The notes under the pieces: generated by a model | Seen by the model: only the letters and a program-made list of their open reading frames with translations | Told to the model about the DNA's origin: nothing | The model's database searches: none | Made by a program: the position numbers and the translations under genes | From: Planctomycetota bacterium | GTDB lineage: Bacteria > Planctomycetota > Planctomycetia > Planctomycetales > Planctomycetaceae | DNA length: 49,021 nucleotides | Direction of reading: 5' to 3' | Assembly (NCBI GenBank): GCA_003670925.1 | Contig: QWQG01000187.1 | Location: 1-49,021, forward strand | In this document: piece after piece, positions 1-49,021 of the stretch | Layout: every line of letters starts with the position of its first letter | Numbering within the stretch: position 1 is the stretch's first letter

Positions 1-621
1 CCGGTTGTCATTCATTGTTGGCTGTCGCATCAGGACAATTTTCAGGCTGCAATGCGTTCGATCATTTTATGTGGCGGCGACACCGACACAAACGCTGCAA
101 TGGTGGGTGGAATCCTTGGAGCGAAAGGCGGGCCGGATTCTATTCCTAACGATATGATCTATGGACTGTTGTTGTGTCCGTTTTCAATGAAGTCCTTTCA
201 GGGATTGTCAGCCCAATTGCAGTCCACACTTGAGTCCGGTCAGCGATGTCAGCCGTTGTCTCCGTTTTGGGGCTTCGTTCTTGTGAGGAACGTGTTTTTT
301 CTGGCCGTCGTGGCCGTTTCGGAAGCATCCAAACGAAGCTCGTTGCTCGGGGGATTGCTGGCCTCACTTCCGCTGGTATCGTGCCTCGGAATGATCTGGC
401 TGTACATCGACACCGGCAGCACAGAGAAAGTTGCCGACTTGTCGAAAAGCGTGTTCTGGCTGGTTCTCCCGTCGTTGCCATTCTTTCTGATGTTGCCATT
501 CCTGCTAAAGAAGGGCTGGGGCTTTTACAGCAGCTTGGGTCTCTCAACGGCGGTGATGATCGGGTTGTATTACGGGATGATGGTGTTGCTAAGCAAGTCG
601 GGCATTGAAAACGGAACGTAA
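1..621 (+). CDS. ADP-ribosylglycohydrolase C-terminus fused to DUF3147-like membrane protein (5' partial)
   Basis: The frame is open from base 1, so the gene begins outside the window; the ATG at 52 is internal. The first ~60 visible residues match the C-terminal part of the ADP-ribosylglycohydrolase (DraG-like) fold, including the metal-site motif GGDTDTNAA and a following GG..GA..GP..IP. That family removes ADP-ribose from proteins or small molecules using two Mg ions. From about residue 100 onward the protein changes into a membrane protein with SEASKRSSLLGGLLASLPLV, WLY and SVFWLVLPSL, features I associate with the small integral membrane family DUF3147 (about four helices). No stop or frameshift separates the two parts; the junction falls in a hydrophobic stretch near FFLAVVAVSE. 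A gene fusion by deletion between adjacent genes is the likeliest origin. Both assignments come from motif memory, not a search. Confidence 0.7.
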   Translation, partial: PVVIHCWLSHQDNFQAAMRSIILCGGDTDTNAAMVGGILGAKGGPDSIPNDMIYGLLLCPFSMKSFQGLSAQLQSTLESGQRCQPLSPFWGFVLVRNVFFLAVVAVSEASKRSSLLGGLLASLPLVSCLGMIWLYIDTGSTEKVADLSKSVFWLVLPSLPFFLMLPFLLKKGWGFYSSLGLSTAVMIGLYYGMMVLLSKSGIENGT

Positions 622-989
622 AGTGTGTTCGCCTATTTTAACTTTTGGATTGAAAGGCGTCTCTCTGGATCAGCACGCAAGCTGCCGATCCGGTTCGGCC
701 ATCTTTACGCCGATCAACTAGATGATTTTTCAGGCTGGCCGAAGAATCGAGCTTGCCGACGCACGCCAGCGATCAATGTGTTTCGGCGTGCCGGTATCTG
801 GCGACCGTATTGGCGGCGTTGATCCACGGCGAAGATCGTGATGAAGTTCTTTCCCCAGATTGGAAGCCGTTGAAGCAACTCAACGACATCAGGCCGCTGC
901 ATCCACTGATTCAAGAAATTGCCGGTTCTTCTCGGAATTTAGTGGGTGTATTGGTACGGGTAGGAAATTCGAATTTCTGATAATCCGCG

Positions 990-1820
990 ATGCAAATCAA
1001 GGAGCCTGCGAATCAGACGCATTTGCAGCTTGCCATCACAGGATGGCCCCGTGCTGGAACCCGTCGCACTGTTGCCGCGACTTGTGTGTTATGATGCAGA
1101 AATGTTGACAAGTCGCACAGTGTGAGGCGGTGCGTTGTCAGCTTTCGATCCCCCGAATTTCACAATCTGATCACTGATCACACCGGCCTTGCGATCCGCC
1201 GCTGTGAGTTCCTTCTCTTCCACGATCTCATAAACCGAATTGTCTCTGGCGCGGCAGACGTAACTGCTGCCAGCCGCATGCATGTCGTTCCACAGTGCAC
1301 TTGGCATAACCACGATCCATCAGATAGCAACGATCTGGCTCTACTGTGTTCGCCATCACGGCACGTTTATCGGCGTCGCCTTTGGGCTTTGAGCCGGTGA
1401 CGTCCACACGGCTGACAGTAACACGAAAGATCTCGAACTGCGTGTGCAGGCGGTAACCGCAGTTCATTTTCCCGCTGGCTTTCGGAAGCCACGCGAGACG
1501 TGCGACTCGGACGATCGTGTCCACCACAGAGCCATCGACAGCCGTCATCGTCTTGCCAATTGAATCAAACCGGCCCTAGCCTGGTTGAGGAATTTGATCG
1601 GCTAGTTCGGCAGCAATCTGTTTGAACGGTTCCGGATCAAACACACTGACGGATTCTGAAAATGATCCGAATGACGTCCGCCCGACGCCCAGCTATTTCT
1701 AAACTTTGTCCAGCTCCGATGCCTGCTGCAAGGCTCGCATCGATGTCAGGATGGGGCTGAACATCCACACAACACAAGGATGCAGTAGCTGATGTATGTT
1801 CAGCACCGCTCAGAATTGTC
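990..1820 (-). pseudogene. Decayed IS4-family transposase
   Basis: Reading the minus strand downward, conserved transposase blocks appear in different frames. Near 1650-1800 there are SMRALQQASELDKV, then two in-frame stops, then LGVGRTSFGSFSES; at 1580-1650 FDPEPFKQIAAELADQI, a stop (TAG), and FDSIGKTMTAVDGSVVD; at 1310-1530 CGYRLHTQFEIFR, IDVTG-like and DRCYLMDRGYAK, the first catalytic aspartates of a DDE transposase. A frameshift near 1305 moves the reading to WNDMHAAGSSYVCRAR and EEKELTAADRKAGV; a stop at about 1090 is followed by HTSRGN and STGPSCDGKL. At least three stops and one frameshift make it non-functional. The C-terminal YREK-type block is not recognisable; the terminal inverted repeats were not located. 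The minus strand below 990 stays partly open to about 714 and may hold more of the same element. Confidence 0.75.
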
Positions 1821-2085
1821 TGCATGCGAGTCGTTGTCGACCGGGTTTCGCTAGTCGTTTCGATGCAATCCATCATCAGGTTACCGCCTTGATGTTTTTT
1901 TGAATTGTTATTTGTCATAAATCACAGGTTCTACCATCAGCCGTTGGCATCGCGACTGGCTACACTCTGCGGACGGGAAGAATGCTGTTCGTTTGCTATC
2001 CTACGACTGGGTTTGTGGTGGGTTGACGGAGACGATTATGGTGTCCCCGTTTGTCGATCGCATTTTGGAAATCTGAAATAGTCCC

Positions 2086-2859
2086 ATGCCGCTGATTGAA
2101 TTACGAAATATCACCAAGACATACGATCTCGGCGAAGTCAAAGTTCACGCCCTGCGTAAAACGGAACTGTTTATCGAGCGGGGGGAATATGTGGCCCTGC
2201 TTGGACCGTCGGGGTCGGGTAAATCGACACTGATGAATACGTTGGGTTGTCTAGATCGACCGACAACGGGAAGTTATTTGCTGGACGGTCAGGAAGTGGC
2301 AACGCTCAACCGCGACGCACGAGCGACGATTCGGAACCGGCATATCGGTTTCGTCTTCCAAAACTTTAACTTATTGGCGCGGACCTCCGCGCTTGAAAAC
2401 GTAGAATTACCATTACTTTATGGAGCAGGATTGTCGGGACGAGCCCGCAAGAAGTGTGCTCGGGAAATGCTGGCCATGGTCGGTCTTGAGGATCGTCTCG
2501 ATCATCATCCTGGGCAACTGTCTGGCGGTCAGCAGCAGCGCGTCGCCATTGCTCGGTCGTTGGTGACAAATCCATCGATGTTGATGGGAGACGAACCCAC
2601 CGGCAATCTGGATTCCAAGACCAGTCGCGAAGTCATCGATCTCTTTAAAAAACTGAATGAGGAACGGCAAATTACGGTGATTCTGGTGACGCACGACTTG
2701 AGCGTCGCGCGCCATGCCCGCCGAATTTTGGTAATGCGGGATGGAGAAATTGAAATGGATACAACGCGATTCGAAGAGGCCTTTCAATCGTTACATTCGT
2801 TCGAAACCGTACCATCCGAAGAAAAGTCTCCTCGCGTACAGTCCGAAGACTCGAAATAA
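2086..2859 (+). CDS. ABC transporter ATP-binding protein (MacB/LolD type)
   Basis: A complete 257-residue ABC ATPase that would power export of a substrate or lipoprotein-like cargo through a partner permease at the inner membrane. Seen: Walker A GPSGSGKST at residues 40-48, Q-loop FVFQNFNLL, signature LSGGQQQR from 145, Walker B ending in DEPTGNLDS with Asp169/Glu170, and the switch His in VTHDLS. The phrase DEPTGNLDS with the preceding Q-loop is typical of the MacB/LolD/FtsE group. There is an in-frame stop just upstream (2074), fixing the ATG at 2086, though no strong Shine-Dalgarno is visible. A TolC-like gene follows after 38 bases, so the two probably form one unit, but neither a MacB-type permease nor a periplasmic adaptor is next to it; the upstream neighbour is a dead transposase. 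Confidence 0.93.
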   Translation: MPLIELRNITKTYDLGEVKVHALRKTELFIERGEYVALLGPSGSGKSTLMNTLGCLDRPTTGSYLLDGQEVATLNRDARATIRNRHIGFVFQNFNLLARTSALENVELPLLYGAGLSGRARKKCAREMLAMVGLEDRLDHHPGQLSGGQQQRVAIARSLVTNPSMLMGDEPTGNLDSKTSREVIDLFKKLNEERQITVILVTHDLSVARHARRILVMRDGEIEMDTTRFEEAFQSLHSFETVPSEEKSPRVQSEDSK

Positions 2860-2897
2860 GTGATTCAATCGCTGCTGCCACGTCGATTTAGTGCAGC

Positions 2898-4754
2898 ATG
2901 TTGACTGACTTTAAACACGCGACAAAGTTGATTCTCGTGCTGTCTGCTTTTGCGATCAGCTCGTCGGTTGCAAACTCGCAGTTACTGCCGGACGACGAAC
3001 GACACATTCGATGGCATCAAGAGGAAAGTGTTTCGGCCTTCCATCGAGGTACTGGGCCGGCACCAGTAACTGTGGCCACGAAGGAGATTGAGCAATCTGA
3101 ACGTTTGATGACACTCGACGAAGCCATTCGCCTAACATTGCAACATTCGGAAGTCATCCGCGTGCTCACCGGAGTTTCCGCGGTCTCCTCCGGTCAGACG
3201 ATCTACGATACCGCGATCGCCACAACTCCGATTGATCAGGCCAAGGCGTTATTCGACCCTGTGTTCTCTGCGAACAGTTCATTTCGCCATAATGAGTTTC
3301 CCGGACTCAATCCTCTTGGGACAGCCATCATTAACAGTCAGACTGGCGGAAACGACACGAGCGTCGGGCTGAATGATTTGAACACATTCGGCGGCATCCT
3401 CAATTTGGGGGTTGCCAATGCATGGGACAACCAGATGGTTGCCGGCTTTCTCAATCGCCGTGCGCCTTCGGCATCACTCAGTTACACGCAGCCGTTGCTG
3501 GCGGGCTTTGGCCGCGAGGCAAACACCGCACCGATCGTCATCGCGCGACTGCAGCAGGAAAAGTCGTACTTTCAATTCAAGGACAGCATGCAGGAACTGG
3601 TGCGCGGGACCATTTCTGCTTATTGGTCTCTGGTGCAGGCGCGGACTGAATTGTGGGCTCGAGAAAAACAAGAGGAACAGTTACGTCAAGGTTTAGAACT
3701 CAGTCAGGCAAAGTTGCGTGCCGGTACCGGAGATGCCGGAAATGTGGCACAGGCAAAGCAGGCGTATGCGAATATCCGCGCGAACTTGATTGCAGCACGT
3801 GCCAACGTGCTCCAGCGTGAAGCAGCCCTGAGAAACATGATAGGATTGCCACCCGAGGACGAAGGACGAATTGTGCCGTCCACACCACCCACACGTGACC
3901 AAATTCAGTTTGTCTGGGAGGAAATTAATCAGACGGCACAGTCGCGTCGCCCGGACCTGATCGAGCTCAATCTGATTCTAATGGCGGATCAGAAACGACT
4001 GATTCAAAATCGTAATCTGGCACAACCTCAACTGAATGCCGTCGCCCTGCAGCAGTGGAATGGTTTGAGCGGGCGAGTACTCAACGGCAACCGACTGACG
4101 TCCGGTCTTGATGAAAATAACAGCTGGACGATGGGTATCAATTTCTCAGTCCCGCTCAGTCTGCGTCAGTCTCGTGCTCTCGTACGAAACCAAGAACTGC
4201 TCATCTCCAAAGACCGGGCGAATATTCAGCAGAATCTGCATCGAGTTGAGCATCTTCTCGCGACATCCGTGCGTTCGGTTGATCAAAATTTTCTGCAGTA
4301 TGAAGCGTTCCGTGACGCTCGCCAAGCGTCGAAAGAAAACCTCGAGTTTCAAGCAGCACAGGTTCGGAATAACCGACGTACGGTGTTCCTCAATTTCCTG
4401 CAGGGCGTGTCAGACTGGGGGAACGCGGTTGCGTCCGAAGCACAGACGTTGGCGGCATATAATACCGAACTTGCGGGTCTAGAGCTTCAAACAGGTACGA
4501 TCCTTGAGACACACGGGATCCGCTTTGTAGAAGAACAGTTTGCCAGCATGGGACCTCACGGTCGTTGCTTCGAAGACGAATGCTATCCACGCGACCTGAA
4601 TCCTCAGGGCAATCAACTGCGTTACCAAGATTCTGGAAAAGCTGCAGAGGATGCATTTGATCTGAACGACTTCCCGCGACTGCGCAAAGAAAAGCTCGAA
4701 CTTCCGCAAGAATTCGAAGACCGAAATCTGCCGCAGCTCGATTCCGCAGAATAG
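2898..4754 (+). CDS. TolC-family outer membrane efflux protein
   Basis: A 618-residue protein with an N-terminal export signal (basic start, hydrophobic LILVLSAFAISSSVA, then small residues) followed by two weakly repeated helical halves. Motifs of the outer-membrane efflux protein family are visible: MTLDEAIRLTLQHS near the start of the mature part, long QA-rich helices such as ELSQAKLRAGTGDAGNVAQA, RRPDLIELN at the second repeat, and WTMGINFSVPLSLRQSRA. These proteins form trimeric channels through the outer membrane and connect with ABC or RND pumps. It is longer than Escherichia coli TolC (about 490 residues), with an N-terminal extension and an acidic/proline C-terminal tail. It lies directly after the ABC ATPase gene, which supports a role in efflux. 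The substrate is not predictable. Confidence 0.9.
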   Translation: MLTDFKHATKLILVLSAFAISSSVANSQLLPDDERHIRWHQEESVSAFHRGTGPAPVTVATKEIEQSERLMTLDEAIRLTLQHSEVIRVLTGVSAVSSGQTIYDTAIATTPIDQAKALFDPVFSANSSFRHNEFPGLNPLGTAIINSQTGGNDTSVGLNDLNTFGGILNLGVANAWDNQMVAGFLNRRAPSASLSYTQPLLAGFGREANTAPIVIARLQQEKSYFQFKDSMQELVRGTISAYWSLVQARTELWAREKQEEQLRQGLELSQAKLRAGTGDAGNVAQAKQAYANIRANLIAARANVLQREAALRNMIGLPPEDEGRIVPSTPPTRDQIQFVWEEINQTAQSRRPDLIELNLILMADQKRLIQNRNLAQPQLNAVALQQWNGLSGRVLNGNRLTSGLDENNSWTMGINFSVPLSLRQSRALVRNQELLISKDRANIQQNLHRVEHLLATSVRSVDQNFLQYEAFRDARQASKENLEFQAAQVRNNRRTVFLNFLQGVSDWGNAVASEAQTLAAYNTELAGLELQTGTILETHGIRFVEEQFASMGPHGRCFEDECYPRDLNPQGNQLRYQDSGKAAEDAFDLNDFPRLRKEKLELPQEFEDRNLPQLDSAE

Positions 4755-5039
4755 GACAGGCTACAGGCGTTGCACAGAGGGCCAAAAAACGTAAAACTAC
4801 GCAACTGTTTAGTTATGGCGTTGCCCTCGCCCGGCGCACACCGTCGCTTCGCCACCGAACGTTTTGCTCGAAGTTTGCGGAGCAGGCGATGAGCGCACAA
4901 GCAGCTTTAGTGACGATGCCCCGTGAACTGACTTCTCGCCTGATGCCCTAGAAGATAAAGGTGCTTTTCGAATCACTAAAAATCTGGCCCTTTCCGGACT
5001 CCATTTTCACCCTGCATTTCGCTGGCAACGAGACGATTG

Positions 5040-5531
5040 ATGACCGCACCGAAGTCCTTGTCGCGTTTCACCCTCGCGGATCGACTCACGCTCTTGCTGG
5101 CGGAAGGATTTGGGCTCGGACGAATTCCTTTCGCCCCCGGGACGTTTGGCAGTCTCTGGGGCATTCTGATCGGCTGGGGCCTGTGGCGAACAGAAACTTC
5201 GCCCGTCCAGCGGATTGCGATGTGCGGGGCGCTGTTCATTCTTGGAATTCCAATCTGCCATCGTGGAGCGCAGTTACGTAACTCCAAAGATCCGGGCAGT
5301 ATTGTCTGGGACGAAATAACCGCGTTTCCAATAGTTTATGCGTTTGCCTCGCTCAATTGGACATCGCTGATTATCGGTTTTGGACTGTTTCGTTTCTTTG
5401 ACATCGTGAAACCTTGGCCGGTGAAGCAATTTGAAAAACTACCCGGTGGTCTTGGGATCATGGCAGACGATGTGGTTGCCGGAATCTACGCTGCGGCATG
5501 TCTCGCGGTCATGCAGTCTTTTGAAAGCTGA
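5040..5531 (+). CDS. pgpA: Phosphatidylglycerophosphatase A
   Basis: A 163-residue integral membrane enzyme that dephosphorylates phosphatidylglycerophosphate to phosphatidylglycerol in phospholipid synthesis. The family motifs are clear: GRIPFAPGTFGSLWG near the N-terminus, SIVWDEITAFP in the middle, and FRFFDIVKPWPVKQFE followed by GGLGIMADDVVAGIYA at the C-terminus, with the acidic residues that bind Mg. Three to four hydrophobic segments are present. TTG at 5037 precedes ATG at 5040 in frame; ATG is preferred, though the ribosome site (around CGAGACG) is weak. The gene stops 9 bases before the next CDS, suggesting co-transcription with the PNPOx-like gene. Length agrees with the family (about 160-170). 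Confidence 0.93.
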   Translation: MTAPKSLSRFTLADRLTLLLAEGFGLGRIPFAPGTFGSLWGILIGWGLWRTETSPVQRIAMCGALFILGIPICHRGAQLRNSKDPGSIVWDEITAFPIVYAFASLNWTSLIIGFGLFRFFDIVKPWPVKQFEKLPGGLGIMADDVVAGIYAAACLAVMQSFES

Positions 5532-5540
5532 CCGGATCTT

Positions 5541-6182
5541 ATGCACGATCCTGACTTTCCCATTAATGTAAATTTGGAAACCGCGTTGCAGGACATCGAT
5601 CTCGCCTGTTGGCAGCGGCTGCAGACTGCTGTCCACGATCCCGGTGCAGCGTGGCGGTTGCCTTGCGTGGCAACCCATTCAAGCGGGGATTGCCGCCTCC
5701 GGACTGTCGTGTTACGCGGGGTCGATAAATGCCTCCGCCGGCTCGTGTTTCATACAGATTTGCGATCCGGAAAAGCCGCTGATATTCAACAAAATCCAGA
5801 TGTTTCGCTGCTGTTTTACGACCCCACGATTGCTGTCCAGATTGTGATCCAAGGGATGGCGACGGTGCATACGAATCAGGAATTGGCAGATCAACTTTGG
5901 CTTGAATCTGCTCCGGCCAGCCTCAAGATGTACCTCGGGCCCTTGCCGCCGGGATCAGTCCGACTCCGTCCGGACTGCAACCAGCCAGAATCCGTCCGGA
6001 GTCGAATCCCTGAACGCACTGAACTGAATCTTGGACGATCCAACTTCGCAGCAATTGTGATCGATGTGAGGACGATGGATTGGCTTCAACTATCCCGCGA
6101 CGGGAATTACCGCGCCTGTCTCACATATCAGCGGGAGGCAGGCGAATTACTGACTTTCGAAGGAGCTTGGTTGACACCATAG
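5541..6182 (+). CDS. Pyridoxamine 5'-phosphate oxidase-like FMN-binding protein
   Basis: A 213-residue protein with the split-barrel flavin fold of the PNPOx family. Visible features are the N-terminal WQRLQTAVHDPGAAWRLPCVAT, the strand RLRTVVLRGVD, FHTDLRSGKAADIQQNPDVSLLFYDP, which corresponds to the FMN phosphate-binding strand and loop, and a following V(I)QGMATVHTN strand. The C-terminal WLQLSRDGNYRACLTY matches the terminal strand seen in PNPOx relatives. In planctomycetes such proteins are usually annotated as pyridoxamine 5'-phosphate oxidase family; true PdxH function is not shown, because the usual C-terminal substrate-binding arginine motif (RLHDR) is not present. It starts 9 bases after pgpA with GGAT upstream. 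It may be a general flavin reductase or oxidase. Confidence 0.8.
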   Translation: MHDPDFPINVNLETALQDIDLACWQRLQTAVHDPGAAWRLPCVATHSSGDCRLRTVVLRGVDKCLRRLVFHTDLRSGKAADIQQNPDVSLLFYDPTIAVQIVIQGMATVHTNQELADQLWLESAPASLKMYLGPLPPGSVRLRPDCNQPESVRSRIPERTELNLGRSNFAAIVIDVRTMDWLQLSRDGNYRACLTYQREAGELLTFEGAWLTP

Positions 6183-6289
6183 TTCGACAGATCGCCCTGC
6201 GACTCTCCCGAATTCGTGTAAATCCAGCTCCACGCAACTTGTGACACCGCAGGGAATGATTTTGTCCAGTTGGAAATAATAGGCCGTTT

Positions 6290-6496
6290 CTATTCCTGTT
6301 CAATCTCAAGATTCATCGCATCTGGGTTGATGGCGTCAGGATCAACATCTTCGACGATGGCATACTTTCCATCCCACCAACGATGAAAATCCACCTTGCG
6401 GCAACGATCACTACAGAATGGCCGAAATGATTTGGTACCAAGCTCTTCGACCTGTAACTGCTTTTTGCAGATCGCGCATGTCATGTGTTGCATCAC
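6290..6496 (-). CDS. yacG: DNA gyrase inhibitor YacG-like zinc protein
   Basis: A 68-residue protein containing a four-cysteine zinc site, CAIC near residue 8 and CSDRC near residue 28, followed by the family block RKVDFHRWWDGKYAI and an acidic tail. YacG binds the GyrB C-terminal region in Escherichia coli and blocks DNA binding by gyrase. The length and order of motifs match. The start can be GTG at 6496, ATG at 6493 or ATG at 6484; GAGGTG upstream gives the best spacing to the GTG. It lies downstream of the glycosyltransferase gene on the same strand, about 110 bases away. The role in planctomycetes is inferred from the family. Confidence 0.88.
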   Translation of the reverse strand: MMQHMTCAICKKQLQVEELGTKSFRPFCSDRCRKVDFHRWWDGKYAIVEDVDPDAINPDAMNLEIEQE

Positions 6497-6607
6497 CGAA
6501 AAACACCTCTTAAACCATGTTTAAAATGGAAACAACATTGAAGGCAGGAATTCATCGGAAGCGGTTGAGAAGTCGCAAAGGCAATGTTTCGTTACTAAAA
6601 ACTGAAG

Positions 6608-7786
6608 CTAAGAGTACAACCGTTTTCGCAGTTGGGCCAACGGATAAAACGAATCACGCCAGCGGACGCCACCCTGACGTAGGGTAATAATCGCGGATCG
6701 CCAGTAAGCAAAAGCCATCAGCCATGCGCCAACGGGAAATAGCGGCGTCAACAGGAGCCCGCCGGGCGTCCGCAAGAGGATAAAAGCAAATACCAGATGC
6801 CACAAGATCGCGGTTGCAATAAATCCAGATGCAGCCTTCAGTGGCAGAATAAACGGTGATAAGTACGGAAAGACCATCGTGAGTAAGAACAGGAAAGAGA
6901 CAATCAGAAGTTGCACAATTGAATAATTCAACGACGCAAAACCGTTCTTTTCCAATCCCGTCACGACTCCCCACAACGACGACTGCCACCGGACGGCGAG
7001 CAGCATCGGAGCCATCTGAAAATCGATCGTGCCCCCGTTTTTCTTGATGAGTTTACCAAGTTTGACGTCATCAAGAATATCCATGGCGATCGGAGTGTGG
7101 CCTCCAATCGCGCGATAGAACTCCGTATCAACAAGATTGAACGCTCCAACGCCTGCGTATGAAAGCGGCCAGCGGGTTTTGATCAGGTGCAACTGCATCC
7201 CAATCGCGAATGCTAAACCAAAGAATGTGACTACTGCATTTTCCAAGATACTACCGGGAAGCATGCGAGGCAAGAGGCACAAATGTTGTAATTTGTGCCG
7301 GAGAAAATGCCGCACTGCAGTTTCAATGGCAAGCGGTTGATAGATGATGTCACCATCCGTGAAAAGTAAAAGTTGCCCAGTTGCCTTTTCTGATGCCAGA
7401 TGCATCGCATGATTTTTGCCGAGCCAGCCTTCCGGCAATGCCGTAAGATGAACGACCTTGAGTCTGGTATCGGTCGCTGCGATCTCGTCCATGATGCGCC
7501 CTGTCGCATCCGTGGATCGATCGTTCATCGCGATAACTTCTAGTTCGACACCGGTTGAATTCAACAGCGTAGTCAGTCCGTTGCGAATCTGTGCCTCTTC
7601 ATTGCGTGCAGGGACAATCACGCTAATTTTCGGCAGAAGAGTCAGAGTGCCATCGGCATTTGTGAGCGCATCTTGAGAGCTCAGGTCCGCCTCGTATGGC
7701 AAAAGTTTTTTTACAGTCAACGCAATGATCGCTGGAATTGTCCAGAGGGCCACGCAGGCGAACACTACCCAGCCCAGCCAAAACAT
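6608..7786 (-). CDS. Membrane glycosyltransferase family 2 (HpnB-like)
   Basis: A 392-residue inner-membrane glycosyltransferase. One N-terminal helix is followed by the GT-A catalytic domain: ISVIVPARNEEAQI (nucleotide-binding start), VIAMNDRSTDATG, the DXD-like metal motif TDGD, ILDDVKLGKLIKK with the acceptor-site acids, and AVRWQSSLWG near the end. Two to three C-terminal membrane helices follow. Such proteins resemble HpnB, linked to hopanoid modification, but no other hopanoid genes are in the window, so the acceptor is open. AAGGAAAACCAAG precedes the ATG, a good ribosome site. It lies 93 bases after the ECF sigma gene on the same strand. Confidence 0.85.
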   Translation of the reverse strand: MFWLGWVVFACVALWTIPAIIALTVKKLLPYEADLSSQDALTNADGTLTLLPKISVIVPARNEEAQIRNGLTTLLNSTGVELEVIAMNDRSTDATGRIMDEIAATDTRLKVVHLTALPEGWLGKNHAMHLASEKATGQLLLFTDGDIIYQPLAIETAVRHFLRHKLQHLCLLPRMLPGSILENAVVTFFGLAFAIGMQLHLIKTRWPLSYAGVGAFNLVDTEFYRAIGGHTPIAMDILDDVKLGKLIKKNGGTIDFQMAPMLLAVRWQSSLWGVVTGLEKNGFASLNYSIVQLLIVSFLFLLTMVFPYLSPFILPLKAASGFIATAILWHLVFAFILLRTPGGLLLTPLFPVGAWLMAFAYWRSAIITLRQGGVRWRDSFYPLAQLRKRLYS

Positions 7787-7879
7787 CTTGGTTTTCCTTT
7801 AAGACCGGGTGTATAACCACAAATTAAACAGTTGAATGCCTCTGCGCGCCAACAATGCGCAGCATTCGCTGTTTATTAA

Positions 7880-8515
7880 CTAAGCTTCGAGAGACATATC
7901 ATCGGATCCCAACAATTCTCGAAGTCTGCGGATCGCTCGCAGGTAACGCATTCCGGCTGCCGGAGCGCTCAACCCTAATGCTGCGGCAACTTCTCCGTTT
8001 CCGAGATGCTCAAAGTGTCGCATGATGACGATCTCTCGGTCGCTTTCGTCCAACTGATCCAAGGCCAGGACAAAGCGTTCCTCCATTTCCTTACGCAAGG
8101 CCGACGCTGCCGGCGTGAGCTCCGCATCACGCAACAGTGCAGTAAGATCGGCGGCAGATTGATTATCTGACCCGACGTTAATGTTGTTCTGTTCGCGATC
8201 CACCGAACGCCGCTGAGCTGCACGATGCCGACGATGCATGTCAATGATGCGATCCTTCGCCAATTGTCGTAGCCACAAATGAAAGGGCATCGAAGGACTA
8301 CGAATATAATCTGACAATCGCTGCGAAGCCTCCAGCATCACATCTTGGACAACATCACTGGCATCGACCCGCCGCGCCACAGCCTGATCAAGTCGCATTT
8401 GCACCATTCGTCGCACAGCCTCACGATGCCGATTGAGCAACCGATTCACGGCCGAGGTGTCTCCGTTCTCGACATCCTTGAGCAAATCTTGTGTCTGATC
8501 ACCTTCCGGCCACAT
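7880..8515 (-). CDS. ECF-type RNA polymerase sigma-70 factor
   Basis: A 211-residue sigma factor with region 2 (RRVDASDVVQDVMLEASQ and LWLRQLAKDRIIDMHRRH, the polymerase-binding and -10 recognition helices) and region 4 (LDQLDESDREIVIMRHFEHL followed by GNGEVAAALGLSAPAAGMRYLRAIRRLRELL, the helix-turn-helix for the -35 element). Between them is a linker of about 50 residues. Length and motifs match the extracytoplasmic-function group expanded in planctomycetes. GAGGAT lies about 8 bases before the ATG. The upstream gene is RidA, 35 bases away, so they may share a transcript. No anti-sigma factor or sensor kinase is adjacent, so its signal is unknown. Confidence 0.9.
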   Translation of the reverse strand: MWPEGDQTQDLLKDVENGDTSAVNRLLNRHREAVRRMVQMRLDQAVARRVDASDVVQDVMLEASQRLSDYIRSPSMPFHLWLRQLAKDRIIDMHRRHRAAQRRSVDREQNNINVGSDNQSAADLTALLRDAELTPAASALRKEMEERFVLALDQLDESDREIVIMRHFEHLGNGEVAAALGLSAPAAGMRYLRAIRRLRELLGSDDMSLEA

Positions 8516-8550
8516 TATAAACTATCCTCACGAAAAACACCGAGGCAACG

Positions 8551-8991
8551 TCATTGCTTGATTTCAAACACTGCTTCCACTTCCACTGCGGCTCCCGTTG
8601 GGAGCGCTGCGAAGCCTAAAGCACTGCGGGCATGAAATCCGTCGGTGGTCTTACCGAAGATTTCATGCAGTAGATCCGAACAGCCGTTGATTACTAGATG
8701 CTGCTCGGTAAAGTCTCCGGCGGAATAGACACAGCCCAGAACTTTAAGCACGCGCAACCCATTCAGCGTACCGTGCGTGTTGTAGACAGAGCGCAGGATT
8801 TTTTTTGCGCAATCTTTCGCCGCTTCATAGCCTTGTTCGACATTCAGGCTTCTTCCCAGCACGCCTTTAAGGTCACTCACATGCCCCGATGTAATTAATT
8901 GTTGTCCTGTACGCACACAAAGATTGAGATAACCGGGAGTCTGTGGTTCGAGATTGATCCCAAGGTGGCGTACTTTGTCGTCCGGTTGCAT
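8551..8991 (-). CDS. RidA/YjgF family protein
   Basis: A 146-residue member of the RidA (YjgF/YER057c/UK114) family, trimeric proteins that deaminate reactive enamine/imine intermediates made by PLP enzymes, or bind small molecules. Seen: TSGHVSD after the first strand, a helix VEQGYEAAKDCAKKIL, VLKVLGCVYSAGDFTEQH, and HARSALGFAALPTGAAVEVEAVFEI at the end, holding the conserved arginine and the terminal acidic strand. An upstream in-frame ATG at 9030 would add 13 basic residues with no family match; the start at 8991 is preceded by AAGAAAGAAG and is preferred. The protein is slightly longer than Escherichia coli RidA (128). It is placed just before the sigma factor gene. Confidence 0.85.
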   Translation of the reverse strand: MQPDDKVRHLGINLEPQTPGYLNLCVRTGQQLITSGHVSDLKGVLGRSLNVEQGYEAAKDCAKKILRSVYNTHGTLNGLRVLKVLGCVYSAGDFTEQHLVINGCSDLLHEIFGKTTDGFHARSALGFAALPTGAAVEVEAVFEIKQ

Positions 8992-9118
8992 TCGTCTTCT
9001 TTCTTGATGTTGCGATCTGTTAGTGAACACTACGATGTTCGTGGCTGCGAAGGTGATTCAGCCGGGGACGATCGGCACCATCAGGCGTCAGCCCAATGGT
9101 GCTCGGCTGAATGTTGCG

Positions 9119-10120
9119 TTAAGCTTTTTTGAGATGCCCGATATTAATATAGGCATGCACGTGCGGCGCACCACGGAAATGCCACACAAATGAGGGGCCT
9201 TCCACGCGCCAAATGTCCCACGTCTTATCCCCGCCGACGTCTTCCTGCCGGAAGAACGCCATATGGAGATGATCGACGCCACCCGATTCCCCAAGAATCT
9301 CCATGACTTCTTCCACGTCTTCTTTGCGGTAAGGTGCCAGCAAAATACCAAGCGTCTTTTCGACTTCAGCTTTCTGCTCAGATTTCAGATCCGCCACCTT
9401 AATGCCTAAAAATTTCCCTGCATCTCCCTGAAGTTGCACTTCAGTTTCTTTTGGGGCCGATGTCAACAGGGCCGTGGCTGCTTGATCTTCTGTCAGCGAT
9501 TTGAAGACTTTGTCCGTCTGTTGTGTCTGGTAGAAGTAGATATTCTTCGACGCATCTGGTTCAACTTGGTCGTGCCCGTACACGATAGGTCCGCCGAAGG
9601 CCGCTTTGTCCACGCTGTTACCATCGGCACGCAACGTCAGGTGACGACCCGTGAGCATAAATTCGAAAGCACCGGCGCCTGGTTCACCGAACATGGCGAC
9701 ACTGAATTCGTGCAATCCGCCAGCATCGTCATTCATCTGCCTCTGCATCCGTTCGTGACCTTCTTCGCTGCACAAGCCAGTCACAATGCGATTGATCATT
9801 TCTCGCTGCTGTGACGTGTAGAACGTTTCTCCCAGCGTTGGTTCTGTCACGTGCCAGTTCGCACTGACGCGATGTCGCAATTCATGATCAAATGGAAAGC
9901 AGAGTGTCTTCTTTTGCCCGTCAGTCAGCGATTTGTAGAATTCACTCACGGCAGTCTCGGATGCACTGCCCAATGACGGACCAGAAAACAATCCGGCACG
10001 CAGCGAACGAGTGGAGAGCAGAGCCAAGGCAGAAGCGCCTGCCATCGCCTTCACAAATGCACGACGATTGCCGGGATTACGGTCAGCGTGGCCATTCGAG
10101 CTGCGTTTACTGGATGACAT
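9119..10120 (-). CDS. DUF3500 family protein, Tat-exported
   Basis: A 333-residue protein with a twin-arginine signal, NRRAFVKAMAGASALALL, at residues about 18-35, so it is probably folded in the cytoplasm and then exported. The mature part shows features of the DUF3500 family: LTDGQKKTLCFPFDHELR near its start, FEFMLTGRHLTLRADG with GGPIVYGH in the middle, and a C-terminal VWHFRGAPHVHAYINI. The histidine-rich ends suggest a metal or small-molecule site, but no activity has been established that I know of. AAAGGAGAATGAT lies before the ATG, a strong ribosome site, and roughly 490 bases of non-coding DNA upstream can hold its own promoter. Confidence 0.85.
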   Translation of the reverse strand: MSSSKRSSNGHADRNPGNRRAFVKAMAGASALALLSTRSLRAGLFSGPSLGSASETAVSEFYKSLTDGQKKTLCFPFDHELRHRVSANWHVTEPTLGETFYTSQQREMINRIVTGLCSEEGHERMQRQMNDDAGGLHEFSVAMFGEPGAGAFEFMLTGRHLTLRADGNSVDKAAFGGPIVYGHDQVEPDASKNIYFYQTQQTDKVFKSLTEDQAATALLTSAPKETEVQLQGDAGKFLGIKVADLKSEQKAEVEKTLGILLAPYRKEDVEEVMEILGESGGVDHLHMAFFRQEDVGGDKTWDIWRVEGPSFVWHFRGAPHVHAYINIGHLKKA

Positions 10121-10613
10121 ATCATTCTCCTTTAATCATGAAAATTAGGTGCACACACGCCAGATGATACTCAAACATGCTGTCTACAAACAGCGGAGCG
10201 AAGAAATTCAGCTCCGCTCAACCCTGTCAGCCGCATCGCAGCTTGGCGAATGGCAATATTTATGCAGCGTGTTTCAGTCGTGCTTCGCATGCAGTGGATG
10301 AGCGATATCACCGGGCGGGGCGAACAAGCTGTCGTCCGCGCAAGTTTCCTTGAACTGTTTTAAGGGAGCTGGCTTCGTCGAAATTTGGATTCAACATCAA
10401 ATGCAGTGCGCGTCGTTCGTTTCAGTTGTTATGCGTTTGAAGAATGTGGTTCACTCGGTCTGATGAGCAGGAATCTCAAATGAGGGTTATCAGAAGTCCC
10501 CACCCGAGCCGCAGGAAATTTATACATTCGAAAGGCATTTCAGGTGACGCTATTTTGGATTCGGCCTTCTTTAACTTCGGTGTGAGGTTATTGACACCTT
10601 GCTGGGCGATCAT
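10121..10613. other. Intergenic region of 493 bases
   Basis: It lies between two minus-strand genes and should carry the promoter of the DUF3500 gene at its low-coordinate end and the 3' region of the SMP-30-like gene at the other. No ORF with coding character, RNA gene, long repeat or hairpin terminator was recognised. Confidence 0.5.
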
Positions 10614-11639
10614 TTAAAAACCAACGCCCTTTGTTTTCGTTTGAATGCGGCACAAATACATATCCGACGTCAGGTAGAGCATTGTTCCGTCGCTGCCCCA
10701 GCCAACGTTGGCGATGTTTTCGCCCGTAACGATCCGCCCCAACAGTTTCCCATGTGGTGACAAAATCAAGACTCCGCCTGGTCCCGTCGCGAAGACGTTC
10801 CCGTCGACATCCACCTTAAGCCCATCGCCTCCACCTTTAGGAAGACGACTCTCTTTCGAACTGTCAAAAAAAACAGTCGGCGCACCCAGATTACCATCTT
10901 CCTGTACCGGAAATGTCCGCCATACAGGATCCTGTCCGTCGCTGTTGGCGACATACAATTTCTTTTCATCTGGGGAAAACGCAATCCCATTTGGCCGAGA
11001 AATGTCGCGGCACTGCACCGTCACAGTTCCATCTTTTTGCAAACGGTAGACACCGCAAAAATCGATCTCACGCCGGGAATCTTCGGCATGTTTGGGTAGG
11101 CCATAAATAGGATCTGTGAAAAAGATGTCACCGTTGCGGCGAATCGCCAGATCGTTCGGACTGTTGAACCGTTTGCCATCCCAACAATCAGCCAACGTTA
11201 ATTTTCCACCATCCTTCGTCACCACGGAAATCCGGCGATCGCCATGTTCACACGAGACCAGTTGCCCATTGGAGTCCAACGCAAGCCCATTACTTCCGGG
11301 CTCGTTGCCATACGCTCCGATGCCGGTGTAACCAGCCGGTTTCATAAAGACGCTGACGCCAGTTCCTTCCTGCCATCTCATTACCGCATTGTGGGGAATG
11401 TCAGAAAATAGGACATAGCCGCCAAACTTATGCGCCGCGTCCGGCACCCAGACAGGCCCTTCAGCCCACTCAAAGCCACCACACAACACTTCAATCTTTG
11501 CCTCACTGGCAATTAATGAATCAACGCCGTCATCAAAGCGATCGACATGTCCAATCGTCGGGAAGTTCAAGGTGTTCTGAGCGTGACAAACGCCAGCACA
11601 CAGAGCTATGACGATTCCCGTAACCACAGAAAGCTTCAT
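10614..11639 (-). CDS. SMP-30/gluconolactonase-family protein, exported
   Basis: A 341-residue six-bladed beta-propeller of the SMP-30/gluconolactonase/LRE-like group, which hydrolyses sugar lactones with a single divalent metal. A signal peptide (MKLSVVTGIVIALCAGVCHAQ) sends it to the periplasm. Motifs supporting the call: FEWAEGPVWVPD with the metal-binding Glu, GSNGLALDSNGQLVSCEHGDRR, RFNSPNDLAIRRNGDIFFTD with the metal Asn, and RPNGIAFSPDEKKLYVANSD with the catalytic-type Asp. The end, NVGWGSDGTMLYLTSDMYL, is the closing blade. It lies 306 bases downstream of the HEAT protein gene on the same strand, so it may be transcribed separately. The true substrate is unknown; many planctomycete members are annotated only at family level. 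Confidence 0.9.
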   Translation of the reverse strand: MKLSVVTGIVIALCAGVCHAQNTLNFPTIGHVDRFDDGVDSLIASEAKIEVLCGGFEWAEGPVWVPDAAHKFGGYVLFSDIPHNAVMRWQEGTGVSVFMKPAGYTGIGAYGNEPGSNGLALDSNGQLVSCEHGDRRISVVTKDGGKLTLADCWDGKRFNSPNDLAIRRNGDIFFTDPIYGLPKHAEDSRREIDFCGVYRLQKDGTVTVQCRDISRPNGIAFSPDEKKLYVANSDGQDPVWRTFPVQEDGNLGAPTVFFDSSKESRLPKGGGDGLKVDVDGNVFATGPGGVLILSPHGKLLGRIVTGENIANVGWGSDGTMLYLTSDMYLCRIQTKTKGVGF

Positions 11640-11945
11640 CTTCTAGTCCCGTTTATTCTTATGCTGCGCCAGCATTCCACCAAAACTTCACCACGGATCA
11701 AGCCACGTTCTGAGTAAAAGCGAAGTTTCAGTAAGGCTGCCGTGTTCAACTGGTAACCAGTAGATTCATATTAAAACGATCTCAAGCACCGCCCAAGTTT
11801 GCGTGCCACTGCCGCTGATTATGCCTTCCTAACCGCTGTCTTCTCGTTCCTCAATGCCGTTGATGCGCGTAACCCCAAGCGATGCAAGATTTGTCATGCA
11901 CATGGTGCGTAATCACCCAAAAATATCTCGAGACTCTTGCACCAA
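11640..11945. other. Intergenic region of 306 bases
   Basis: Gap between two minus-strand genes, presumably with the promoter of the SMP-30-like gene. A short perfect dyad, ACTGGT-A-ACCAGT, sits at 11749-11761, about 110 bases upstream of that start and could be an operator; nothing else stands out. Confidence 0.4.
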
Positions 11946-14090
11946 TCACTTGGGCATTGGTAACACGATCAGTGCATCTTCAGCGAACGTTGATTCGCCG
12001 GCCTTTCCATTGATCCGATACTTGATCTTCAACTGCTTCGTGCTGCCCGGCAGCGGGTCACCACCGAAACTCGCATTATAACTTGCAGACACAAGAGTAA
12101 TTAAAGGCAGATCACCGACCTGTTTTTTGACCACTTCAGTCACGTCTTTCTGCGTTGCTCCAGATCCGTATTCTGCTTTGATAATTTCGAGTTTGACTTT
12201 ATCCAGACCGGCTGTAGCAAGCATCGATTTTACATCAACACCCTTGCCCCCCAATTTTTGAGCGATAACGAGCGTGGCCTGCGTAGCGTCGTCTTTCAAC
12301 TCTGGAATCTGCATCGCTTTGATGGCCTGTTTGAGTGTATCTGGATTTGGATAACGTTTCAGCACGTCCAATACCAGTTTTTTCTCGGCGGTCTGGCTTG
12401 CGGCATCGAAGGCTTTCTGACACATCTCTGCGCGTTGTTCTTCCGGCAACACAAACTGCCGCGCGATGCGGATGTATCCACGCAGTGCCCGAATGTTGTA
12501 AGGATTCGTGGGGATCTTTGCCAGATCCAGCAAGACAGGGGCGGCATCTTCTGTCATCCACTCGCCCAGCAGTCGACTGCTGCTGTCTTGCAGCTGGGCG
12601 TCACTGCTCTTCGCTGCTGCACCAATGGCCGCTAACGCTTTTGTGCCACCCATCGCACCTAGAATTTGAAGTAAAGATATTTTTGTCGGCACAACCTTTG
12701 TGCGCTCGATTGCCGTAGCGAGTTCCCCCGCACAGGCTTCTCGATCTGGCATTCGGATACTAGCCGCCTTTAATGCCTGTAAGGCAATAGGTGCATCTTC
12801 GGGATGTTTTGGCGATACAACTTGCGAGATTAAAACGGGAAGTTTCTGTAAACGTACCGTTTCTCCCAGTGCGATCAAAGCTGCGCTTCGCACATCTTTA
12901 TCTGAATGATCGATCGCTTTGAGTAGTTCCGGCACCGCGTCAATTCGTCGCTGCCCGACAAGCTGCAGCAGCAATGGATAACTTTTCCCTTTAGCACTCG
13001 CCAACAACACCAGAATCTGCGTGTCGATTTTCTCACCCGGCACCTCCGCTAACGTCATTTTCGCAGTTTGCGAGAGATCAACATCCGGATCGAGCGCTAT
13101 CTTCAGTAAGGAATCAAGACACGAAGAATCACCCACACGGCCGAGGGCAGCAACGGCTGACAATCTCACGACTTGTGGACCTTGTTCCGCTGCTTTCAGC
13201 ACTGCCGCGAGAACGACGGTTTCAGGCCGATCGGCCATTGCTTGGACAATCAAAGCGGCTCGTTCCGGCGTAGCACGCTCAAGTTCTTCCACAAGGGCCT
13301 GATCAATCTCGCTACCTGGAAACTCTCGAGCAGTCGTCAATGCCAGTTGGAACAACTGCTTTTCTGGTGACTGAAATTGTTCCAGCAGCAGCGGAATGCC
13401 AGCTTGCCCACGGGCCAGAATAGCGCCGCGCGTGGCTTCCACGTTTCTCTGCATTGGAACTTGAGCGGTCCTCACTTCATCATAGATCGCCACTGCTTCA
13501 GCAGACTTGCCTTCCGCCATCAAGCGTTCGGCGCAGAGTACACAACCTTCGGCAATTGCTGAGCGGACGTTGGCCGGAGCCGCCGCGAGTGATTTCCGCA
13601 GCAAATCGGCGGCCGCAGTATTTCCGATGCTTCCCAACGCCACTGCAGTCGCTGACGCTACTTCCGCGTCAGCATGTTGGAGGCGAGGCGCTAATGCATC
13701 GACGGCATTTGCATCACGTCGAACACCAATAGAGTTGATTGTACCCACCAGAAGTTTACCTTCCAGCGAATCCACAGCCGACCGCAGCGCGGCGTCAGCC
13801 TCTGCACCGGGAATTGCCTCTAACGCGATTCTGGCCCATGAAGACAACTCAGCGTTTGGCAAGAGTTTAGCAAGGTCAGCGACAGCAGCACTCGAGCCGA
13901 AAATTGCCAAGTTCTTGCAGGCGATTGCCTTATCAGCGGAAGGCCCATCGGAACGCAGGACGAGCAGTAACTCCTGCTCCTTTTCAGGTGACACCTCTGG
14001 TCCATCATAAGCGTGGACCGTGGGAATCATCGCAGCGACTGTGAACGCCAGAATTGAAACAACACGAAAGAACTGCCGAGGAATATGCAT
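11946..14090 (-). CDS. Exported HEAT-repeat protein
   Basis: A 714-residue protein (719 if the ATG at 14105 is used) with a signal peptide (FFRVVSILAFTVAAMIPTVHA) and a long array of HEAT/armadillo-type helical repeats, for example AVDALAPRLQHADAEVASA, ALGSIGNTAAADLLRKSL, AVAALGRVGDSSCLDSLLKI and VPELLKAIDHSDKDVRSAAL. Such repeats are binding scaffolds and show no catalytic residues. The last ~80 residues change to a beta-rich piece (KVKLEIIKAEYGSG onward), which may be a separate small domain of unknown type. The closest upstream gene on the same strand is the Tat-exported Gfo/Idh protein (gap about 110 bases), beyond which is a DUF1549/DUF1553 protein, so the three may be one unit. Neither start has an evident ribosome site. 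Confidence 0.85.
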   Translation of the reverse strand: MHIPRQFFRVVSILAFTVAAMIPTVHAYDGPEVSPEKEQELLLVLRSDGPSADKAIACKNLAIFGSSAAVADLAKLLPNAELSSWARIALEAIPGAEADAALRSAVDSLEGKLLVGTINSIGVRRDANAVDALAPRLQHADAEVASATAVALGSIGNTAAADLLRKSLAAAPANVRSAIAEGCVLCAERLMAEGKSAEAVAIYDEVRTAQVPMQRNVEATRGAILARGQAGIPLLLEQFQSPEKQLFQLALTTAREFPGSEIDQALVEELERATPERAALIVQAMADRPETVVLAAVLKAAEQGPQVVRLSAVAALGRVGDSSCLDSLLKIALDPDVDLSQTAKMTLAEVPGEKIDTQILVLLASAKGKSYPLLLQLVGQRRIDAVPELLKAIDHSDKDVRSAALIALGETVRLQKLPVLISQVVSPKHPEDAPIALQALKAASIRMPDREACAGELATAIERTKVVPTKISLLQILGAMGGTKALAAIGAAAKSSDAQLQDSSSRLLGEWMTEDAAPVLLDLAKIPTNPYNIRALRGYIRIARQFVLPEEQRAEMCQKAFDAASQTAEKKLVLDVLKRYPNPDTLKQAIKAMQIPELKDDATQATLVIAQKLGGKGVDVKSMLATAGLDKVKLEIIKAEYGSGATQKDVTEVVKKQVGDLPLITLVSASYNASFGGDPLPGSTKQLKIKYRINGKAGESTFAEDALIVLPMPK

Positions 14091-14203
14091 GGTTATTAAA
14101 TCCAAATTGCGGTTGGAAAATCAGTCTGTAAAGGACTCAGTTTGATGGTTAAGACAGGCCAGATGCGATGCACAGGACTTGCCATTTTCTGCTGATTGAT
14201 CCT

Positions 14204-15490
14204 TTAAACCCTCCACGGTTCTCGAAGCGCCTCTGAACGCAAACGATTGGCCTGCTCGTCATTGACAAACTGATGCGTCGCATTGTCATACTTGACTTGC
14301 CGTCCAAGGTGCAACGCAATATTTGCGGCATGACACGCGATGTGTGCATTGCAGGCTGCGTCAGCATTGCCCTTTGGCTGGCTGCGTGTTTTTACACAGT
14401 CTAAGAAGTCGCGAACGTGGTATGTTGCTGGATAACCACCAATTTCATCCACAGTTCTTCCGGCCAGTAATTCCGGAGAACTGAGCACCAACTTACCGCT
14501 GTCGCCCGCTTCGACCCAGCCTGTTTCGCCTTCGAATCGCACGGGGCATGAACCAAGGGGAATCCAGCCTGTCTCTCGGAAAATCAACTCCGTTCCGTTT
14601 TCATAACGTGCCACCAATTGGCCATCTTTTGGTGCATCGTATTCAATCGGAGGTGGGCAATCGCCGACCGCCCACTGGCAGAGATCCACGCAGTGTGAAC
14701 CCCATTCTAGGACGCCTCCACCGACCAGTCCGCCACCTTTTTCAAAGTTGAAACCATCGAGCTGTTTCGCGTTAAAGGGCCGCCATGAAGCAGGCCCCAG
14801 ATACATGTCCCAATCGACGACTTCCTTATCCGGTTCAGTCTCGGGAACCAACCAACCACTCATCATGGCTTGCATGCCAGCAGGATGCGCAAACACTTTC
14901 TTGAGAGCGCCAAGCTTTCCTGTGCGGGCCAATTCACACGCAAACGCGAAGTGCGGCAGATTGCGTCGCTGGGTGCCTGCCTGAAAGACTCGTCCTGTCC
15001 GCCGCATCGTTTCCGCCAAGATCAAACTCTGCGCAATGTTTTTAGTCACGGGTTTTTCGCAGTACATGTCCTTCCCTGCCCGGGCGGCATTCATCGCCAT
15101 CGTCGCGTGCCAGTTCGGTCCGGTGGCGATGAGAACCGCATCGATATCACTTCGGTCGAGCAGCTCTCGGAAGTCGCGATACATTTTGCAGTCTTCATTG
15201 CCGTACTTTTCGTCGGCAATTTTCTTGACGGCTACACGGCGAGCTTCCTTCACGTCGCAGATCGCCGTGAACTGCACATCTTTCTGTTCTAGAAAACAGC
15301 CGAGATCGTAGGTCCCGCGGTTTCCGATGCCAATGCCGCCGATGACGATGCGTTCACTGGGGGCAACGGCTCCGTCACGGCCAAGAGCTGAACTTGGGAT
15401 AATCATGGGTGCCATTACCGCAGCACCAGCCGCAGTCACGGCCGTTTGTAAAAATCGACGCCGAGGAACTTGGGGACCCTTTTTTGACAT
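14204..15490 (-). CDS. Gfo/Idh/MocA family oxidoreductase, Tat-exported
   Basis: A 428-residue NAD(P)-type oxidoreductase. The N-terminus has a twin-arginine signal, PRRRFLQTAVTAAGAAV, typical of the planctomycete subset of this family that is exported. The Rossmann motif is IGGIGIGNRG, followed by the catalytic-type motif YCEKPVTKN (the Lys of the EKP motif). The C-terminal sheet contains GGGVLEWGSHCVDL and a terminal EPWRV. The start at 15490 is preceded by AGGAG with good spacing and the Tat motif then lies at residues 9-16; an upstream ATG at 15688 would add 66 residues without family character. The substrate (probably a sugar derivative) is unknown. It lies about 200 bases after the DUF1549/DUF1553 gene. 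Confidence 0.92.
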   Translation of the reverse strand: MSKKGPQVPRRRFLQTAVTAAGAAVMAPMIIPSSALGRDGAVAPSERIVIGGIGIGNRGTYDLGCFLEQKDVQFTAICDVKEARRVAVKKIADEKYGNEDCKMYRDFRELLDRSDIDAVLIATGPNWHATMAMNAARAGKDMYCEKPVTKNIAQSLILAETMRRTGRVFQAGTQRRNLPHFAFACELARTGKLGALKKVFAHPAGMQAMMSGWLVPETEPDKEVVDWDMYLGPASWRPFNAKQLDGFNFEKGGGLVGGGVLEWGSHCVDLCQWAVGDCPPPIEYDAPKDGQLVARYENGTELIFRETGWIPLGSCPVRFEGETGWVEAGDSGKLVLSSPELLAGRTVDEIGGYPATYHVRDFLDCVKTRSQPKGNADAACNAHIACHAANIALHLGRQVKYDNATHQFVNDEQANRLRSEALREPWRV

Positions 15491-15687
15491 GCTTGCACTC
15501 CTGTTCGTGGGGATCGAGGAATCGTCGGGACTCACTCCATGCCACGGAGAATTATCTCCGTGGCTGCAACAGCATAGCGACCCAGAATGCAGCTGACTAG
15601 GCATCGCGAGGTGGCTCGCCTCGCGAATTCCAGTTCGACCGTGGTACGATTTTGATCGTGTCCGCTGGAACGCAGACTCGAAGATCA

Positions 15688-18237
15688 CTATTCTCGTGTC
15701 AATGACTCATCAAGGTTCAAAATCGTCAGGCATACGACGGTCATTGCGGCGTGAGCAGCAGAGTTGAGTGCTGCATCGCGCGGGGCCTCACCAGCCGCAA
15801 GGAACTGTGTGGCCGCAGTCGCATCCGCTAAAAAAATCACATGTTGCTTTTCAAACGCCAGCCGTAGGGCATTCAGTTCGCTATCCGTGATTGCTCGACA
15901 CAAGACTCGTTGAGCGGCGTACATTAACTGTCGTTCAAGGCTCTCGTCGGAGTTGATCGCGTGCTCTGCGAGGACGCGTGCCGCTTCTACCCAAGTTGGA
16001 TCGTTCAGTGTCGTGAGGGCGTGCAACGGCGTACTGGTTGGACTTTGACGAACTCGGCATGTCTGTCGATTCGCGGTGTCGAACATGTTCGCCGGACTCA
16101 CTGTTCGCCGCCAGAATGTGTACAGACTGCGACGATACAGATCCTGTCCGAACGATGCCGGATATGTGAAGTCTCGTTCCTTGGTAATGGCCAGTGCTTC
16201 CCAGATGTCGCTGGGCTGATAAGGATACACGGGAGCGCCACCCACTTTGTCGTTTAATAAGCCACTGGCAGCCAAGGCCCAGTCTCGCAACAACATCGAT
16301 GGCATCCGAAATCGACTGGCGCGCCCGAACAATCGGTTTTCGCGGTCGTGATCTAAATGTTCGGACGTTACCCTGCTGGATTGACGATATGTCGCGCTGT
16401 TTACGATCAAACGCTGCATGTGTTTCATACTCCATCCGCTCTCACGGAATTCCACCGCTAACCAATCCAGCAGATTGCCGTGAATCGGATATTCGCTCTG
16501 GACACCAAAGTCTTCGGCAGTCTTGACGATCCCGATCCCAAAGTAGTGCTGCCAAAATCGATTTACCTGCACTCGGGCTGTGAGGGGATTTTTTGGATCC
16601 ATTAACCACTCGGCAAATCCCAGGCGATTCTGCGGGGCATCGAGTGGTTGCGGTAGGAGAAACGCGGGTGTCCCGAAGACAATTTTCTCACCGGGATTCA
16701 AGTATTCACCGCGAAACAAAATCCGCGTTTCGCGTGGTGCGTTATCGCTCATGATCATCACCCGCGGGATCTGATCGGCCCTGTAGGCTGCGAGTTGTTG
16801 CGCAAGGTCTTCACGTTGCTGAATTTCTGGCAACTTATCCTTCAGAGCCGCCTTGACTTTTTCGTCGAAGTGCTTGCGCAATTCGTTCTCAATGGTTTTC
16901 CGCTCGTCCTCGGAACGCTCGGGGTCGGGCTTCACAAGGAGCACGGCAAGCGACTCTGGCAACCCCTTGCCGTCAGCAGGCATGCCATCCGCAAAAATTC
17001 CCGAACGCCACCCATCGAATGCAGCATTATGCAACTTTGCAAGCTGGGCGTCAGTGGCAGCAATCCGTGTTTCAAAATCGGCAATTCGCGTTTTGTTCTC
17101 GCCGGTCGGCAGTTCAAGAAACGGAGCCCCGACACGAATTCGGGAGGAAAAGAACTGTGGCGTACCGGATTCTGGGACGCGATTAAACGCATCCAACATT
17201 CGATAGTAGTCATGCTGCGTCAGGGGATCATATTTGTGATCATGACACTGTGCACAATTCATGGTGAGACCAAGCCACGTCGTGCATGTTGTCTCGATGC
17301 GATCAAATAGATTGACCCAGCGTTGCTCTTCTGCAATCGCTCCACCTTCACCGTTGAGTAGATGATTGCGGTTAAACGCGCTGGCGATCTTCTGCTCTTC
17401 GGTCGCGTTCGGAAGCAGATCGCCAGCAAGCTGCCAGATGGTAAATTGATCGAACGGCAAATCTGCATTAAGCGCATGCACCACCCAGTCACGCCAGATC
17501 CATTGCCATGTATCCCCGTCCTGCTGAAATCCGTTACTGTCAGCATAGCGTGCCGCGTCTAGCCAACTCAATGCCATCCGTTCTCCATAGTGCGGGCTGG
17601 CCAGCAGACGTTCAACCAATGCCGGGTAGGCTTGGGGATCGCTATCGTAGACAAACGCTTCCACTTCTTCGGGAGACGGTGGCATTCCCACAAGGTCAAT
17701 TGACAAACGGCGAATTAAGGTCGACCGATCAGCTTCTGGCGATGGTTGCCAGCCTGCAAGTTCCAACCTCTGTAACACAAAACTATCGATTGGATTGCGA
17801 ACCCAGCCAGCCGTCGTCGCGTCTGGCGTCACAGGACGGATGGGCGTCTCGAAAGCCCAGTGAGTTTGATATTTGGCGCCTTCGGAAATCCAACGCTCCA
17901 GCAGTACCTTCTGTTCTGCAGACAGACGACGGTTTGACTTCACGGGCGGCATTAACACATCGGGATCAACGGAATTCATCCGTTGGATCATCGCACTGCC
18001 TGCAGCGTCATTAGGCACAATTGCCCCTGAACTGATGGCAACGTCACGCTGATCGAGGCGTAAATCGGCTTGGCGCTTGTTACTGTCTTGGCCATGGCAG
18101 TAGAAACAATTCTCGGCCAAAATTGGGCGAATATCCCGGTTGAAATCCAGCGTTTGCTGCGCACACACAATGCTCGGCAGCAGCCAAATGATGAGCCGCA
18201 AAAACCACAGCGGATGCTGAATTGAGATCATGATCAT
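15688..18237 (-). CDS. Planctomycete cytochrome C / DUF1549 / DUF1553 protein
   Basis: An 849-residue exported protein with the planctomycete-specific three-part layout. After a signal peptide ending near VCAQ comes a c-type heme domain (CxxCH as C44-C47-H48, with the flanking FNRDIRPILAENC and MPPVKSN, whose Met is the candidate sixth ligand); then DUF1549 (NPIDSFVLQRLELAGWQPSP and RRLSIDLVGMPPSPEE, plus [18 protein letters not shown] with a second CxxCH) and DUF1553 (NPLTARVQVNRFWQHYFG onward, ending in LNLDESLTRE). Function is unproven; these proteins are often placed next to DUF1501 or oxidoreductase genes and are thought to work in extracytoplasmic electron transfer or polysaccharide breakdown. 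Here the downstream partner is a Tat-exported Gfo/Idh protein. Confidence 0.95.
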   Translation of the reverse strand: MIMISIQHPLWFLRLIIWLLPSIVCAQQTLDFNRDIRPILAENCFYCHGQDSNKRQADLRLDQRDVAISSGAIVPNDAAGSAMIQRMNSVDPDVLMPPVKSNRRLSAEQKVLLERWISEGAKYQTHWAFETPIRPVTPDATTAGWVRNPIDSFVLQRLELAGWQPSPEADRSTLIRRLSIDLVGMPPSPEEVEAFVYDSDPQAYPALVERLLASPHYGERMALSWLDAARYADSNGFQQDGDTWQWIWRDWVVHALNADLPFDQFTIWQLAGDLLPNATEEQKIASAFNRNHLLNGEGGAIAEEQRWVNLFDRIETTCTTWLGLTMNCAQCHDHKYDPLTQHDYYRMLDAFNRVPESGTPQFFSSRIRVGAPFLELPTGENKTRIADFETRIAATDAQLAKLHNAAFDGWRSGIFADGMPADGKGLPESLAVLLVKPDPERSEDERKTIENELRKHFDEKVKAALKDKLPEIQQREDLAQQLAAYRADQIPRVMIMSDNAPRETRILFRGEYLNPGEKIVFGTPAFLLPQPLDAPQNRLGFAEWLMDPKNPLTARVQVNRFWQHYFGIGIVKTAEDFGVQSEYPIHGNLLDWLAVEFRESGWSMKHMQRLIVNSATYRQSSRVTSEHLDHDRENRLFGRASRFRMPSMLLRDWALAASGLLNDKVGGAPVYPYQPSDIWEALAITKERDFTYPASFGQDLYRRSLYTFWRRTVSPANMFDTANRQTCRVRQSPTSTPLHALTTLNDPTWVEAARVLAEHAINSDESLERQLMYAAQRVLCRAITDSELNALRLAFEKQHVIFLADATAATQFLAAGEAPRDAALNSAAHAAMTVVCLTILNLDESLTRE

Positions 18238-18683
18238 CCGGCAAGTTCCGATCAGATTGAGAGGCAGAGTAACTCATTCAGCCGTTTGAGTGTTTGCAAG
18301 GCTGAGTTGATCATTTAGCTTTACCTTGCCCGTAAAGGTGCGAGTTTGACTGGGAATGCCCTGAGAATCAAGGGTCAGCTTTCGATGAATTCCGGGCCCC
18401 TTTAAATTCCAAAGGTTCCGATTGTACTGAATGCGTTCACGCGTCCTTTCAAATTCACATCAAGGATGCGCTTGAACACCGCCTGTCCGGGAAAGACAAC
18501 CTAATGTATCTGCATCCCCACTCTGAATCGAGCAGATTGATGCTATGGACAGCAATTGAGTTCACTGCGAAATGCATGTGAACATTTTTCACTCGATACC
18601 AATATTACGCACGTTTCGAAAATACAGCGCGGATCATTCGTCTGGAATTCCGGCTGACACTACACAACCTGAGGGGACAGTTC
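18238..18683. other. Intergenic region of 446 bases with possible gene remnant
   Basis: The region separates a minus-strand and a plus-strand gene and should contain both promoters. On the minus strand, 18274-18459 is open for 61 codons with protein-like composition (for example WNLKGPGIHRKLTLDSQG) but has no start codon and is preceded directly by a stop, so it could be a small remnant of a decayed gene. I do not recognise it. Confidence 0.3.
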
Positions 18684-20084
18684 ATGGCTCGGAATCTATC
18701 AGGCTCTCTGCTCGTCGTCGATGACGATCGTTACATTCAGTCTGCCATGGCAGACTATCTTCGGGGTTTGGGATATCGAACCGAGACCGCATCCAATTGC
18801 ACCGACGCGATTGCCCGCATGGAGGAATTTCCCTTCGAGGCCATAATCTGTGACGTTAACCTTCCTGACAAGGATGGATTCCAGTTATTGCAGTGGTCCC
18901 GCGAAAATGCCCCGGAAACCGCCATCATTCTCCTGACGGGTTTCGGCACAATTGAAAGTGCCGTTGAAGCCATCCGCATGGGAGCATTTGATTATTTGAC
19001 AAAACCTGTCATCGATGAGGAACTGCGCTTCTCCATCGAACGTGCCCTCAGTCAGCGGCAGATTTTGGACGAAAACAAGAAACTGAAGGCTCAGTTGACG
19101 CAACGATTCGGGCTTTCGAGCATCATCGGCAAAGACTATAAGATGCTGCGGATGTTTGAGTTGATTGAAAGTGTGGCTGATACGCGTACAACTGTCTTGA
19201 TCTTGGGCGAAAGTGGCACAGGCAAGACGATGACCGCACGTTCCATTCATCAACTGAGCAATCGCCGCGACAAACCGTTTGTGGAAGTTGCGTGCGGATC
19301 ACTGCCTGAATCATTACTGGAAAGCGAACTGTTCGGCCATGTCACAGGTGCGTTTACCGGAGCGTCACATGACAAGATCGGCAAGTTTTTGCAGGCAGAC
19401 CGCGGGACCTTGTTTCTCGACGAAGTCGCCACTGCCTCACCTGCCCTGCAGGTCAAACTTCTGCGTGTCCTTCAGGATCGTGAATTTGAACCAGTCGGCG
19501 GTAACGTGACACATAAGGTCGATGTGCGCCTTGTGCTTGCTACCAACGAAAATCTGGAAGAGTGCGTCAAACGTGGTACGTTCCGCGAAGATCTTTACTA
19601 CCGAATCAACGTCATTGCGATGACTCAGCCGCCTTTGCGAGACCGCATTGGCGATATCCCGCTCTTATCAGCCCACTATCTGCAGATGTTCAACGAACAA
19701 ACTGGACGCAACATTTCAGCGATTGATGAAATGGCAATGCAAGCCATGCAACACTACCACTGGCCAGGTAACGTTCGCGAACTCGTGAACGTCATTGAAC
19801 GTGCGGTTGTCCTGTGTCGTGAAGATCATATCACAGCCGGCGATCTTCCTGAAAAACTGTTCGCCAATCACGAACACCGCGCAAATATCGAAACGTACCT
19901 CGGAGGAGCGTCTTTGAAGTCGGCCTTGACGGAACCTGAACGTCATCTAATCATTCAAGCTTTGGAAGCCAGCGGCTGGAATCGTCAAAAAACCGCAAAG
20001 ACATTGGGGATCAACCGCACGACACTGTACAAGAAAATGAAACGCTACGAGATCGATTTTGAATCCGTTTACAAGCACATCTAG
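18684..20084 (+). CDS. NtrC-family sigma-54-dependent response regulator
   Basis: A complete 466-residue regulator. The receiver domain (residues about 8-120) has the acidic triad and the phosphorylatable Asp57 ([10 protein letters not shown]), with the conserved Lys in YLTKPV. The central AAA+ domain has Walker A GESGTGKT near 175, the sigma-54-contacting GAFTGA at 222-227, and [10 protein letters not shown] for Walker B. The C-terminal Fis-type helix-turn-helix is [20 protein letters not shown]. It would activate promoters read by sigma-54 RNA polymerase when phosphorylated. GAGGGG lies about 8 bases before the ATG. No histidine kinase gene is beside it, so the partner is elsewhere. A hairpin terminator follows the stop. 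Confidence 0.96.
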
Positions 20085-20112
20085 TTGAGACCGTTCGATC
20101 GCAAAAAGATTC

Positions 20113-20142
20113 AAGGCCCAGCAATCTAAAATGCTGGGCCTT
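20113..20142. terminator. Bidirectional intrinsic terminator
   Basis: A perfect 11-base stem (AAGGCCCAGCA / TGCTGGGCCTT) with an 8-base loop sits 28 bases after the NtrC-type stop codon and is followed by TTTTTG on the plus strand. On the minus strand the same stem is soon followed by another short T-run (CTTTTTG), so it could also end transcription of the epimerase gene on that strand. Confidence 0.9.
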
Positions 20143-20160
20143 TTTGCGTTCCTGTAACGC

Positions 20161-20178
20161 GTCAGGCAACTGCCTGAC
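20161..20178. repeat. Palindrome GTCAGGCA-AC-TGCCTGAC
   Basis: A perfect 8-base inverted repeat with a 2-base centre lies between the terminator and the stop of the epimerase gene. It has no adjacent T-run on either strand, so it is not a classical terminator. I suspect it is a REP-like intergenic palindrome, but only one copy was noticed in the window. Confidence 0.5.
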
Positions 20179-20181
20179 ACC

Positions 20182-21105
20182 CTATTTTTCACGATAGAAT
20201 TCAATCGTCTGCCGCACGCCGTCCAATAACGACGTTGTCTGCCAATCACGGAACAGTTCTGTAATATATTTTGGATGTGGTGGGATATTGGCGGGGATCT
20301 CTGGCCCGGAAATGCTGATGGTCCCGACCGACTCCGGTTTGAGGGTTTCAATTACGCGAAGGAACTCGGCTGTCGTTGCCTGCTCGCCAGGCAAATCGGC
20401 TACAGTTGCACCCGGAGGACATTTGAGGGCAGCCTGCACAAATGCTCGCGCGACGTCGGCAACATAGTCATAACCAACACGGCCCGTGTAGCCGATTGAA
20501 TACGTTTCGCCGCGTGCCGCCGCGCGGCAAGCCAGCGATGGGCCAGCGGTTAGGCCGAACTCTCGTTCTGGTCCGTAGACAACATGCGGCCGGATGGCGA
20601 CTGAAGCAATTCCAAAGTGACGCCAGTACTGCTCTGCGATCAGATCAACAGCCTGTTTGAACGCTCCATAAAATGATGGTGGTCGATTGAGGGCAGCACT
20701 TTCTCCTCCAGACTCCGGACCGTAGACGGCATAGGAACTCGCATACGAGACTGCATGAATTCGTCCCGAACGGCGAGCAGCCTCAAATACAGCTGTGCTC
20801 CCCAGCACATTCACCTGACAGCCTAGCCACGGATCCTGCTGACACGCGGGAGTCAGCAATGCCGCAAGATGAATCAGGTGAGTTACGTGATGCCGCTCAA
20901 TAACTTCTTGAAGTTCATCGCAATTGAACAGGGATGCATCGGACCACGCAACATCCCTTGATCGATCCCCCAGAACTCGCTCCAATCGTTCAGGCATCTT
21001 CTGATTATCAATGACAACCGTCTGCGCCCCGCAGTTCAGTAGCTCACGGAGAACCCAAGTGCCAATAAAACCACTGCCGCCAGTAACCAAAACACAAATA
21101 TTCAT
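20182..21105 (-). CDS. NAD-dependent epimerase/dehydratase (extended SDR)
   Basis: A 307-residue extended short-chain dehydrogenase with the NAD-binding GGSGFIG near the N-terminus, the acidic residue ending the second strand (VIDNQ), AALLTPACQQDP, and the catalytic YGAFK with the upstream Ser in SYASSYAVYG. Such proteins epimerise or dehydrate sugars bound to nucleotides; RPHVVYGPERE and the following GYDYVADVARAF are typical of the sugar-nucleotide group. The start at 21105 has AGGAA upstream; the longer frame to 21198 adds 31 residues without a match. The gene follows the sialidase-like gene on the same strand after a 244-base gap. The sugar is unknown. Confidence 0.9.
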   Translation of the reverse strand: MNICVLVTGGSGFIGTWVLRELLNCGAQTVVIDNQKMPERLERVLGDRSRDVAWSDASLFNCDELQEVIERHHVTHLIHLAALLTPACQQDPWLGCQVNVLGSTAVFEAARRSGRIHAVSYASSYAVYGPESGGESAALNRPPSFYGAFKQAVDLIAEQYWRHFGIASVAIRPHVVYGPEREFGLTAGPSLACRAAARGETYSIGYTGRVGYDYVADVARAFVQAALKCPPGATVADLPGEQATTAEFLRVIETLKPESVGTISISGPEIPANIPPHPKYITELFRDWQTTSLLDGVRQTIEFYREK

Positions 21106-21349
21106 CTTCGTGCTTTTCCTTCTGAAGCAACTCTGAATGCAGCAACCAGAAACAGACCATCTATGAATCGTACCCGTTTGTACAATAACGAACGTCAACG
21201 GCTACAACCACGATCAAGAATCCCTTATCCCTCATCCTGATCGTCATCGGACGCCGAATACGGACTCGTCAGAGAAAGCCAACCTAACCGGGCGATTGCA
21301 ACTCAGCGTAGGAGAAGATCGAACCAGAAGAGACCTGCTTGCGACGAAC

Positions 21350-23365
21350 TTACTCGACCGATTGATTCGGCCGTGACCATTTCACGCGGCCAAGCCAGAC
21401 TGTGCCGTCGGCTCCTTTGGGGTGCGGCTTATCGCTTACGAGGAACTCAGCGTCCGTGACCCATGATTCGTGAGGTGAAATACTCGCCGTGCCAAAGTTA
21501 CCCAGCATGACTCCGCGTTCAGGCAATAAGATCTGTTCCGTGCGCCGAAGCACTTGGAGCGTCTGCGGATCGACCTGCGCAATAAAAATGGGTGCGCGGT
21601 TCCGCATAATATGGTCGTTGTCCGCGCCACGCCTAGTGTAGCTCAGGAACAATCCTTCACCATGCGTCAGCCAATGCGTCTGCGTGTTGTAGCTCCCCAG
21701 ATCTTGCTCATCATCAAACGTCCATTTTTTGACGGGCGCGAAGTGCAGGCCATCATCGCTGGTCGTCACAAATGCAGCAGTGTCGTGTCGCAGAGTGAGA
21801 TAATATGTCTCTTGAAATCGCGTCAGGGATGGCTCGTAAAAACCACGTCCCCCGGGCGTGGTCAATTCATCCCCGTGCGTGATATATTTGAGTTTCAGTC
21901 CGTCGTAGGAACAGTGTAGAACAGTGGCAGTATAGTCGCTGCCATGCGGCCCTTGGATGTAGACCGGAATTAACAACGTCCCATCTGACTGCTCCAGCCA
22001 TTGAACACAACCTGGCGCGACGAGGAAAAATTTGCCATCGGTGTCCGGCATCTCGAGTAGTTTCCATGCGCTCCATTTGTCTAGAGTCGGATCGTACGTG
22101 GCGTAAGCACACTCGTGGGAGCGTGCCTTGTCGACCAATTGTTCTCCCTCCGGACTGTAACGCAACTTGACCCCGATCGCTAAAAGTTTTCCACTGTGTG
22201 TGAGCCACCCCGGCGTCACGTCGCAGACGGCAATTGTTTCGTTGTTTTCCCCCAATTGTGAAGCCAACTCCGGAATTTCTGTGGGGCCAGTCCAAGTCTC
22301 GCCAAGATCGTTGGTTCGCAGATAGTAAAGGCCTGAGTAATGGTCACTGACTCCGAGGTGCTTCTGAATCGTCATCACGACTGCTGGCCGACCATCCTTC
22401 CCGAGCGCTGGCAGAGCGGCAACACGAGGATGAAACCAGCAGGACTTGGCGTTGAGTTCCTTAAACACGGCACCGCTCCGCGCCTCGAATCGCAGAACTT
22501 TCGGGCTGGCCAACATCAACAGCGATTGTGCCGCACGAATTCGTGCATCGGGATGCGAATCATCGAGCATTATCGTCAACCGTGCACGCGCAGTTATAAC
22601 TCGTGCGTCACCCGCGAATGTGGCCGCATAGGTTCGGATGGCATTGTCTTGGCTAGTCAGGTTTTGTTGCAGTGCCTGCTGTCCGTCAGGATCGCCGAGG
22701 ATCGCAAGCGCGTGTTCGAAATTTGCTCGTGTTGCGGGATCGGGACAGCGACTCAACTGTGCCTGGAGCCGCGGGATGTCACTCCTGTCACCAATCTGCC
22801 CCAACACCCACGCGGCGATGGTGTAGTTCGAAGGATCACCGTCTTTCAACAAATCACGCACAGTTTGCAGCGGTTGCCCAACTCCGCCGTGCACAAGTGC
22901 ACCTGCTGCCATGAGTTTCAATTTGAGGTTGTCACTCTGAGCGTACGCACGTTGCATGGATTGGCCATCCCCGATGTCAAACACCTTAAAGAGGCTCTCG
23001 GCAGCATGCACGTGTCCGTAGTTGTTTTCTCCCGCGAGGATGTTGAGCATGATTTGCACGGCTGAACGATCCCCAGCACGGACAATCTCACGCGCGATGC
23101 CGCACAGATGCTGGTCGTCAGTTTCCGTTGTCAGTTGCGGGGTCAGGTACTCGACCACTTCGAGGCCCTGACCTCCCAGTGTCAGTCCTTCCGCCGCGTG
23201 CATGGACGGCCAAAATTCGTCGCCATGCAGTCCCCCGCGGAGGACACTCAAGCATTTCGCATGCGTTGCGGTGTCAAGCGAGATTCGAGGGTCGTCCGAG
23301 GCACTACTCCAGAGCCGCGGAAGCAGAGCTAGAATTGTGAAACAGATTCGTACAGTCGCATTCAT
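21350..23365 (-). CDS. Exported HEAT-repeat plus sialidase/BNR-like beta-propeller protein
   Basis: A 671-residue two-part protein. A signal peptide is followed by helical HEAT-like repeats over roughly residues 30-280 (for example GALVHGGVGQPLQTVRDLL and AWVLGQIGDRSDIPRLQAQL). The second half, about 300-670, is a beta-propeller of the sialidase/neuraminidase superfamily, with an Asp-box-like segment (LRTNDLGETWTGP), further blades such as YDPTLDKWSAWKL, and TTSDDGLHFAPVKKW. Catalytic residues were not aligned, so enzymatic activity is uncertain. The start has AGGGA 7 bases upstream. It lies 69 bases downstream of the SDR gene that closes the aldolase operon, so it may be part of the same transcript. 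The combination of helical scaffold and propeller is unusual. Confidence 0.8.
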   Translation of the reverse strand: MNATVRICFTILALLPRLWSSASDDPRISLDTATHAKCLSVLRGGLHGDEFWPSMHAAEGLTLGGQGLEVVEYLTPQLTTETDDQHLCGIAREIVRAGDRSAVQIMLNILAGENNYGHVHAAESLFKVFDIGDGQSMQRAYAQSDNLKLKLMAAGALVHGGVGQPLQTVRDLLKDGDPSNYTIAAWVLGQIGDRSDIPRLQAQLSRCPDPATRANFEHALAILGDPDGQQALQQNLTSQDNAIRTYAATFAGDARVITARARLTIMLDDSHPDARIRAAQSLLMLASPKVLRFEARSGAVFKELNAKSCWFHPRVAALPALGKDGRPAVVMTIQKHLGVSDHYSGLYYLRTNDLGETWTGPTEIPELASQLGENNETIAVCDVTPGWLTHSGKLLAIGVKLRYSPEGEQLVDKARSHECAYATYDPTLDKWSAWKLLEMPDTDGKFFLVAPGCVQWLEQSDGTLLIPVYIQGPHGSDYTATVLHCSYDGLKLKYITHGDELTTPGGRGFYEPSLTRFQETYYLTLRHDTAAFVTTSDDGLHFAPVKKWTFDDEQDLGSYNTQTHWLTHGEGLFLSYTRRGADNDHIMRNRAPIFIAQVDPQTLQVLRRTEQILLPERGVMLGNFGTASISPHESWVTDAEFLVSDKPHPKGADGTVWLGRVKWSRPNQSVE

Positions 23366-23434
23366 AGCAAATCCCTTGATTCATGTCTGGTGACCAATCG
23401 ATTGTTGCGCGAGCCAATCTTAACCGCGTTTCCC

Positions 23435-24229
23435 TCACCACGCCGTCCACCCACCGTCGACCAGCAGATTCTGACCGGTCACATAACTTCCCGCATCGCT
23501 GACCAGCAGCAGCAAAGGCCCCTTCAGTTCATGTGGTTCTCCCATGCGGCCTGCCGGACTTTTGACTTTTAGACGCTCCACCATCTGTGACGGAGCCTTC
23601 TCAGATGGAAACGGGCCGGGGCTGAGGCAATTCACCCGGACATTGTCCTTCGCCCAATAGACGGCCAGATGTCGCGTCATGTGCACAATCCCCCCCTTGA
23701 GCGTATGATATTGTACAGGACTCGCGGCACAGATTCCTTCGTAAGCATCGGGGTATGAACCGACCACTCCATACATCGACCCGATCATCACGATCGATCC
23801 CGGCACGCTTCGGCTGACAACATGATCACGCAAGCGACGCGCTAGCAGAAAATAACCGGTCGCATTCTGCAAATCCTTATTGAATGCCTCCGCCGTCACG
23901 TTTGTCAGATCGAGCGCGTGGCCCTGTTGACCATTATTGATTAAAATATCCACCCGTCCGGCCGCACTGACTGCCGCGTCAAAACCTTCGTTCAGGGACG
24001 ATTCGTTCAGATGATCAAGAGCCACAGCGCGGTGGATCACGCCCCACGGGGATGGCAATGCATCAGCCACACTTTGAGCTCGATTTTGCTCTCGACTTCC
24101 AATCACAACGAGGGCGCCAGCTTCGGCAAGTGCGCGTGACAACGCTTGGCCCAAATAGCCGGAACCGCCGGTGATGAGGGCGACGCGACCAGTCAAATCA
24201 AAAAGTTTTTGAATTGTAGGTTCCTGCAT
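23435..24229 (-). CDS. Short-chain dehydrogenase/reductase
   Basis: A 264-residue classical SDR that interconverts a hydroxyl and a carbonyl using NAD(P). Motifs: TGxxxGxG as ITGGSGYLGQ, NNGQ for the NNAG site, the catalytic Ser in MIGSMYG, YHTLK (Tyr-x-x-x-Lys), and a C-terminal GQNLLVDGGW. Its ATG shares a base with the stop of the upstream aminotransferase gene (TGATG), strong evidence for translational coupling; the longer reading frame (to 24286) overlaps that gene and is rejected. It is the last of the five tightly packed genes. Its substrate is likely a compound handled by the same operon. Confidence 0.92.
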   Translation of the reverse strand: MQEPTIQKLFDLTGRVALITGGSGYLGQALSRALAEAGALVVIGSREQNRAQSVADALPSPWGVIHRAVALDHLNESSLNEGFDAAVSAAGRVDILINNGQQGHALDLTNVTAEAFNKDLQNATGYFLLARRLRDHVVSRSVPGSIVMIGSMYGVVGSYPDAYEGICAASPVQYHTLKGGIVHMTRHLAVYWAKDNVRVNCLSPGPFPSEKAPSQMVERLKVKSPAGRMGEPHELKGPLLLLVSDAGSYVTGQNLLVDGGWTAW

Positions 24230-25152
24230 CACGTCATCTGCCGTTGAGCCTGTGCCACGATGTCCATGCCGACCAGTGCGCTCCATGCCGCCAGTAAGCG
24301 ATTCGTCACGGGACCAACTTTCCCGTCACCTACAGGCAAACCGTTAAACTTCGTCGCGGGCATGATGCAATATGGCGTGCTGGTGAAGAAGACCTCATCT
24401 GCCGTGTAGAAGTCGTAGACCTGCAGGCGAGCTTCCCGAATGGGGATACCGATCTTGTCGGCAAGTTCCAACGCAGTCCGGCGACTGATCCCAGCGAGAC
24501 AATTCTCAGTTGTCGGTGTCACGAGCTCGCCGTCTATGACCGCAAAAAGATTGCCGCCTTTGTTCTCGGAAACATAGCCGTCCACATCCAGAATGACACA
24601 TTGCGCGTCGGGGTCCATCAGCCGTGCTTCTGTATCCGCCAGAGTGTAAAAGAGCCGGCTGCGATTCTTAATGCGTGCATCTAGTGACTGAGCGGGTACA
24701 GCCCGACTCATCGATGTCACTGCATGACAGCCCTCGGTATAGTACCTAGCCCAACCACGCAGATCCATGTGATTAGTGAAAATCATGACAGTTGCGGCGT
24801 TGGTCTGCGATGAGCTGGGCCCGGGCTTCATTAAACCCCGTGAGATATTGTGGACGATCCAGCAGTCATCGTCGGAGCCCATCCTAGAAAGATTGACATC
24901 AAGGACATCTTGGGTGATCCTCTTCAGTTCACCCAGTGAGAGACCCGGATCAACACGACTGACTTTGAGCGACCGGTAGAGACGGGTGAGATGTTCGTCG
25001 AGTCGAAATGGCAGATGAAGAAACGTCCGCGTGGACTCGGTAAGGCTGTCGCCAAGCATGACCGCACTGTCAAAAATCGAAATCTTCGCCTCGGATTCCG
25101 GCACGATTTTTCCGGAAAGATAGACCTGGCGCTGTGGAACTGTGCTCTCCAT
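24229..25152 (-). CDS. Class IV aminotransferase (branched-chain/D-amino-acid type)
   Basis: A 307-residue PLP enzyme of fold type IV, which moves amino groups between keto acids and amino acids. The Schiff-base Lys is the one in DARIKNRSRLFYTLAD, followed by the cofactor phosphate and ring contacts in VSENKGGNLF and GISRRTALELA. These match branched-chain or D-alanine aminotransferases and aminodeoxychorismate lyase; the true activity cannot be separated by sequence alone. It is preceded by GGGAG before the ATG, lies 30 bases after the deacylase stop, and its stop overlaps the start of the next SDR. It belongs to the aldolase operon. Confidence 0.92.
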   Translation of the reverse strand: MESTVPQRQVYLSGKIVPESEAKISIFDSAVMLGDSLTESTRTFLHLPFRLDEHLTRLYRSLKVSRVDPGLSLGELKRITQDVLDVNLSRMGSDDDCWIVHNISRGLMKPGPSSSQTNAATVMIFTNHMDLRGWARYYTEGCHAVTSMSRAVPAQSLDARIKNRSRLFYTLADTEARLMDPDAQCVILDVDGYVSENKGGNLFAVIDGELVTPTTENCLAGISRRTALELADKIGIPIREARLQVYDFYTADEVFFTSTPYCIMPATKFNGLPVGDGKVGPVTNRLLAAWSALVGMDIVAQAQRQMT

Positions 25153-25182
25153 GGATTCTCTTTCACTCCCAATCGATGACGC

Positions 25183-26091
25183 TTACAACCCCAGCACAAC
25201 CCCGACCGATTCGCCCGCATGAACGCAGGGAAATGTTCGCAGTACGAGCACGATACCCGACTGAGTCGCCTTGACCACCACTGGCGGGCTGCCGTCGACG
25301 GGATAAATCGTACCGAGCGGATCGCTAGCATGTACAGCGTCGCCAAGCTTTACGTGCGTTTCGAAATGTCCCGTGACGGGAGACGGATTGCAAACCTGCA
25401 TATGGCCCGCCTGCGGATGAACATCTTCCACGACATGTGCGATTCGACTGCTGGGCCGAGCCCGTTCAAGCATCCCCAATTCAGACATCACATTCAGGCA
25501 GCCATCGACATAGGCTTCGATCCCCGCTGGATCACATCTGGCGGCACCTAGGTACTCGCAATAAATCGCCGGAATGTTTGCATCCCGCGCCACCGAGAGT
25601 GACCGCCCCTCAAGTGCGGCCGATGTTCCCCAGATAACGGGCAGATTGAAGGCCCGCGCCATCCGCCGTTGTGTTTCTAGCACACTCGGCGTCGGGTGCA
25701 GCATATACCCAGCCAGCGGATAGACGCACATCTCCGTGCCGCCAGTGTGCAGATCAATGTAGTAGTCAGCGCTGCGAATTGCTTCACTGAGGGCCCACGC
25801 GGTCTGTTCGGTGATGCTGCCATCTGAGCGACCTGGACAGGTCCGCGCAAGGTCTAATCCGTCGTCACCGCAGCGGTGGCCGCGGAGAAATGCCGATTCA
25901 TTAACGATTGGAATCAGCGTGATTGTCCCTCGAAAACTCGATTCAGCCCCAGCATGCTGCTCAAAGAAAATCACCAACCGGCGAATCGCCGCGATCGGCT
26001 CAAACTCGTCACCATGCACGCAACCAGTGATTAACAAGCGTGGACCATTGAGCTGCGAACGAAATTCAAATCCCCTGAGCCGCAGCGTCAT
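25183..26091 (-). CDS. Succinylglutamate desuccinylase/aspartoacylase-like deacylase
   Basis: A 302-residue zinc hydrolase of the AstE/AspA group, which removes acyl groups from N-acyl amino acids. The zinc ligands are seen in CVHGDEFEP (His-x-x-Glu) and the second His in YYIDLHTGG; IYCEYLG holds a candidate catalytic Glu. The C-terminal part (from about residue 220) is a beta-rich lid with VHPQAGHMQVCNPSPVTG. Its ATG overlaps the upstream SDR stop (ATGA). An extended reading frame to 26253 lies inside that SDR and is rejected. DoeB, the ectoine pathway deacetylase, is in this family, but nothing here specifically points to ectoine. The substrate is probably an N-acylated intermediate of the operon. 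Confidence 0.88.
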   Translation of the reverse strand: MTLRLRGFEFRSQLNGPRLLITGCVHGDEFEPIAAIRRLVIFFEQHAGAESSFRGTITLIPIVNESAFLRGHRCGDDGLDLARTCPGRSDGSITEQTAWALSEAIRSADYYIDLHTGGTEMCVYPLAGYMLHPTPSVLETQRRMARAFNLPVIWGTSAALEGRSLSVARDANIPAIYCEYLGAARCDPAGIEAYVDGCLNVMSELGMLERARPSSRIAHVVEDVHPQAGHMQVCNPSPVTGHFETHVKLGDAVHASDPLGTIYPVDGSPPVVVKATQSGIVLVLRTFPCVHAGESVGVVLGL

Positions 26092-26888
26092 TTTTTTACT
26101 TCCGTCAACGAAATAATCGATTCGGGGCGGCAATCCTTGAATCGGAAGCAACCGTCTACGGGCAACACGGTCCCCGTAATGTAGTCCGCCTCGTCTGACA
26201 CAAGAAACGCTGCCGCGTTGCCGATGTCTTCCGGTAATCCAAGCCGCCCCCAAGGTAACCGCCGCCCTTCGTTAGCGATCGTTTCTGCGGAAAAAGCGAG
26301 GTGTTCGCCTGGCGTATCGATCCAGCCTGGCTCGATCGCATTCACGTTGATGCGGTAAGGTGCCAGTTCAACCGCGATCGATCTCGTCAAATGATTGAGA
26401 CCAGCCTTGGCCGCTCCATACGCAGCACACAGACTAATGGGCATCTCTGCCTGCACGCTCGAGACAAACAAGATTTTCCCTCCACCACCGCGCGCAACCA
26501 TATGCCGACCCACCAGTTGGCTCATGTGAAAACCGCTTGTCAGCGTTCCTGTGATTGTGCGTTCAAATTCTTCAGGCGGATATTCAAGAAACGCGCAACG
26601 GCGACTGTAAGCCGGATTGCTTACAAGGATGTCGATTCTTGCAAACAAGGCGAGGGCTGCCGTCAATAACTCTTCACAGCCCAATCGAGAAAACACGTCT
26701 GCCTCGATCGCGTAACAGGTGCGTCCGAGTGACCGAATCTCAGAAACCGTCGCTTCAAGGTCCGCACTGCCGGGGCGATCATTGATGAGGATGTCCGCTC
26801 CGCAGCGTGCGAGTTGCACGGCGCAGCCTTTCCCTATTCCCCGACCACCTCCCGTGATAAGTGCGACTTTACCCGTTAGGTTTATCAC
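26088..26888 (-). CDS. Short-chain dehydrogenase/reductase (FabG-like)
   Basis: A 266-residue classical SDR with TGxxxGxG (ITGGGRGIGKG), an Asn-rich site in LVSNPAYS replacing NNAG, catalytic Ser in VSSVQAE, YGAAK and a C-terminal ITGTVLPVDGC. It starts with GTG at 26888, overlapping the TGA stop of the aldolase gene by four bases (GTGA), and its own stop overlaps the next ATG. This makes it the second of a coupled run. Its closest relatives include sugar-alcohol and hydroxy-acid dehydrogenases, but specificity cannot be stated. The protein ends with a longer C-terminal tail than usual. Confidence 0.92.
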   Translation of the reverse strand: MINLTGKVALITGGGRGIGKGCAVQLARCGADILINDRPGSADLEATVSEIRSLGRTCYAIEADVFSRLGCEELLTAALALFARIDILVSNPAYSRRCAFLEYPPEEFERTITGTLTSGFHMSQLVGRHMVARGGGGKILFVSSVQAEMPISLCAAYGAAKAGLNHLTRSIAVELAPYRINVNAIEPGWIDTPGEHLAFSAETIANEGRRLPWGRLGLPEDIGNAAAFLVSDEADYITGTVLPVDGCFRFKDCRPESIISLTEVKK

Positions 26889-27661
26889 GGCGACTCCTGT
26901 CCGCTGCTTTCAAACGCTGCAGCACAGCTTTTGAGCATATTCATGACGGCGCCGAATTCGCCACCGTGATTCAGTAATTGGCCTCCCTGTTGCTGGCGTT
27001 GTTTCATGATCTCTGGAGTCCCGACCGGCGCGCCCCATGCTTTGCCATGTCGCTTGCAGGCGTTCGCCACGCGGTCGTAAGCGGACTCCAATGTGCCTTG
27101 ACTCGGGTCTTGCTTCATCCGCAGTCCGAGATCACCTGGCCCTATGAATAAACCATCCACTCCCGGAACAGATGCAATTTCATCTATGTTCTGGATGGCT
27201 TGCAAAGTCTCTATTTGGACCACGAGAAACGTCTCTTCATTTGCTTCCCTGACGAAGGCATCGCCGTCACAGACGTAGAAATCAGCGTCCAGTCCCGCCC
27301 CGTCAAGCCCGCGGTCACCCACTGGAGGAAACTTCACCGCATCAACTAGCATGCGGGCTTTTTCAGCAGTGTTGACATGCGGAATCATTAACCCTGCCGC
27401 GCCATCCTCGAGATAGCGATAAAGTCGCGTTTTTTCCAGCGTCGCTGGCCGCACCATGATATCGATGTCATGCAGGTGCGCAAAAGCCAAGAGAGCCTGA
27501 ACATCACGATCAGAAAAATTTCGGTGTTCAAGGTCCAGCCAGATGCAGTCGAAGCCAAAGTGGGCTGCCTGCTTGACAAAGAAGGGCATGTAATGTCCAA
27601 GGCAACACATCCGGACCGTCTGGTTGTTACGAATCCGGGCGAGCGTCTTACTTTTTCTCAT
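26885..27661 (-). CDS. HpcH/HpaI-type aldolase
   Basis: A 258-residue TIM-barrel aldolase of the HpcH/HpaI (2-dehydro-3-deoxy-glucarate aldolase-like) family, which cleaves or builds 4-hydroxy-2-keto acids from pyruvate and an aldehyde with a divalent metal. Motifs: FDCIWLDLEHRNF at the start of the barrel, MVRPATLEKTRLYRYLEDGA, with the PHVNTAEKA stretch, the catalytic-type VQIETLQAI (acidic metal ligand), and DGLFIGPGDLGL with the second metal ligand Asp. The start at 27661 follows AGGA; a longer frame adds 18 residues with no family match. It is the first gene of the five-gene run and its stop overlaps the SDR start. The product may be a deoxy-keto sugar acid. Confidence 0.9.
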   Translation of the reverse strand: MRKSKTLARIRNNQTVRMCCLGHYMPFFVKQAAHFGFDCIWLDLEHRNFSDRDVQALLAFAHLHDIDIMVRPATLEKTRLYRYLEDGAAGLMIPHVNTAEKARMLVDAVKFPPVGDRGLDGAGLDADFYVCDGDAFVREANEETFLVVQIETLQAIQNIDEIASVPGVDGLFIGPGDLGLRMKQDPSQGTLESAYDRVANACKRHGKAWGAPVGTPEIMKQRQQQGGQLLNHGGEFGAVMNMLKSCAAAFESSGQESP

Positions 27662-27862
27662 AGTGTGAATGGTCCTGAAGATTTTTGAATTGCACAACAA
27701 CTCGTGCGACGTCAACGTTTGAGTTTAAGTTCCCGTAGGTTTCTGTCCATTGCAGGAGCCGTCCTTCTGATAGTTCACCCTTGAGACGCATCCAAAAACT
27801 CTTCCATCTGACGAGCCCGAAAATGATTATTTGCAAAATAGCAGATGGTCATCGAAATGATT

Positions 27863-29344
27863 TCACTGAATTTTTAGAAGAGATTTTCTTGTGCGGACAA
27901 ATAAAGCTCCCTCAGCGATCGCCGGAGTTCCAAGAATTGAGTCACCCAGATCATTGACGGCCAGTACCTCAAGCTCCGGAGAATCTTTAAGCACAACAAT
28001 CTTTCCATTTTCACTCGCAACAAAAATTTTCCCGTCGCCAGACACGGGAGATGCGAAGTAGTCGCCCGCATTTTCGATGCGGACAGGTCCGAAAAGAGGC
28101 TGGCCATTTCCGATCTGGAAGCAGGTGGCAATTCCGCCTGCCTTGATTAGCAGAATCCGGTTATTCACAACAAGAGGCGACACGATGTGATCGGTATGTT
28201 TTGTCGGATTTTTCCAGAGAACATGAGTCTGCGTCACGTCGCCTCGCCCTCCCCCCCGCACGGCAAGAACGAATTCATCTTCCGCGATCTCAGCATCAAA
28301 TGCCGCGCCGGCTGCGTTGCCAGGTGGCAGAAAAGCGAGATCCAACTCTCGGCCTTCAAGAACTCCATCCTGATTTAGATCTCCTCGTTCAAACGTCTTT
28401 TTGTAGAACGCTTCCGGTACAGGGCGTTTACCAAAAAACTTTTGCACCTCGTCTTTCGAGACTTTGTGATCACTATTCCCTGTTTCGGCCTGATCAATGG
28501 ACGCCAGCCACTGACTAGCAATTCCTTTACTTTGCAACGAAACGTAAACGATGCCGTCCCGACTAACCGGAGTTGTCTTGATGTTGCGGAGCAATGTCCG
28601 CGCCTGCCACAACCGCTTGCCAGTCTTCGGTTCGTACCCAATCAGCAACCCGGTACCGGCGACAACGATCTCGTCACCGCTGGAAGTTTCGCAGATCACA
28701 GGGTGTGAATAGTTGACCGCCATGTCATTCCGGTCATCCTTCCACAGCAAATCCCCTGTGTGCTTGTCGAACGCGTACAACGCTGGATGAAGGTCGTCGT
28801 CCTGACAAAAGAGCACCAGATCCTTGTACAGTACGGGCGACATGCCCGCGCCCCATTTGAAGACGAAATACGGCACCGGAAGTTCTTTTCTCCAAACATC
28901 CGCACCAGTCTTTGCGTCAAGCCCCACCATGCCGAGTGTTGAGAAGTAGAAATAGACGCGTTCGGAATCTGCCGCAGGTGTCGTCCCCGCATGACTGTTC
29001 GTTTCATGAATCTCGTCAACATCACCAATTGGCCATGAGCGCATCCAAAGCTGTTGGCCCGAGACTGCGTCGAAGGCGAACAGTCCGACCGTCTTATCGT
29101 CAATCATGGCTGATGTGAAAACTCGCCCCGCAGCAACCACAGGACAGCCAATCCCGTCACCCAGTTTGACAGACCACGTGACGTGCTCAGTCGCTGAAAA
29201 GTGCACTGGAAGAGGGGAATTTGTCGCTGATACTCCAGAGCAATTTGGGCCACGAAATTGCGGCCAATCCTCGGCTAAAAGTGTAGCAATCGTCATCACC
29301 ATTGATGCTATGACTACTGAAGCTATGCATGCGATGCGTGTCAT
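27863..29344 (-). CDS. PQQ-like beta-propeller protein with EF-hand, exported
   Basis: A 493-residue exported protein of the outer-membrane assembly/PQQ-like repeat type common in planctomycetes. A hydrophobic signal (IACIASVVIASMVMTIATLL) ends before AEDWPQFRGPNCSG, the usual beginning of such proteins. Tryptophan-docking blades follow, for example GLFAFDAVSGQQLWMRSW, VGLDAKTGADVWRKELP and YAFDKHTGDLLWKDD. Near residues 310-330 a calcium-binding EF-hand-like loop, DLNQDGVLEGRE, interrupts the propeller. The start at 29344 has GGAG upstream; the ORF continues to 29530 but without a signal. It lies about 200 bases upstream of the aldolase operon on the same strand. PQQ binding is not certain. 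Confidence 0.88.
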   Translation of the reverse strand: MTRIACIASVVIASMVMTIATLLAEDWPQFRGPNCSGVSATNSPLPVHFSATEHVTWSVKLGDGIGCPVVAAGRVFTSAMIDDKTVGLFAFDAVSGQQLWMRSWPIGDVDEIHETNSHAGTTPAADSERVYFYFSTLGMVGLDAKTGADVWRKELPVPYFVFKWGAGMSPVLYKDLVLFCQDDDLHPALYAFDKHTGDLLWKDDRNDMAVNYSHPVICETSSGDEIVVAGTGLLIGYEPKTGKRLWQARTLLRNIKTTPVSRDGIVYVSLQSKGIASQWLASIDQAETGNSDHKVSKDEVQKFFGKRPVPEAFYKKTFERGDLNQDGVLEGRELDLAFLPPGNAAGAAFDAEIAEDEFVLAVRGGGRGDVTQTHVLWKNPTKHTDHIVSPLVVNNRILLIKAGGIATCFQIGNGQPLFGPVRIENAGDYFASPVSGDGKIFVASENGKIVVLKDSPELEVLAVNDLGDSILGTPAIAEGALFVRTRKSLLKIQ

Positions 29345-29681
29345 CAATTTGCTCCGCGGAGAAGGACTGTGACAATGGGCCGTGCCGATTGTGACAACAT
29401 TAACACTGTGTGTGAAGCGGCGCGAAACGTGCCCACATAAATACTTTGGGATATTAGTTGTGGCGTTCGATGATTTTCTAGACGCCTCAAGGGTTCCAAC
29501 GCTGCTCGCAGTCGGCTTGTAACCCGTCAATTATCGAATCGTGCTGGGCTACATGACCGGCATGCTACTGCCAACTGTGACCTACCTAGGCGCACCTAGG
29601 TAATGTTCAATCATGGAGTGCCCTAGGATCCGGGAGGGCACTTCCGTTACAAGCCTTGGCGATCGTCTGAGTGACCGGTCG
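29345..29681. other. Intergenic region of 337 bases
   Basis: Between the PQQ-propeller gene and the end of an unknown-family gene on the same strand; it should hold the promoter of the PQQ-propeller gene. It contains the hairpin at 29617-29642. No coding character was seen beyond the non-used upstream reading frame of the PQQ gene. Confidence 0.45.
29617..29642. terminator. Possible hairpin downstream of an unknown-family gene
   Basis: A perfect 8-base stem AGTGCCCT / AGGGCACT with a 10-base loop, located about 40 bases after the stop codon of the minus-strand gene 29682-30581. There is no T-run on either side, so termination is possible only by a factor-dependent or weak mechanism. It could equally be a protein site. 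Confidence 0.35.
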
Positions 29682-30581
29682 TCATCGGACAAACCAGCGC
29701 ACACAGTTCTGAGTGACGTGATCAGAAAATTTTAATGAATACGGATCGCAGCGGCGATAAACCACCCGTCCGTCGCTGCGAACCATGAGCCAACCGAAAT
29801 CCCAGTTGCCGCTTGCGTATTGCATGGGGACACCTGGGCTGACGCGAACCAATGGGTGCGAGCCAATGATAAAGAGTTTCTGTGTGGTGTAATAATATGC
29901 CGAACCGCCAAGGACGAAAACCTCGTGGTTCAACGGAGTTGCCGAACCGGAGGGAAGATCTACGCAGAGATTCTCGATCCCCAGCTTCAACTCGCATCCA
30001 GATGAGAACGCATCGACTAGATCCGCGAGCGATCCCGAGAACACCTCGCCGGTTGCAGAATGATGCAACACCTCACGCCACGAGTCGTTGACGCAGAATC
30101 GAAAGATATCGAAATCATAAATGAAGTTGTGCGATGGAGCATTCGTGCCCTGATCCCAACCGTCAAAAGCGTGGTATTTTGGCATATCCTCTGGAGAAAT
30201 TGTGGGAGATGACGCTGGCACCGCAGTCGCAGGAATACCATCGAGATACGGCCGCGCGATGGCCTGCGTTCCATCTTGGTTGTAGAGGAAGAAAGACATT
30301 GACGGCCGCAGGCCAAATCCGACAGGCAGCTCGATGGGCTGTCGCAAATTCATGATGCCGGCTGACCATGTTTTGTCGATTTGGTACGTGATCTCGAATT
30401 CGGCGACTTCGCGAATTCGTTCGGCGTTCGAAGATCGAACGTCAATGTGTTCGTGATGCAGAAACTCAGTGTAAATCCGGAGATCTGCCCCGCGACCAAT
30501 CGCCTTCGAAAGCTGCGAAGTACTCCCTGAGATTACGTTTCTTCCGGAATCCAATTCAAGAGCACATTGCCAAGCTGTCAT
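29682..30581 (-). CDS. Hypothetical protein of unknown family
   Basis: A 299-residue cytoplasmic protein (no signal or membrane segment). It is rich in beta-forming residues, starts with MTAWQCALELDSG, and contains blocks that look conserved rather than random: GRGADLRIYTEF, LRQPIELPVGFG, SFFLYNQDGTQAIARPYLDG, MPKYHAFDGWDQGTNAP and FGWLMVRSDGRVVYRRCDP. I do not recognise a named domain. The ribosome site is good (AAGGACAAAAAT). It is divergent from a Gfo/Idh oxidoreductase across a 171-base space that can hold both promoters, which ties it to the same small-molecule pathway. Function cannot be given; a beta-barrel or cupin-like binding protein is one possibility. Confidence 0.8.
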   Translation of the reverse strand: MTAWQCALELDSGRNVISGSTSQLSKAIGRGADLRIYTEFLHHEHIDVRSSNAERIREVAEFEITYQIDKTWSAGIMNLRQPIELPVGFGLRPSMSFFLYNQDGTQAIARPYLDGIPATAVPASSPTISPEDMPKYHAFDGWDQGTNAPSHNFIYDFDIFRFCVNDSWREVLHHSATGEVFSGSLADLVDAFSSGCELKLGIENLCVDLPSGSATPLNHEVFVLGGSAYYYTTQKLFIIGSHPLVRVSPGVPMQYASGNWDFGWLMVRSDGRVVYRRCDPYSLKFSDHVTQNCVRWFVR

Positions 30582-30752
30582 ATTTTTGTCCTTAGATTAT
30601 GGCTAGGATTTTTGTGCGTGACTGCGATTCATCCTCTTGTGATACTACATTTCAACCATGAGGATCGCTATCGTGCATGGTTCGTTGTCGATATCTCGCG
30701 TCATATTGGCAGGGCTCAAGCGCGGAAGTCAAACTCACATTAAGGCGTCTCT
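30582..30752. promoter_or_regulatory. Divergent promoter region
   Basis: A 171-base space between the minus-strand unknown gene and the plus-strand Gfo/Idh gene, so both promoters must lie within or near it. No exact -10/-35 pair or operator was assigned by eye. Confidence 0.5.
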
Positions 30753-31790
30753 ATGCAAAAGATCGGCGTGGGCATCATTGGTAGCGGCTTTATGGGGCTG
30801 ACTTACAGTGAGGTTGTGGCCCGGCATGCGACGGACTGTCGCTTGGTCGCCATCACTGGCGGAAAACGGGCAAATCAGCTGGCGGCAGACTACGAAGTTG
30901 CGGCGGAAGTTTCCGTCGAGGCGTTGCTCGCGCGGGACGACATCCATGCCGTCGTGCTGGCAACACCGGATCTGGATCGTCTAAATCTCACGAGAATGGC
31001 GGCAGCCGCAGGTAAGCACGTCCTTGCTGAAAAGCCCATGGCTCCCACTGTTGCTGAATGTGATCAGATGATTTCCGCGTGCGCTGACGCGAAAGTCAAC
31101 CTCGCCGTGGTGAAAACGGAACGATTTCGAAAGATCACCCAGAAGGCGAAGGAGTTGATTGACGACGGAACACTCGGGCCGCTCCACATGCTTCGCACTG
31201 TGTCCGCGTTTCCATTGCCACTTGCGAAGCAACTGTTTGAAGAGCGTGCATGGATGGCTGATCCGCGCGGTGGTGGCCTGTTCATGGGAATGGCGTCTCA
31301 CAACACCGACTTTCTGCGGTGGTTGACGGGGCGTAATGCCGTCAAAGTTTTTGCACAGGCTACAACCTACAGCGACATCCCCGGTCCACCACTTTCCGTG
31401 ATGGCCCAGATTGTGTTCGAAGACAATATTATGGCCCAGATGTGGATTACTGGAGAACTTCCGAATCCGAGCCTGCCCAGCAGTGAAGTTCGCTTCCAAG
31501 TCTTCGGCCGCGATGCCATGCTCGATCTTGAAAACTTTGAATACCTTGACGTCGGCAAAGGCGAGAACTGGGAACGCATCTATACACCCGAACGATTCGA
31601 CTACCTGAAGGAACCGAAATCACCGATTCGCCTGTATCCACACATCGGCGTGATTCAGGAATTTATTGCCAGTATTCAAGAACAACGTCCACCCCGCATC
31701 GGCGGTGCAGAAGGTCGTGCTGCGGTTGAAATTTGCGAGGCATGCCTGATTTCCGCGAAGACCGGTCAGGCAGTTACGTTACCGTTTTGA
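30753..31790 (+). CDS. Gfo/Idh/MocA family oxidoreductase
   Basis: A 345-residue cytoplasmic NAD(P)-dependent oxidoreductase acting on a sugar-like or cyclitol-like alcohol. The Rossmann motif GIIGSGFMG and the following acidic/basic stretch (ITGGKRANQLA) are at the N-terminus, and HVLAEKPMAPT contains the catalytic-type Lys. The second domain has GGGLFMGMASHNTDFLRWL, where the His and Asp are the usual catalytic pair. AAGG lies 8 bases before the ATG. It heads a plus-strand group with a transporter, a PLP enzyme and a subtilisin-like protein. The same family occurs twice more nearby on other strands and arms. Confidence 0.94.
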   Translation: MQKIGVGIIGSGFMGLTYSEVVARHATDCRLVAITGGKRANQLAADYEVAAEVSVEALLARDDIHAVVLATPDLDRLNLTRMAAAAGKHVLAEKPMAPTVAECDQMISACADAKVNLAVVKTERFRKITQKAKELIDDGTLGPLHMLRTVSAFPLPLAKQLFEERAWMADPRGGGLFMGMASHNTDFLRWLTGRNAVKVFAQATTYSDIPGPPLSVMAQIVFEDNIMAQMWITGELPNPSLPSSEVRFQVFGRDAMLDLENFEYLDVGKGENWERIYTPERFDYLKEPKSPIRLYPHIGVIQEFIASIQEQRPPRIGGAEGRAAVEICEACLISAKTGQAVTLPF

Positions 31791-31913
31791 CCCGAGCCGG
31801 AACGATGATCTCCCCAGCCCCTTAGCAGCATTCGCTAAAATTCCGAACCTCGCTGAATTGGTTCGAGTTCAGCCAGAATAAGTTTCGGACGTCTTTCCGC
31901 CGAAGAGGACTTG

Positions 31914-33452
31914 ATGAGCGCGTTGTCCACACACGAATCTCCAGCAACCTGTCCTCTCGCATGGCCAGATCAGCGACGGAATCTCATGCTGTTTGCTGTC
32001 TGCACGGGTACCCAATATCTGGCCGCTCCTGTGCTTTACGTGGGCATCACTCAGGCGTCGTTGTGTGATCGTCTTGGAGCAGATGCACGCACGTCAAACT
32101 TGCCAGGGACACTATTTTTTGCCATGACCGCAATGCCGGCTTTCTTCGCGTGGTTGTCCCCGCGCGTGTCATCTCTAAAACGGAATCTTAGCCTGCTGTA
32201 TGGCACGTCAGCTCTGATGCTAGCTCTGCTCGCGATATCATTAGCGCTACCCGTTTCGAATCAGTTCAAGTTAGCCATGATTGTGCTGCAGGGTGGCGTT
32301 TCAGGTGCTGTCATGCCGGCGGCCATTGCGCTGTTGTGGGAGGCGATGGGACGCGGATCGGATGAATCACGCCGCGGCCTAGCTTTGAGCATGGCATTCG
32401 GCGCTGGCCCGCTGCTGGCGGTCGTCGGTTCATTCGGCCAGACCGCGTTGCTGGGAGGCGATTTATTTGGACTCCACTTTGCCGGCCTCGCATATCCGCA
32501 AAGTTTCATCATTCTCTTTGCCGCTGGTGTGCCGGTGATGGCTGTCGCTGCCATCTTTTCGCAGTATTTTGTCATGGCGCCTGTTGAGCGGGAACAGGAA
32601 CGCGAGCCCGTCTCTGCCGTCATCGGCCTGCTGATCGGAATTCCACTGATGCTGGTTTCCGTCGCGTTACTGCAACTTGCAGCACTTCCCGCGGTTTCTG
32701 CCGTCGAGTCCACCTCGTCAGTTCCCCGAGTGGAAAGTTTTCTACGAGCTCTCGGTACGCTGTCTGCCATCGGTTCCGCCGTGGCGTTCATTTACCATTT
32801 TCGCTCGGTTCTCGAGGAGCGAATCCTGCTGTCCGCGACACTCGTGACCATTCTGGTGTACGCCGGAAACGTCATTCCATCAAACATGAACTTGTATTCA
32901 CTAGAGGCTTTGGGTGATCTTCCTGAAAAATATGCTGGCGTGCAGAACATGCTTCGCTTTAGCTTCAAAGTTGTCGCCGGCGCAGTTCTCGGATGGGTCT
33001 TGACACGTACAAACCCGAAAGTCGGCATCCTTGCTACAGCATCTATCTTTCTCCTTGCTCAAGTCTGGGCGATGTGCGTCACGGGGCCATGGTATCTGGT
33101 CGCGTTCGGGATTCACGGAGCTGGCGAATTGGTGGGTGTGTATGCCCCAAACTACATCGTGTCTGCATCTCGCGGTGATCAATTGCGGCGCAACATGGCT
33201 TTCGTCACCATGCTGATGGTACCTGCCGCACCGGCTGGATATTTGTACGGGGCGATTGTGGATGGAGTCAAACAGGCTGGGTGGACGGCCTTCGGGATGA
33301 ACAGTACGGCACTCGGTTTTCGCCTCAGCTTTTTTGTGTGCGGGCTCCTAATTTTAAGCGGCATCTTGCTGGCAATTTTTCTGTTACCGGCGAGGCCGAC
33401 ACCACGCGTGAGAGGCTCGAGACGATCCCCAAATGCATTAGGCGATTCATGA
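31914..33452 (+). CDS. Major facilitator superfamily transporter
   Basis: A 512-residue inner-membrane protein with about 12 hydrophobic segments, consistent with the MFS transporter fold. Segments include the first near residues 27-45 (LMLFAVCTGTQYLAAPVLYV), MPAFFAWLSPRVSSLKRN, where the conserved-loop basic residues sit after helix 2, and VVAGAVLGWVLTRTNPKVGI in the second half. GAGG precedes ATG 31914 (a TTG at 31911 is the alternative). It lies 123 bases after the Gfo/Idh gene and 147 before the PLP enzyme. It would import or export the small molecule handled by the adjacent enzymes. A folate-biopterin or sugar type cannot be decided by eye. Confidence 0.87.
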   Translation: MSALSTHESPATCPLAWPDQRRNLMLFAVCTGTQYLAAPVLYVGITQASLCDRLGADARTSNLPGTLFFAMTAMPAFFAWLSPRVSSLKRNLSLLYGTSALMLALLAISLALPVSNQFKLAMIVLQGGVSGAVMPAAIALLWEAMGRGSDESRRGLALSMAFGAGPLLAVVGSFGQTALLGGDLFGLHFAGLAYPQSFIILFAAGVPVMAVAAIFSQYFVMAPVEREQEREPVSAVIGLLIGIPLMLVSVALLQLAALPAVSAVESTSSVPRVESFLRALGTLSAIGSAVAFIYHFRSVLEERILLSATLVTILVYAGNVIPSNMNLYSLEALGDLPEKYAGVQNMLRFSFKVVAGAVLGWVLTRTNPKVGILATASIFLLAQVWAMCVTGPWYLVAFGIHGAGELVGVYAPNYIVSASRGDQLRRNMAFVTMLMVPAAPAGYLYGAIVDGVKQAGWTAFGMNSTALGFRLSFFVCGLLILSGILLAIFLLPARPTPRVRGSRRSPNALGDS

Positions 33453-33599
33453 GAGCGACCCACCGATAAAACATCTGCGGACGTTGCGAGCTGTTGGCCC
33501 AAAAATAAATTCCGACAGCCAGTTACGTGAAACGCGGTATGACTCAGATCTGCGTAATAAGTCTGATCTCGATTTTGGTTTAAGTCAGGAGACTGAGCG

Positions 33600-34709
33600 A
33601 TGAATTCAGGTATTTGGCGATTTTCAAAATGGCTCGATCCAGTACCAACCGCAGCACGCATGACGCTCGGCGAGGGAAGCACGCCGATTGTTCGATCTCG
33701 ACGCCTAGGACTTTCAGTTGGCCTAAAAAACCTGTTCTTTAAGTTGGAATTTGCGAACCCTAGCGGGTCGTACAAGGATCGTTTCGCCTGTGCGGCAATC
33801 TCAGACATGGTCGCATGTGGTAAGACTGAGTGCATCGCCACGTCGAGTGGAAATACGGGCGCGGCGCTTGCTGCGTATTGTGCGCTGGCAGGAATCTCGT
33901 GCGAGATCGCTATTGTGGAGGGCGCACCCGAAGGAAAGCTGAAGCAAATGTTGGCTTATGGTGCCAAACTGTTTCGCGTCCGCGGATTTGGAGTTGATAG
34001 CCTGTTGTCCCAGCAGGTCGTCGAGTGCCTTATAAAATTAAGTGCCCGGCCGCAGGCGCAGATGCAGATCAGCGCGTTCGCTTATAGCCCGGTTGGCATG
34101 AGCGGCGTAAAAAGCCTAAGTCATGAACTTGTTGAGCAAGCAACGGCCATCGATCGCAGAGCATGGGATCACGTCTTCTGTATGGCGGGCGGCGGCGGCC
34201 TGACGTTGGCCGTCTCACTGGGTTTCGAACAACTTTACGCGGCAGGGGAATTGTCCGTATTGCCGCGCGTCGAATGCGTGCAACCGGAGGGTAACAATAC
34301 CATTTCAGGTCCGTTGCGGGCTGGACTGAATCTGGCGCAAGCAGTGCAATGTTCCAGCCGGATTAGTGGCCTGCAGGTGCCTCAGGTCATTGATGGCAAT
34401 GAAGTGATCGCCGCCTGTCGCCGAAACGGTGGTAACGGACATCTTGTCGAAGATCACTTCGTCTGGGAAACTCAATCACGTCTCGCGCGCGAAGAAGGAA
34501 TCTTCGCTGAACCTGCAGGCTCAACTGCCGTCGCCGGCGCGTTACAGGCAGCAAGAGCAGGAGATCTCGATCCAGAGGCGAACATCGTCTGCCTGATCAC
34601 TGGCTCGGCGTTCAAAGATCCTCCATCATTGGACGCCATGGTGCAGCACACATCAGCGCCGATGATCGAGCTTCAGGATCTCCAACGCCGGGTGTCCGAG
34701 ACTTGTTGA
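33600..34709 (+). CDS. Threonine synthase/dehydratase-like PLP enzyme
   Basis: A 369-residue fold-type-II PLP enzyme. LGEGSTPIVRS is the usual beginning of threonine synthase-like proteins; the PLP Lys is in NPSGSYKDRF; SSGNTGAALAAYCALAG binds the cofactor ring; GGGGLTLAVSLG is the phosphate-binding loop; and the tail is FAEPAGSTAVAGALQAA. The family makes threonine from phosphohomoserine or eliminates/replaces groups at the beta position of amino acids, with 2-keto acid products in the dehydratase group. Primary housekeeping ThrC is possible but its location here suggests a specialised role. AGGAG sits about 8 bases before the ATG. Confidence 0.88.
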   Translation: MNSGIWRFSKWLDPVPTAARMTLGEGSTPIVRSRRLGLSVGLKNLFFKLEFANPSGSYKDRFACAAISDMVACGKTECIATSSGNTGAALAAYCALAGISCEIAIVEGAPEGKLKQMLAYGAKLFRVRGFGVDSLLSQQVVECLIKLSARPQAQMQISAFAYSPVGMSGVKSLSHELVEQATAIDRRAWDHVFCMAGGGGLTLAVSLGFEQLYAAGELSVLPRVECVQPEGNNTISGPLRAGLNLAQAVQCSSRISGLQVPQVIDGNEVIAACRRNGGNGHLVEDHFVWETQSRLAREEGIFAEPAGSTAVAGALQAARAGDLDPEANIVCLITGSAFKDPPSLDAMVQHTSAPMIELQDLQRRVSETC

Positions 34710-34775
34710 TTAAATTTCTCCCTCAGGTTCCCTTTCGATTACTTGCCCACGACACACCAACCACAGGAATCTTTT

Positions 34776-35741
34776 ATGAGATGGCAACCTGCAATTTTCG
34801 CGGCAATCCTGACCGCACCTCAAGCCACAGTCGCCGGAGAGCCTGCTGATCCACCGGCCTTTGCGCATGCAGGGGTAACTGCTGCGTGGGAGGCCTATCG
34901 AGATCGACTTTCGTTCGGCAAAGGGCAAACATTGGCGCTCGTTGATGACGGCTGCAAATTAGCGATGCCCGAATGGGCTTCAGTAGACGGCGAAATACCC
35001 AAGGTTCTCGTTTCCTACGACAGTGTTGATGGCGATGAAAATCCTCAGCATGAAGGCAAAGGCTATCATGGTTCCACGATCGGCATTCCTTCTTCAGTCA
35101 ATCACGCTGGGAAACTGGGAGTCGCGTTCAACGATCAGGTTGCTGTCATCCGTGCCCTCGAATGCTGCCACTGCAATGTGCAAGACAGTAAGACGCTGGC
35201 AGTCGGTCTGCGTTGGATAATCGACCACCACCAAGAATTTCGCATCACCACCGTCAATCTGGCTCCGGTTGATGATTTAGAACATGGTGAACCTGTCCCT
35301 ACAGAAATCGACGTTGAGCTCCGCACACTCCGCGAACTTGGGATTTGGGTGAGTGCGCCTGCGGGAAATCATGCTTTCGTCAATGGGATCTCATGGCCCG
35401 CCTGCCAGCCGTTTACGTTTGCCATCGGAGCCGTCACACCGGGCAAAGATACCGTCTACCTTGATCGTCACGCAAAAATTGACTTGCTAGTTCCAGCAGG
35501 TGCTACTTCATCATCGAATGCCATTGCCTGCGGCGCTGCCATGTTGTTGCGTGAGGCTATCGAAAAGACCGAGTACAATTGGAAGCAGGATGGCCCAAAT
35601 CTGCCCCAAGCCATGTTGCAGATTATGCAAAAGACAGGTGCGGTGGTAGACGACCCGCCTAGCAAACTCACTTTTCGGCGTCTCAACGTCAAAGCCGCAC
35701 TCGACTTTGTCTTTCAAGCCAGTCCCGGCACTCCTCGTTGA
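34776..35741 (+). CDS. Exported subtilisin-like (S8) protein
   Basis: A 321-residue protein with a short signal (MRWQPAIFAAILTAPQATVAG). The S8 triad is visible: Asp57 in LVDDG, His98 in GYHGST, the oxyanion Asn in APAGNHAF, and the Ser in ATSSSNAIACG, where it aligns with the GTSMAAP motif with Pro replaced by Ala. Both sequence and order fit S8, but the divergence around the Ser makes activity less certain. The start at 34776 has AGGA at good spacing. It is the fourth gene of the plus-strand arm, 66 bases after the PLP enzyme. A secreted protease in a sugar or amino-acid pathway is odd. Confidence 0.8.
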   Translation: MRWQPAIFAAILTAPQATVAGEPADPPAFAHAGVTAAWEAYRDRLSFGKGQTLALVDDGCKLAMPEWASVDGEIPKVLVSYDSVDGDENPQHEGKGYHGSTIGIPSSVNHAGKLGVAFNDQVAVIRALECCHCNVQDSKTLAVGLRWIIDHHQEFRITTVNLAPVDDLEHGEPVPTEIDVELRTLRELGIWVSAPAGNHAFVNGISWPACQPFTFAIGAVTPGKDTVYLDRHAKIDLLVPAGATSSSNAIACGAAMLLREAIEKTEYNWKQDGPNLPQAMLQIMQKTGAVVDDPPSKLTFRRLNVKAALDFVFQASPGTPR

Positions 35742-35824
35742 GCCTCGCCGCGACGGAGTTGCGAGTTACAGGAGACCGCTAGATTTTCCGTACGGAACAG
35801 ACTTCAACTGAGAAACTAAGCGAT

Positions 35825-36808
35825 TTATTGGGCAACGCTCTCCAGTGTAGCCATCCATCGCTGTACTTGGAGCGCGTCCGCGTACGTTGCACCGACGGGA
35901 ACACTTTGGCGGCCTCTTACTACACGACAGAAACATCGCAACTCTTCCGCCATCATTCCGGTCGCAACAGCAGACCCCGCGCGAATTTCGAGGGCTAACG
36001 GCCAGCGCGCCTGATTGTCCCAGACTTCGATCGGACGCGGATTGGGGTTGATGCGAGCCGACCATCCATCGCCGAAAACTTCGGTTCGATCATATCCTCG
36101 CGGCGGCATGCCGGCGGGTGTCAGATACGACGCTGCAAATGAGGCGACAGGCCCATTCGCCCAACGCAATTGTGCCAATGCCAGATCAATTTCCCCGGTA
36201 TTCGTCCGATGGTAACAGGCTCTAAAAAAATCTGGCTCCGCTCGATCGAGGAGCACCTGAGTCGCATACAAATCATGAATCATGACTGCATGCAGTGGAT
36301 TTTCTCCGGGAAATTGTTGGACGATCGTCGCTGGTCGATGCCGTACACAGTCAAGGTACGAAACCCTTCCTCGCTGCCGTACTTCCTCAAGTAACTGCTG
36401 AAATTCACTATTAAACAAAACAATATGTCCCATCATCAGATTTCCTGAATCAGGGCAAACCAGCGGCGCGAGACTCAGAGCGTCGCGCAAGTTGTCGGCT
36501 ACGGGTTTCTCCAGAAGTACCTTTTTACCTGCCGCCAACAGTTGGCGTGTCACGGTGACGTGCGACGCCGTTGAACATGCTACGACCCAGGCTTCAGCAT
36601 CAGATTCGTCGATCGCCTGCTCCAGATTTGTCCACGTCGGGACGCCTGAAAGTTCCTGAGGCAACGATTCGAGACTCGCGTGCTGCCGTCCAACCAACGC
36701 CATCAAGCGGGATTCCGCAAGTCCGGCCAATGTCAGTGCATGCAAACGGCCGAATCGCCCTAGCCCGACGACGCCGATCTTGACAGGTTCTGCAGGTGCA
36801 GGACTCAT
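35825..36808 (-). CDS. Gfo/Idh/MocA family oxidoreductase
   Basis: A 327-residue oxidoreductase with GVVGLGRFGRLH, KVLLEKPVADN and the second-domain strand YLDCVRHRPA; the metal- or catalytic-type His-Asp pair is in MIHDLYATQVLL. It has no signal, so it is cytoplasmic. AAAGG lies 6 bases before the ATG. It is the last gene of the minus-strand arm shared with an unknown protein (gap 97) and a cytosolic propeller protein. Its presence opposite the third Gfo/Idh gene suggests a series of oxidation or reduction steps on one compound. Confidence 0.93.
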   Translation of the reverse strand: MSPAPAEPVKIGVVGLGRFGRLHALTLAGLAESRLMALVGRQHASLESLPQELSGVPTWTNLEQAIDESDAEAWVVACSTASHVTVTRQLLAAGKKVLLEKPVADNLRDALSLAPLVCPDSGNLMMGHIVLFNSEFQQLLEEVRQRGRVSYLDCVRHRPATIVQQFPGENPLHAVMIHDLYATQVLLDRAEPDFFRACYHRTNTGEIDLALAQLRWANGPVASFAASYLTPAGMPPRGYDRTEVFGDGWSARINPNPRPIEVWDNQARWPLALEIRAGSAVATGMMAEELRCFCRVVRGRQSVPVGATYADALQVQRWMATLESVAQ

Positions 36809-36905
36809 GAACGCCTTTCAGTGCAAGATGATGTGCCGCGCGGGATAGCGGAGAATTGTCTCACGCTACGAGCCATGAAACTGCATGTTTCTGTTTGAAA
36901 TCAAT

Positions 36906-37730
36906 TCAGTCAACGGCGATCAGGCGGTTGATAGCCTCGAGTTTCATTACCTTTGAGTAATGATTAACGCTCAGCCCCGGGGCGATTTCGGTTGGGATAT
37001 TCAACAACAGTTCGGTGCAATCCAGTGTATTGTGAGCGATGAAAGCCAGTCGTAGGGCTGAAATCGCATGTGTTCCATCGAACGCGGTTGGATCCGGAAC
37101 GACGATGGGGCCTGTATCAACCTGATAGAACATCTCACGCTCGCTCGCGTTGATCACCTTCACTGGATACTCGAGGAAAACGTGCGAACCATCGGCGAGT
37201 GAAAACTCCGTTTGCGACACCAATGGACGATTGGTAAGCACCGCTGCAACAATATCTTCAGTCGTCGACAGCAGTAGCCCAGATGTTTCCAGCAGATCGA
37301 GATTCATGTTGGTAAACGCTTCTGCACATTTTCCAGCTTGGCGTTCAGGTTGTGGGCCGAGTGTGGGAGGACTGAGTAGAACGCCCCGGTTGTTGCGGTC
37401 CCAACTCTTGATGACGAGGAATTCGTCGACTGACGCAATCAGGCACATATCAGCGGCCGGATCATGCCAGATGTTTTCACGAACATAAACCTGTTCGGCC
37501 TTGCACGAAGCACCAAGTACATACTCAATAGTTTCGGTCACGGCACCCACTCTCTTTGTGATGCGACAGACGCATTCCAGCGGGAAGCGTGCATTGTTCA
37601 AGGTGAACGGGGGTTGCTGGCTAATGGTTCTCGGCTGAGTGGTCTTTAAATCGATCCGAAATCGCACAAATGAGCGATAAAAGTCCGTCACAAGGAAACG
37701 ATTATCAGCATTATCTCGGTATGTGTTCAT
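36906..37730 (-). CDS. Hypothetical protein of unknown family
   Basis: A 274-residue protein without signal or membrane segments. Beta-rich stretches dominate (TISQQPPFTLNNARFPLEC, VYVRENIWHDPAADMCLIA, EFLVIKSWDRNNRGVLL and EFSLADGSHVFLEYPVKV); cysteines and histidines (for example ENIWHDP) could bind metal but are not arranged in a recognised motif. No known domain was identified. It lies between a Gfo/Idh gene and a cytosolic propeller protein on the same strand, which ties it to the island. Its start lacks a clear ribosome site. It may be a second representative of the class of undescribed beta-fold proteins, alongside the one at 29682. Confidence 0.72.
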   Translation of the reverse strand: MNTYRDNADNRFLVTDFYRSFVRFRIDLKTTQPRTISQQPPFTLNNARFPLECVCRITKRVGAVTETIEYVLGASCKAEQVYVRENIWHDPAADMCLIASVDEFLVIKSWDRNNRGVLLSPPTLGPQPERQAGKCAEAFTNMNLDLLETSGLLLSTTEDIVAAVLTNRPLVSQTEFSLADGSHVFLEYPVKVINASEREMFYQVDTGPIVVPDPTAFDGTHAISALRLAFIAHNTLDCTELLLNIPTEIAPGLSVNHYSKVMKLEAINRLIAVD

Positions 37731-37959
37731 TTCAAACGATAGCTTTCCGAATGTCGCATTGATCTACAGGATTGCTGTGATAAGAGTCCGTTGCCTAAAA
37801 ACTTCGTACACGATACCGCAAAACGTTCGAAAATTCTTCCTCGTTGGAAAGTTCAAGTTAAAAGTATTACTTGAGTTTGCCGGATGCGGTCAAATCATCG
37901 TCAAGTCAAGATCCCCATTTCCTTCACGCGGTGAGCTGGATTACCGATTGAAACGGGTT

Positions 37960-39009
37960 TCAGTATCTGGCTGTTGCGCTGGCAATCCGCCATACGCCGC
38001 GATTGTTTTCAGACGTCCCGTCACAGGCTTCGTAAAACATGCGATAGCGACAAGGCTCGCCCTCGAGTTGTGGCAGACAGATTACGCACATTTCCGAACA
38101 TTTCACAGAGTCGTAGCCGCTAGGGCCGGGAGATACGACTGGCTTTGAGTCCTTGTTCCACAGTAAGCCATCGTCCGAGACCGCCCGCAAAATATAAGCT
38201 CGATTCGGCTGGCTGTATCCAGCGTAGTACATCACATAACTGCCACCTGCAATGCAAAAGATTTCAGGCGCGAACGCCGCGTGTGAATCGAAGGCTTGGT
38301 CCTGAGCAATCCGCACGCCTGGATCTGGATGAAACAGAAGGCCACCATCGTTCGATTCGGCGCTCACAATCCCTCGGCCGCGATCGTAACAATACAGCCG
38401 ACATCTTCCACCACTCAGGCACACGATCCGAGGTGCCGAGTAGTTGTGACCTTCGGCTTCCAATCGCGTGCCGAGTTCTGGTGTCCACACGAGTCCGCCG
38501 TCCAACGACACGGCGCTGCGGATCGAATTCGTGACCGCCTGGGAACCAGAGCAGCACTCGTAATACATGCGCAGTCGCCCGCCGTCACCCACAGGGACAA
38601 CTTCGGAAGAAACAACGCGGAAATTGCCGGCACCGCCCGCCTGCGGCGACAATCGGACACCCGGTTCCGGAATCCAAATGTCGCCGTCCACAGAAAACGC
38701 ACTCAGGATGCGTGTCGTCGAGTTGTCGTAGTCGTTAGCCCCGACGGGGAATCCGGCCCGCGGCAATATCTGTGAGTAGTACATCCGATAGCCGCCGTCC
38801 GGTAACGCAATCACGCGCGGGCCGACTGCACCGCAGACACCGGTCCGCGTGGCGTCCGGCGACCATCGCGCTTCTGGCAGTGGATTGACGTCCGCATCTG
38901 GCGGTGCTTCGATCGCCACCGTCGCATCTTTGTTCCATAAGCACCCGGGGTCTGTTGCCACGGTATGAACTAAAGGTGATGCTGCTTGTGATTTTGACAG
39001 GTCGATCAC
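37960..39009 (-). CDS. Cytosolic glycosidase-like five-bladed or BNR-type beta-propeller protein
   Basis: A 349-residue protein starting with GTG at 39009 (AAGGA upstream). Repeats of the form S.DG..W.P..G.RL are seen, such as SVDGDIWIPEPGVRLS, SLDGGLVWTPELGTRL and SNDGGLLFHPDPGVRI, a pattern shared by sialidase Asp-boxes and the GH32/43/62/68-like five-bladed propellers. YRMYYSQILPRAG and YVMYYAGYSQPNRAYILRA are typical of the latter. There is no signal peptide, unlike the other propeller at 21350, so it acts in the cytoplasm. It may be a glycosidase or simply a binding protein; catalytic carboxylates were not identified. Confidence 0.72.
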   Translation of the reverse strand: MIDLSKSQAASPLVHTVATDPGCLWNKDATVAIEAPPDADVNPLPEARWSPDATRTGVCGAVGPRVIALPDGGYRMYYSQILPRAGFPVGANDYDNSTTRILSAFSVDGDIWIPEPGVRLSPQAGGAGNFRVVSSEVVPVGDGGRLRMYYECCSGSQAVTNSIRSAVSLDGGLVWTPELGTRLEAEGHNYSAPRIVCLSGGRCRLYCYDRGRGIVSAESNDGGLLFHPDPGVRIAQDQAFDSHAAFAPEIFCIAGGSYVMYYAGYSQPNRAYILRAVSDDGLLWNKDSKPVVSPGPSGYDSVKCSEMCVICLPQLEGEPCRYRMFYEACDGTSENNRGVWRIASATARY

Positions 39010-39523
39010 GTCAATATCCTTTGTCTACCGAGCAATGCGTCGTCAAATGCCTTGTTCCGCCGCGGCAACAAAACTCTGATTTCAATTATCCTCCCGAGAC
39101 TCTGAGCAGCCATCACCCAACCGACAATTTCGAAAGAATGTTTGCCCAAACGCCAAATGGGAGCCTCCTCGTCTTCTGCCAAAACTGTATTATCTGAGCC
39201 AAACTCAAAGGGAGTGTAGCTAGATTCGCAAAAATCCGGAGGTGTGGATTATTCATGGCCAAATTCTGACGGAGTTGGCCCCAAAAAACGTCTCAATAAA
39301 AACCGAGTTTTGGAACGTGAGTGGATCTCGTAGCGCGCAACTGCAGCATGTTTGAGCAGTCCACCTCAAAAAACGCACTTGGCTGGAAGCCCTGAATCTC
39401 GAAACTGGCGTGCGGAGTGCGAAGTAATACTCCCAGATCGAATGAAATCAAATCAAGGAAAGTGACAGTGATGCAAGACACCGATCTGTACGTCATGCGG
39501 CTTGCGACGAAGAGTAGCCGATC
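39010..39523. other. Intergenic region of 514 bases between divergent genes
   Basis: It should contain the promoters of the propeller gene (minus) and the Gfo/Idh gene (plus). An antisense frame at 39293-39541 was not judged coding. No repeat, RNA gene or clear operator was recognised. Confidence 0.45.
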
Positions 39524-40546
39524 ATGAGTGATCCGCACCAAGTCTTAATTGTTGGCGTCGGGTCCATTGGTGAACGCCATTTGCGTTGTTTTCAGGCAAC
39601 GGGGCGTGCCGAGGTGTCATTCGTTGAGACCAATGCTGCGCTCCGAGTCGCGATTTCCGAACGCTATGGTGTTTGTGGTTTTGCGGATCTTGACGCAGCG
39701 TTGGCTGATCAGGGCATTGGGCGACATCCAGCGGCTCGACGCATCACAGCAGCCGTCATCGCCACGCCCGCAAATCGACATCTAGAGATTGCTATCCGAC
39801 TAGCAGAAGCCGGCATCCATCTCCTGATTGAAAAGCCGCTCAGTACCAGCATCGACGGTGCCGACCTGCTGACACAAATTGTCCGCCAGCGTGGCCTCGT
39901 GGTTGGCGTGGCTTATGTTCTGCGCTGTTATCCCGCATTGGGAGCGATGCGGGCCGCCGTGTTGAGCGGGCAGTTCGGAAAGCCCGTCGAGATTGTGGCC
40001 GTCTGTGGTCAGCATTTTCCTACATACCGGCCCGCTTATCGTAACACGTACTACGTAGATCGTGCCACGGGAGGGGGCGCAATCCAAGATGCGCTGACGC
40101 ATGTTTTGAATGCCGGTGAATGGCTAGTCGGCCCGATCGAACGACTCGTCGCGGATGCCGCTCACCGCGTACTTGAGGGCGTGACCGTTGAAGACACGGC
40201 CCATGTGTTGACACGTCACGGAGATGTGCTTGGAAGCTATAGTCTGAACCAGCATCAAGCACCAAACGAAGTCACGGTCACCATTATCTGTCAAAGTGGC
40301 ACAGTCCGCTGGGAAACGCATGCTCAACGCTGGCGCTGGATGATCCACCCTGACGAGCTTTGGCATGACGAACCGCACGAAACTCAGCCCCGCGACGCCG
40401 CATTCGTGACGCAAGCCAATCGATTTCTCGATGCGGTTGCAGGCCACACCTCGTTGCTTTGCAGTCTGGCTGAGGGCGTGCAAACATTGCGCGTCAATCT
40501 GGCCGCACTGGCGAGTATTGAACAGGGATGCTGGCAAACACTTTAA
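39524..40546 (+). CDS. Gfo/Idh/MocA family oxidoreductase
   Basis: A 340-residue cytoplasmic NAD(P)-dependent oxidoreductase. GVGSIGERHLRCF is the Rossmann motif, HLLIEKPLSTS has the EKP Lys, and GGGAIQDALTHVLNAGEWL contains the second-domain acid/histidine pair. It heads the last plus-strand arm; the amidohydrolase/aminotransferase fusion begins 21 bases after its stop, so they are co-transcribed. This type is common beside aminotransferases in amino-sugar pathways, where it makes the keto group to be aminated; that is the simplest reading here. Confidence 0.94.
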   Translation: MSDPHQVLIVGVGSIGERHLRCFQATGRAEVSFVETNAALRVAISERYGVCGFADLDAALADQGIGRHPAARRITAAVIATPANRHLEIAIRLAEAGIHLLIEKPLSTSIDGADLLTQIVRQRGLVVGVAYVLRCYPALGAMRAAVLSGQFGKPVEIVAVCGQHFPTYRPAYRNTYYVDRATGGGAIQDALTHVLNAGEWLVGPIERLVADAAHRVLEGVTVEDTAHVLTRHGDVLGSYSLNQHQAPNEVTVTIICQSGTVRWETHAQRWRWMIHPDELWHDEPHETQPRDAAFVTQANRFLDAVAGHTSLLCSLAEGVQTLRVNLAALASIEQGCWQTL

Positions 40547-40567
40547 TCACTTTTGAGGATACTCCAT

Positions 40568-42931
40568 ATGTCGCCGTCTTTGAGAGACTTCTCGGCACAC
40601 GATCAGCAAATTTGGGATGAGGAACTCCAAGACTTCGTCCCAGATCGAGTGTTCGACGCTCATATTCACATGTTCCATCCTGAGCATGTGAAGGCAACTT
40701 CGCCGTCGTCGGCGACCCCGTGGAGTTTCGCGGACTTCACCACGTTGCAGGAATGGGCCGCGCGATTATACCCCGGTCGCGAAACACATTTTCTGGTACT
40801 GGGGACGCCGACGCTCGGAATTGACGTCGATTCTCACAACCACTGGTGCATCGAGCAGGTCAGACGAGATCCCCAATCGCGAATGAATCGCTTGGTGACT
40901 CCGGCGTGTCGCGTGCAGGACATTGCTGCCGACATCCGCGAGCGAGGGTTTAGCGGACTTAAACCGTACCGTTTGTTCTCCACCACGGGGGATATCGCAC
41001 AATGCCGCATTCACGAGTTTTTGCCCCACGCGCAATTGGAGTTAGCGAACGACATGGGACTGTGGGTCACGCTGCACCTGTCTCGTTTCCACGGTTGTGC
41101 TGACGATTTAAACCTAAACGATCTGCGGGATTTCACCAGCCGTCGTTACCCTCACATCAAATGGATTCTCGCCCATTGCGCTCGGAGTTTCACCTACTGG
41201 CCGATCCGTAAGGCCATCGACCAGCTCCGCGATCTGCCGAATATCTGGTACGACGTTTCGGCAGTGACTGACGTACGCCCGCTCATTACTTTGTTTTCAC
41301 GTGAAGATCGCCGCCGGATTTTGTATGGATCAGACGGCATTGACGCGACGTATTTTCATGGCCAGTACGCCGCAATGGGACGAGCTTGGCAGTCTGTAGA
41401 TAGCGGTCGCTTAAATCTGCAATTTCCCCATTGCGATGGCCGCCCAATTTTAGCGATCTATGAGCAATTACTCGCGATGAAGCATGCGGCAGAGATTGCC
41501 CAATGGTCTGCAGACGACATTCAGAATCTTTTTTGGAGAAACGCGGCCTCCGCGTTTCGTGTTCAGTTCGGTAATGAAGATCCTACCACTGTGTCGGCGA
41601 TCGGTGAGCAGACTCAGACGATGTACGCCCGAGCCAAACAGCTTATTCCTGGCGGAACGCAATTGCTCAGTAAGCGGCCGGAGATGTTCGCTCCCGGACT
41701 CTGGCCAGCCTACGCGCGTGAGGCACATGGTTGTGAAGTAACAGACCTTGATGGCCGTCGCTTCATCGATATGACTACATCGGGAATCGGTTCGTGTCTC
41801 CTGGGATACGCCGATCCGGATGTCACGGCAGCCGTTCAGCAACGTATTGCAAGGGGCTCAATGTCGACACTTAACGCCGCTGCGGAAGTTGAGCTAGCTG
41901 AACTCCTGATTGAACTGCACCCGTGGGCCGAGCAGGTGCGCTATGCGCGTTCTGGCGGTGAGTCCATGGCAATCGCCGTCCGTATCGCGCGAGCGGCAAC
42001 CGGTCGTGATAAGATTGCATTCTGTGGTTATCACGGATGGTCTGATTGGTATCTAGCGGCAAATGTGAATCCGGCTGGTGCTGCCGACAGTCTACAGGGA
42101 CACCTGTTACCGGGCTTGGCACCGGCAGGCGTACCGCGTGGTCTTGCCGGAACCGCATTGCCTTTTACTTACAACCGATTACATGAATTGGAGCAGATCG
42201 TAACCCAACACGGCAACGAACTTGCGGCGGTGGTGATGGAACCAACACGTTCGACCGATCCTGATACCGGCTTTCTCGAGGGCGTCCGCAAACTTTGTGA
42301 CCGTTGCGGTGCAGCACTGGTCTTTGACGAAATTTCGTCCGGTTGGCGAATGCATCTCGGCGGTGCCCATTTGAAATACGGTGTGCTGCCGGACGTTGCT
42401 GTGTTTGCCAAAGCCATCGGCAATGGTCACCCGATGGCCGCAATCATCGGCCGTCGTTGCATCATGGACGCTGCTCAAACGTCATTCATTAGCAGTACCT
42501 ACTGGACCGAGGGTGTTGGTCCGACTGCTGCGGTGGCGACCATCCGGAAACTGCGAGAAGTAAACATCGCAGCTCACACCAGTCACATCGGTGGCCTGAT
42601 GCGCGATGGCTGGAAGAGTCTCGGGCAACGACTGGGGGTGCCAGTCAAAGTCTCTGGTCACCCGGCCCTGCTGCATTTAAGTTTCGACCACGAACAAGCG
42701 GCTGCCCTAGGAACGCTACTGACAGCGCGGATGCTTGAACAAGGCTATCTTACCGGCAGCGGCTTCTACCCGAGCTTCGCCCATAAAAAACACCATCTCA
42801 GCCAATACCTGACTGCTATCGAACCGGTCTTCGTTGAACTTGCTGATGCCATCCGTCTTGGCGACGTGTTGCGCCGCCTACAGTCTATCGACGTTCCTGT
42901 ACGCCACACTGGCTTTGCCAGATTGACGTGA
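40568..42931 (+). CDS. Amidohydrolase fused to class III aminotransferase
   Basis: A 787-residue protein made of two enzymes. Residues 1-335 are an amidohydrolase-2-type TIM barrel: HxH at His32/His34 (FDAHIHMFHPE), GLKPYRLFSTTGD, WILAHCARS with His203, and LYGSDGIDATYF with Asp256, as in lactonases and ACMSD-like decarboxylases. After a linker, from about 352 (MYARAKQLIPGGTQLLS) to the end is a full-length class III aminotransferase like glutamate-1-semialdehyde aminomutase: SGGESMAIAVRIARAATG, VVMEPTRSTDP, ALVFDEISSGWRM, and PLP Lys615 in VFAKAIGNGHPM. The start follows GAGGAT; a TTG at 40553 is the alternative. The frame is continuous, with no stop between the halves. Two steps on one intermediate, or channelling, are plausible. 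Confidence 0.93.
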   Translation: MSPSLRDFSAHDQQIWDEELQDFVPDRVFDAHIHMFHPEHVKATSPSSATPWSFADFTTLQEWAARLYPGRETHFLVLGTPTLGIDVDSHNHWCIEQVRRDPQSRMNRLVTPACRVQDIAADIRERGFSGLKPYRLFSTTGDIAQCRIHEFLPHAQLELANDMGLWVTLHLSRFHGCADDLNLNDLRDFTSRRYPHIKWILAHCARSFTYWPIRKAIDQLRDLPNIWYDVSAVTDVRPLITLFSREDRRRILYGSDGIDATYFHGQYAAMGRAWQSVDSGRLNLQFPHCDGRPILAIYEQLLAMKHAAEIAQWSADDIQNLFWRNAASAFRVQFGNEDPTTVSAIGEQTQTMYARAKQLIPGGTQLLSKRPEMFAPGLWPAYAREAHGCEVTDLDGRRFIDMTTSGIGSCLLGYADPDVTAAVQQRIARGSMSTLNAAAEVELAELLIELHPWAEQVRYARSGGESMAIAVRIARAATGRDKIAFCGYHGWSDWYLAANVNPAGAADSLQGHLLPGLAPAGVPRGLAGTALPFTYNRLHELEQIVTQHGNELAAVVMEPTRSTDPDTGFLEGVRKLCDRCGAALVFDEISSGWRMHLGGAHLKYGVLPDVAVFAKAIGNGHPMAAIIGRRCIMDAAQTSFISSTYWTEGVGPTAAVATIRKLREVNIAAHTSHIGGLMRDGWKSLGQRLGVPVKVSGHPALLHLSFDHEQAAALGTLLTARMLEQGYLTGSGFYPSFAHKKHHLSQYLTAIEPVFVELADAIRLGDVLRRLQSIDVPVRHTGFARLT

Positions 42932-42940
42932 CGATCTTGA

Positions 42941-43504
42941 TCAGATTGCTCCTGCAGTTCCAGAATTGCAGGGTTCGCCACTCACGTTATCGATCGCACT
43001 GAGGTGTAGCCAGCAATCGGCCCATTGGCCAAAGTTTTCTTCGACGCTAATGCGAAGTCTTGTCAGACCGTGCTGGTGATTCAGCTTCAGCCGTGCAATG
43101 AGCGCATGCCCAATCCACTGGGCAATCAGTTCTGCGGTCGTGTTTTCAATTGGCAAGATCACACAGTCCTCGCGTGGAAACACCCAACGGCGGTCTTCAA
43201 ATCGAGCTGTGACTTCACGCTCATCGTCGGAAACTTCGAGCTGAATCATGGGGTGCCGTGCAGGCAAAAGTACCCGGTGATCCAGTTCCTGCACGAGCAA
43301 CTGAAGTCCATCGCGTAGAGCAATAAAATCAAACACATAGTGATTCTCGTCCAGTGGCCCTTGGATTTCTGCTTCGACACGCCAATTATGGCCGTGAATC
43401 CGCTCACAAATGCTGCGATTGAATGTAATAAAATGTGCGGCGCTGAAGACCAGCGTGTCCTTTGTGACGCGAACGCTCCAAGTATCGATCGAAGATATTG
43501 TCAT
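42941..43504 (-). CDS. 6-pyruvoyl-tetrahydropterin synthase-like protein
   Basis: A 187-residue pterin-family enzyme. The zinc and catalytic residues of the PTPS/QueD fold are seen: FSAAHF (first zinc His), ICERIHGHNW (catalytic-type Cys, then two His), YVFDF and LDHR in the middle, ENTTAELIAQWI, and VEENFGQWADCWL with the catalytic Glu. It is longer than QueD (about 120-140 residues) by a loop rich in basic and acidic residues. Its ATG shares one base with the upstream stop (TGATG), so it is translationally coupled to the CitG-like gene. Possible roles are in queuosine or in a modified folate/methanopterin cofactor; the pairing favours the latter. Confidence 0.9.
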   Translation of the reverse strand: MTISSIDTWSVRVTKDTLVFSAAHFITFNRSICERIHGHNWRVEAEIQGPLDENHYVFDFIALRDGLQLLVQELDHRVLLPARHPMIQLEVSDDEREVTARFEDRRWVFPREDCVILPIENTTAELIAQWIGHALIARLKLNHQHGLTRLRISVEENFGQWADCWLHLSAIDNVSGEPCNSGTAGAI

Positions 43505-44400
43505 CAGTCAGGTTTCCTTTTGAACCAATCCCCGGCGGGAATCAGTCCGCCATCACGCAGCGCGGCAAATAGAATCGCGGCGATAAAATCGGCAGTAGTA
43601 CCAGGGTTACGGCGATTGCCATCCTCACGAAGAAACGCGTCGAACTCAGCAAATTGTGGTGCTGCATGGTGCTGGATGGGCCAACCGCTGTCGAGCAGTT
43701 TTTGAGCCTTTTCGCGCACAACGTCAGACATCTGCTGGCCACACTTGCGGCCAATCAAGCTGTCACCGTAGGCAGCCAACAGACGCACGGCAAGCCATGA
43801 AATCTGCAGTGGCTGCGGTAAACCTATGGCACCAGTTTCTGTCAGCCAATCGAATCCACATGTCAGCACTTGCTCAAATCCGTTGGCGTACTGAGCCGCA
43901 ATCAGGTCGCGTTCCGCGGCGAACATCATACATTCCTGCAGGTTGCGGGTTGGTTCGTCATTAAGATCCTGCTCACAGGCTTTGCCTAACCCTGCTGGCT
44001 GAGCCATCCGAATGGCAGCATAAACCAAACGACTATCTGCCACGGTTGTCGACTCCAGCACTTTAAATATCCCCTCCGACAGCGGCCTGTCGCGAGGAAC
44101 TGTGGCCAGTGGCGCCAACAACAGAATAATCCCCAAGTTCGTATTGTGATTTACGACTTCACGAGTCGCCTGAACTGCTTTGAAAATCGTTTCGCCGAGC
44201 GACTGCTCACACGCGGTCGCAAGCACTGGCGCAATCGCCCGCGCTGACTTGAGATAGTCCACAATCGACGCATCCGCAAATCCATGCCCAGGAGCCACAT
44301 TGCCAGCTTTGGGGCTCATCACTTCCATTGCGCAGGCGACTTCAATAAGTTCCACCAGAGAAACAGGGCTACATGCCGTCGTAAAAGAGTTTGTCATCAT
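43504..44400 (-). CDS. CitG/MdcB-like triphosphoribosyl-dephospho-CoA synthase family protein
   Basis: A 298-residue protein with the fold of the CitG family, which joins ATP and dephospho-CoA for citrate lyase or malonate decarboxylase cofactors. Conserved patterns are SPKAGNVAPGHGFADA near the N-terminus (KxG loop), HNTNLGIILLLAPLA (the Asn-rich motif) and a C-terminal RRNPGTTADFIAAILF. Neither citrate lyase nor malonate decarboxylase genes are nearby, so classical CitG function is doubtful. From memory, such proteins appear in clusters for tetrahydromethanopterin C1 metabolism in methylotrophs and planctomycetes. The start is at 44400 (MMTNSF) or 44397; the frame extends upstream to 44457. 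It is followed with an overlap by the PTPS-like gene. Confidence 0.8.
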   Translation of the reverse strand: MMTNSFTTACSPVSLVELIEVACAMEVMSPKAGNVAPGHGFADASIVDYLKSARAIAPVLATACEQSLGETIFKAVQATREVVNHNTNLGIILLLAPLATVPRDRPLSEGIFKVLESTTVADSRLVYAAIRMAQPAGLGKACEQDLNDEPTRNLQECMMFAAERDLIAAQYANGFEQVLTCGFDWLTETGAIGLPQPLQISWLAVRLLAAYGDSLIGRKCGQQMSDVVREKAQKLLDSGWPIQHHAAPQFAEFDAFLREDGNRRNPGTTADFIAAILFAALRDGGLIPAGDWFKRKPD

Positions 44401-44570
44401 TTGTTTTTCTGAGGCGAAGTCGTTCCGCCACTCGTATTCTTCGGCCCGAACGAGCAACCAAGACGCTAGGTTGTAGTTGCCGTCAGCCCAGTGTCATGCA
44501 TCCCTTGTGTCCACACCAGACCATCTGCGGCGGCGCAGTCCCCGAGGGACACACGTCCCGAAATCTAATG

Positions 44571-47500
44571 CTATTCGCGTGTGACGACTTCATCCAGATT
44601 CAACAACACATTTGCGGACACGGTCCACGTGGCGAGTTCAACAGGATCGACCGCGACGGGGACTTTTAAGTCGCCGATGGCCAGCAACTGTGTCGCATTT
44701 TCCGGTGCGGCCATGAACGATACGTGGTCGTCCGCCCACCCCTGCAACAGAATACTCACTTCCGTGGGCTTGGGTTGACGACCGGTCGTTAGCCGGAAAC
44801 CAAAGGTCATACGCTCAGTACTGGTGGCTCCGCCTTCCGTCATCATTCTTATAGCCAGTGCCTTTGCTGCTTCGACAAACGTCACTTCGTTTAGCAACGC
44901 CAATGCTTGAAGCGGTGTGTTCGTACGAGATCGTTTAATGGTACAGACTTCACGATTCGGAGCGTCAAACAACATGGCCGATGGTGGCGCAGCCGTGCGT
45001 TTCCAGATCGTATACATCGTCCGCCGGTACAGTCCTTCACCCAGATCATGCTTATAGCCTCGCAGGTCACCATATTTGCTCGTTTCATCCCACACGCCTT
45101 CCGGCATATACGGTCGCACGCTTTCACCACCAATTTTTGAGATCAGGAGGCCACTGACGGCCAACGCTTGATCGCGAATGATCTCCGCCGACAAGCGAAA
45201 TCGTGGCCCCCGCGCCAGCCATCGATTTTCTGGATCACGTTCCAACATTTCGGGCGGGACACGAGAACACTGTCGATACGTCGCACTCATGAGGATCAGC
45301 TTCTGCAATGCCTTCATATCCCACGCCTGAGCGGGCACACGATTGACAGCCGGGAGTGATGTCGGCTGCATAAACTCAACGGCAAGCCAGTCAAGCAACT
45401 CTGGATGACTAGGAAAATCAGCTTGAGAGCCAAAGTTTTCGCTGGTCTTCACGATCCCCGTACCAAAAAAATGTTCCCAAGCACGGTTGACCCAGACGCG
45501 AGCCGTAAGCGGGTTGGTATCACTCACGATCCATTGGGCGAGACCTAGCCGATCGTTGGAAGCACCGGGCGGCAACGGCGGCAGAAACGCCGGAAGAGCC
45601 CGGTCTACCTTGTCCGCTGGCTGATCATATTCTCCGCGTGTCAGCAAAAATGCATCGCGAGACTTACCTTCCTTCATCACCATTGTGGTGGGCAGACCAT
45701 CCCTAAAATTCGCAAGTTTCGCTTGCGCTATCTTTAATGCGGTTTCTGCCGTGCGAAATGGGTTGTCCACCTGTTCGCGAAAATAAGTTTCGAGCTGCTG
45801 TGTCTGTCCTAAAGTCCGTACCTCATGCTTTAGATTCAGCACAGTCCGAATTTCTTGCGGGAGACCCGTTTCACCCAGACCGACGCGATCGATGTCCGCA
45901 TCACTGACCGAAAATCGAAGACAGCCCACATTGTGATCAGGGAACTGCGAATCATGTGTGATGCGAATCACAAGGATCGCACCGAGCTTCACTTCGACGG
46001 GTGCTAGGGGAACAAAGTAGATTCGGCGAGCCAGCCTTTTCGCTGGATCATTGCCGTCGATTGCCCAGCCAATTCGACCACGAATCCGATCACCGATCTG
46101 CTGCGGTTTCAAATCGATCTGGGCAGCCGTGTAACTGGGTTGCGCATAATCTGCTTCCGCACGGGTCAAATCGATTGGAACGACGGTCTGGCCGTCTAAA
46201 AGCAACTCGGCCGAGACACCGGTCAAGACAAAGTTTCCATTTGAACCCCGTCCTAAACTCTGCCCCGGCAACTCCGCGTGCGGCAATGTTTCCAAAAGCA
46301 GTCCGGACAGGCGAGACGTCGTCAGCGGGATCTCGATTCGATATTCATCGTTCGGGGGATTCAGGCCTCGCGCAAGCCATGAAGCATCGTCGAGGCGGAC
46401 AAAATCAGCTCCACCAACTGACTGCACACTTCGCGGTTCCGCCGGCATCCAGACAGATCCGTTATGCTCTGACTCTAATTTTGTTCGCTCTTCCCATGCG
46501 GTGAGTAGTGTCGCCAGTTCTGGAATCGCCAGCTGCTTCTGTGCCTCAGCGACAGCGATGGCAACATCCAATGTAGCCTCTTGGGAGGCAAATTCAGGGG
46601 TCACCAAAGTCATCAGCGGCGGTGTGTTTTCACCTTTCTTTCCGACTGGTGAAAGCACGCCTGATTCTTCAACTGAGTTAAAGTATGCGAAGAGTTGATA
46701 AAACTCTTTCTGTGTGATTGGATCGTACTTATGATCATGGCAGCGGCAGCAATTGATGGTCAGACCTAACCACGTGAGTCCTGTGGTTTCGACACGATCG
46801 ATGACAGTTTCCACAAACCATTCCTGCTCAATTCGACCGCCCTCGCCGTTCAGTCGGTGATTGCGATTAAAACCCGTGGCAATGATCTGATCGGGTGTCG
46901 CGTTCGGCAACATGTCCCCTGCTAGTTGTTCTACGGTAAATTGATTGAACGGCATGTTCATGTTGTATGCCTTAATGACCCATTCGCGCCATGCCCAGAT
47001 ATCACGACTGGTGTCAGTCTGAAAGCCATTGCTGTCGGCATAGCGCGCATGATCAAGCCATGAAATCGCCATGCGTTCGCCATAGTGAGGTGACATCAGC
47101 AGTCGATCGATGACCTTTTCGTATGCATCAGCGGACTGGTCAGCAACGAATTCATCAACTTCAGGAGGAGTTGGCGGAAGTCCTGTGAGGTCAAGCGAGA
47201 CTCGTCGGATCAAAGTGGGCCGATCTGCTTCGGGAGCCAGTCGCAGGCCTTCATGTTCAAGCCCCGCCGCGATGAAACGATCGACCGGATTAGCAATCCT
47301 CCGCGCATGGTCACCATTCACCAACGGTGGTTCCGAACGCATCGGTTTTTCGAACGCCCAGTGCCCCTGATACCTCGCACCTTCCGCAATCCAACGTCGA
47401 AGCAGATCGATTTGTTCAGCTGTCAAATGTTTTTTTGTCTCGGGCGGAGGCATCTGCAGATCTGGGTCCGCAGAAGTAATCCGGGCGAGCAATTCGCTAT

Positions 47501-47726
47501 GTTCGGGATCGCTAGCAATAATTGCTGTGGCCCCAGATTCAGCTGGATTCTTGGCACTTTCAGCATCATCTAAGCGCAACGTTGCCGCTCGTGTGTCATC
47601 ATCCGGGCCATGACACTGAAAACAATTCTGCGAGAGAATAGGTTTGATGTCTCGATTGAAATTGACATCTTCCGCATGCGTGAAAGACGACACCGTTAAT
47701 AAGACAATCAACCAGATGAATCTCAT
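44571..47726 (-). CDS. Planctomycete cytochrome C / DUF1549 / DUF1553 protein
   Basis: A 1051-residue exported protein, a paralogue of the one at 15688. A signal peptide ([18 protein letters not shown]) precedes the heme-binding CxxCH at C35-C38-H39 with the partner motif [11 protein letters not shown]1549 follows ([35 protein letters not shown]) with a second CxxCH-like [18 protein letters not shown]. Between DUF1549 and DUF1553 a region of about 250 residues is longer than in the first copy and contains ligand-binding-like beta strands (for example [16 protein letters not shown] and [17 protein letters not shown]). DUF1553 ends in [11 protein letters not shown]. The start at 47726 is the one giving a signal; the long upstream reading frame is not supported. 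It lies 170 bases before the CitG-like gene. Confidence 0.94.
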
Positions 47727-47938
47727 GCTGGGGTAACTCACATAACAGAGTACGTCGATTCTGGAGGGTGTGACAAGCAGAGTGCGGCAACACCCTACGT
47801 TGGGCATTTTGATTTTAAATTGAGCCACCGAGAATAAATATCGAGTTCCTCGTGATTGAGCGGCGGGTTCTACCATCTCGGTGCCCTTCCTAAATTTGTG
47901 AGAGTCCAATCACGGTAAATTCTTTGCTGTCGTTCACC

Positions 47939-49021
47939 TTATTTGTGAACTGTGACGAGATCCATCTCTGGATTTTCAGTCAGCAACAGATTACGGAAAT
48001 GATATTCCTGTGGTTGATCGTTACTGTGCAACTGAAGTCCGATGGCGCAAGCTTGGAGCATCTCTGGCTTGTCTGTGAAATCGAACACTTCCTTGCCGTT
48101 GGTTGCCATCCGAATTCGATCACCGTTGACAAGAATTTCAATCTGATTCCATTCACCCTTCTTTTCCAATTCGCCACCCGCGGCCCCGGGCACGACTCGA
48201 TTCCGGCGATGCGCATCCCAAATGCCCCAGTCGTGACAGAACATTAAGAGTGGCCCTTTGAATCCAAATTGGTTTTTCCCATCGTCCGTAAACTGTTGGC
48301 CAAGCGCCGCGACAGCCGAGTGCATGGTGGAATGCCGGTCACTCATCGTCTGCTTCACTTCCAGCAGCAGGCGGAAATTCCGGAATTTTTTATCAGTGAA
48401 CAAATAGGTGCTGCTCGTAACTTTATCCTCGTTTGCCCCCCGAATCATGCCCTGAACCACCGACCAACGCGATGGATCTCCCTGCCAGCCAGATAGATCT
48501 TTTTCATTGAACAAATGCTGCACAGTTTCTGTCTTTGGAATCGCGGCTTCAGTAACGGTTGGTTCATTGAAGTCGGTAACAGGCTGCTCGAGGTTGAGTT
48601 CCTTGATCCACGTGTTGCGGTAACGCACGTCGTGACCTTCGCACTGTAGTTTCAGACCGCCCGGTGTGTCCGTAATTCCTTTGCCACCATCATTGTCACC
48701 GTCGATGCCAGAGTTTGCGCCGCCCCAGACCTGATTGGCTTCAAATTCGGTGTGAACTTTCTGGCCATTGAAGTACATCGTGACGCGCGCCTTTTCCACA
48801 CGCTTACCGTCTTTAAATCGAGCAGCTCGAAAAGTAATATCATAGCTGTTCCAGTTTCCCAACCCGTGGTAGGCATGATAGGGAGATTCACTTTCATTGA
48901 TGATCGCAGCCAGTCCATGCGTCGTTTTATCGCCGTCCAAAACCTGAATCTCATGGCGGTTCTGCAGATAGACGCCACTGTTGCCACCGGGCTTGGCGAT
49001 TAAGAACTCGATGTGCAGACG
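47939..49021 (-). CDS. DUF1080 (3-keto-disaccharide hydrolase-like) protein, 5' partial
   Basis: The frame is open to the right window edge, so the first part of this gene is missing; 360 residues are visible. It carries the DUF1080/3-keto-disaccharide hydrolase fold, probably twice. Upstream of the visible ATG-like codon the frame reads GGNSGVYLQNRHEIQVLD, a typical DUF1080 strand, followed by YHGLGNWNSYDITFRAARF and RVTMYFNGQKVH. The second unit has LFNEKDLSGWQGDPSRWSV, YLFTDKKFRNFRLLLEVKQ, and GEWNQIEILVNGDRIRMAT, ending in YHFRNLLLTE. These proteins hydrolyse 3-keto glycosides in bacteria such as Bacteroidetes; in planctomycetes they are usually exported. It is upstream of the DUF1549/DUF1553 gene by about 210 bases. 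Confidence 0.9.
   Translation of the reverse strand, partial: RLHIEFLIAKPGGNSGVYLQNRHEIQVLDGDKTTHGLAAIINESESPYHAYHGLGNWNSYDITFRAARFKDGKRVEKARVTMYFNGQKVHTEFEANQVWGGANSGIDGDNDGGKGITDTPGGLKLQCEGHDVRYRNTWIKELNLEQPVTDFNEPTVTEAAIPKTETVQHLFNEKDLSGWQGDPSRWSVVQGMIRGANEDKVTSSTYLFTDKKFRNFRLLLEVKQTMSDRHSTMHSAVAALGQQFTDDGKNQFGFKGPLLMFCHDWGIWDAHRRNRVVPGAAGGELEKKGEWNQIEILVNGDRIRMATNGKEVFDFTDKPEMLQACAIGLQLHSNDQPQEYHFRNLLLTENPEMDLVTVHK

Follow-up and report, generated by a model that had tools for sequence, protein, structure and literature searches.

A conserved, uncharacterised five-gene operon of a Planctomycetaceae bacterium, possibly involved in the breakdown of N-acylated amino sugars or their acids

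Non-phosphorylative sugar-acid pathways use HpaI-type aldolases, such as those for 2-keto-3-deoxy-rhamnonate and 2-dehydro-3-deoxyglucarate. Hydroxypyruvate is described as a nucleophile for HpaI-family aldolases in work referenced in PMC7610986. The ong cluster of Pseudoalteromonas prydzensis encodes an oxidative chitin (GlcNAc1A) pathway (PMC9537276, PMC12017989) in which the SSS transporter OngIT, the de-N-acetylase OngB and the fold-III PLP deaminase OngC lead to KDG (PMC9537276); OngB is a D-aminoacylase-like deacetylase (PMC9537276, PMC12017989). Here, we describe an operon in a 49,021-nucleotide stretch (the window) of a Planctomycetota genome assembly of 5.78 Mb in 259 contigs (99.5% complete), the closest named relatives of which are Planctomycetaceae MAGs, including uncultured Schlesneria and Fuerstiella. 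The operon is real and its pathway is conserved and uncharacterised; a literature search for this gene combination found nothing relevant.

The initial annotation described five tightly spaced genes for an aldolase, a short-chain dehydrogenase (SDR), a deacylase, an aminotransferase and a second SDR. ORF and Pfam checks bear out the genes, their families and all four junctions, all on the minus strand (Table 1; Pfam names HpcH_HpaI, SDR, AstE_AspA_cat, Aminotran_4 and SDR, each well over cut-off). The aldolase and SDR1 genes share a GTGA overlap (26888-26885) and SDR1 and AstE an ATGA overlap (26091-26088); a gap of 30 bases separates AstE (start 26091, end 25183) from AT4 (start 25152), and AT4 and SDR2 meet at TGATG (24231-24227). 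SDR2 begins at an ATG (24229) that relatives keep, and not at 24286, where a longer ORF opens. What the overlaps suggest is coupled translation, with the best support in the HpaI-SDR1-AstE part; the fixed product ratio once drawn from them does not follow. Promoter and terminator scans gave no signal above shuffles.

Table 1. Genes of the operon, its companions and possible further members, with positions in the window
Feature	Position	Strand	Basis
HpcH/HpaI class II 2-keto acid aldolase	26885..27661	-	PF03328, 98 bits (cut-off 25)
SDR1, classical short-chain dehydrogenase, hexonate-dehydrogenase-like	26088..26888	-	PF13561, 184 bits
AstE/AspA-type zinc deacylase, DoeB-like fold, own subfamily	25183..26091	-	PF24827, 85 bits (cut-off 25)
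AT4, class-IV PLP aminotransferase	24229..25152	-	PF01063, 132 bits (cut-off 28.5)
SDR2, classical SDR, gluconate 5-dehydrogenase-like	23435..24229	-	PF13561, 123 bits
PQQ/BamB-like beta-propeller protein, upstream of aldolase	27863..29389	-	PF13360, gene order and junctions
Secreted-looking HEAT-repeat protein, C-terminal propeller-like domain, downstream	21350..23365	-	PF13646
Gfo1, Gfo/Idh/MocA oxidoreductase, divergent, possible part	30753-31790	+	
MFS-like transporter, divergent, possible part	31911-33452	+	
Threonine-synthase-like PALP, divergent, possible part	33600-34709	+	
Gfo3, Gfo/Idh oxidoreductase, possible part	39524-40546	+	
Amidohydrolase_2/class-III aminotransferase fusion, next to Gfo3, possible part	40553-42931	+	

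All five products score below the cut-offs of those NCBIfam models that have a known reaction, and their sequences by themselves therefore do not name any step. The catalytic residues are intact. The His, Arg, Glu and Asp of the aldolase align with those of PDB 3qz6; its nearest NCBIfam model, HpaI 4-hydroxy-2-oxoheptanedioate aldolase (TIGR02311), was rejected as an assignment at 120 against 368.8 bits. Some relatives seem to have stop codons inside HpaI, but the cases checked are C-terminal read-through. SDR1, which reaches no NCBIfam cut-off, has 2-deoxy-D-gluconate 3-dehydrogenase as its best PDB match, and SDR2 is 80-89% identical among the species with the block; the substrate of an SDR cannot be read from its sequence. 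In AstE, H26, E29, H115 and E179 are invariant in all orthologues aligned; in this family these positions are the zinc ligands (HxxE...H) and the catalytic Glu. The catalytic Lys of AT4 is aligned with that of 5mqz, and the cut-offs for BCAT and D-amino acid transaminase were not reached.

The best fold match of the AstE AlphaFold model (pLDDT 80) is DoeB (6twm), an enzyme that takes acetyl off an amino acid. This would suit an ectoine/hydroxyectoine-like route for an N-acyl amino acid or cyclic compatible solute, in which an M24 enzyme would open the ring, AstE would deacetylate, PALP or an aminotransferase would remove nitrogen, and the aldolase and dehydrogenases would finish. AstE shares its fold and its zinc and catalytic residues with the DoeA/DoeB (EutD/EutE) system, M24 genes occur in four AstE clusters (L153, L160, L180 and L186) and PALP enzymes are frequent beside AstE. 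However, AstE scores 79 bits against the DoeB/EutE equivalog cut-off of 402.7 (TIGR02994), no DoeA/EutD in the genome exceeds its cut-off (best 47 of 613 bits), the PALP is threonine-synthase-like with an EutB match of 53 of 413 bits, and the neighbours are different, the Doe pathway having no place for carbohydrate transport, sugar dehydrogenases or an aldolase. A DoeB/EutE assignment and membership in ectoine degradation were therefore rejected, and an ectoine-like route is unlikely. Nan sialic acid catabolism was also discarded, as NanE is absent from the genome (no PF04131 match). The earlier statement that the set matches neither pathway thus holds after DoeB, DoeA and NanE tests that all failed.

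Conservation was examined in 170 genomes of the same family, which share ancestry, so that the Fisher p values overstate the evidence; physical linkage nonetheless agrees, SDR1 and AstE lying less than 10 kb apart in 41 of the 56 genomes compared. All five genes are present in 24 genomes and none in 45, with individual counts of 70 (HpaI), 89 (SDR1), 94 (SDR2), 102 (AstE) and 46 (AT4). Most pairs give p values of 1e-7 to 1e-17, reaching about 1e-17 for both HpaI-SDR1 and SDR1-AstE and 2e-11 for AT4 and AstE (45 of the 46 AT4 genomes also have AstE), with weaker values for HpaI-AT4 (0.008) and SDR1-AT4 (0.06). In gene neighbourhoods centred on AstE and on the aminotransferase, the block is kept in eight other species of three genera, that of the window and two more (g1, g35, g28): six have the same order (G157, G161, G166, G168, G096, G091), and in G118 and G164 SDR2 and the HEAT gene are inverted. 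The four-base HpaI/SDR1 overlap and the ATGA of SDR1/AstE are each kept in six of the eight, more than chance would give; between AstE and AT4, and between AT4 and SDR2, the spacing ranges from an overlap to roughly 350 bases.

Scattering of the orthologues had been named as a finding that would speak against a joint pathway. As regards gene order it is partly seen: G047 and G053 each hold HpaI-SDR1-AstE and AT4-SDR2 as intact modules at two different loci, G158 and G146 have them on different contigs (where a contig break is possible), and many other genomes have HpaI-SDR1-AstE or SDR1-AstE with no adjacent aminotransferase. HpaI-SDR1-AstE is the most conserved part and AT4-SDR2 a second module. 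Co-occurrence withstands this scattering. A grouping of separate promiscuous enzymes with no single pathway would fit the split or partial block of most family members and the size and versatility of the families, but hardly the p values for most pairs, even from genomes that are not phylogenetically independent, or the recurrence of the same gene pairs in Verrucomicrobiota, and we regard it as very unlikely. The five families very probably form one pathway, as first proposed, and not five unrelated ones.

The operon is not closed at five genes, since the flanking PQQ-propeller and HEAT genes travel along with it and belong to a real, larger unit. The PQQ gene lies upstream of HpaI in many loci, with a four-base overlap in L032 and L104, and the HEAT half of the downstream protein recurs in many loci, accompanying the operon as well as the clusters of Verrucomicrobiota. 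The C-terminal half is not always present and is matched only in L102, L107, L033, L034 and duplicate contig copies. Two HAAE motifs and an Arg-Glu pair are invariant in 18 relatives, and the AlphaFold model (pLDDT 94) is most like designed HEAT proteins, with a fainter likeness to deoxyhypusine hydroxylase and CpcE/CpcF lyase; the protein may be a metal-binding enzyme. The order PALP, Gfo1, unknown gene, PQQ is kept in G157, but the PALP, about 6 kb from the operon, was not upheld as a secure member because its relatives at 70-91% are also present where the genome has no AstE. In other genomes a 50-61% PALP subfamily adjoins AstE. Homologues of Gfo3 (nearest PDB entry 3q2k, of the sugar-nucleotide dehydrogenase type) and of the fusion protein lie within or adjoin the operon in relatives, those of the fusion in L103, L060, L179 and L180. 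A CitG-family protein (ATP:dephospho-CoA triphosphoribosyl transferase) is encoded near this pair (43504-44457, minus strand).

In relatives as distant as Verrucomicrobiota the set also includes a Gfo/Idh oxidoreductase, a sodium-solute symporter and further PLP enzymes. In L180 (Verrucomicrobiales) the order is AmT3, PQQ, a GH67N-domain protein, an SSS-like transporter (by eye), HEAT, HpaI, SDR1, AstE, PALP, an M24 gene on the opposite strand, Gfo3 and SDR2; L182 (Gemmataceae) carries an XylR-type regulator, HpaIb, SDR2, AstE, an SSS symporter, a GH67N-domain protein, PQQ, SDR1, PALP, Gfo3 and HEAT-BNR. The set thus crosses phyla, and the operon is part of a larger conserved gene set that is apparently undescribed. 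Across 76 AstE loci, the PLP enzyme within two genes is PALP in 24, AT4 in five, D-ser_dehydrat-type in three and PALP plus AT4 in one; the other 43 have no nitrogen-removing PLP enzyme at that distance. Three unrelated nitrogen-removing families hence occupy one position beside AstE, not strictly exclusively. The order D-ser_dehydrat-like, AstE, HpaIb, Gfo3 recurs in L181, L188, L197 and L200, the first protein bearing in the last three a TAT-like signal that is absent from AstE. In another branch MlrC-like M81 genes stand directly upstream of AstE (L186 8371-9849; L163 4694-6229; L183 7282-8790); a different SDR comes next, joined in L186 and L163 by PALP. PhyH-family dioxygenases recur near AstE or AmT3 (L032 15111-15908; L179 12215-13066).

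The aldolase near AstE is HpaI, HpaIb or, in L068 only, an N-acetylneuraminate-lyase-like DHDPS-family protein. This NanA-like replacement, the BNR_2 domain on the L182 HEAT protein, the SSS symporters and the lack of NanE, which makes a non-Nan route necessary, would agree with catabolism of a nonulosonic (sialic-like) acid: sialidase-like release outside the cell, aldolase cleavage to pyruvate and an N-acyl hexosamine, then oxidation to the N-acyl hexosaminate, deacylation and deamination. Yet the C-terminal domain of the window's HEAT protein matches no BNR family and, by sequence, no PDB sialidase, and many relatives have the HEAT half without it, so that a sialidase role for this gene was rejected; moreover, HpaI enzymes are not known to act as Neu5Ac lyases. 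Such a route appears quite improbable.

We favour the reading that the operon supplies the central cytoplasmic enzymes of an oxidative, non-phosphorylating catabolic pathway for an N-acylated amino sugar or its acid, to which we assign a probability of roughly 45%. That the substrate derives from a sugar is suggested by the SSS symporters, Gfo/Idh proteins, hexonate-type SDRs, XylR regulator and GH67N proteins; candidates among the N-acylated 2-amino sugars and their acids include N-acetyl-hexosaminates and N-acetyl-hexosaminuronates. We infer the substrate, enzyme activities, step order and direction as follows. After import, the sugar would be oxidised by Gfo3 or one of the SDRs to an N-acyl 2-amino acid, from which the AstE-like zinc enzyme would take the acyl group; a PLP enzyme would remove the nitrogen to give a 2-oxo acid, by AT4 transamination in this operon and by a PALP or D-serine-dehydratase-like enzyme in its place in relatives; and HpaI would cleave the 2-oxo acid to pyruvate or hydroxypyruvate and an aldehyde, the SDRs adjusting hydroxyl and keto groups or reducing products. 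Since a 2-acetamido aldonate is an N-acyl alpha-amino acid, an AspA/DoeB-type enzyme could act on it, and acyl removal, amine removal and retro-aldol cleavage to pyruvate or hydroxypyruvate and an aldehyde form a coherent sequence. The first reading of the genes, as a pathway of aldol, redox, N-deacylation and transamination chemistry, is partly supported, and is refined in that other PLP enzymes replace AT4 beside the deacylase elsewhere.

A pathway that makes a modified amino polyol, or a precursor of a surface sugar, would use the same enzymes in the other direction, as the aldolase, transaminase and reductases can run synthetically, and the nearby class-III aminotransferase fusion resembles aminoglycoside aminotransferases. 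The importers, secreted partners, XylR-type regulator of relatives and exchange of the aldolase for a NanA-like one argue for breakdown, which the deacylase also fits, and nucleotidyl- or glycosyltransferases are not consistently linked in relatives; we think a biosynthetic role improbable. Several points count against the amino-sugar reading itself: no close relative has a known activity; some AstE clusters contain M24 and MlrC-type M81 proteins, a hint that the substrate may instead resemble an amide or a peptide and a suggestion of an additional amide step; the PLP families are not strictly exclusive, the window itself having a PALP, and most AstE loci have none within two genes; the TAT-like signals of the D-ser_dehydrat-like proteins are not shared by AstE; and SDR sequences do not reveal specificity.

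The proposed pathway would resemble Ong in its step logic of SSS import, de-N-acetylation of a 2-acetamido aldonate and PLP-dependent nitrogen removal to a 2-keto-3-deoxy acid, and some operon relatives carry a fold-III D-ser_dehydrat enzyme (such proteins occur in L032, L104 and L181; none was seen in the window operon). It differs in its deacylase, OngB being a D-aminoacylase-like amidohydrolase, whereas Pfam and the model fold place the operon deacylase in the AstE/AspA type, so that an OngB-type assignment was rejected for it; in its more frequent use of an aminotransferase or PALP; in its direct HpaI aldolase; and in its extra SDRs and Gfo/Idh proteins, with GH20 and KdgK not seen in the operon. 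With the non-phosphorylative sugar-acid pathways it has an SDR and an HpaI-type aldolase in common, but a deacylase and a PLP enzyme are present and a sugar-acid dehydratase is not. The host genome contains nagB, so the standard glucosamine-6-phosphate route probably coexists with the operon pathway. Tentatively, and with some doubt, we suggest a new amino sugar acid pathway (for N-acetyl-hexosaminate or -hexosaminuronate) of Planctomycetota and Verrucomicrobiota, convergent with Ong, in which an AstE-type enzyme de-N-acylates the carbohydrate and PLP enzymes are interchangeable. Both phyla are major degraders of complex glycans, and their use of amino sugar acids is poorly known. If the suggestion is true, a family of amino acid deacylases (AstE/AspA) would have been turned to carbohydrates, a parallel to OngB and the D-aminoacylase family, and the module would offer a gene set that is ready for testing and whose genomic signature spans the two phyla.

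Follow-up and report, generated by a model that had tools for sequence, protein, structure and literature searches.

The stretch of planctomycete DNA analysed here (the window; 49,021 nucleotides) carries on its forward strand a single open reading frame that runs from an ATG at 40568 to a stop codon at 42929-42931. The start at 40568 is well supported, since gaGGA, a plausible ribosome-binding site, stands 8 nt before the ATG. The reading frame, its relatives and their alignment identify the gene (40568..42931, + strand) as a fusion of an amidohydrolase-2 enzyme and a class III aminotransferase, 787 residues in length. Pfam, alignments, a structural model and a fold search define the N-terminal half as an Amidohydro_2 TIM barrel (residues 1-332; 40568..41563), of which residues ~20-332 form the domain proper. 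The model and the alignment place a linker of 14 residues at 333-346 (41564..41605), and Pfam, NCBIfam, fold and alignment evidence assigns residues 347-787 (41606..42928) to a class III aminotransferase resembling glutamate-1-semialdehyde (GSA) aminomutase. The AlphaFold model of the full chain has a mean pLDDT of 86 and two confident domains whose relative placement is unreliable (pTM 0.75); its confidence is lowest at residues 338-343, within the linker. An earlier, sequence-only reading of the window described two complete enzymes in one frame joined by a linker of 15-20 residues. The Pfam domains do lie in that order, with H32/H34, H203, D256 and K615 all present, and the linker estimate is about right. 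A separate start between residues 335 and 352 was also looked for. The sole in-frame ATG near the domain junction encodes M352, which is not conserved among the relatives, and we therefore rejected an internal start for a separate aminotransferase.

The N-terminal half matches Pfam Amidohydro_2 (PF04909) over residues 86-331 (2.5e-14), and its score of 54.2 bits against a gathering cut-off of 26.4 makes it a member of that family. The HxH motif, two further histidines and the strand-8 aspartate are all present (H32, H34, H170, H203 and D256); of these, H170 is an expected metal ligand not named in the sequence-only reading. These five residues are invariant in 42 aligned fusions drawn from three phyla, and the metal-site residues are invariant across 36 family barrels from fused and separate genes, as are K132, Y134, R206, D229 and E299. 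Because the 50 matches listed for the full chain in a fold search were all aminotransferases, we modelled and searched the barrel alone. This model (pLDDT 92) has a TIM-barrel fold and matches 2f6k with a Z score of 21.8 over 252 residues. The TIM barrel and metal-site residues are held in common with amidohydrolase-2 enzymes such as 2-pyrone-4,6-dicarboxylate lactonase, the isoorotate, 5-carboxyvanillate and ACMS decarboxylases, LigY and LigJ, which align at Z 19-22 over ~250 residues, yet are only 11-17% identical to the fusion barrel. Lactonases and non-oxidative decarboxylases are the closest to the modelled barrel in fold, and the lactonase/decarboxylase type suggested by the sequence-only reading is borne out by Pfam and by the fold matches. 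Within that type, the comparisons do not tell lactonase, decarboxylase, C-C hydrolase and hydratase chemistry apart, and no NCBIfam family matched the barrel at E <= 1e-4.

The C-terminal half is a class III aminotransferase by its match to Pfam Aminotran_3 (PF00202; residues 382-753, 2.2e-46, 158.8 against 30.5 bits), and the PLP residues D587 and K615, the latter being the PLP lysine, are invariant in the 42 aligned fusions. Among solved proteins, its best relatives and best matches in fold are GSA aminomutases. HemL/GSAM structures (5i92, 6w80) share with it the fold, the PLP lysine and aspartate and the YHG.SD loop, and a basic residue (K369/R370) lies near the position of the GSAM carboxylate-binding arginine. 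This likeness is what would favour reading the C-terminal half as a housekeeping glutamate-1-semialdehyde aminomutase with an accessory domain. However, identity by fold alignment is 27-29%, the half is fused to a barrel, and it scores 198.8 bits with the hemL model (TIGR00713) against an equivalog cut-off of 527.3, whereas a true HemL encoded elsewhere in the same genome scores 619.3 bits. We rejected the housekeeping identity on these grounds and regard it as scarcely credible. PRK06209-type aminotransferases (NF004856; 231.6 bits against an equivalog cut-off of 486) and the guanitoxin-pathway transaminase GntE (NF041362; 211.8 against 525) are among the top-scoring NCBIfam models, and the C-terminal half is a member of neither. 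Class III aminotransferases also lie inside larger proteins in PigE, of prodigiosin biosynthesis, and in the AMT domain of mycosubtilin synthase (6kfm/6kfu), but their partner domains, unlike that of the fusion, are not amidohydrolases; PLP domains embedded in PKS/NRPS proteins are covered in PMC3870968. As the sequence-only reading had supposed, no characterised enzyme with the present domain order was found in the PDB, NCBIfam or the open-access papers searched. Likewise, no description of an amidohydrolase–aminotransferase fusion was found in the literature searched, which was mostly open-access. We consider the protein a new combination of two known kinds of enzyme: both halves come from known superfamilies, and what is new to us is the combination, its recurrence and the exchange of hydrolase halves described below.

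Scanning one genome for each species turned up 232 relatives, from which the best 80 were kept. Together with the window, these comprise 47 loci with the fused form (46 of them fetched public loci), 10 in which the two halves are encoded by separate genes, and 24 with the aminotransferase alone. The fused form is found in Planctomycetota, Verrucomicrobiota and Lentisphaerota; the fusion is recurrent, and is neither rare nor specific to the window. The window contig comes from an assembly of 259 contigs, and one relative, L036, which we counted among the separate genes, is itself a fusion broken by frameshift, so an artefact that joined two genes had to be considered. Since the 46 fetched loci, which span many assemblies and three phyla, show the same single-frame arrangement with a variable linker, we rejected a local assembly error, and the chance that the frame is an artefact is negligible. 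The broken gene in L036 (7836-10359) is of the window type, and its frameshift(s) reflect either real decay or sequencing error. Within the window's own genus the distribution is patchy, with one or two copies in some genomes and none in many; one genome (G001) has two copies, on contigs C48 and C93, with 88% and 85% identity to the copy in the window. The separate halves take several arrangements. In a Lentisphaerae locus (L050) the barrel gene precedes the aminotransferase gene by 33 bp, and in L109 (genome G018) the order is reversed, with 14 bp between the reading frames. A PhyH gene lies between the two in L098 and L099, and a Gfo/Idh gene in the Opitutaceae loci L084 and L086. In L052 (7941-10513), a window-type barrel (77% identical) stands alone, its gene convergent with that of a distant class III aminotransferase (44%); this locus may represent a fusion that lost its own C-terminal half.

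Among 16 window-type fusions, pN/pS is ~0.17 for the barrel and ~0.19 for the aminotransferase. Given these low ratios and the invariant catalytic residues, both halves are under purifying selection and have been kept as enzymes. The linker is poorly conserved, with a mean identity of 0.31 to window-type relatives, and its length between fixed points is 17-18 residues in Gimesia-type fusions, 22 in the Verrucomicrobia type and 23-49 in the window type.

The two halves have different histories. Aminotransferases of window-type and Gimesia-type fusions are 65-70% identical, whereas their barrels are only ~28% identical and fall in different deep groups of the barrel tree. The window-type barrel groups there with the stand-alone barrels L096/L097 and with the L098 and L099 barrels, which stand beside a more distant aminotransferase. 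A single clade of all fused barrels was rejected (AU p 2e-40, about 1e-40), as was a single clade of the planctomycete fused barrels (p 0.0008); the groups were named after the trees were seen, which weakens these p-values, and the trees contain long branches. Because the aminotransferases are so much more alike than the hydrolases, and the barrels do not form one clade, either fusion or replacement of the hydrolase half must have happened on more than one occasion. In the aminotransferase tree the window type is nested among Gimesia-type fusions (starred branch), although the test does not reject a single clade of the Gimesia type (p 0.22). Both readings stand, and this tree suggests replacement of the hydrolase half rather than renewed fusion.

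Upstream of the fusion by 21 bp, on the same strand, lies a gene for a Gfo/Idh/MocA oxidoreductase (39524..40546, +), which probably shares a transcript with it. Counted raw at fusion and relative loci, as are all the recurrences given here, this neighbour is present in 10 of 20 window-type loci and two of seven loci of a distant aminotransferase clade, beside the fusion and its separated relatives alike. Further upstream, on the reverse strand, lie genes for a second SDR dehydrogenase (23435..24286, with homologues at 67-84% near fusion relatives), a class IV aminotransferase (24229..25152, with a homologue after the Verrucomicrobia fusion L066 and another in L112), an AstE/AspA-like deacylase (25183..26253, recurring in L029 at 67%, L109 at 66% and L112 at 55%), an SDR dehydrogenase (26088..26888, recurring in L029) and an HpcH/HpaI-type aldolase (26885..27715, near the fusion in 11 of 20 window-type loci), the end of whose gene is overlapped by the SDR gene just named. 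A PALP-fold, threonine-synthase-like enzyme is encoded at 33600..34709 (+) and recurs in L112 (55%) and L101 (61%). The gene at 37960..39009 (-) encodes a repeat protein that matches no Pfam family, looks propeller-like by eye only, and has homologues in six of 20 window-type loci. Just past the fusion, on the opposite strand, PTPS-family and CitG-family genes lie end to end (42941-44457, -), a pair of the kind that occurs in tetrahydromethanopterin biosynthesis of planctomycetes. Another contig of the window genome (C175; 8789-11142 of locus L122) carries a sodium:solute symporter gene with a PhyH gene behind it; the two show 74-79% identity to the copies that flank fusions in relatives.

Genes for Gfo/Idh, SDR, HpcH/HpaI, PhyH dioxygenase, AstE-like, PALP and class IV aminotransferase proteins, sodium:solute symporters and GntR-like regulators recur near the fusion and near its separate relatives in other genera; the GntR label, like the DegT and surface-glycan labels below, was read by eye from sequence. 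The Gfo/Idh neighbour singled out by the sequence-only reading stands, as do the two conserved enzymes in one chain, but the gene set is wider than that reading had it, since PhyH, HpcH/HpaI, AstE-like, SDR and symporter genes recur as well. Its interpretation is thus supported in part; its proposals that the barrel might open or trim an intermediate for use by the aminotransferase, and that Gfo/Idh might supply the keto group, are hypotheses. Neighbours are shared with lineages as remote as L112, L109 and L098, whose aminotransferases are only ~44-45% identical to the window's. L112 is the clearest case: the AstE-like, PALP, Gfo/Idh and class IV aminotransferase genes of the window all have homologues there, as does PhyH. 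The neighbours differ between loci, and few of them are found at Gimesia-type and L062-type fusions. Stand-alone aminotransferases of the same clade in Patescibacteria and other bacteria (L076, L079, L085 and L091) lie beside DegT-like and surface-glycan-like genes, a context that suggests biosynthetic use of the enzyme there.

Conservation, repeated fusion and shared neighbours lead us to favour, with somewhat better than even confidence, a bifunctional enzyme for two linked steps by which an amino or keto (sugar) acid is catabolised; the direct succession of the two steps, the catabolic direction and the class of substrate are the inferred parts of this proposal. The N-terminal barrel, with a single metal ion, would carry out a hydrolysis (of a lactone, or of an amide or N-acyl group) or a non-oxidative decarboxylation, and the C-terminal PLP enzyme would act on a neighbouring intermediate of the same route, transferring an amino group or moving it. 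The substrate of this route would probably be an imported amino or keto (sugar) acid. Fusion would keep the two steps close together and at equal dose. That the halves act together is indicated by the repeated fusion of the same two families, while the symporter, the GntR-like regulators and the aldolases suggest catabolism. The differences in neighbours between loci count against the proposal, as does, for a catabolic role, the context of the stand-alone aminotransferases, if it is indeed biosynthetic. Fusion might instead set only equal dose or co-localisation, the halves belonging to one regulon and serving separate branches with no common intermediate. Such an arrangement would fit a linker that is flexible and poorly conserved, and a hydrolase half that could be exchanged for one ~28% identical while the aminotransferase stayed close; just these two families are, however, paired again and again, fused or adjacent, in three phyla, and we think it rather unlikely.

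A special case of the catabolic proposal is a breakdown pathway whose substrate is a sialic-acid-like (nonulosonic) acid or a related amino sugar acid that is N-acylated, and in which import by the symporter would be followed by deacylation, aldol cleavage to give a 2-oxo acid, and transamination of the amino-sugar remnant. The best solved match of the symporter among SSS structures is 5nv9, annotated 'putative sodium:solute symporter', which we take to be the sialic acid transporter SiaT; few SSS proteins have been solved, though, and the match carries little weight. Also in favour of this pathway are BNR_2 (sialidase-like) and DHDPS-family genes near the separate pairs of Opitutaceae and, close to the planctomycete forms, the HpcH/HpaI aldolase and AstE-like deacylase, but the DHDPS-family scores fall far under the NanA cut-offs and the planctomycete repeat proteins match no sialidase model, which makes it improbable. 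We also tried catabolism of ectoine or hydroxyectoine, suggested by the EutE-like deacylase, PALP and PhyH genes, and rejected it: the deacylase reaches only 78 of the 402.7 bits required by the EutE/DoeB model, and such a route would leave the HpcH/HpaI aldolase without a place.

Returning to the bifunctional catabolic enzyme, the fact that these two families have been fused repeatedly is strong evidence, at the genomic level, of joint action. More tentatively, the fusion could mark a previously undescribed pathway in Planctomycetota, Verrucomicrobiota and Lentisphaerota that catabolises an abundant (sugar) acid, either N-acylated or containing an amino group. Here, an oxygenase, a deacylase, dehydrogenases and an aldolase would feed a hydrolase/transaminase that had its hydrolase half exchanged in evolution, possibly altering the substrate range while transamination stays. 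The fusion gives a handle on two enzyme subfamilies that lack an assigned function and on a pathway found repeatedly among aquatic PVC bacteria, and the exchange of its hydrolase halves provides a natural means of testing whether the substrate range depends on the partner.
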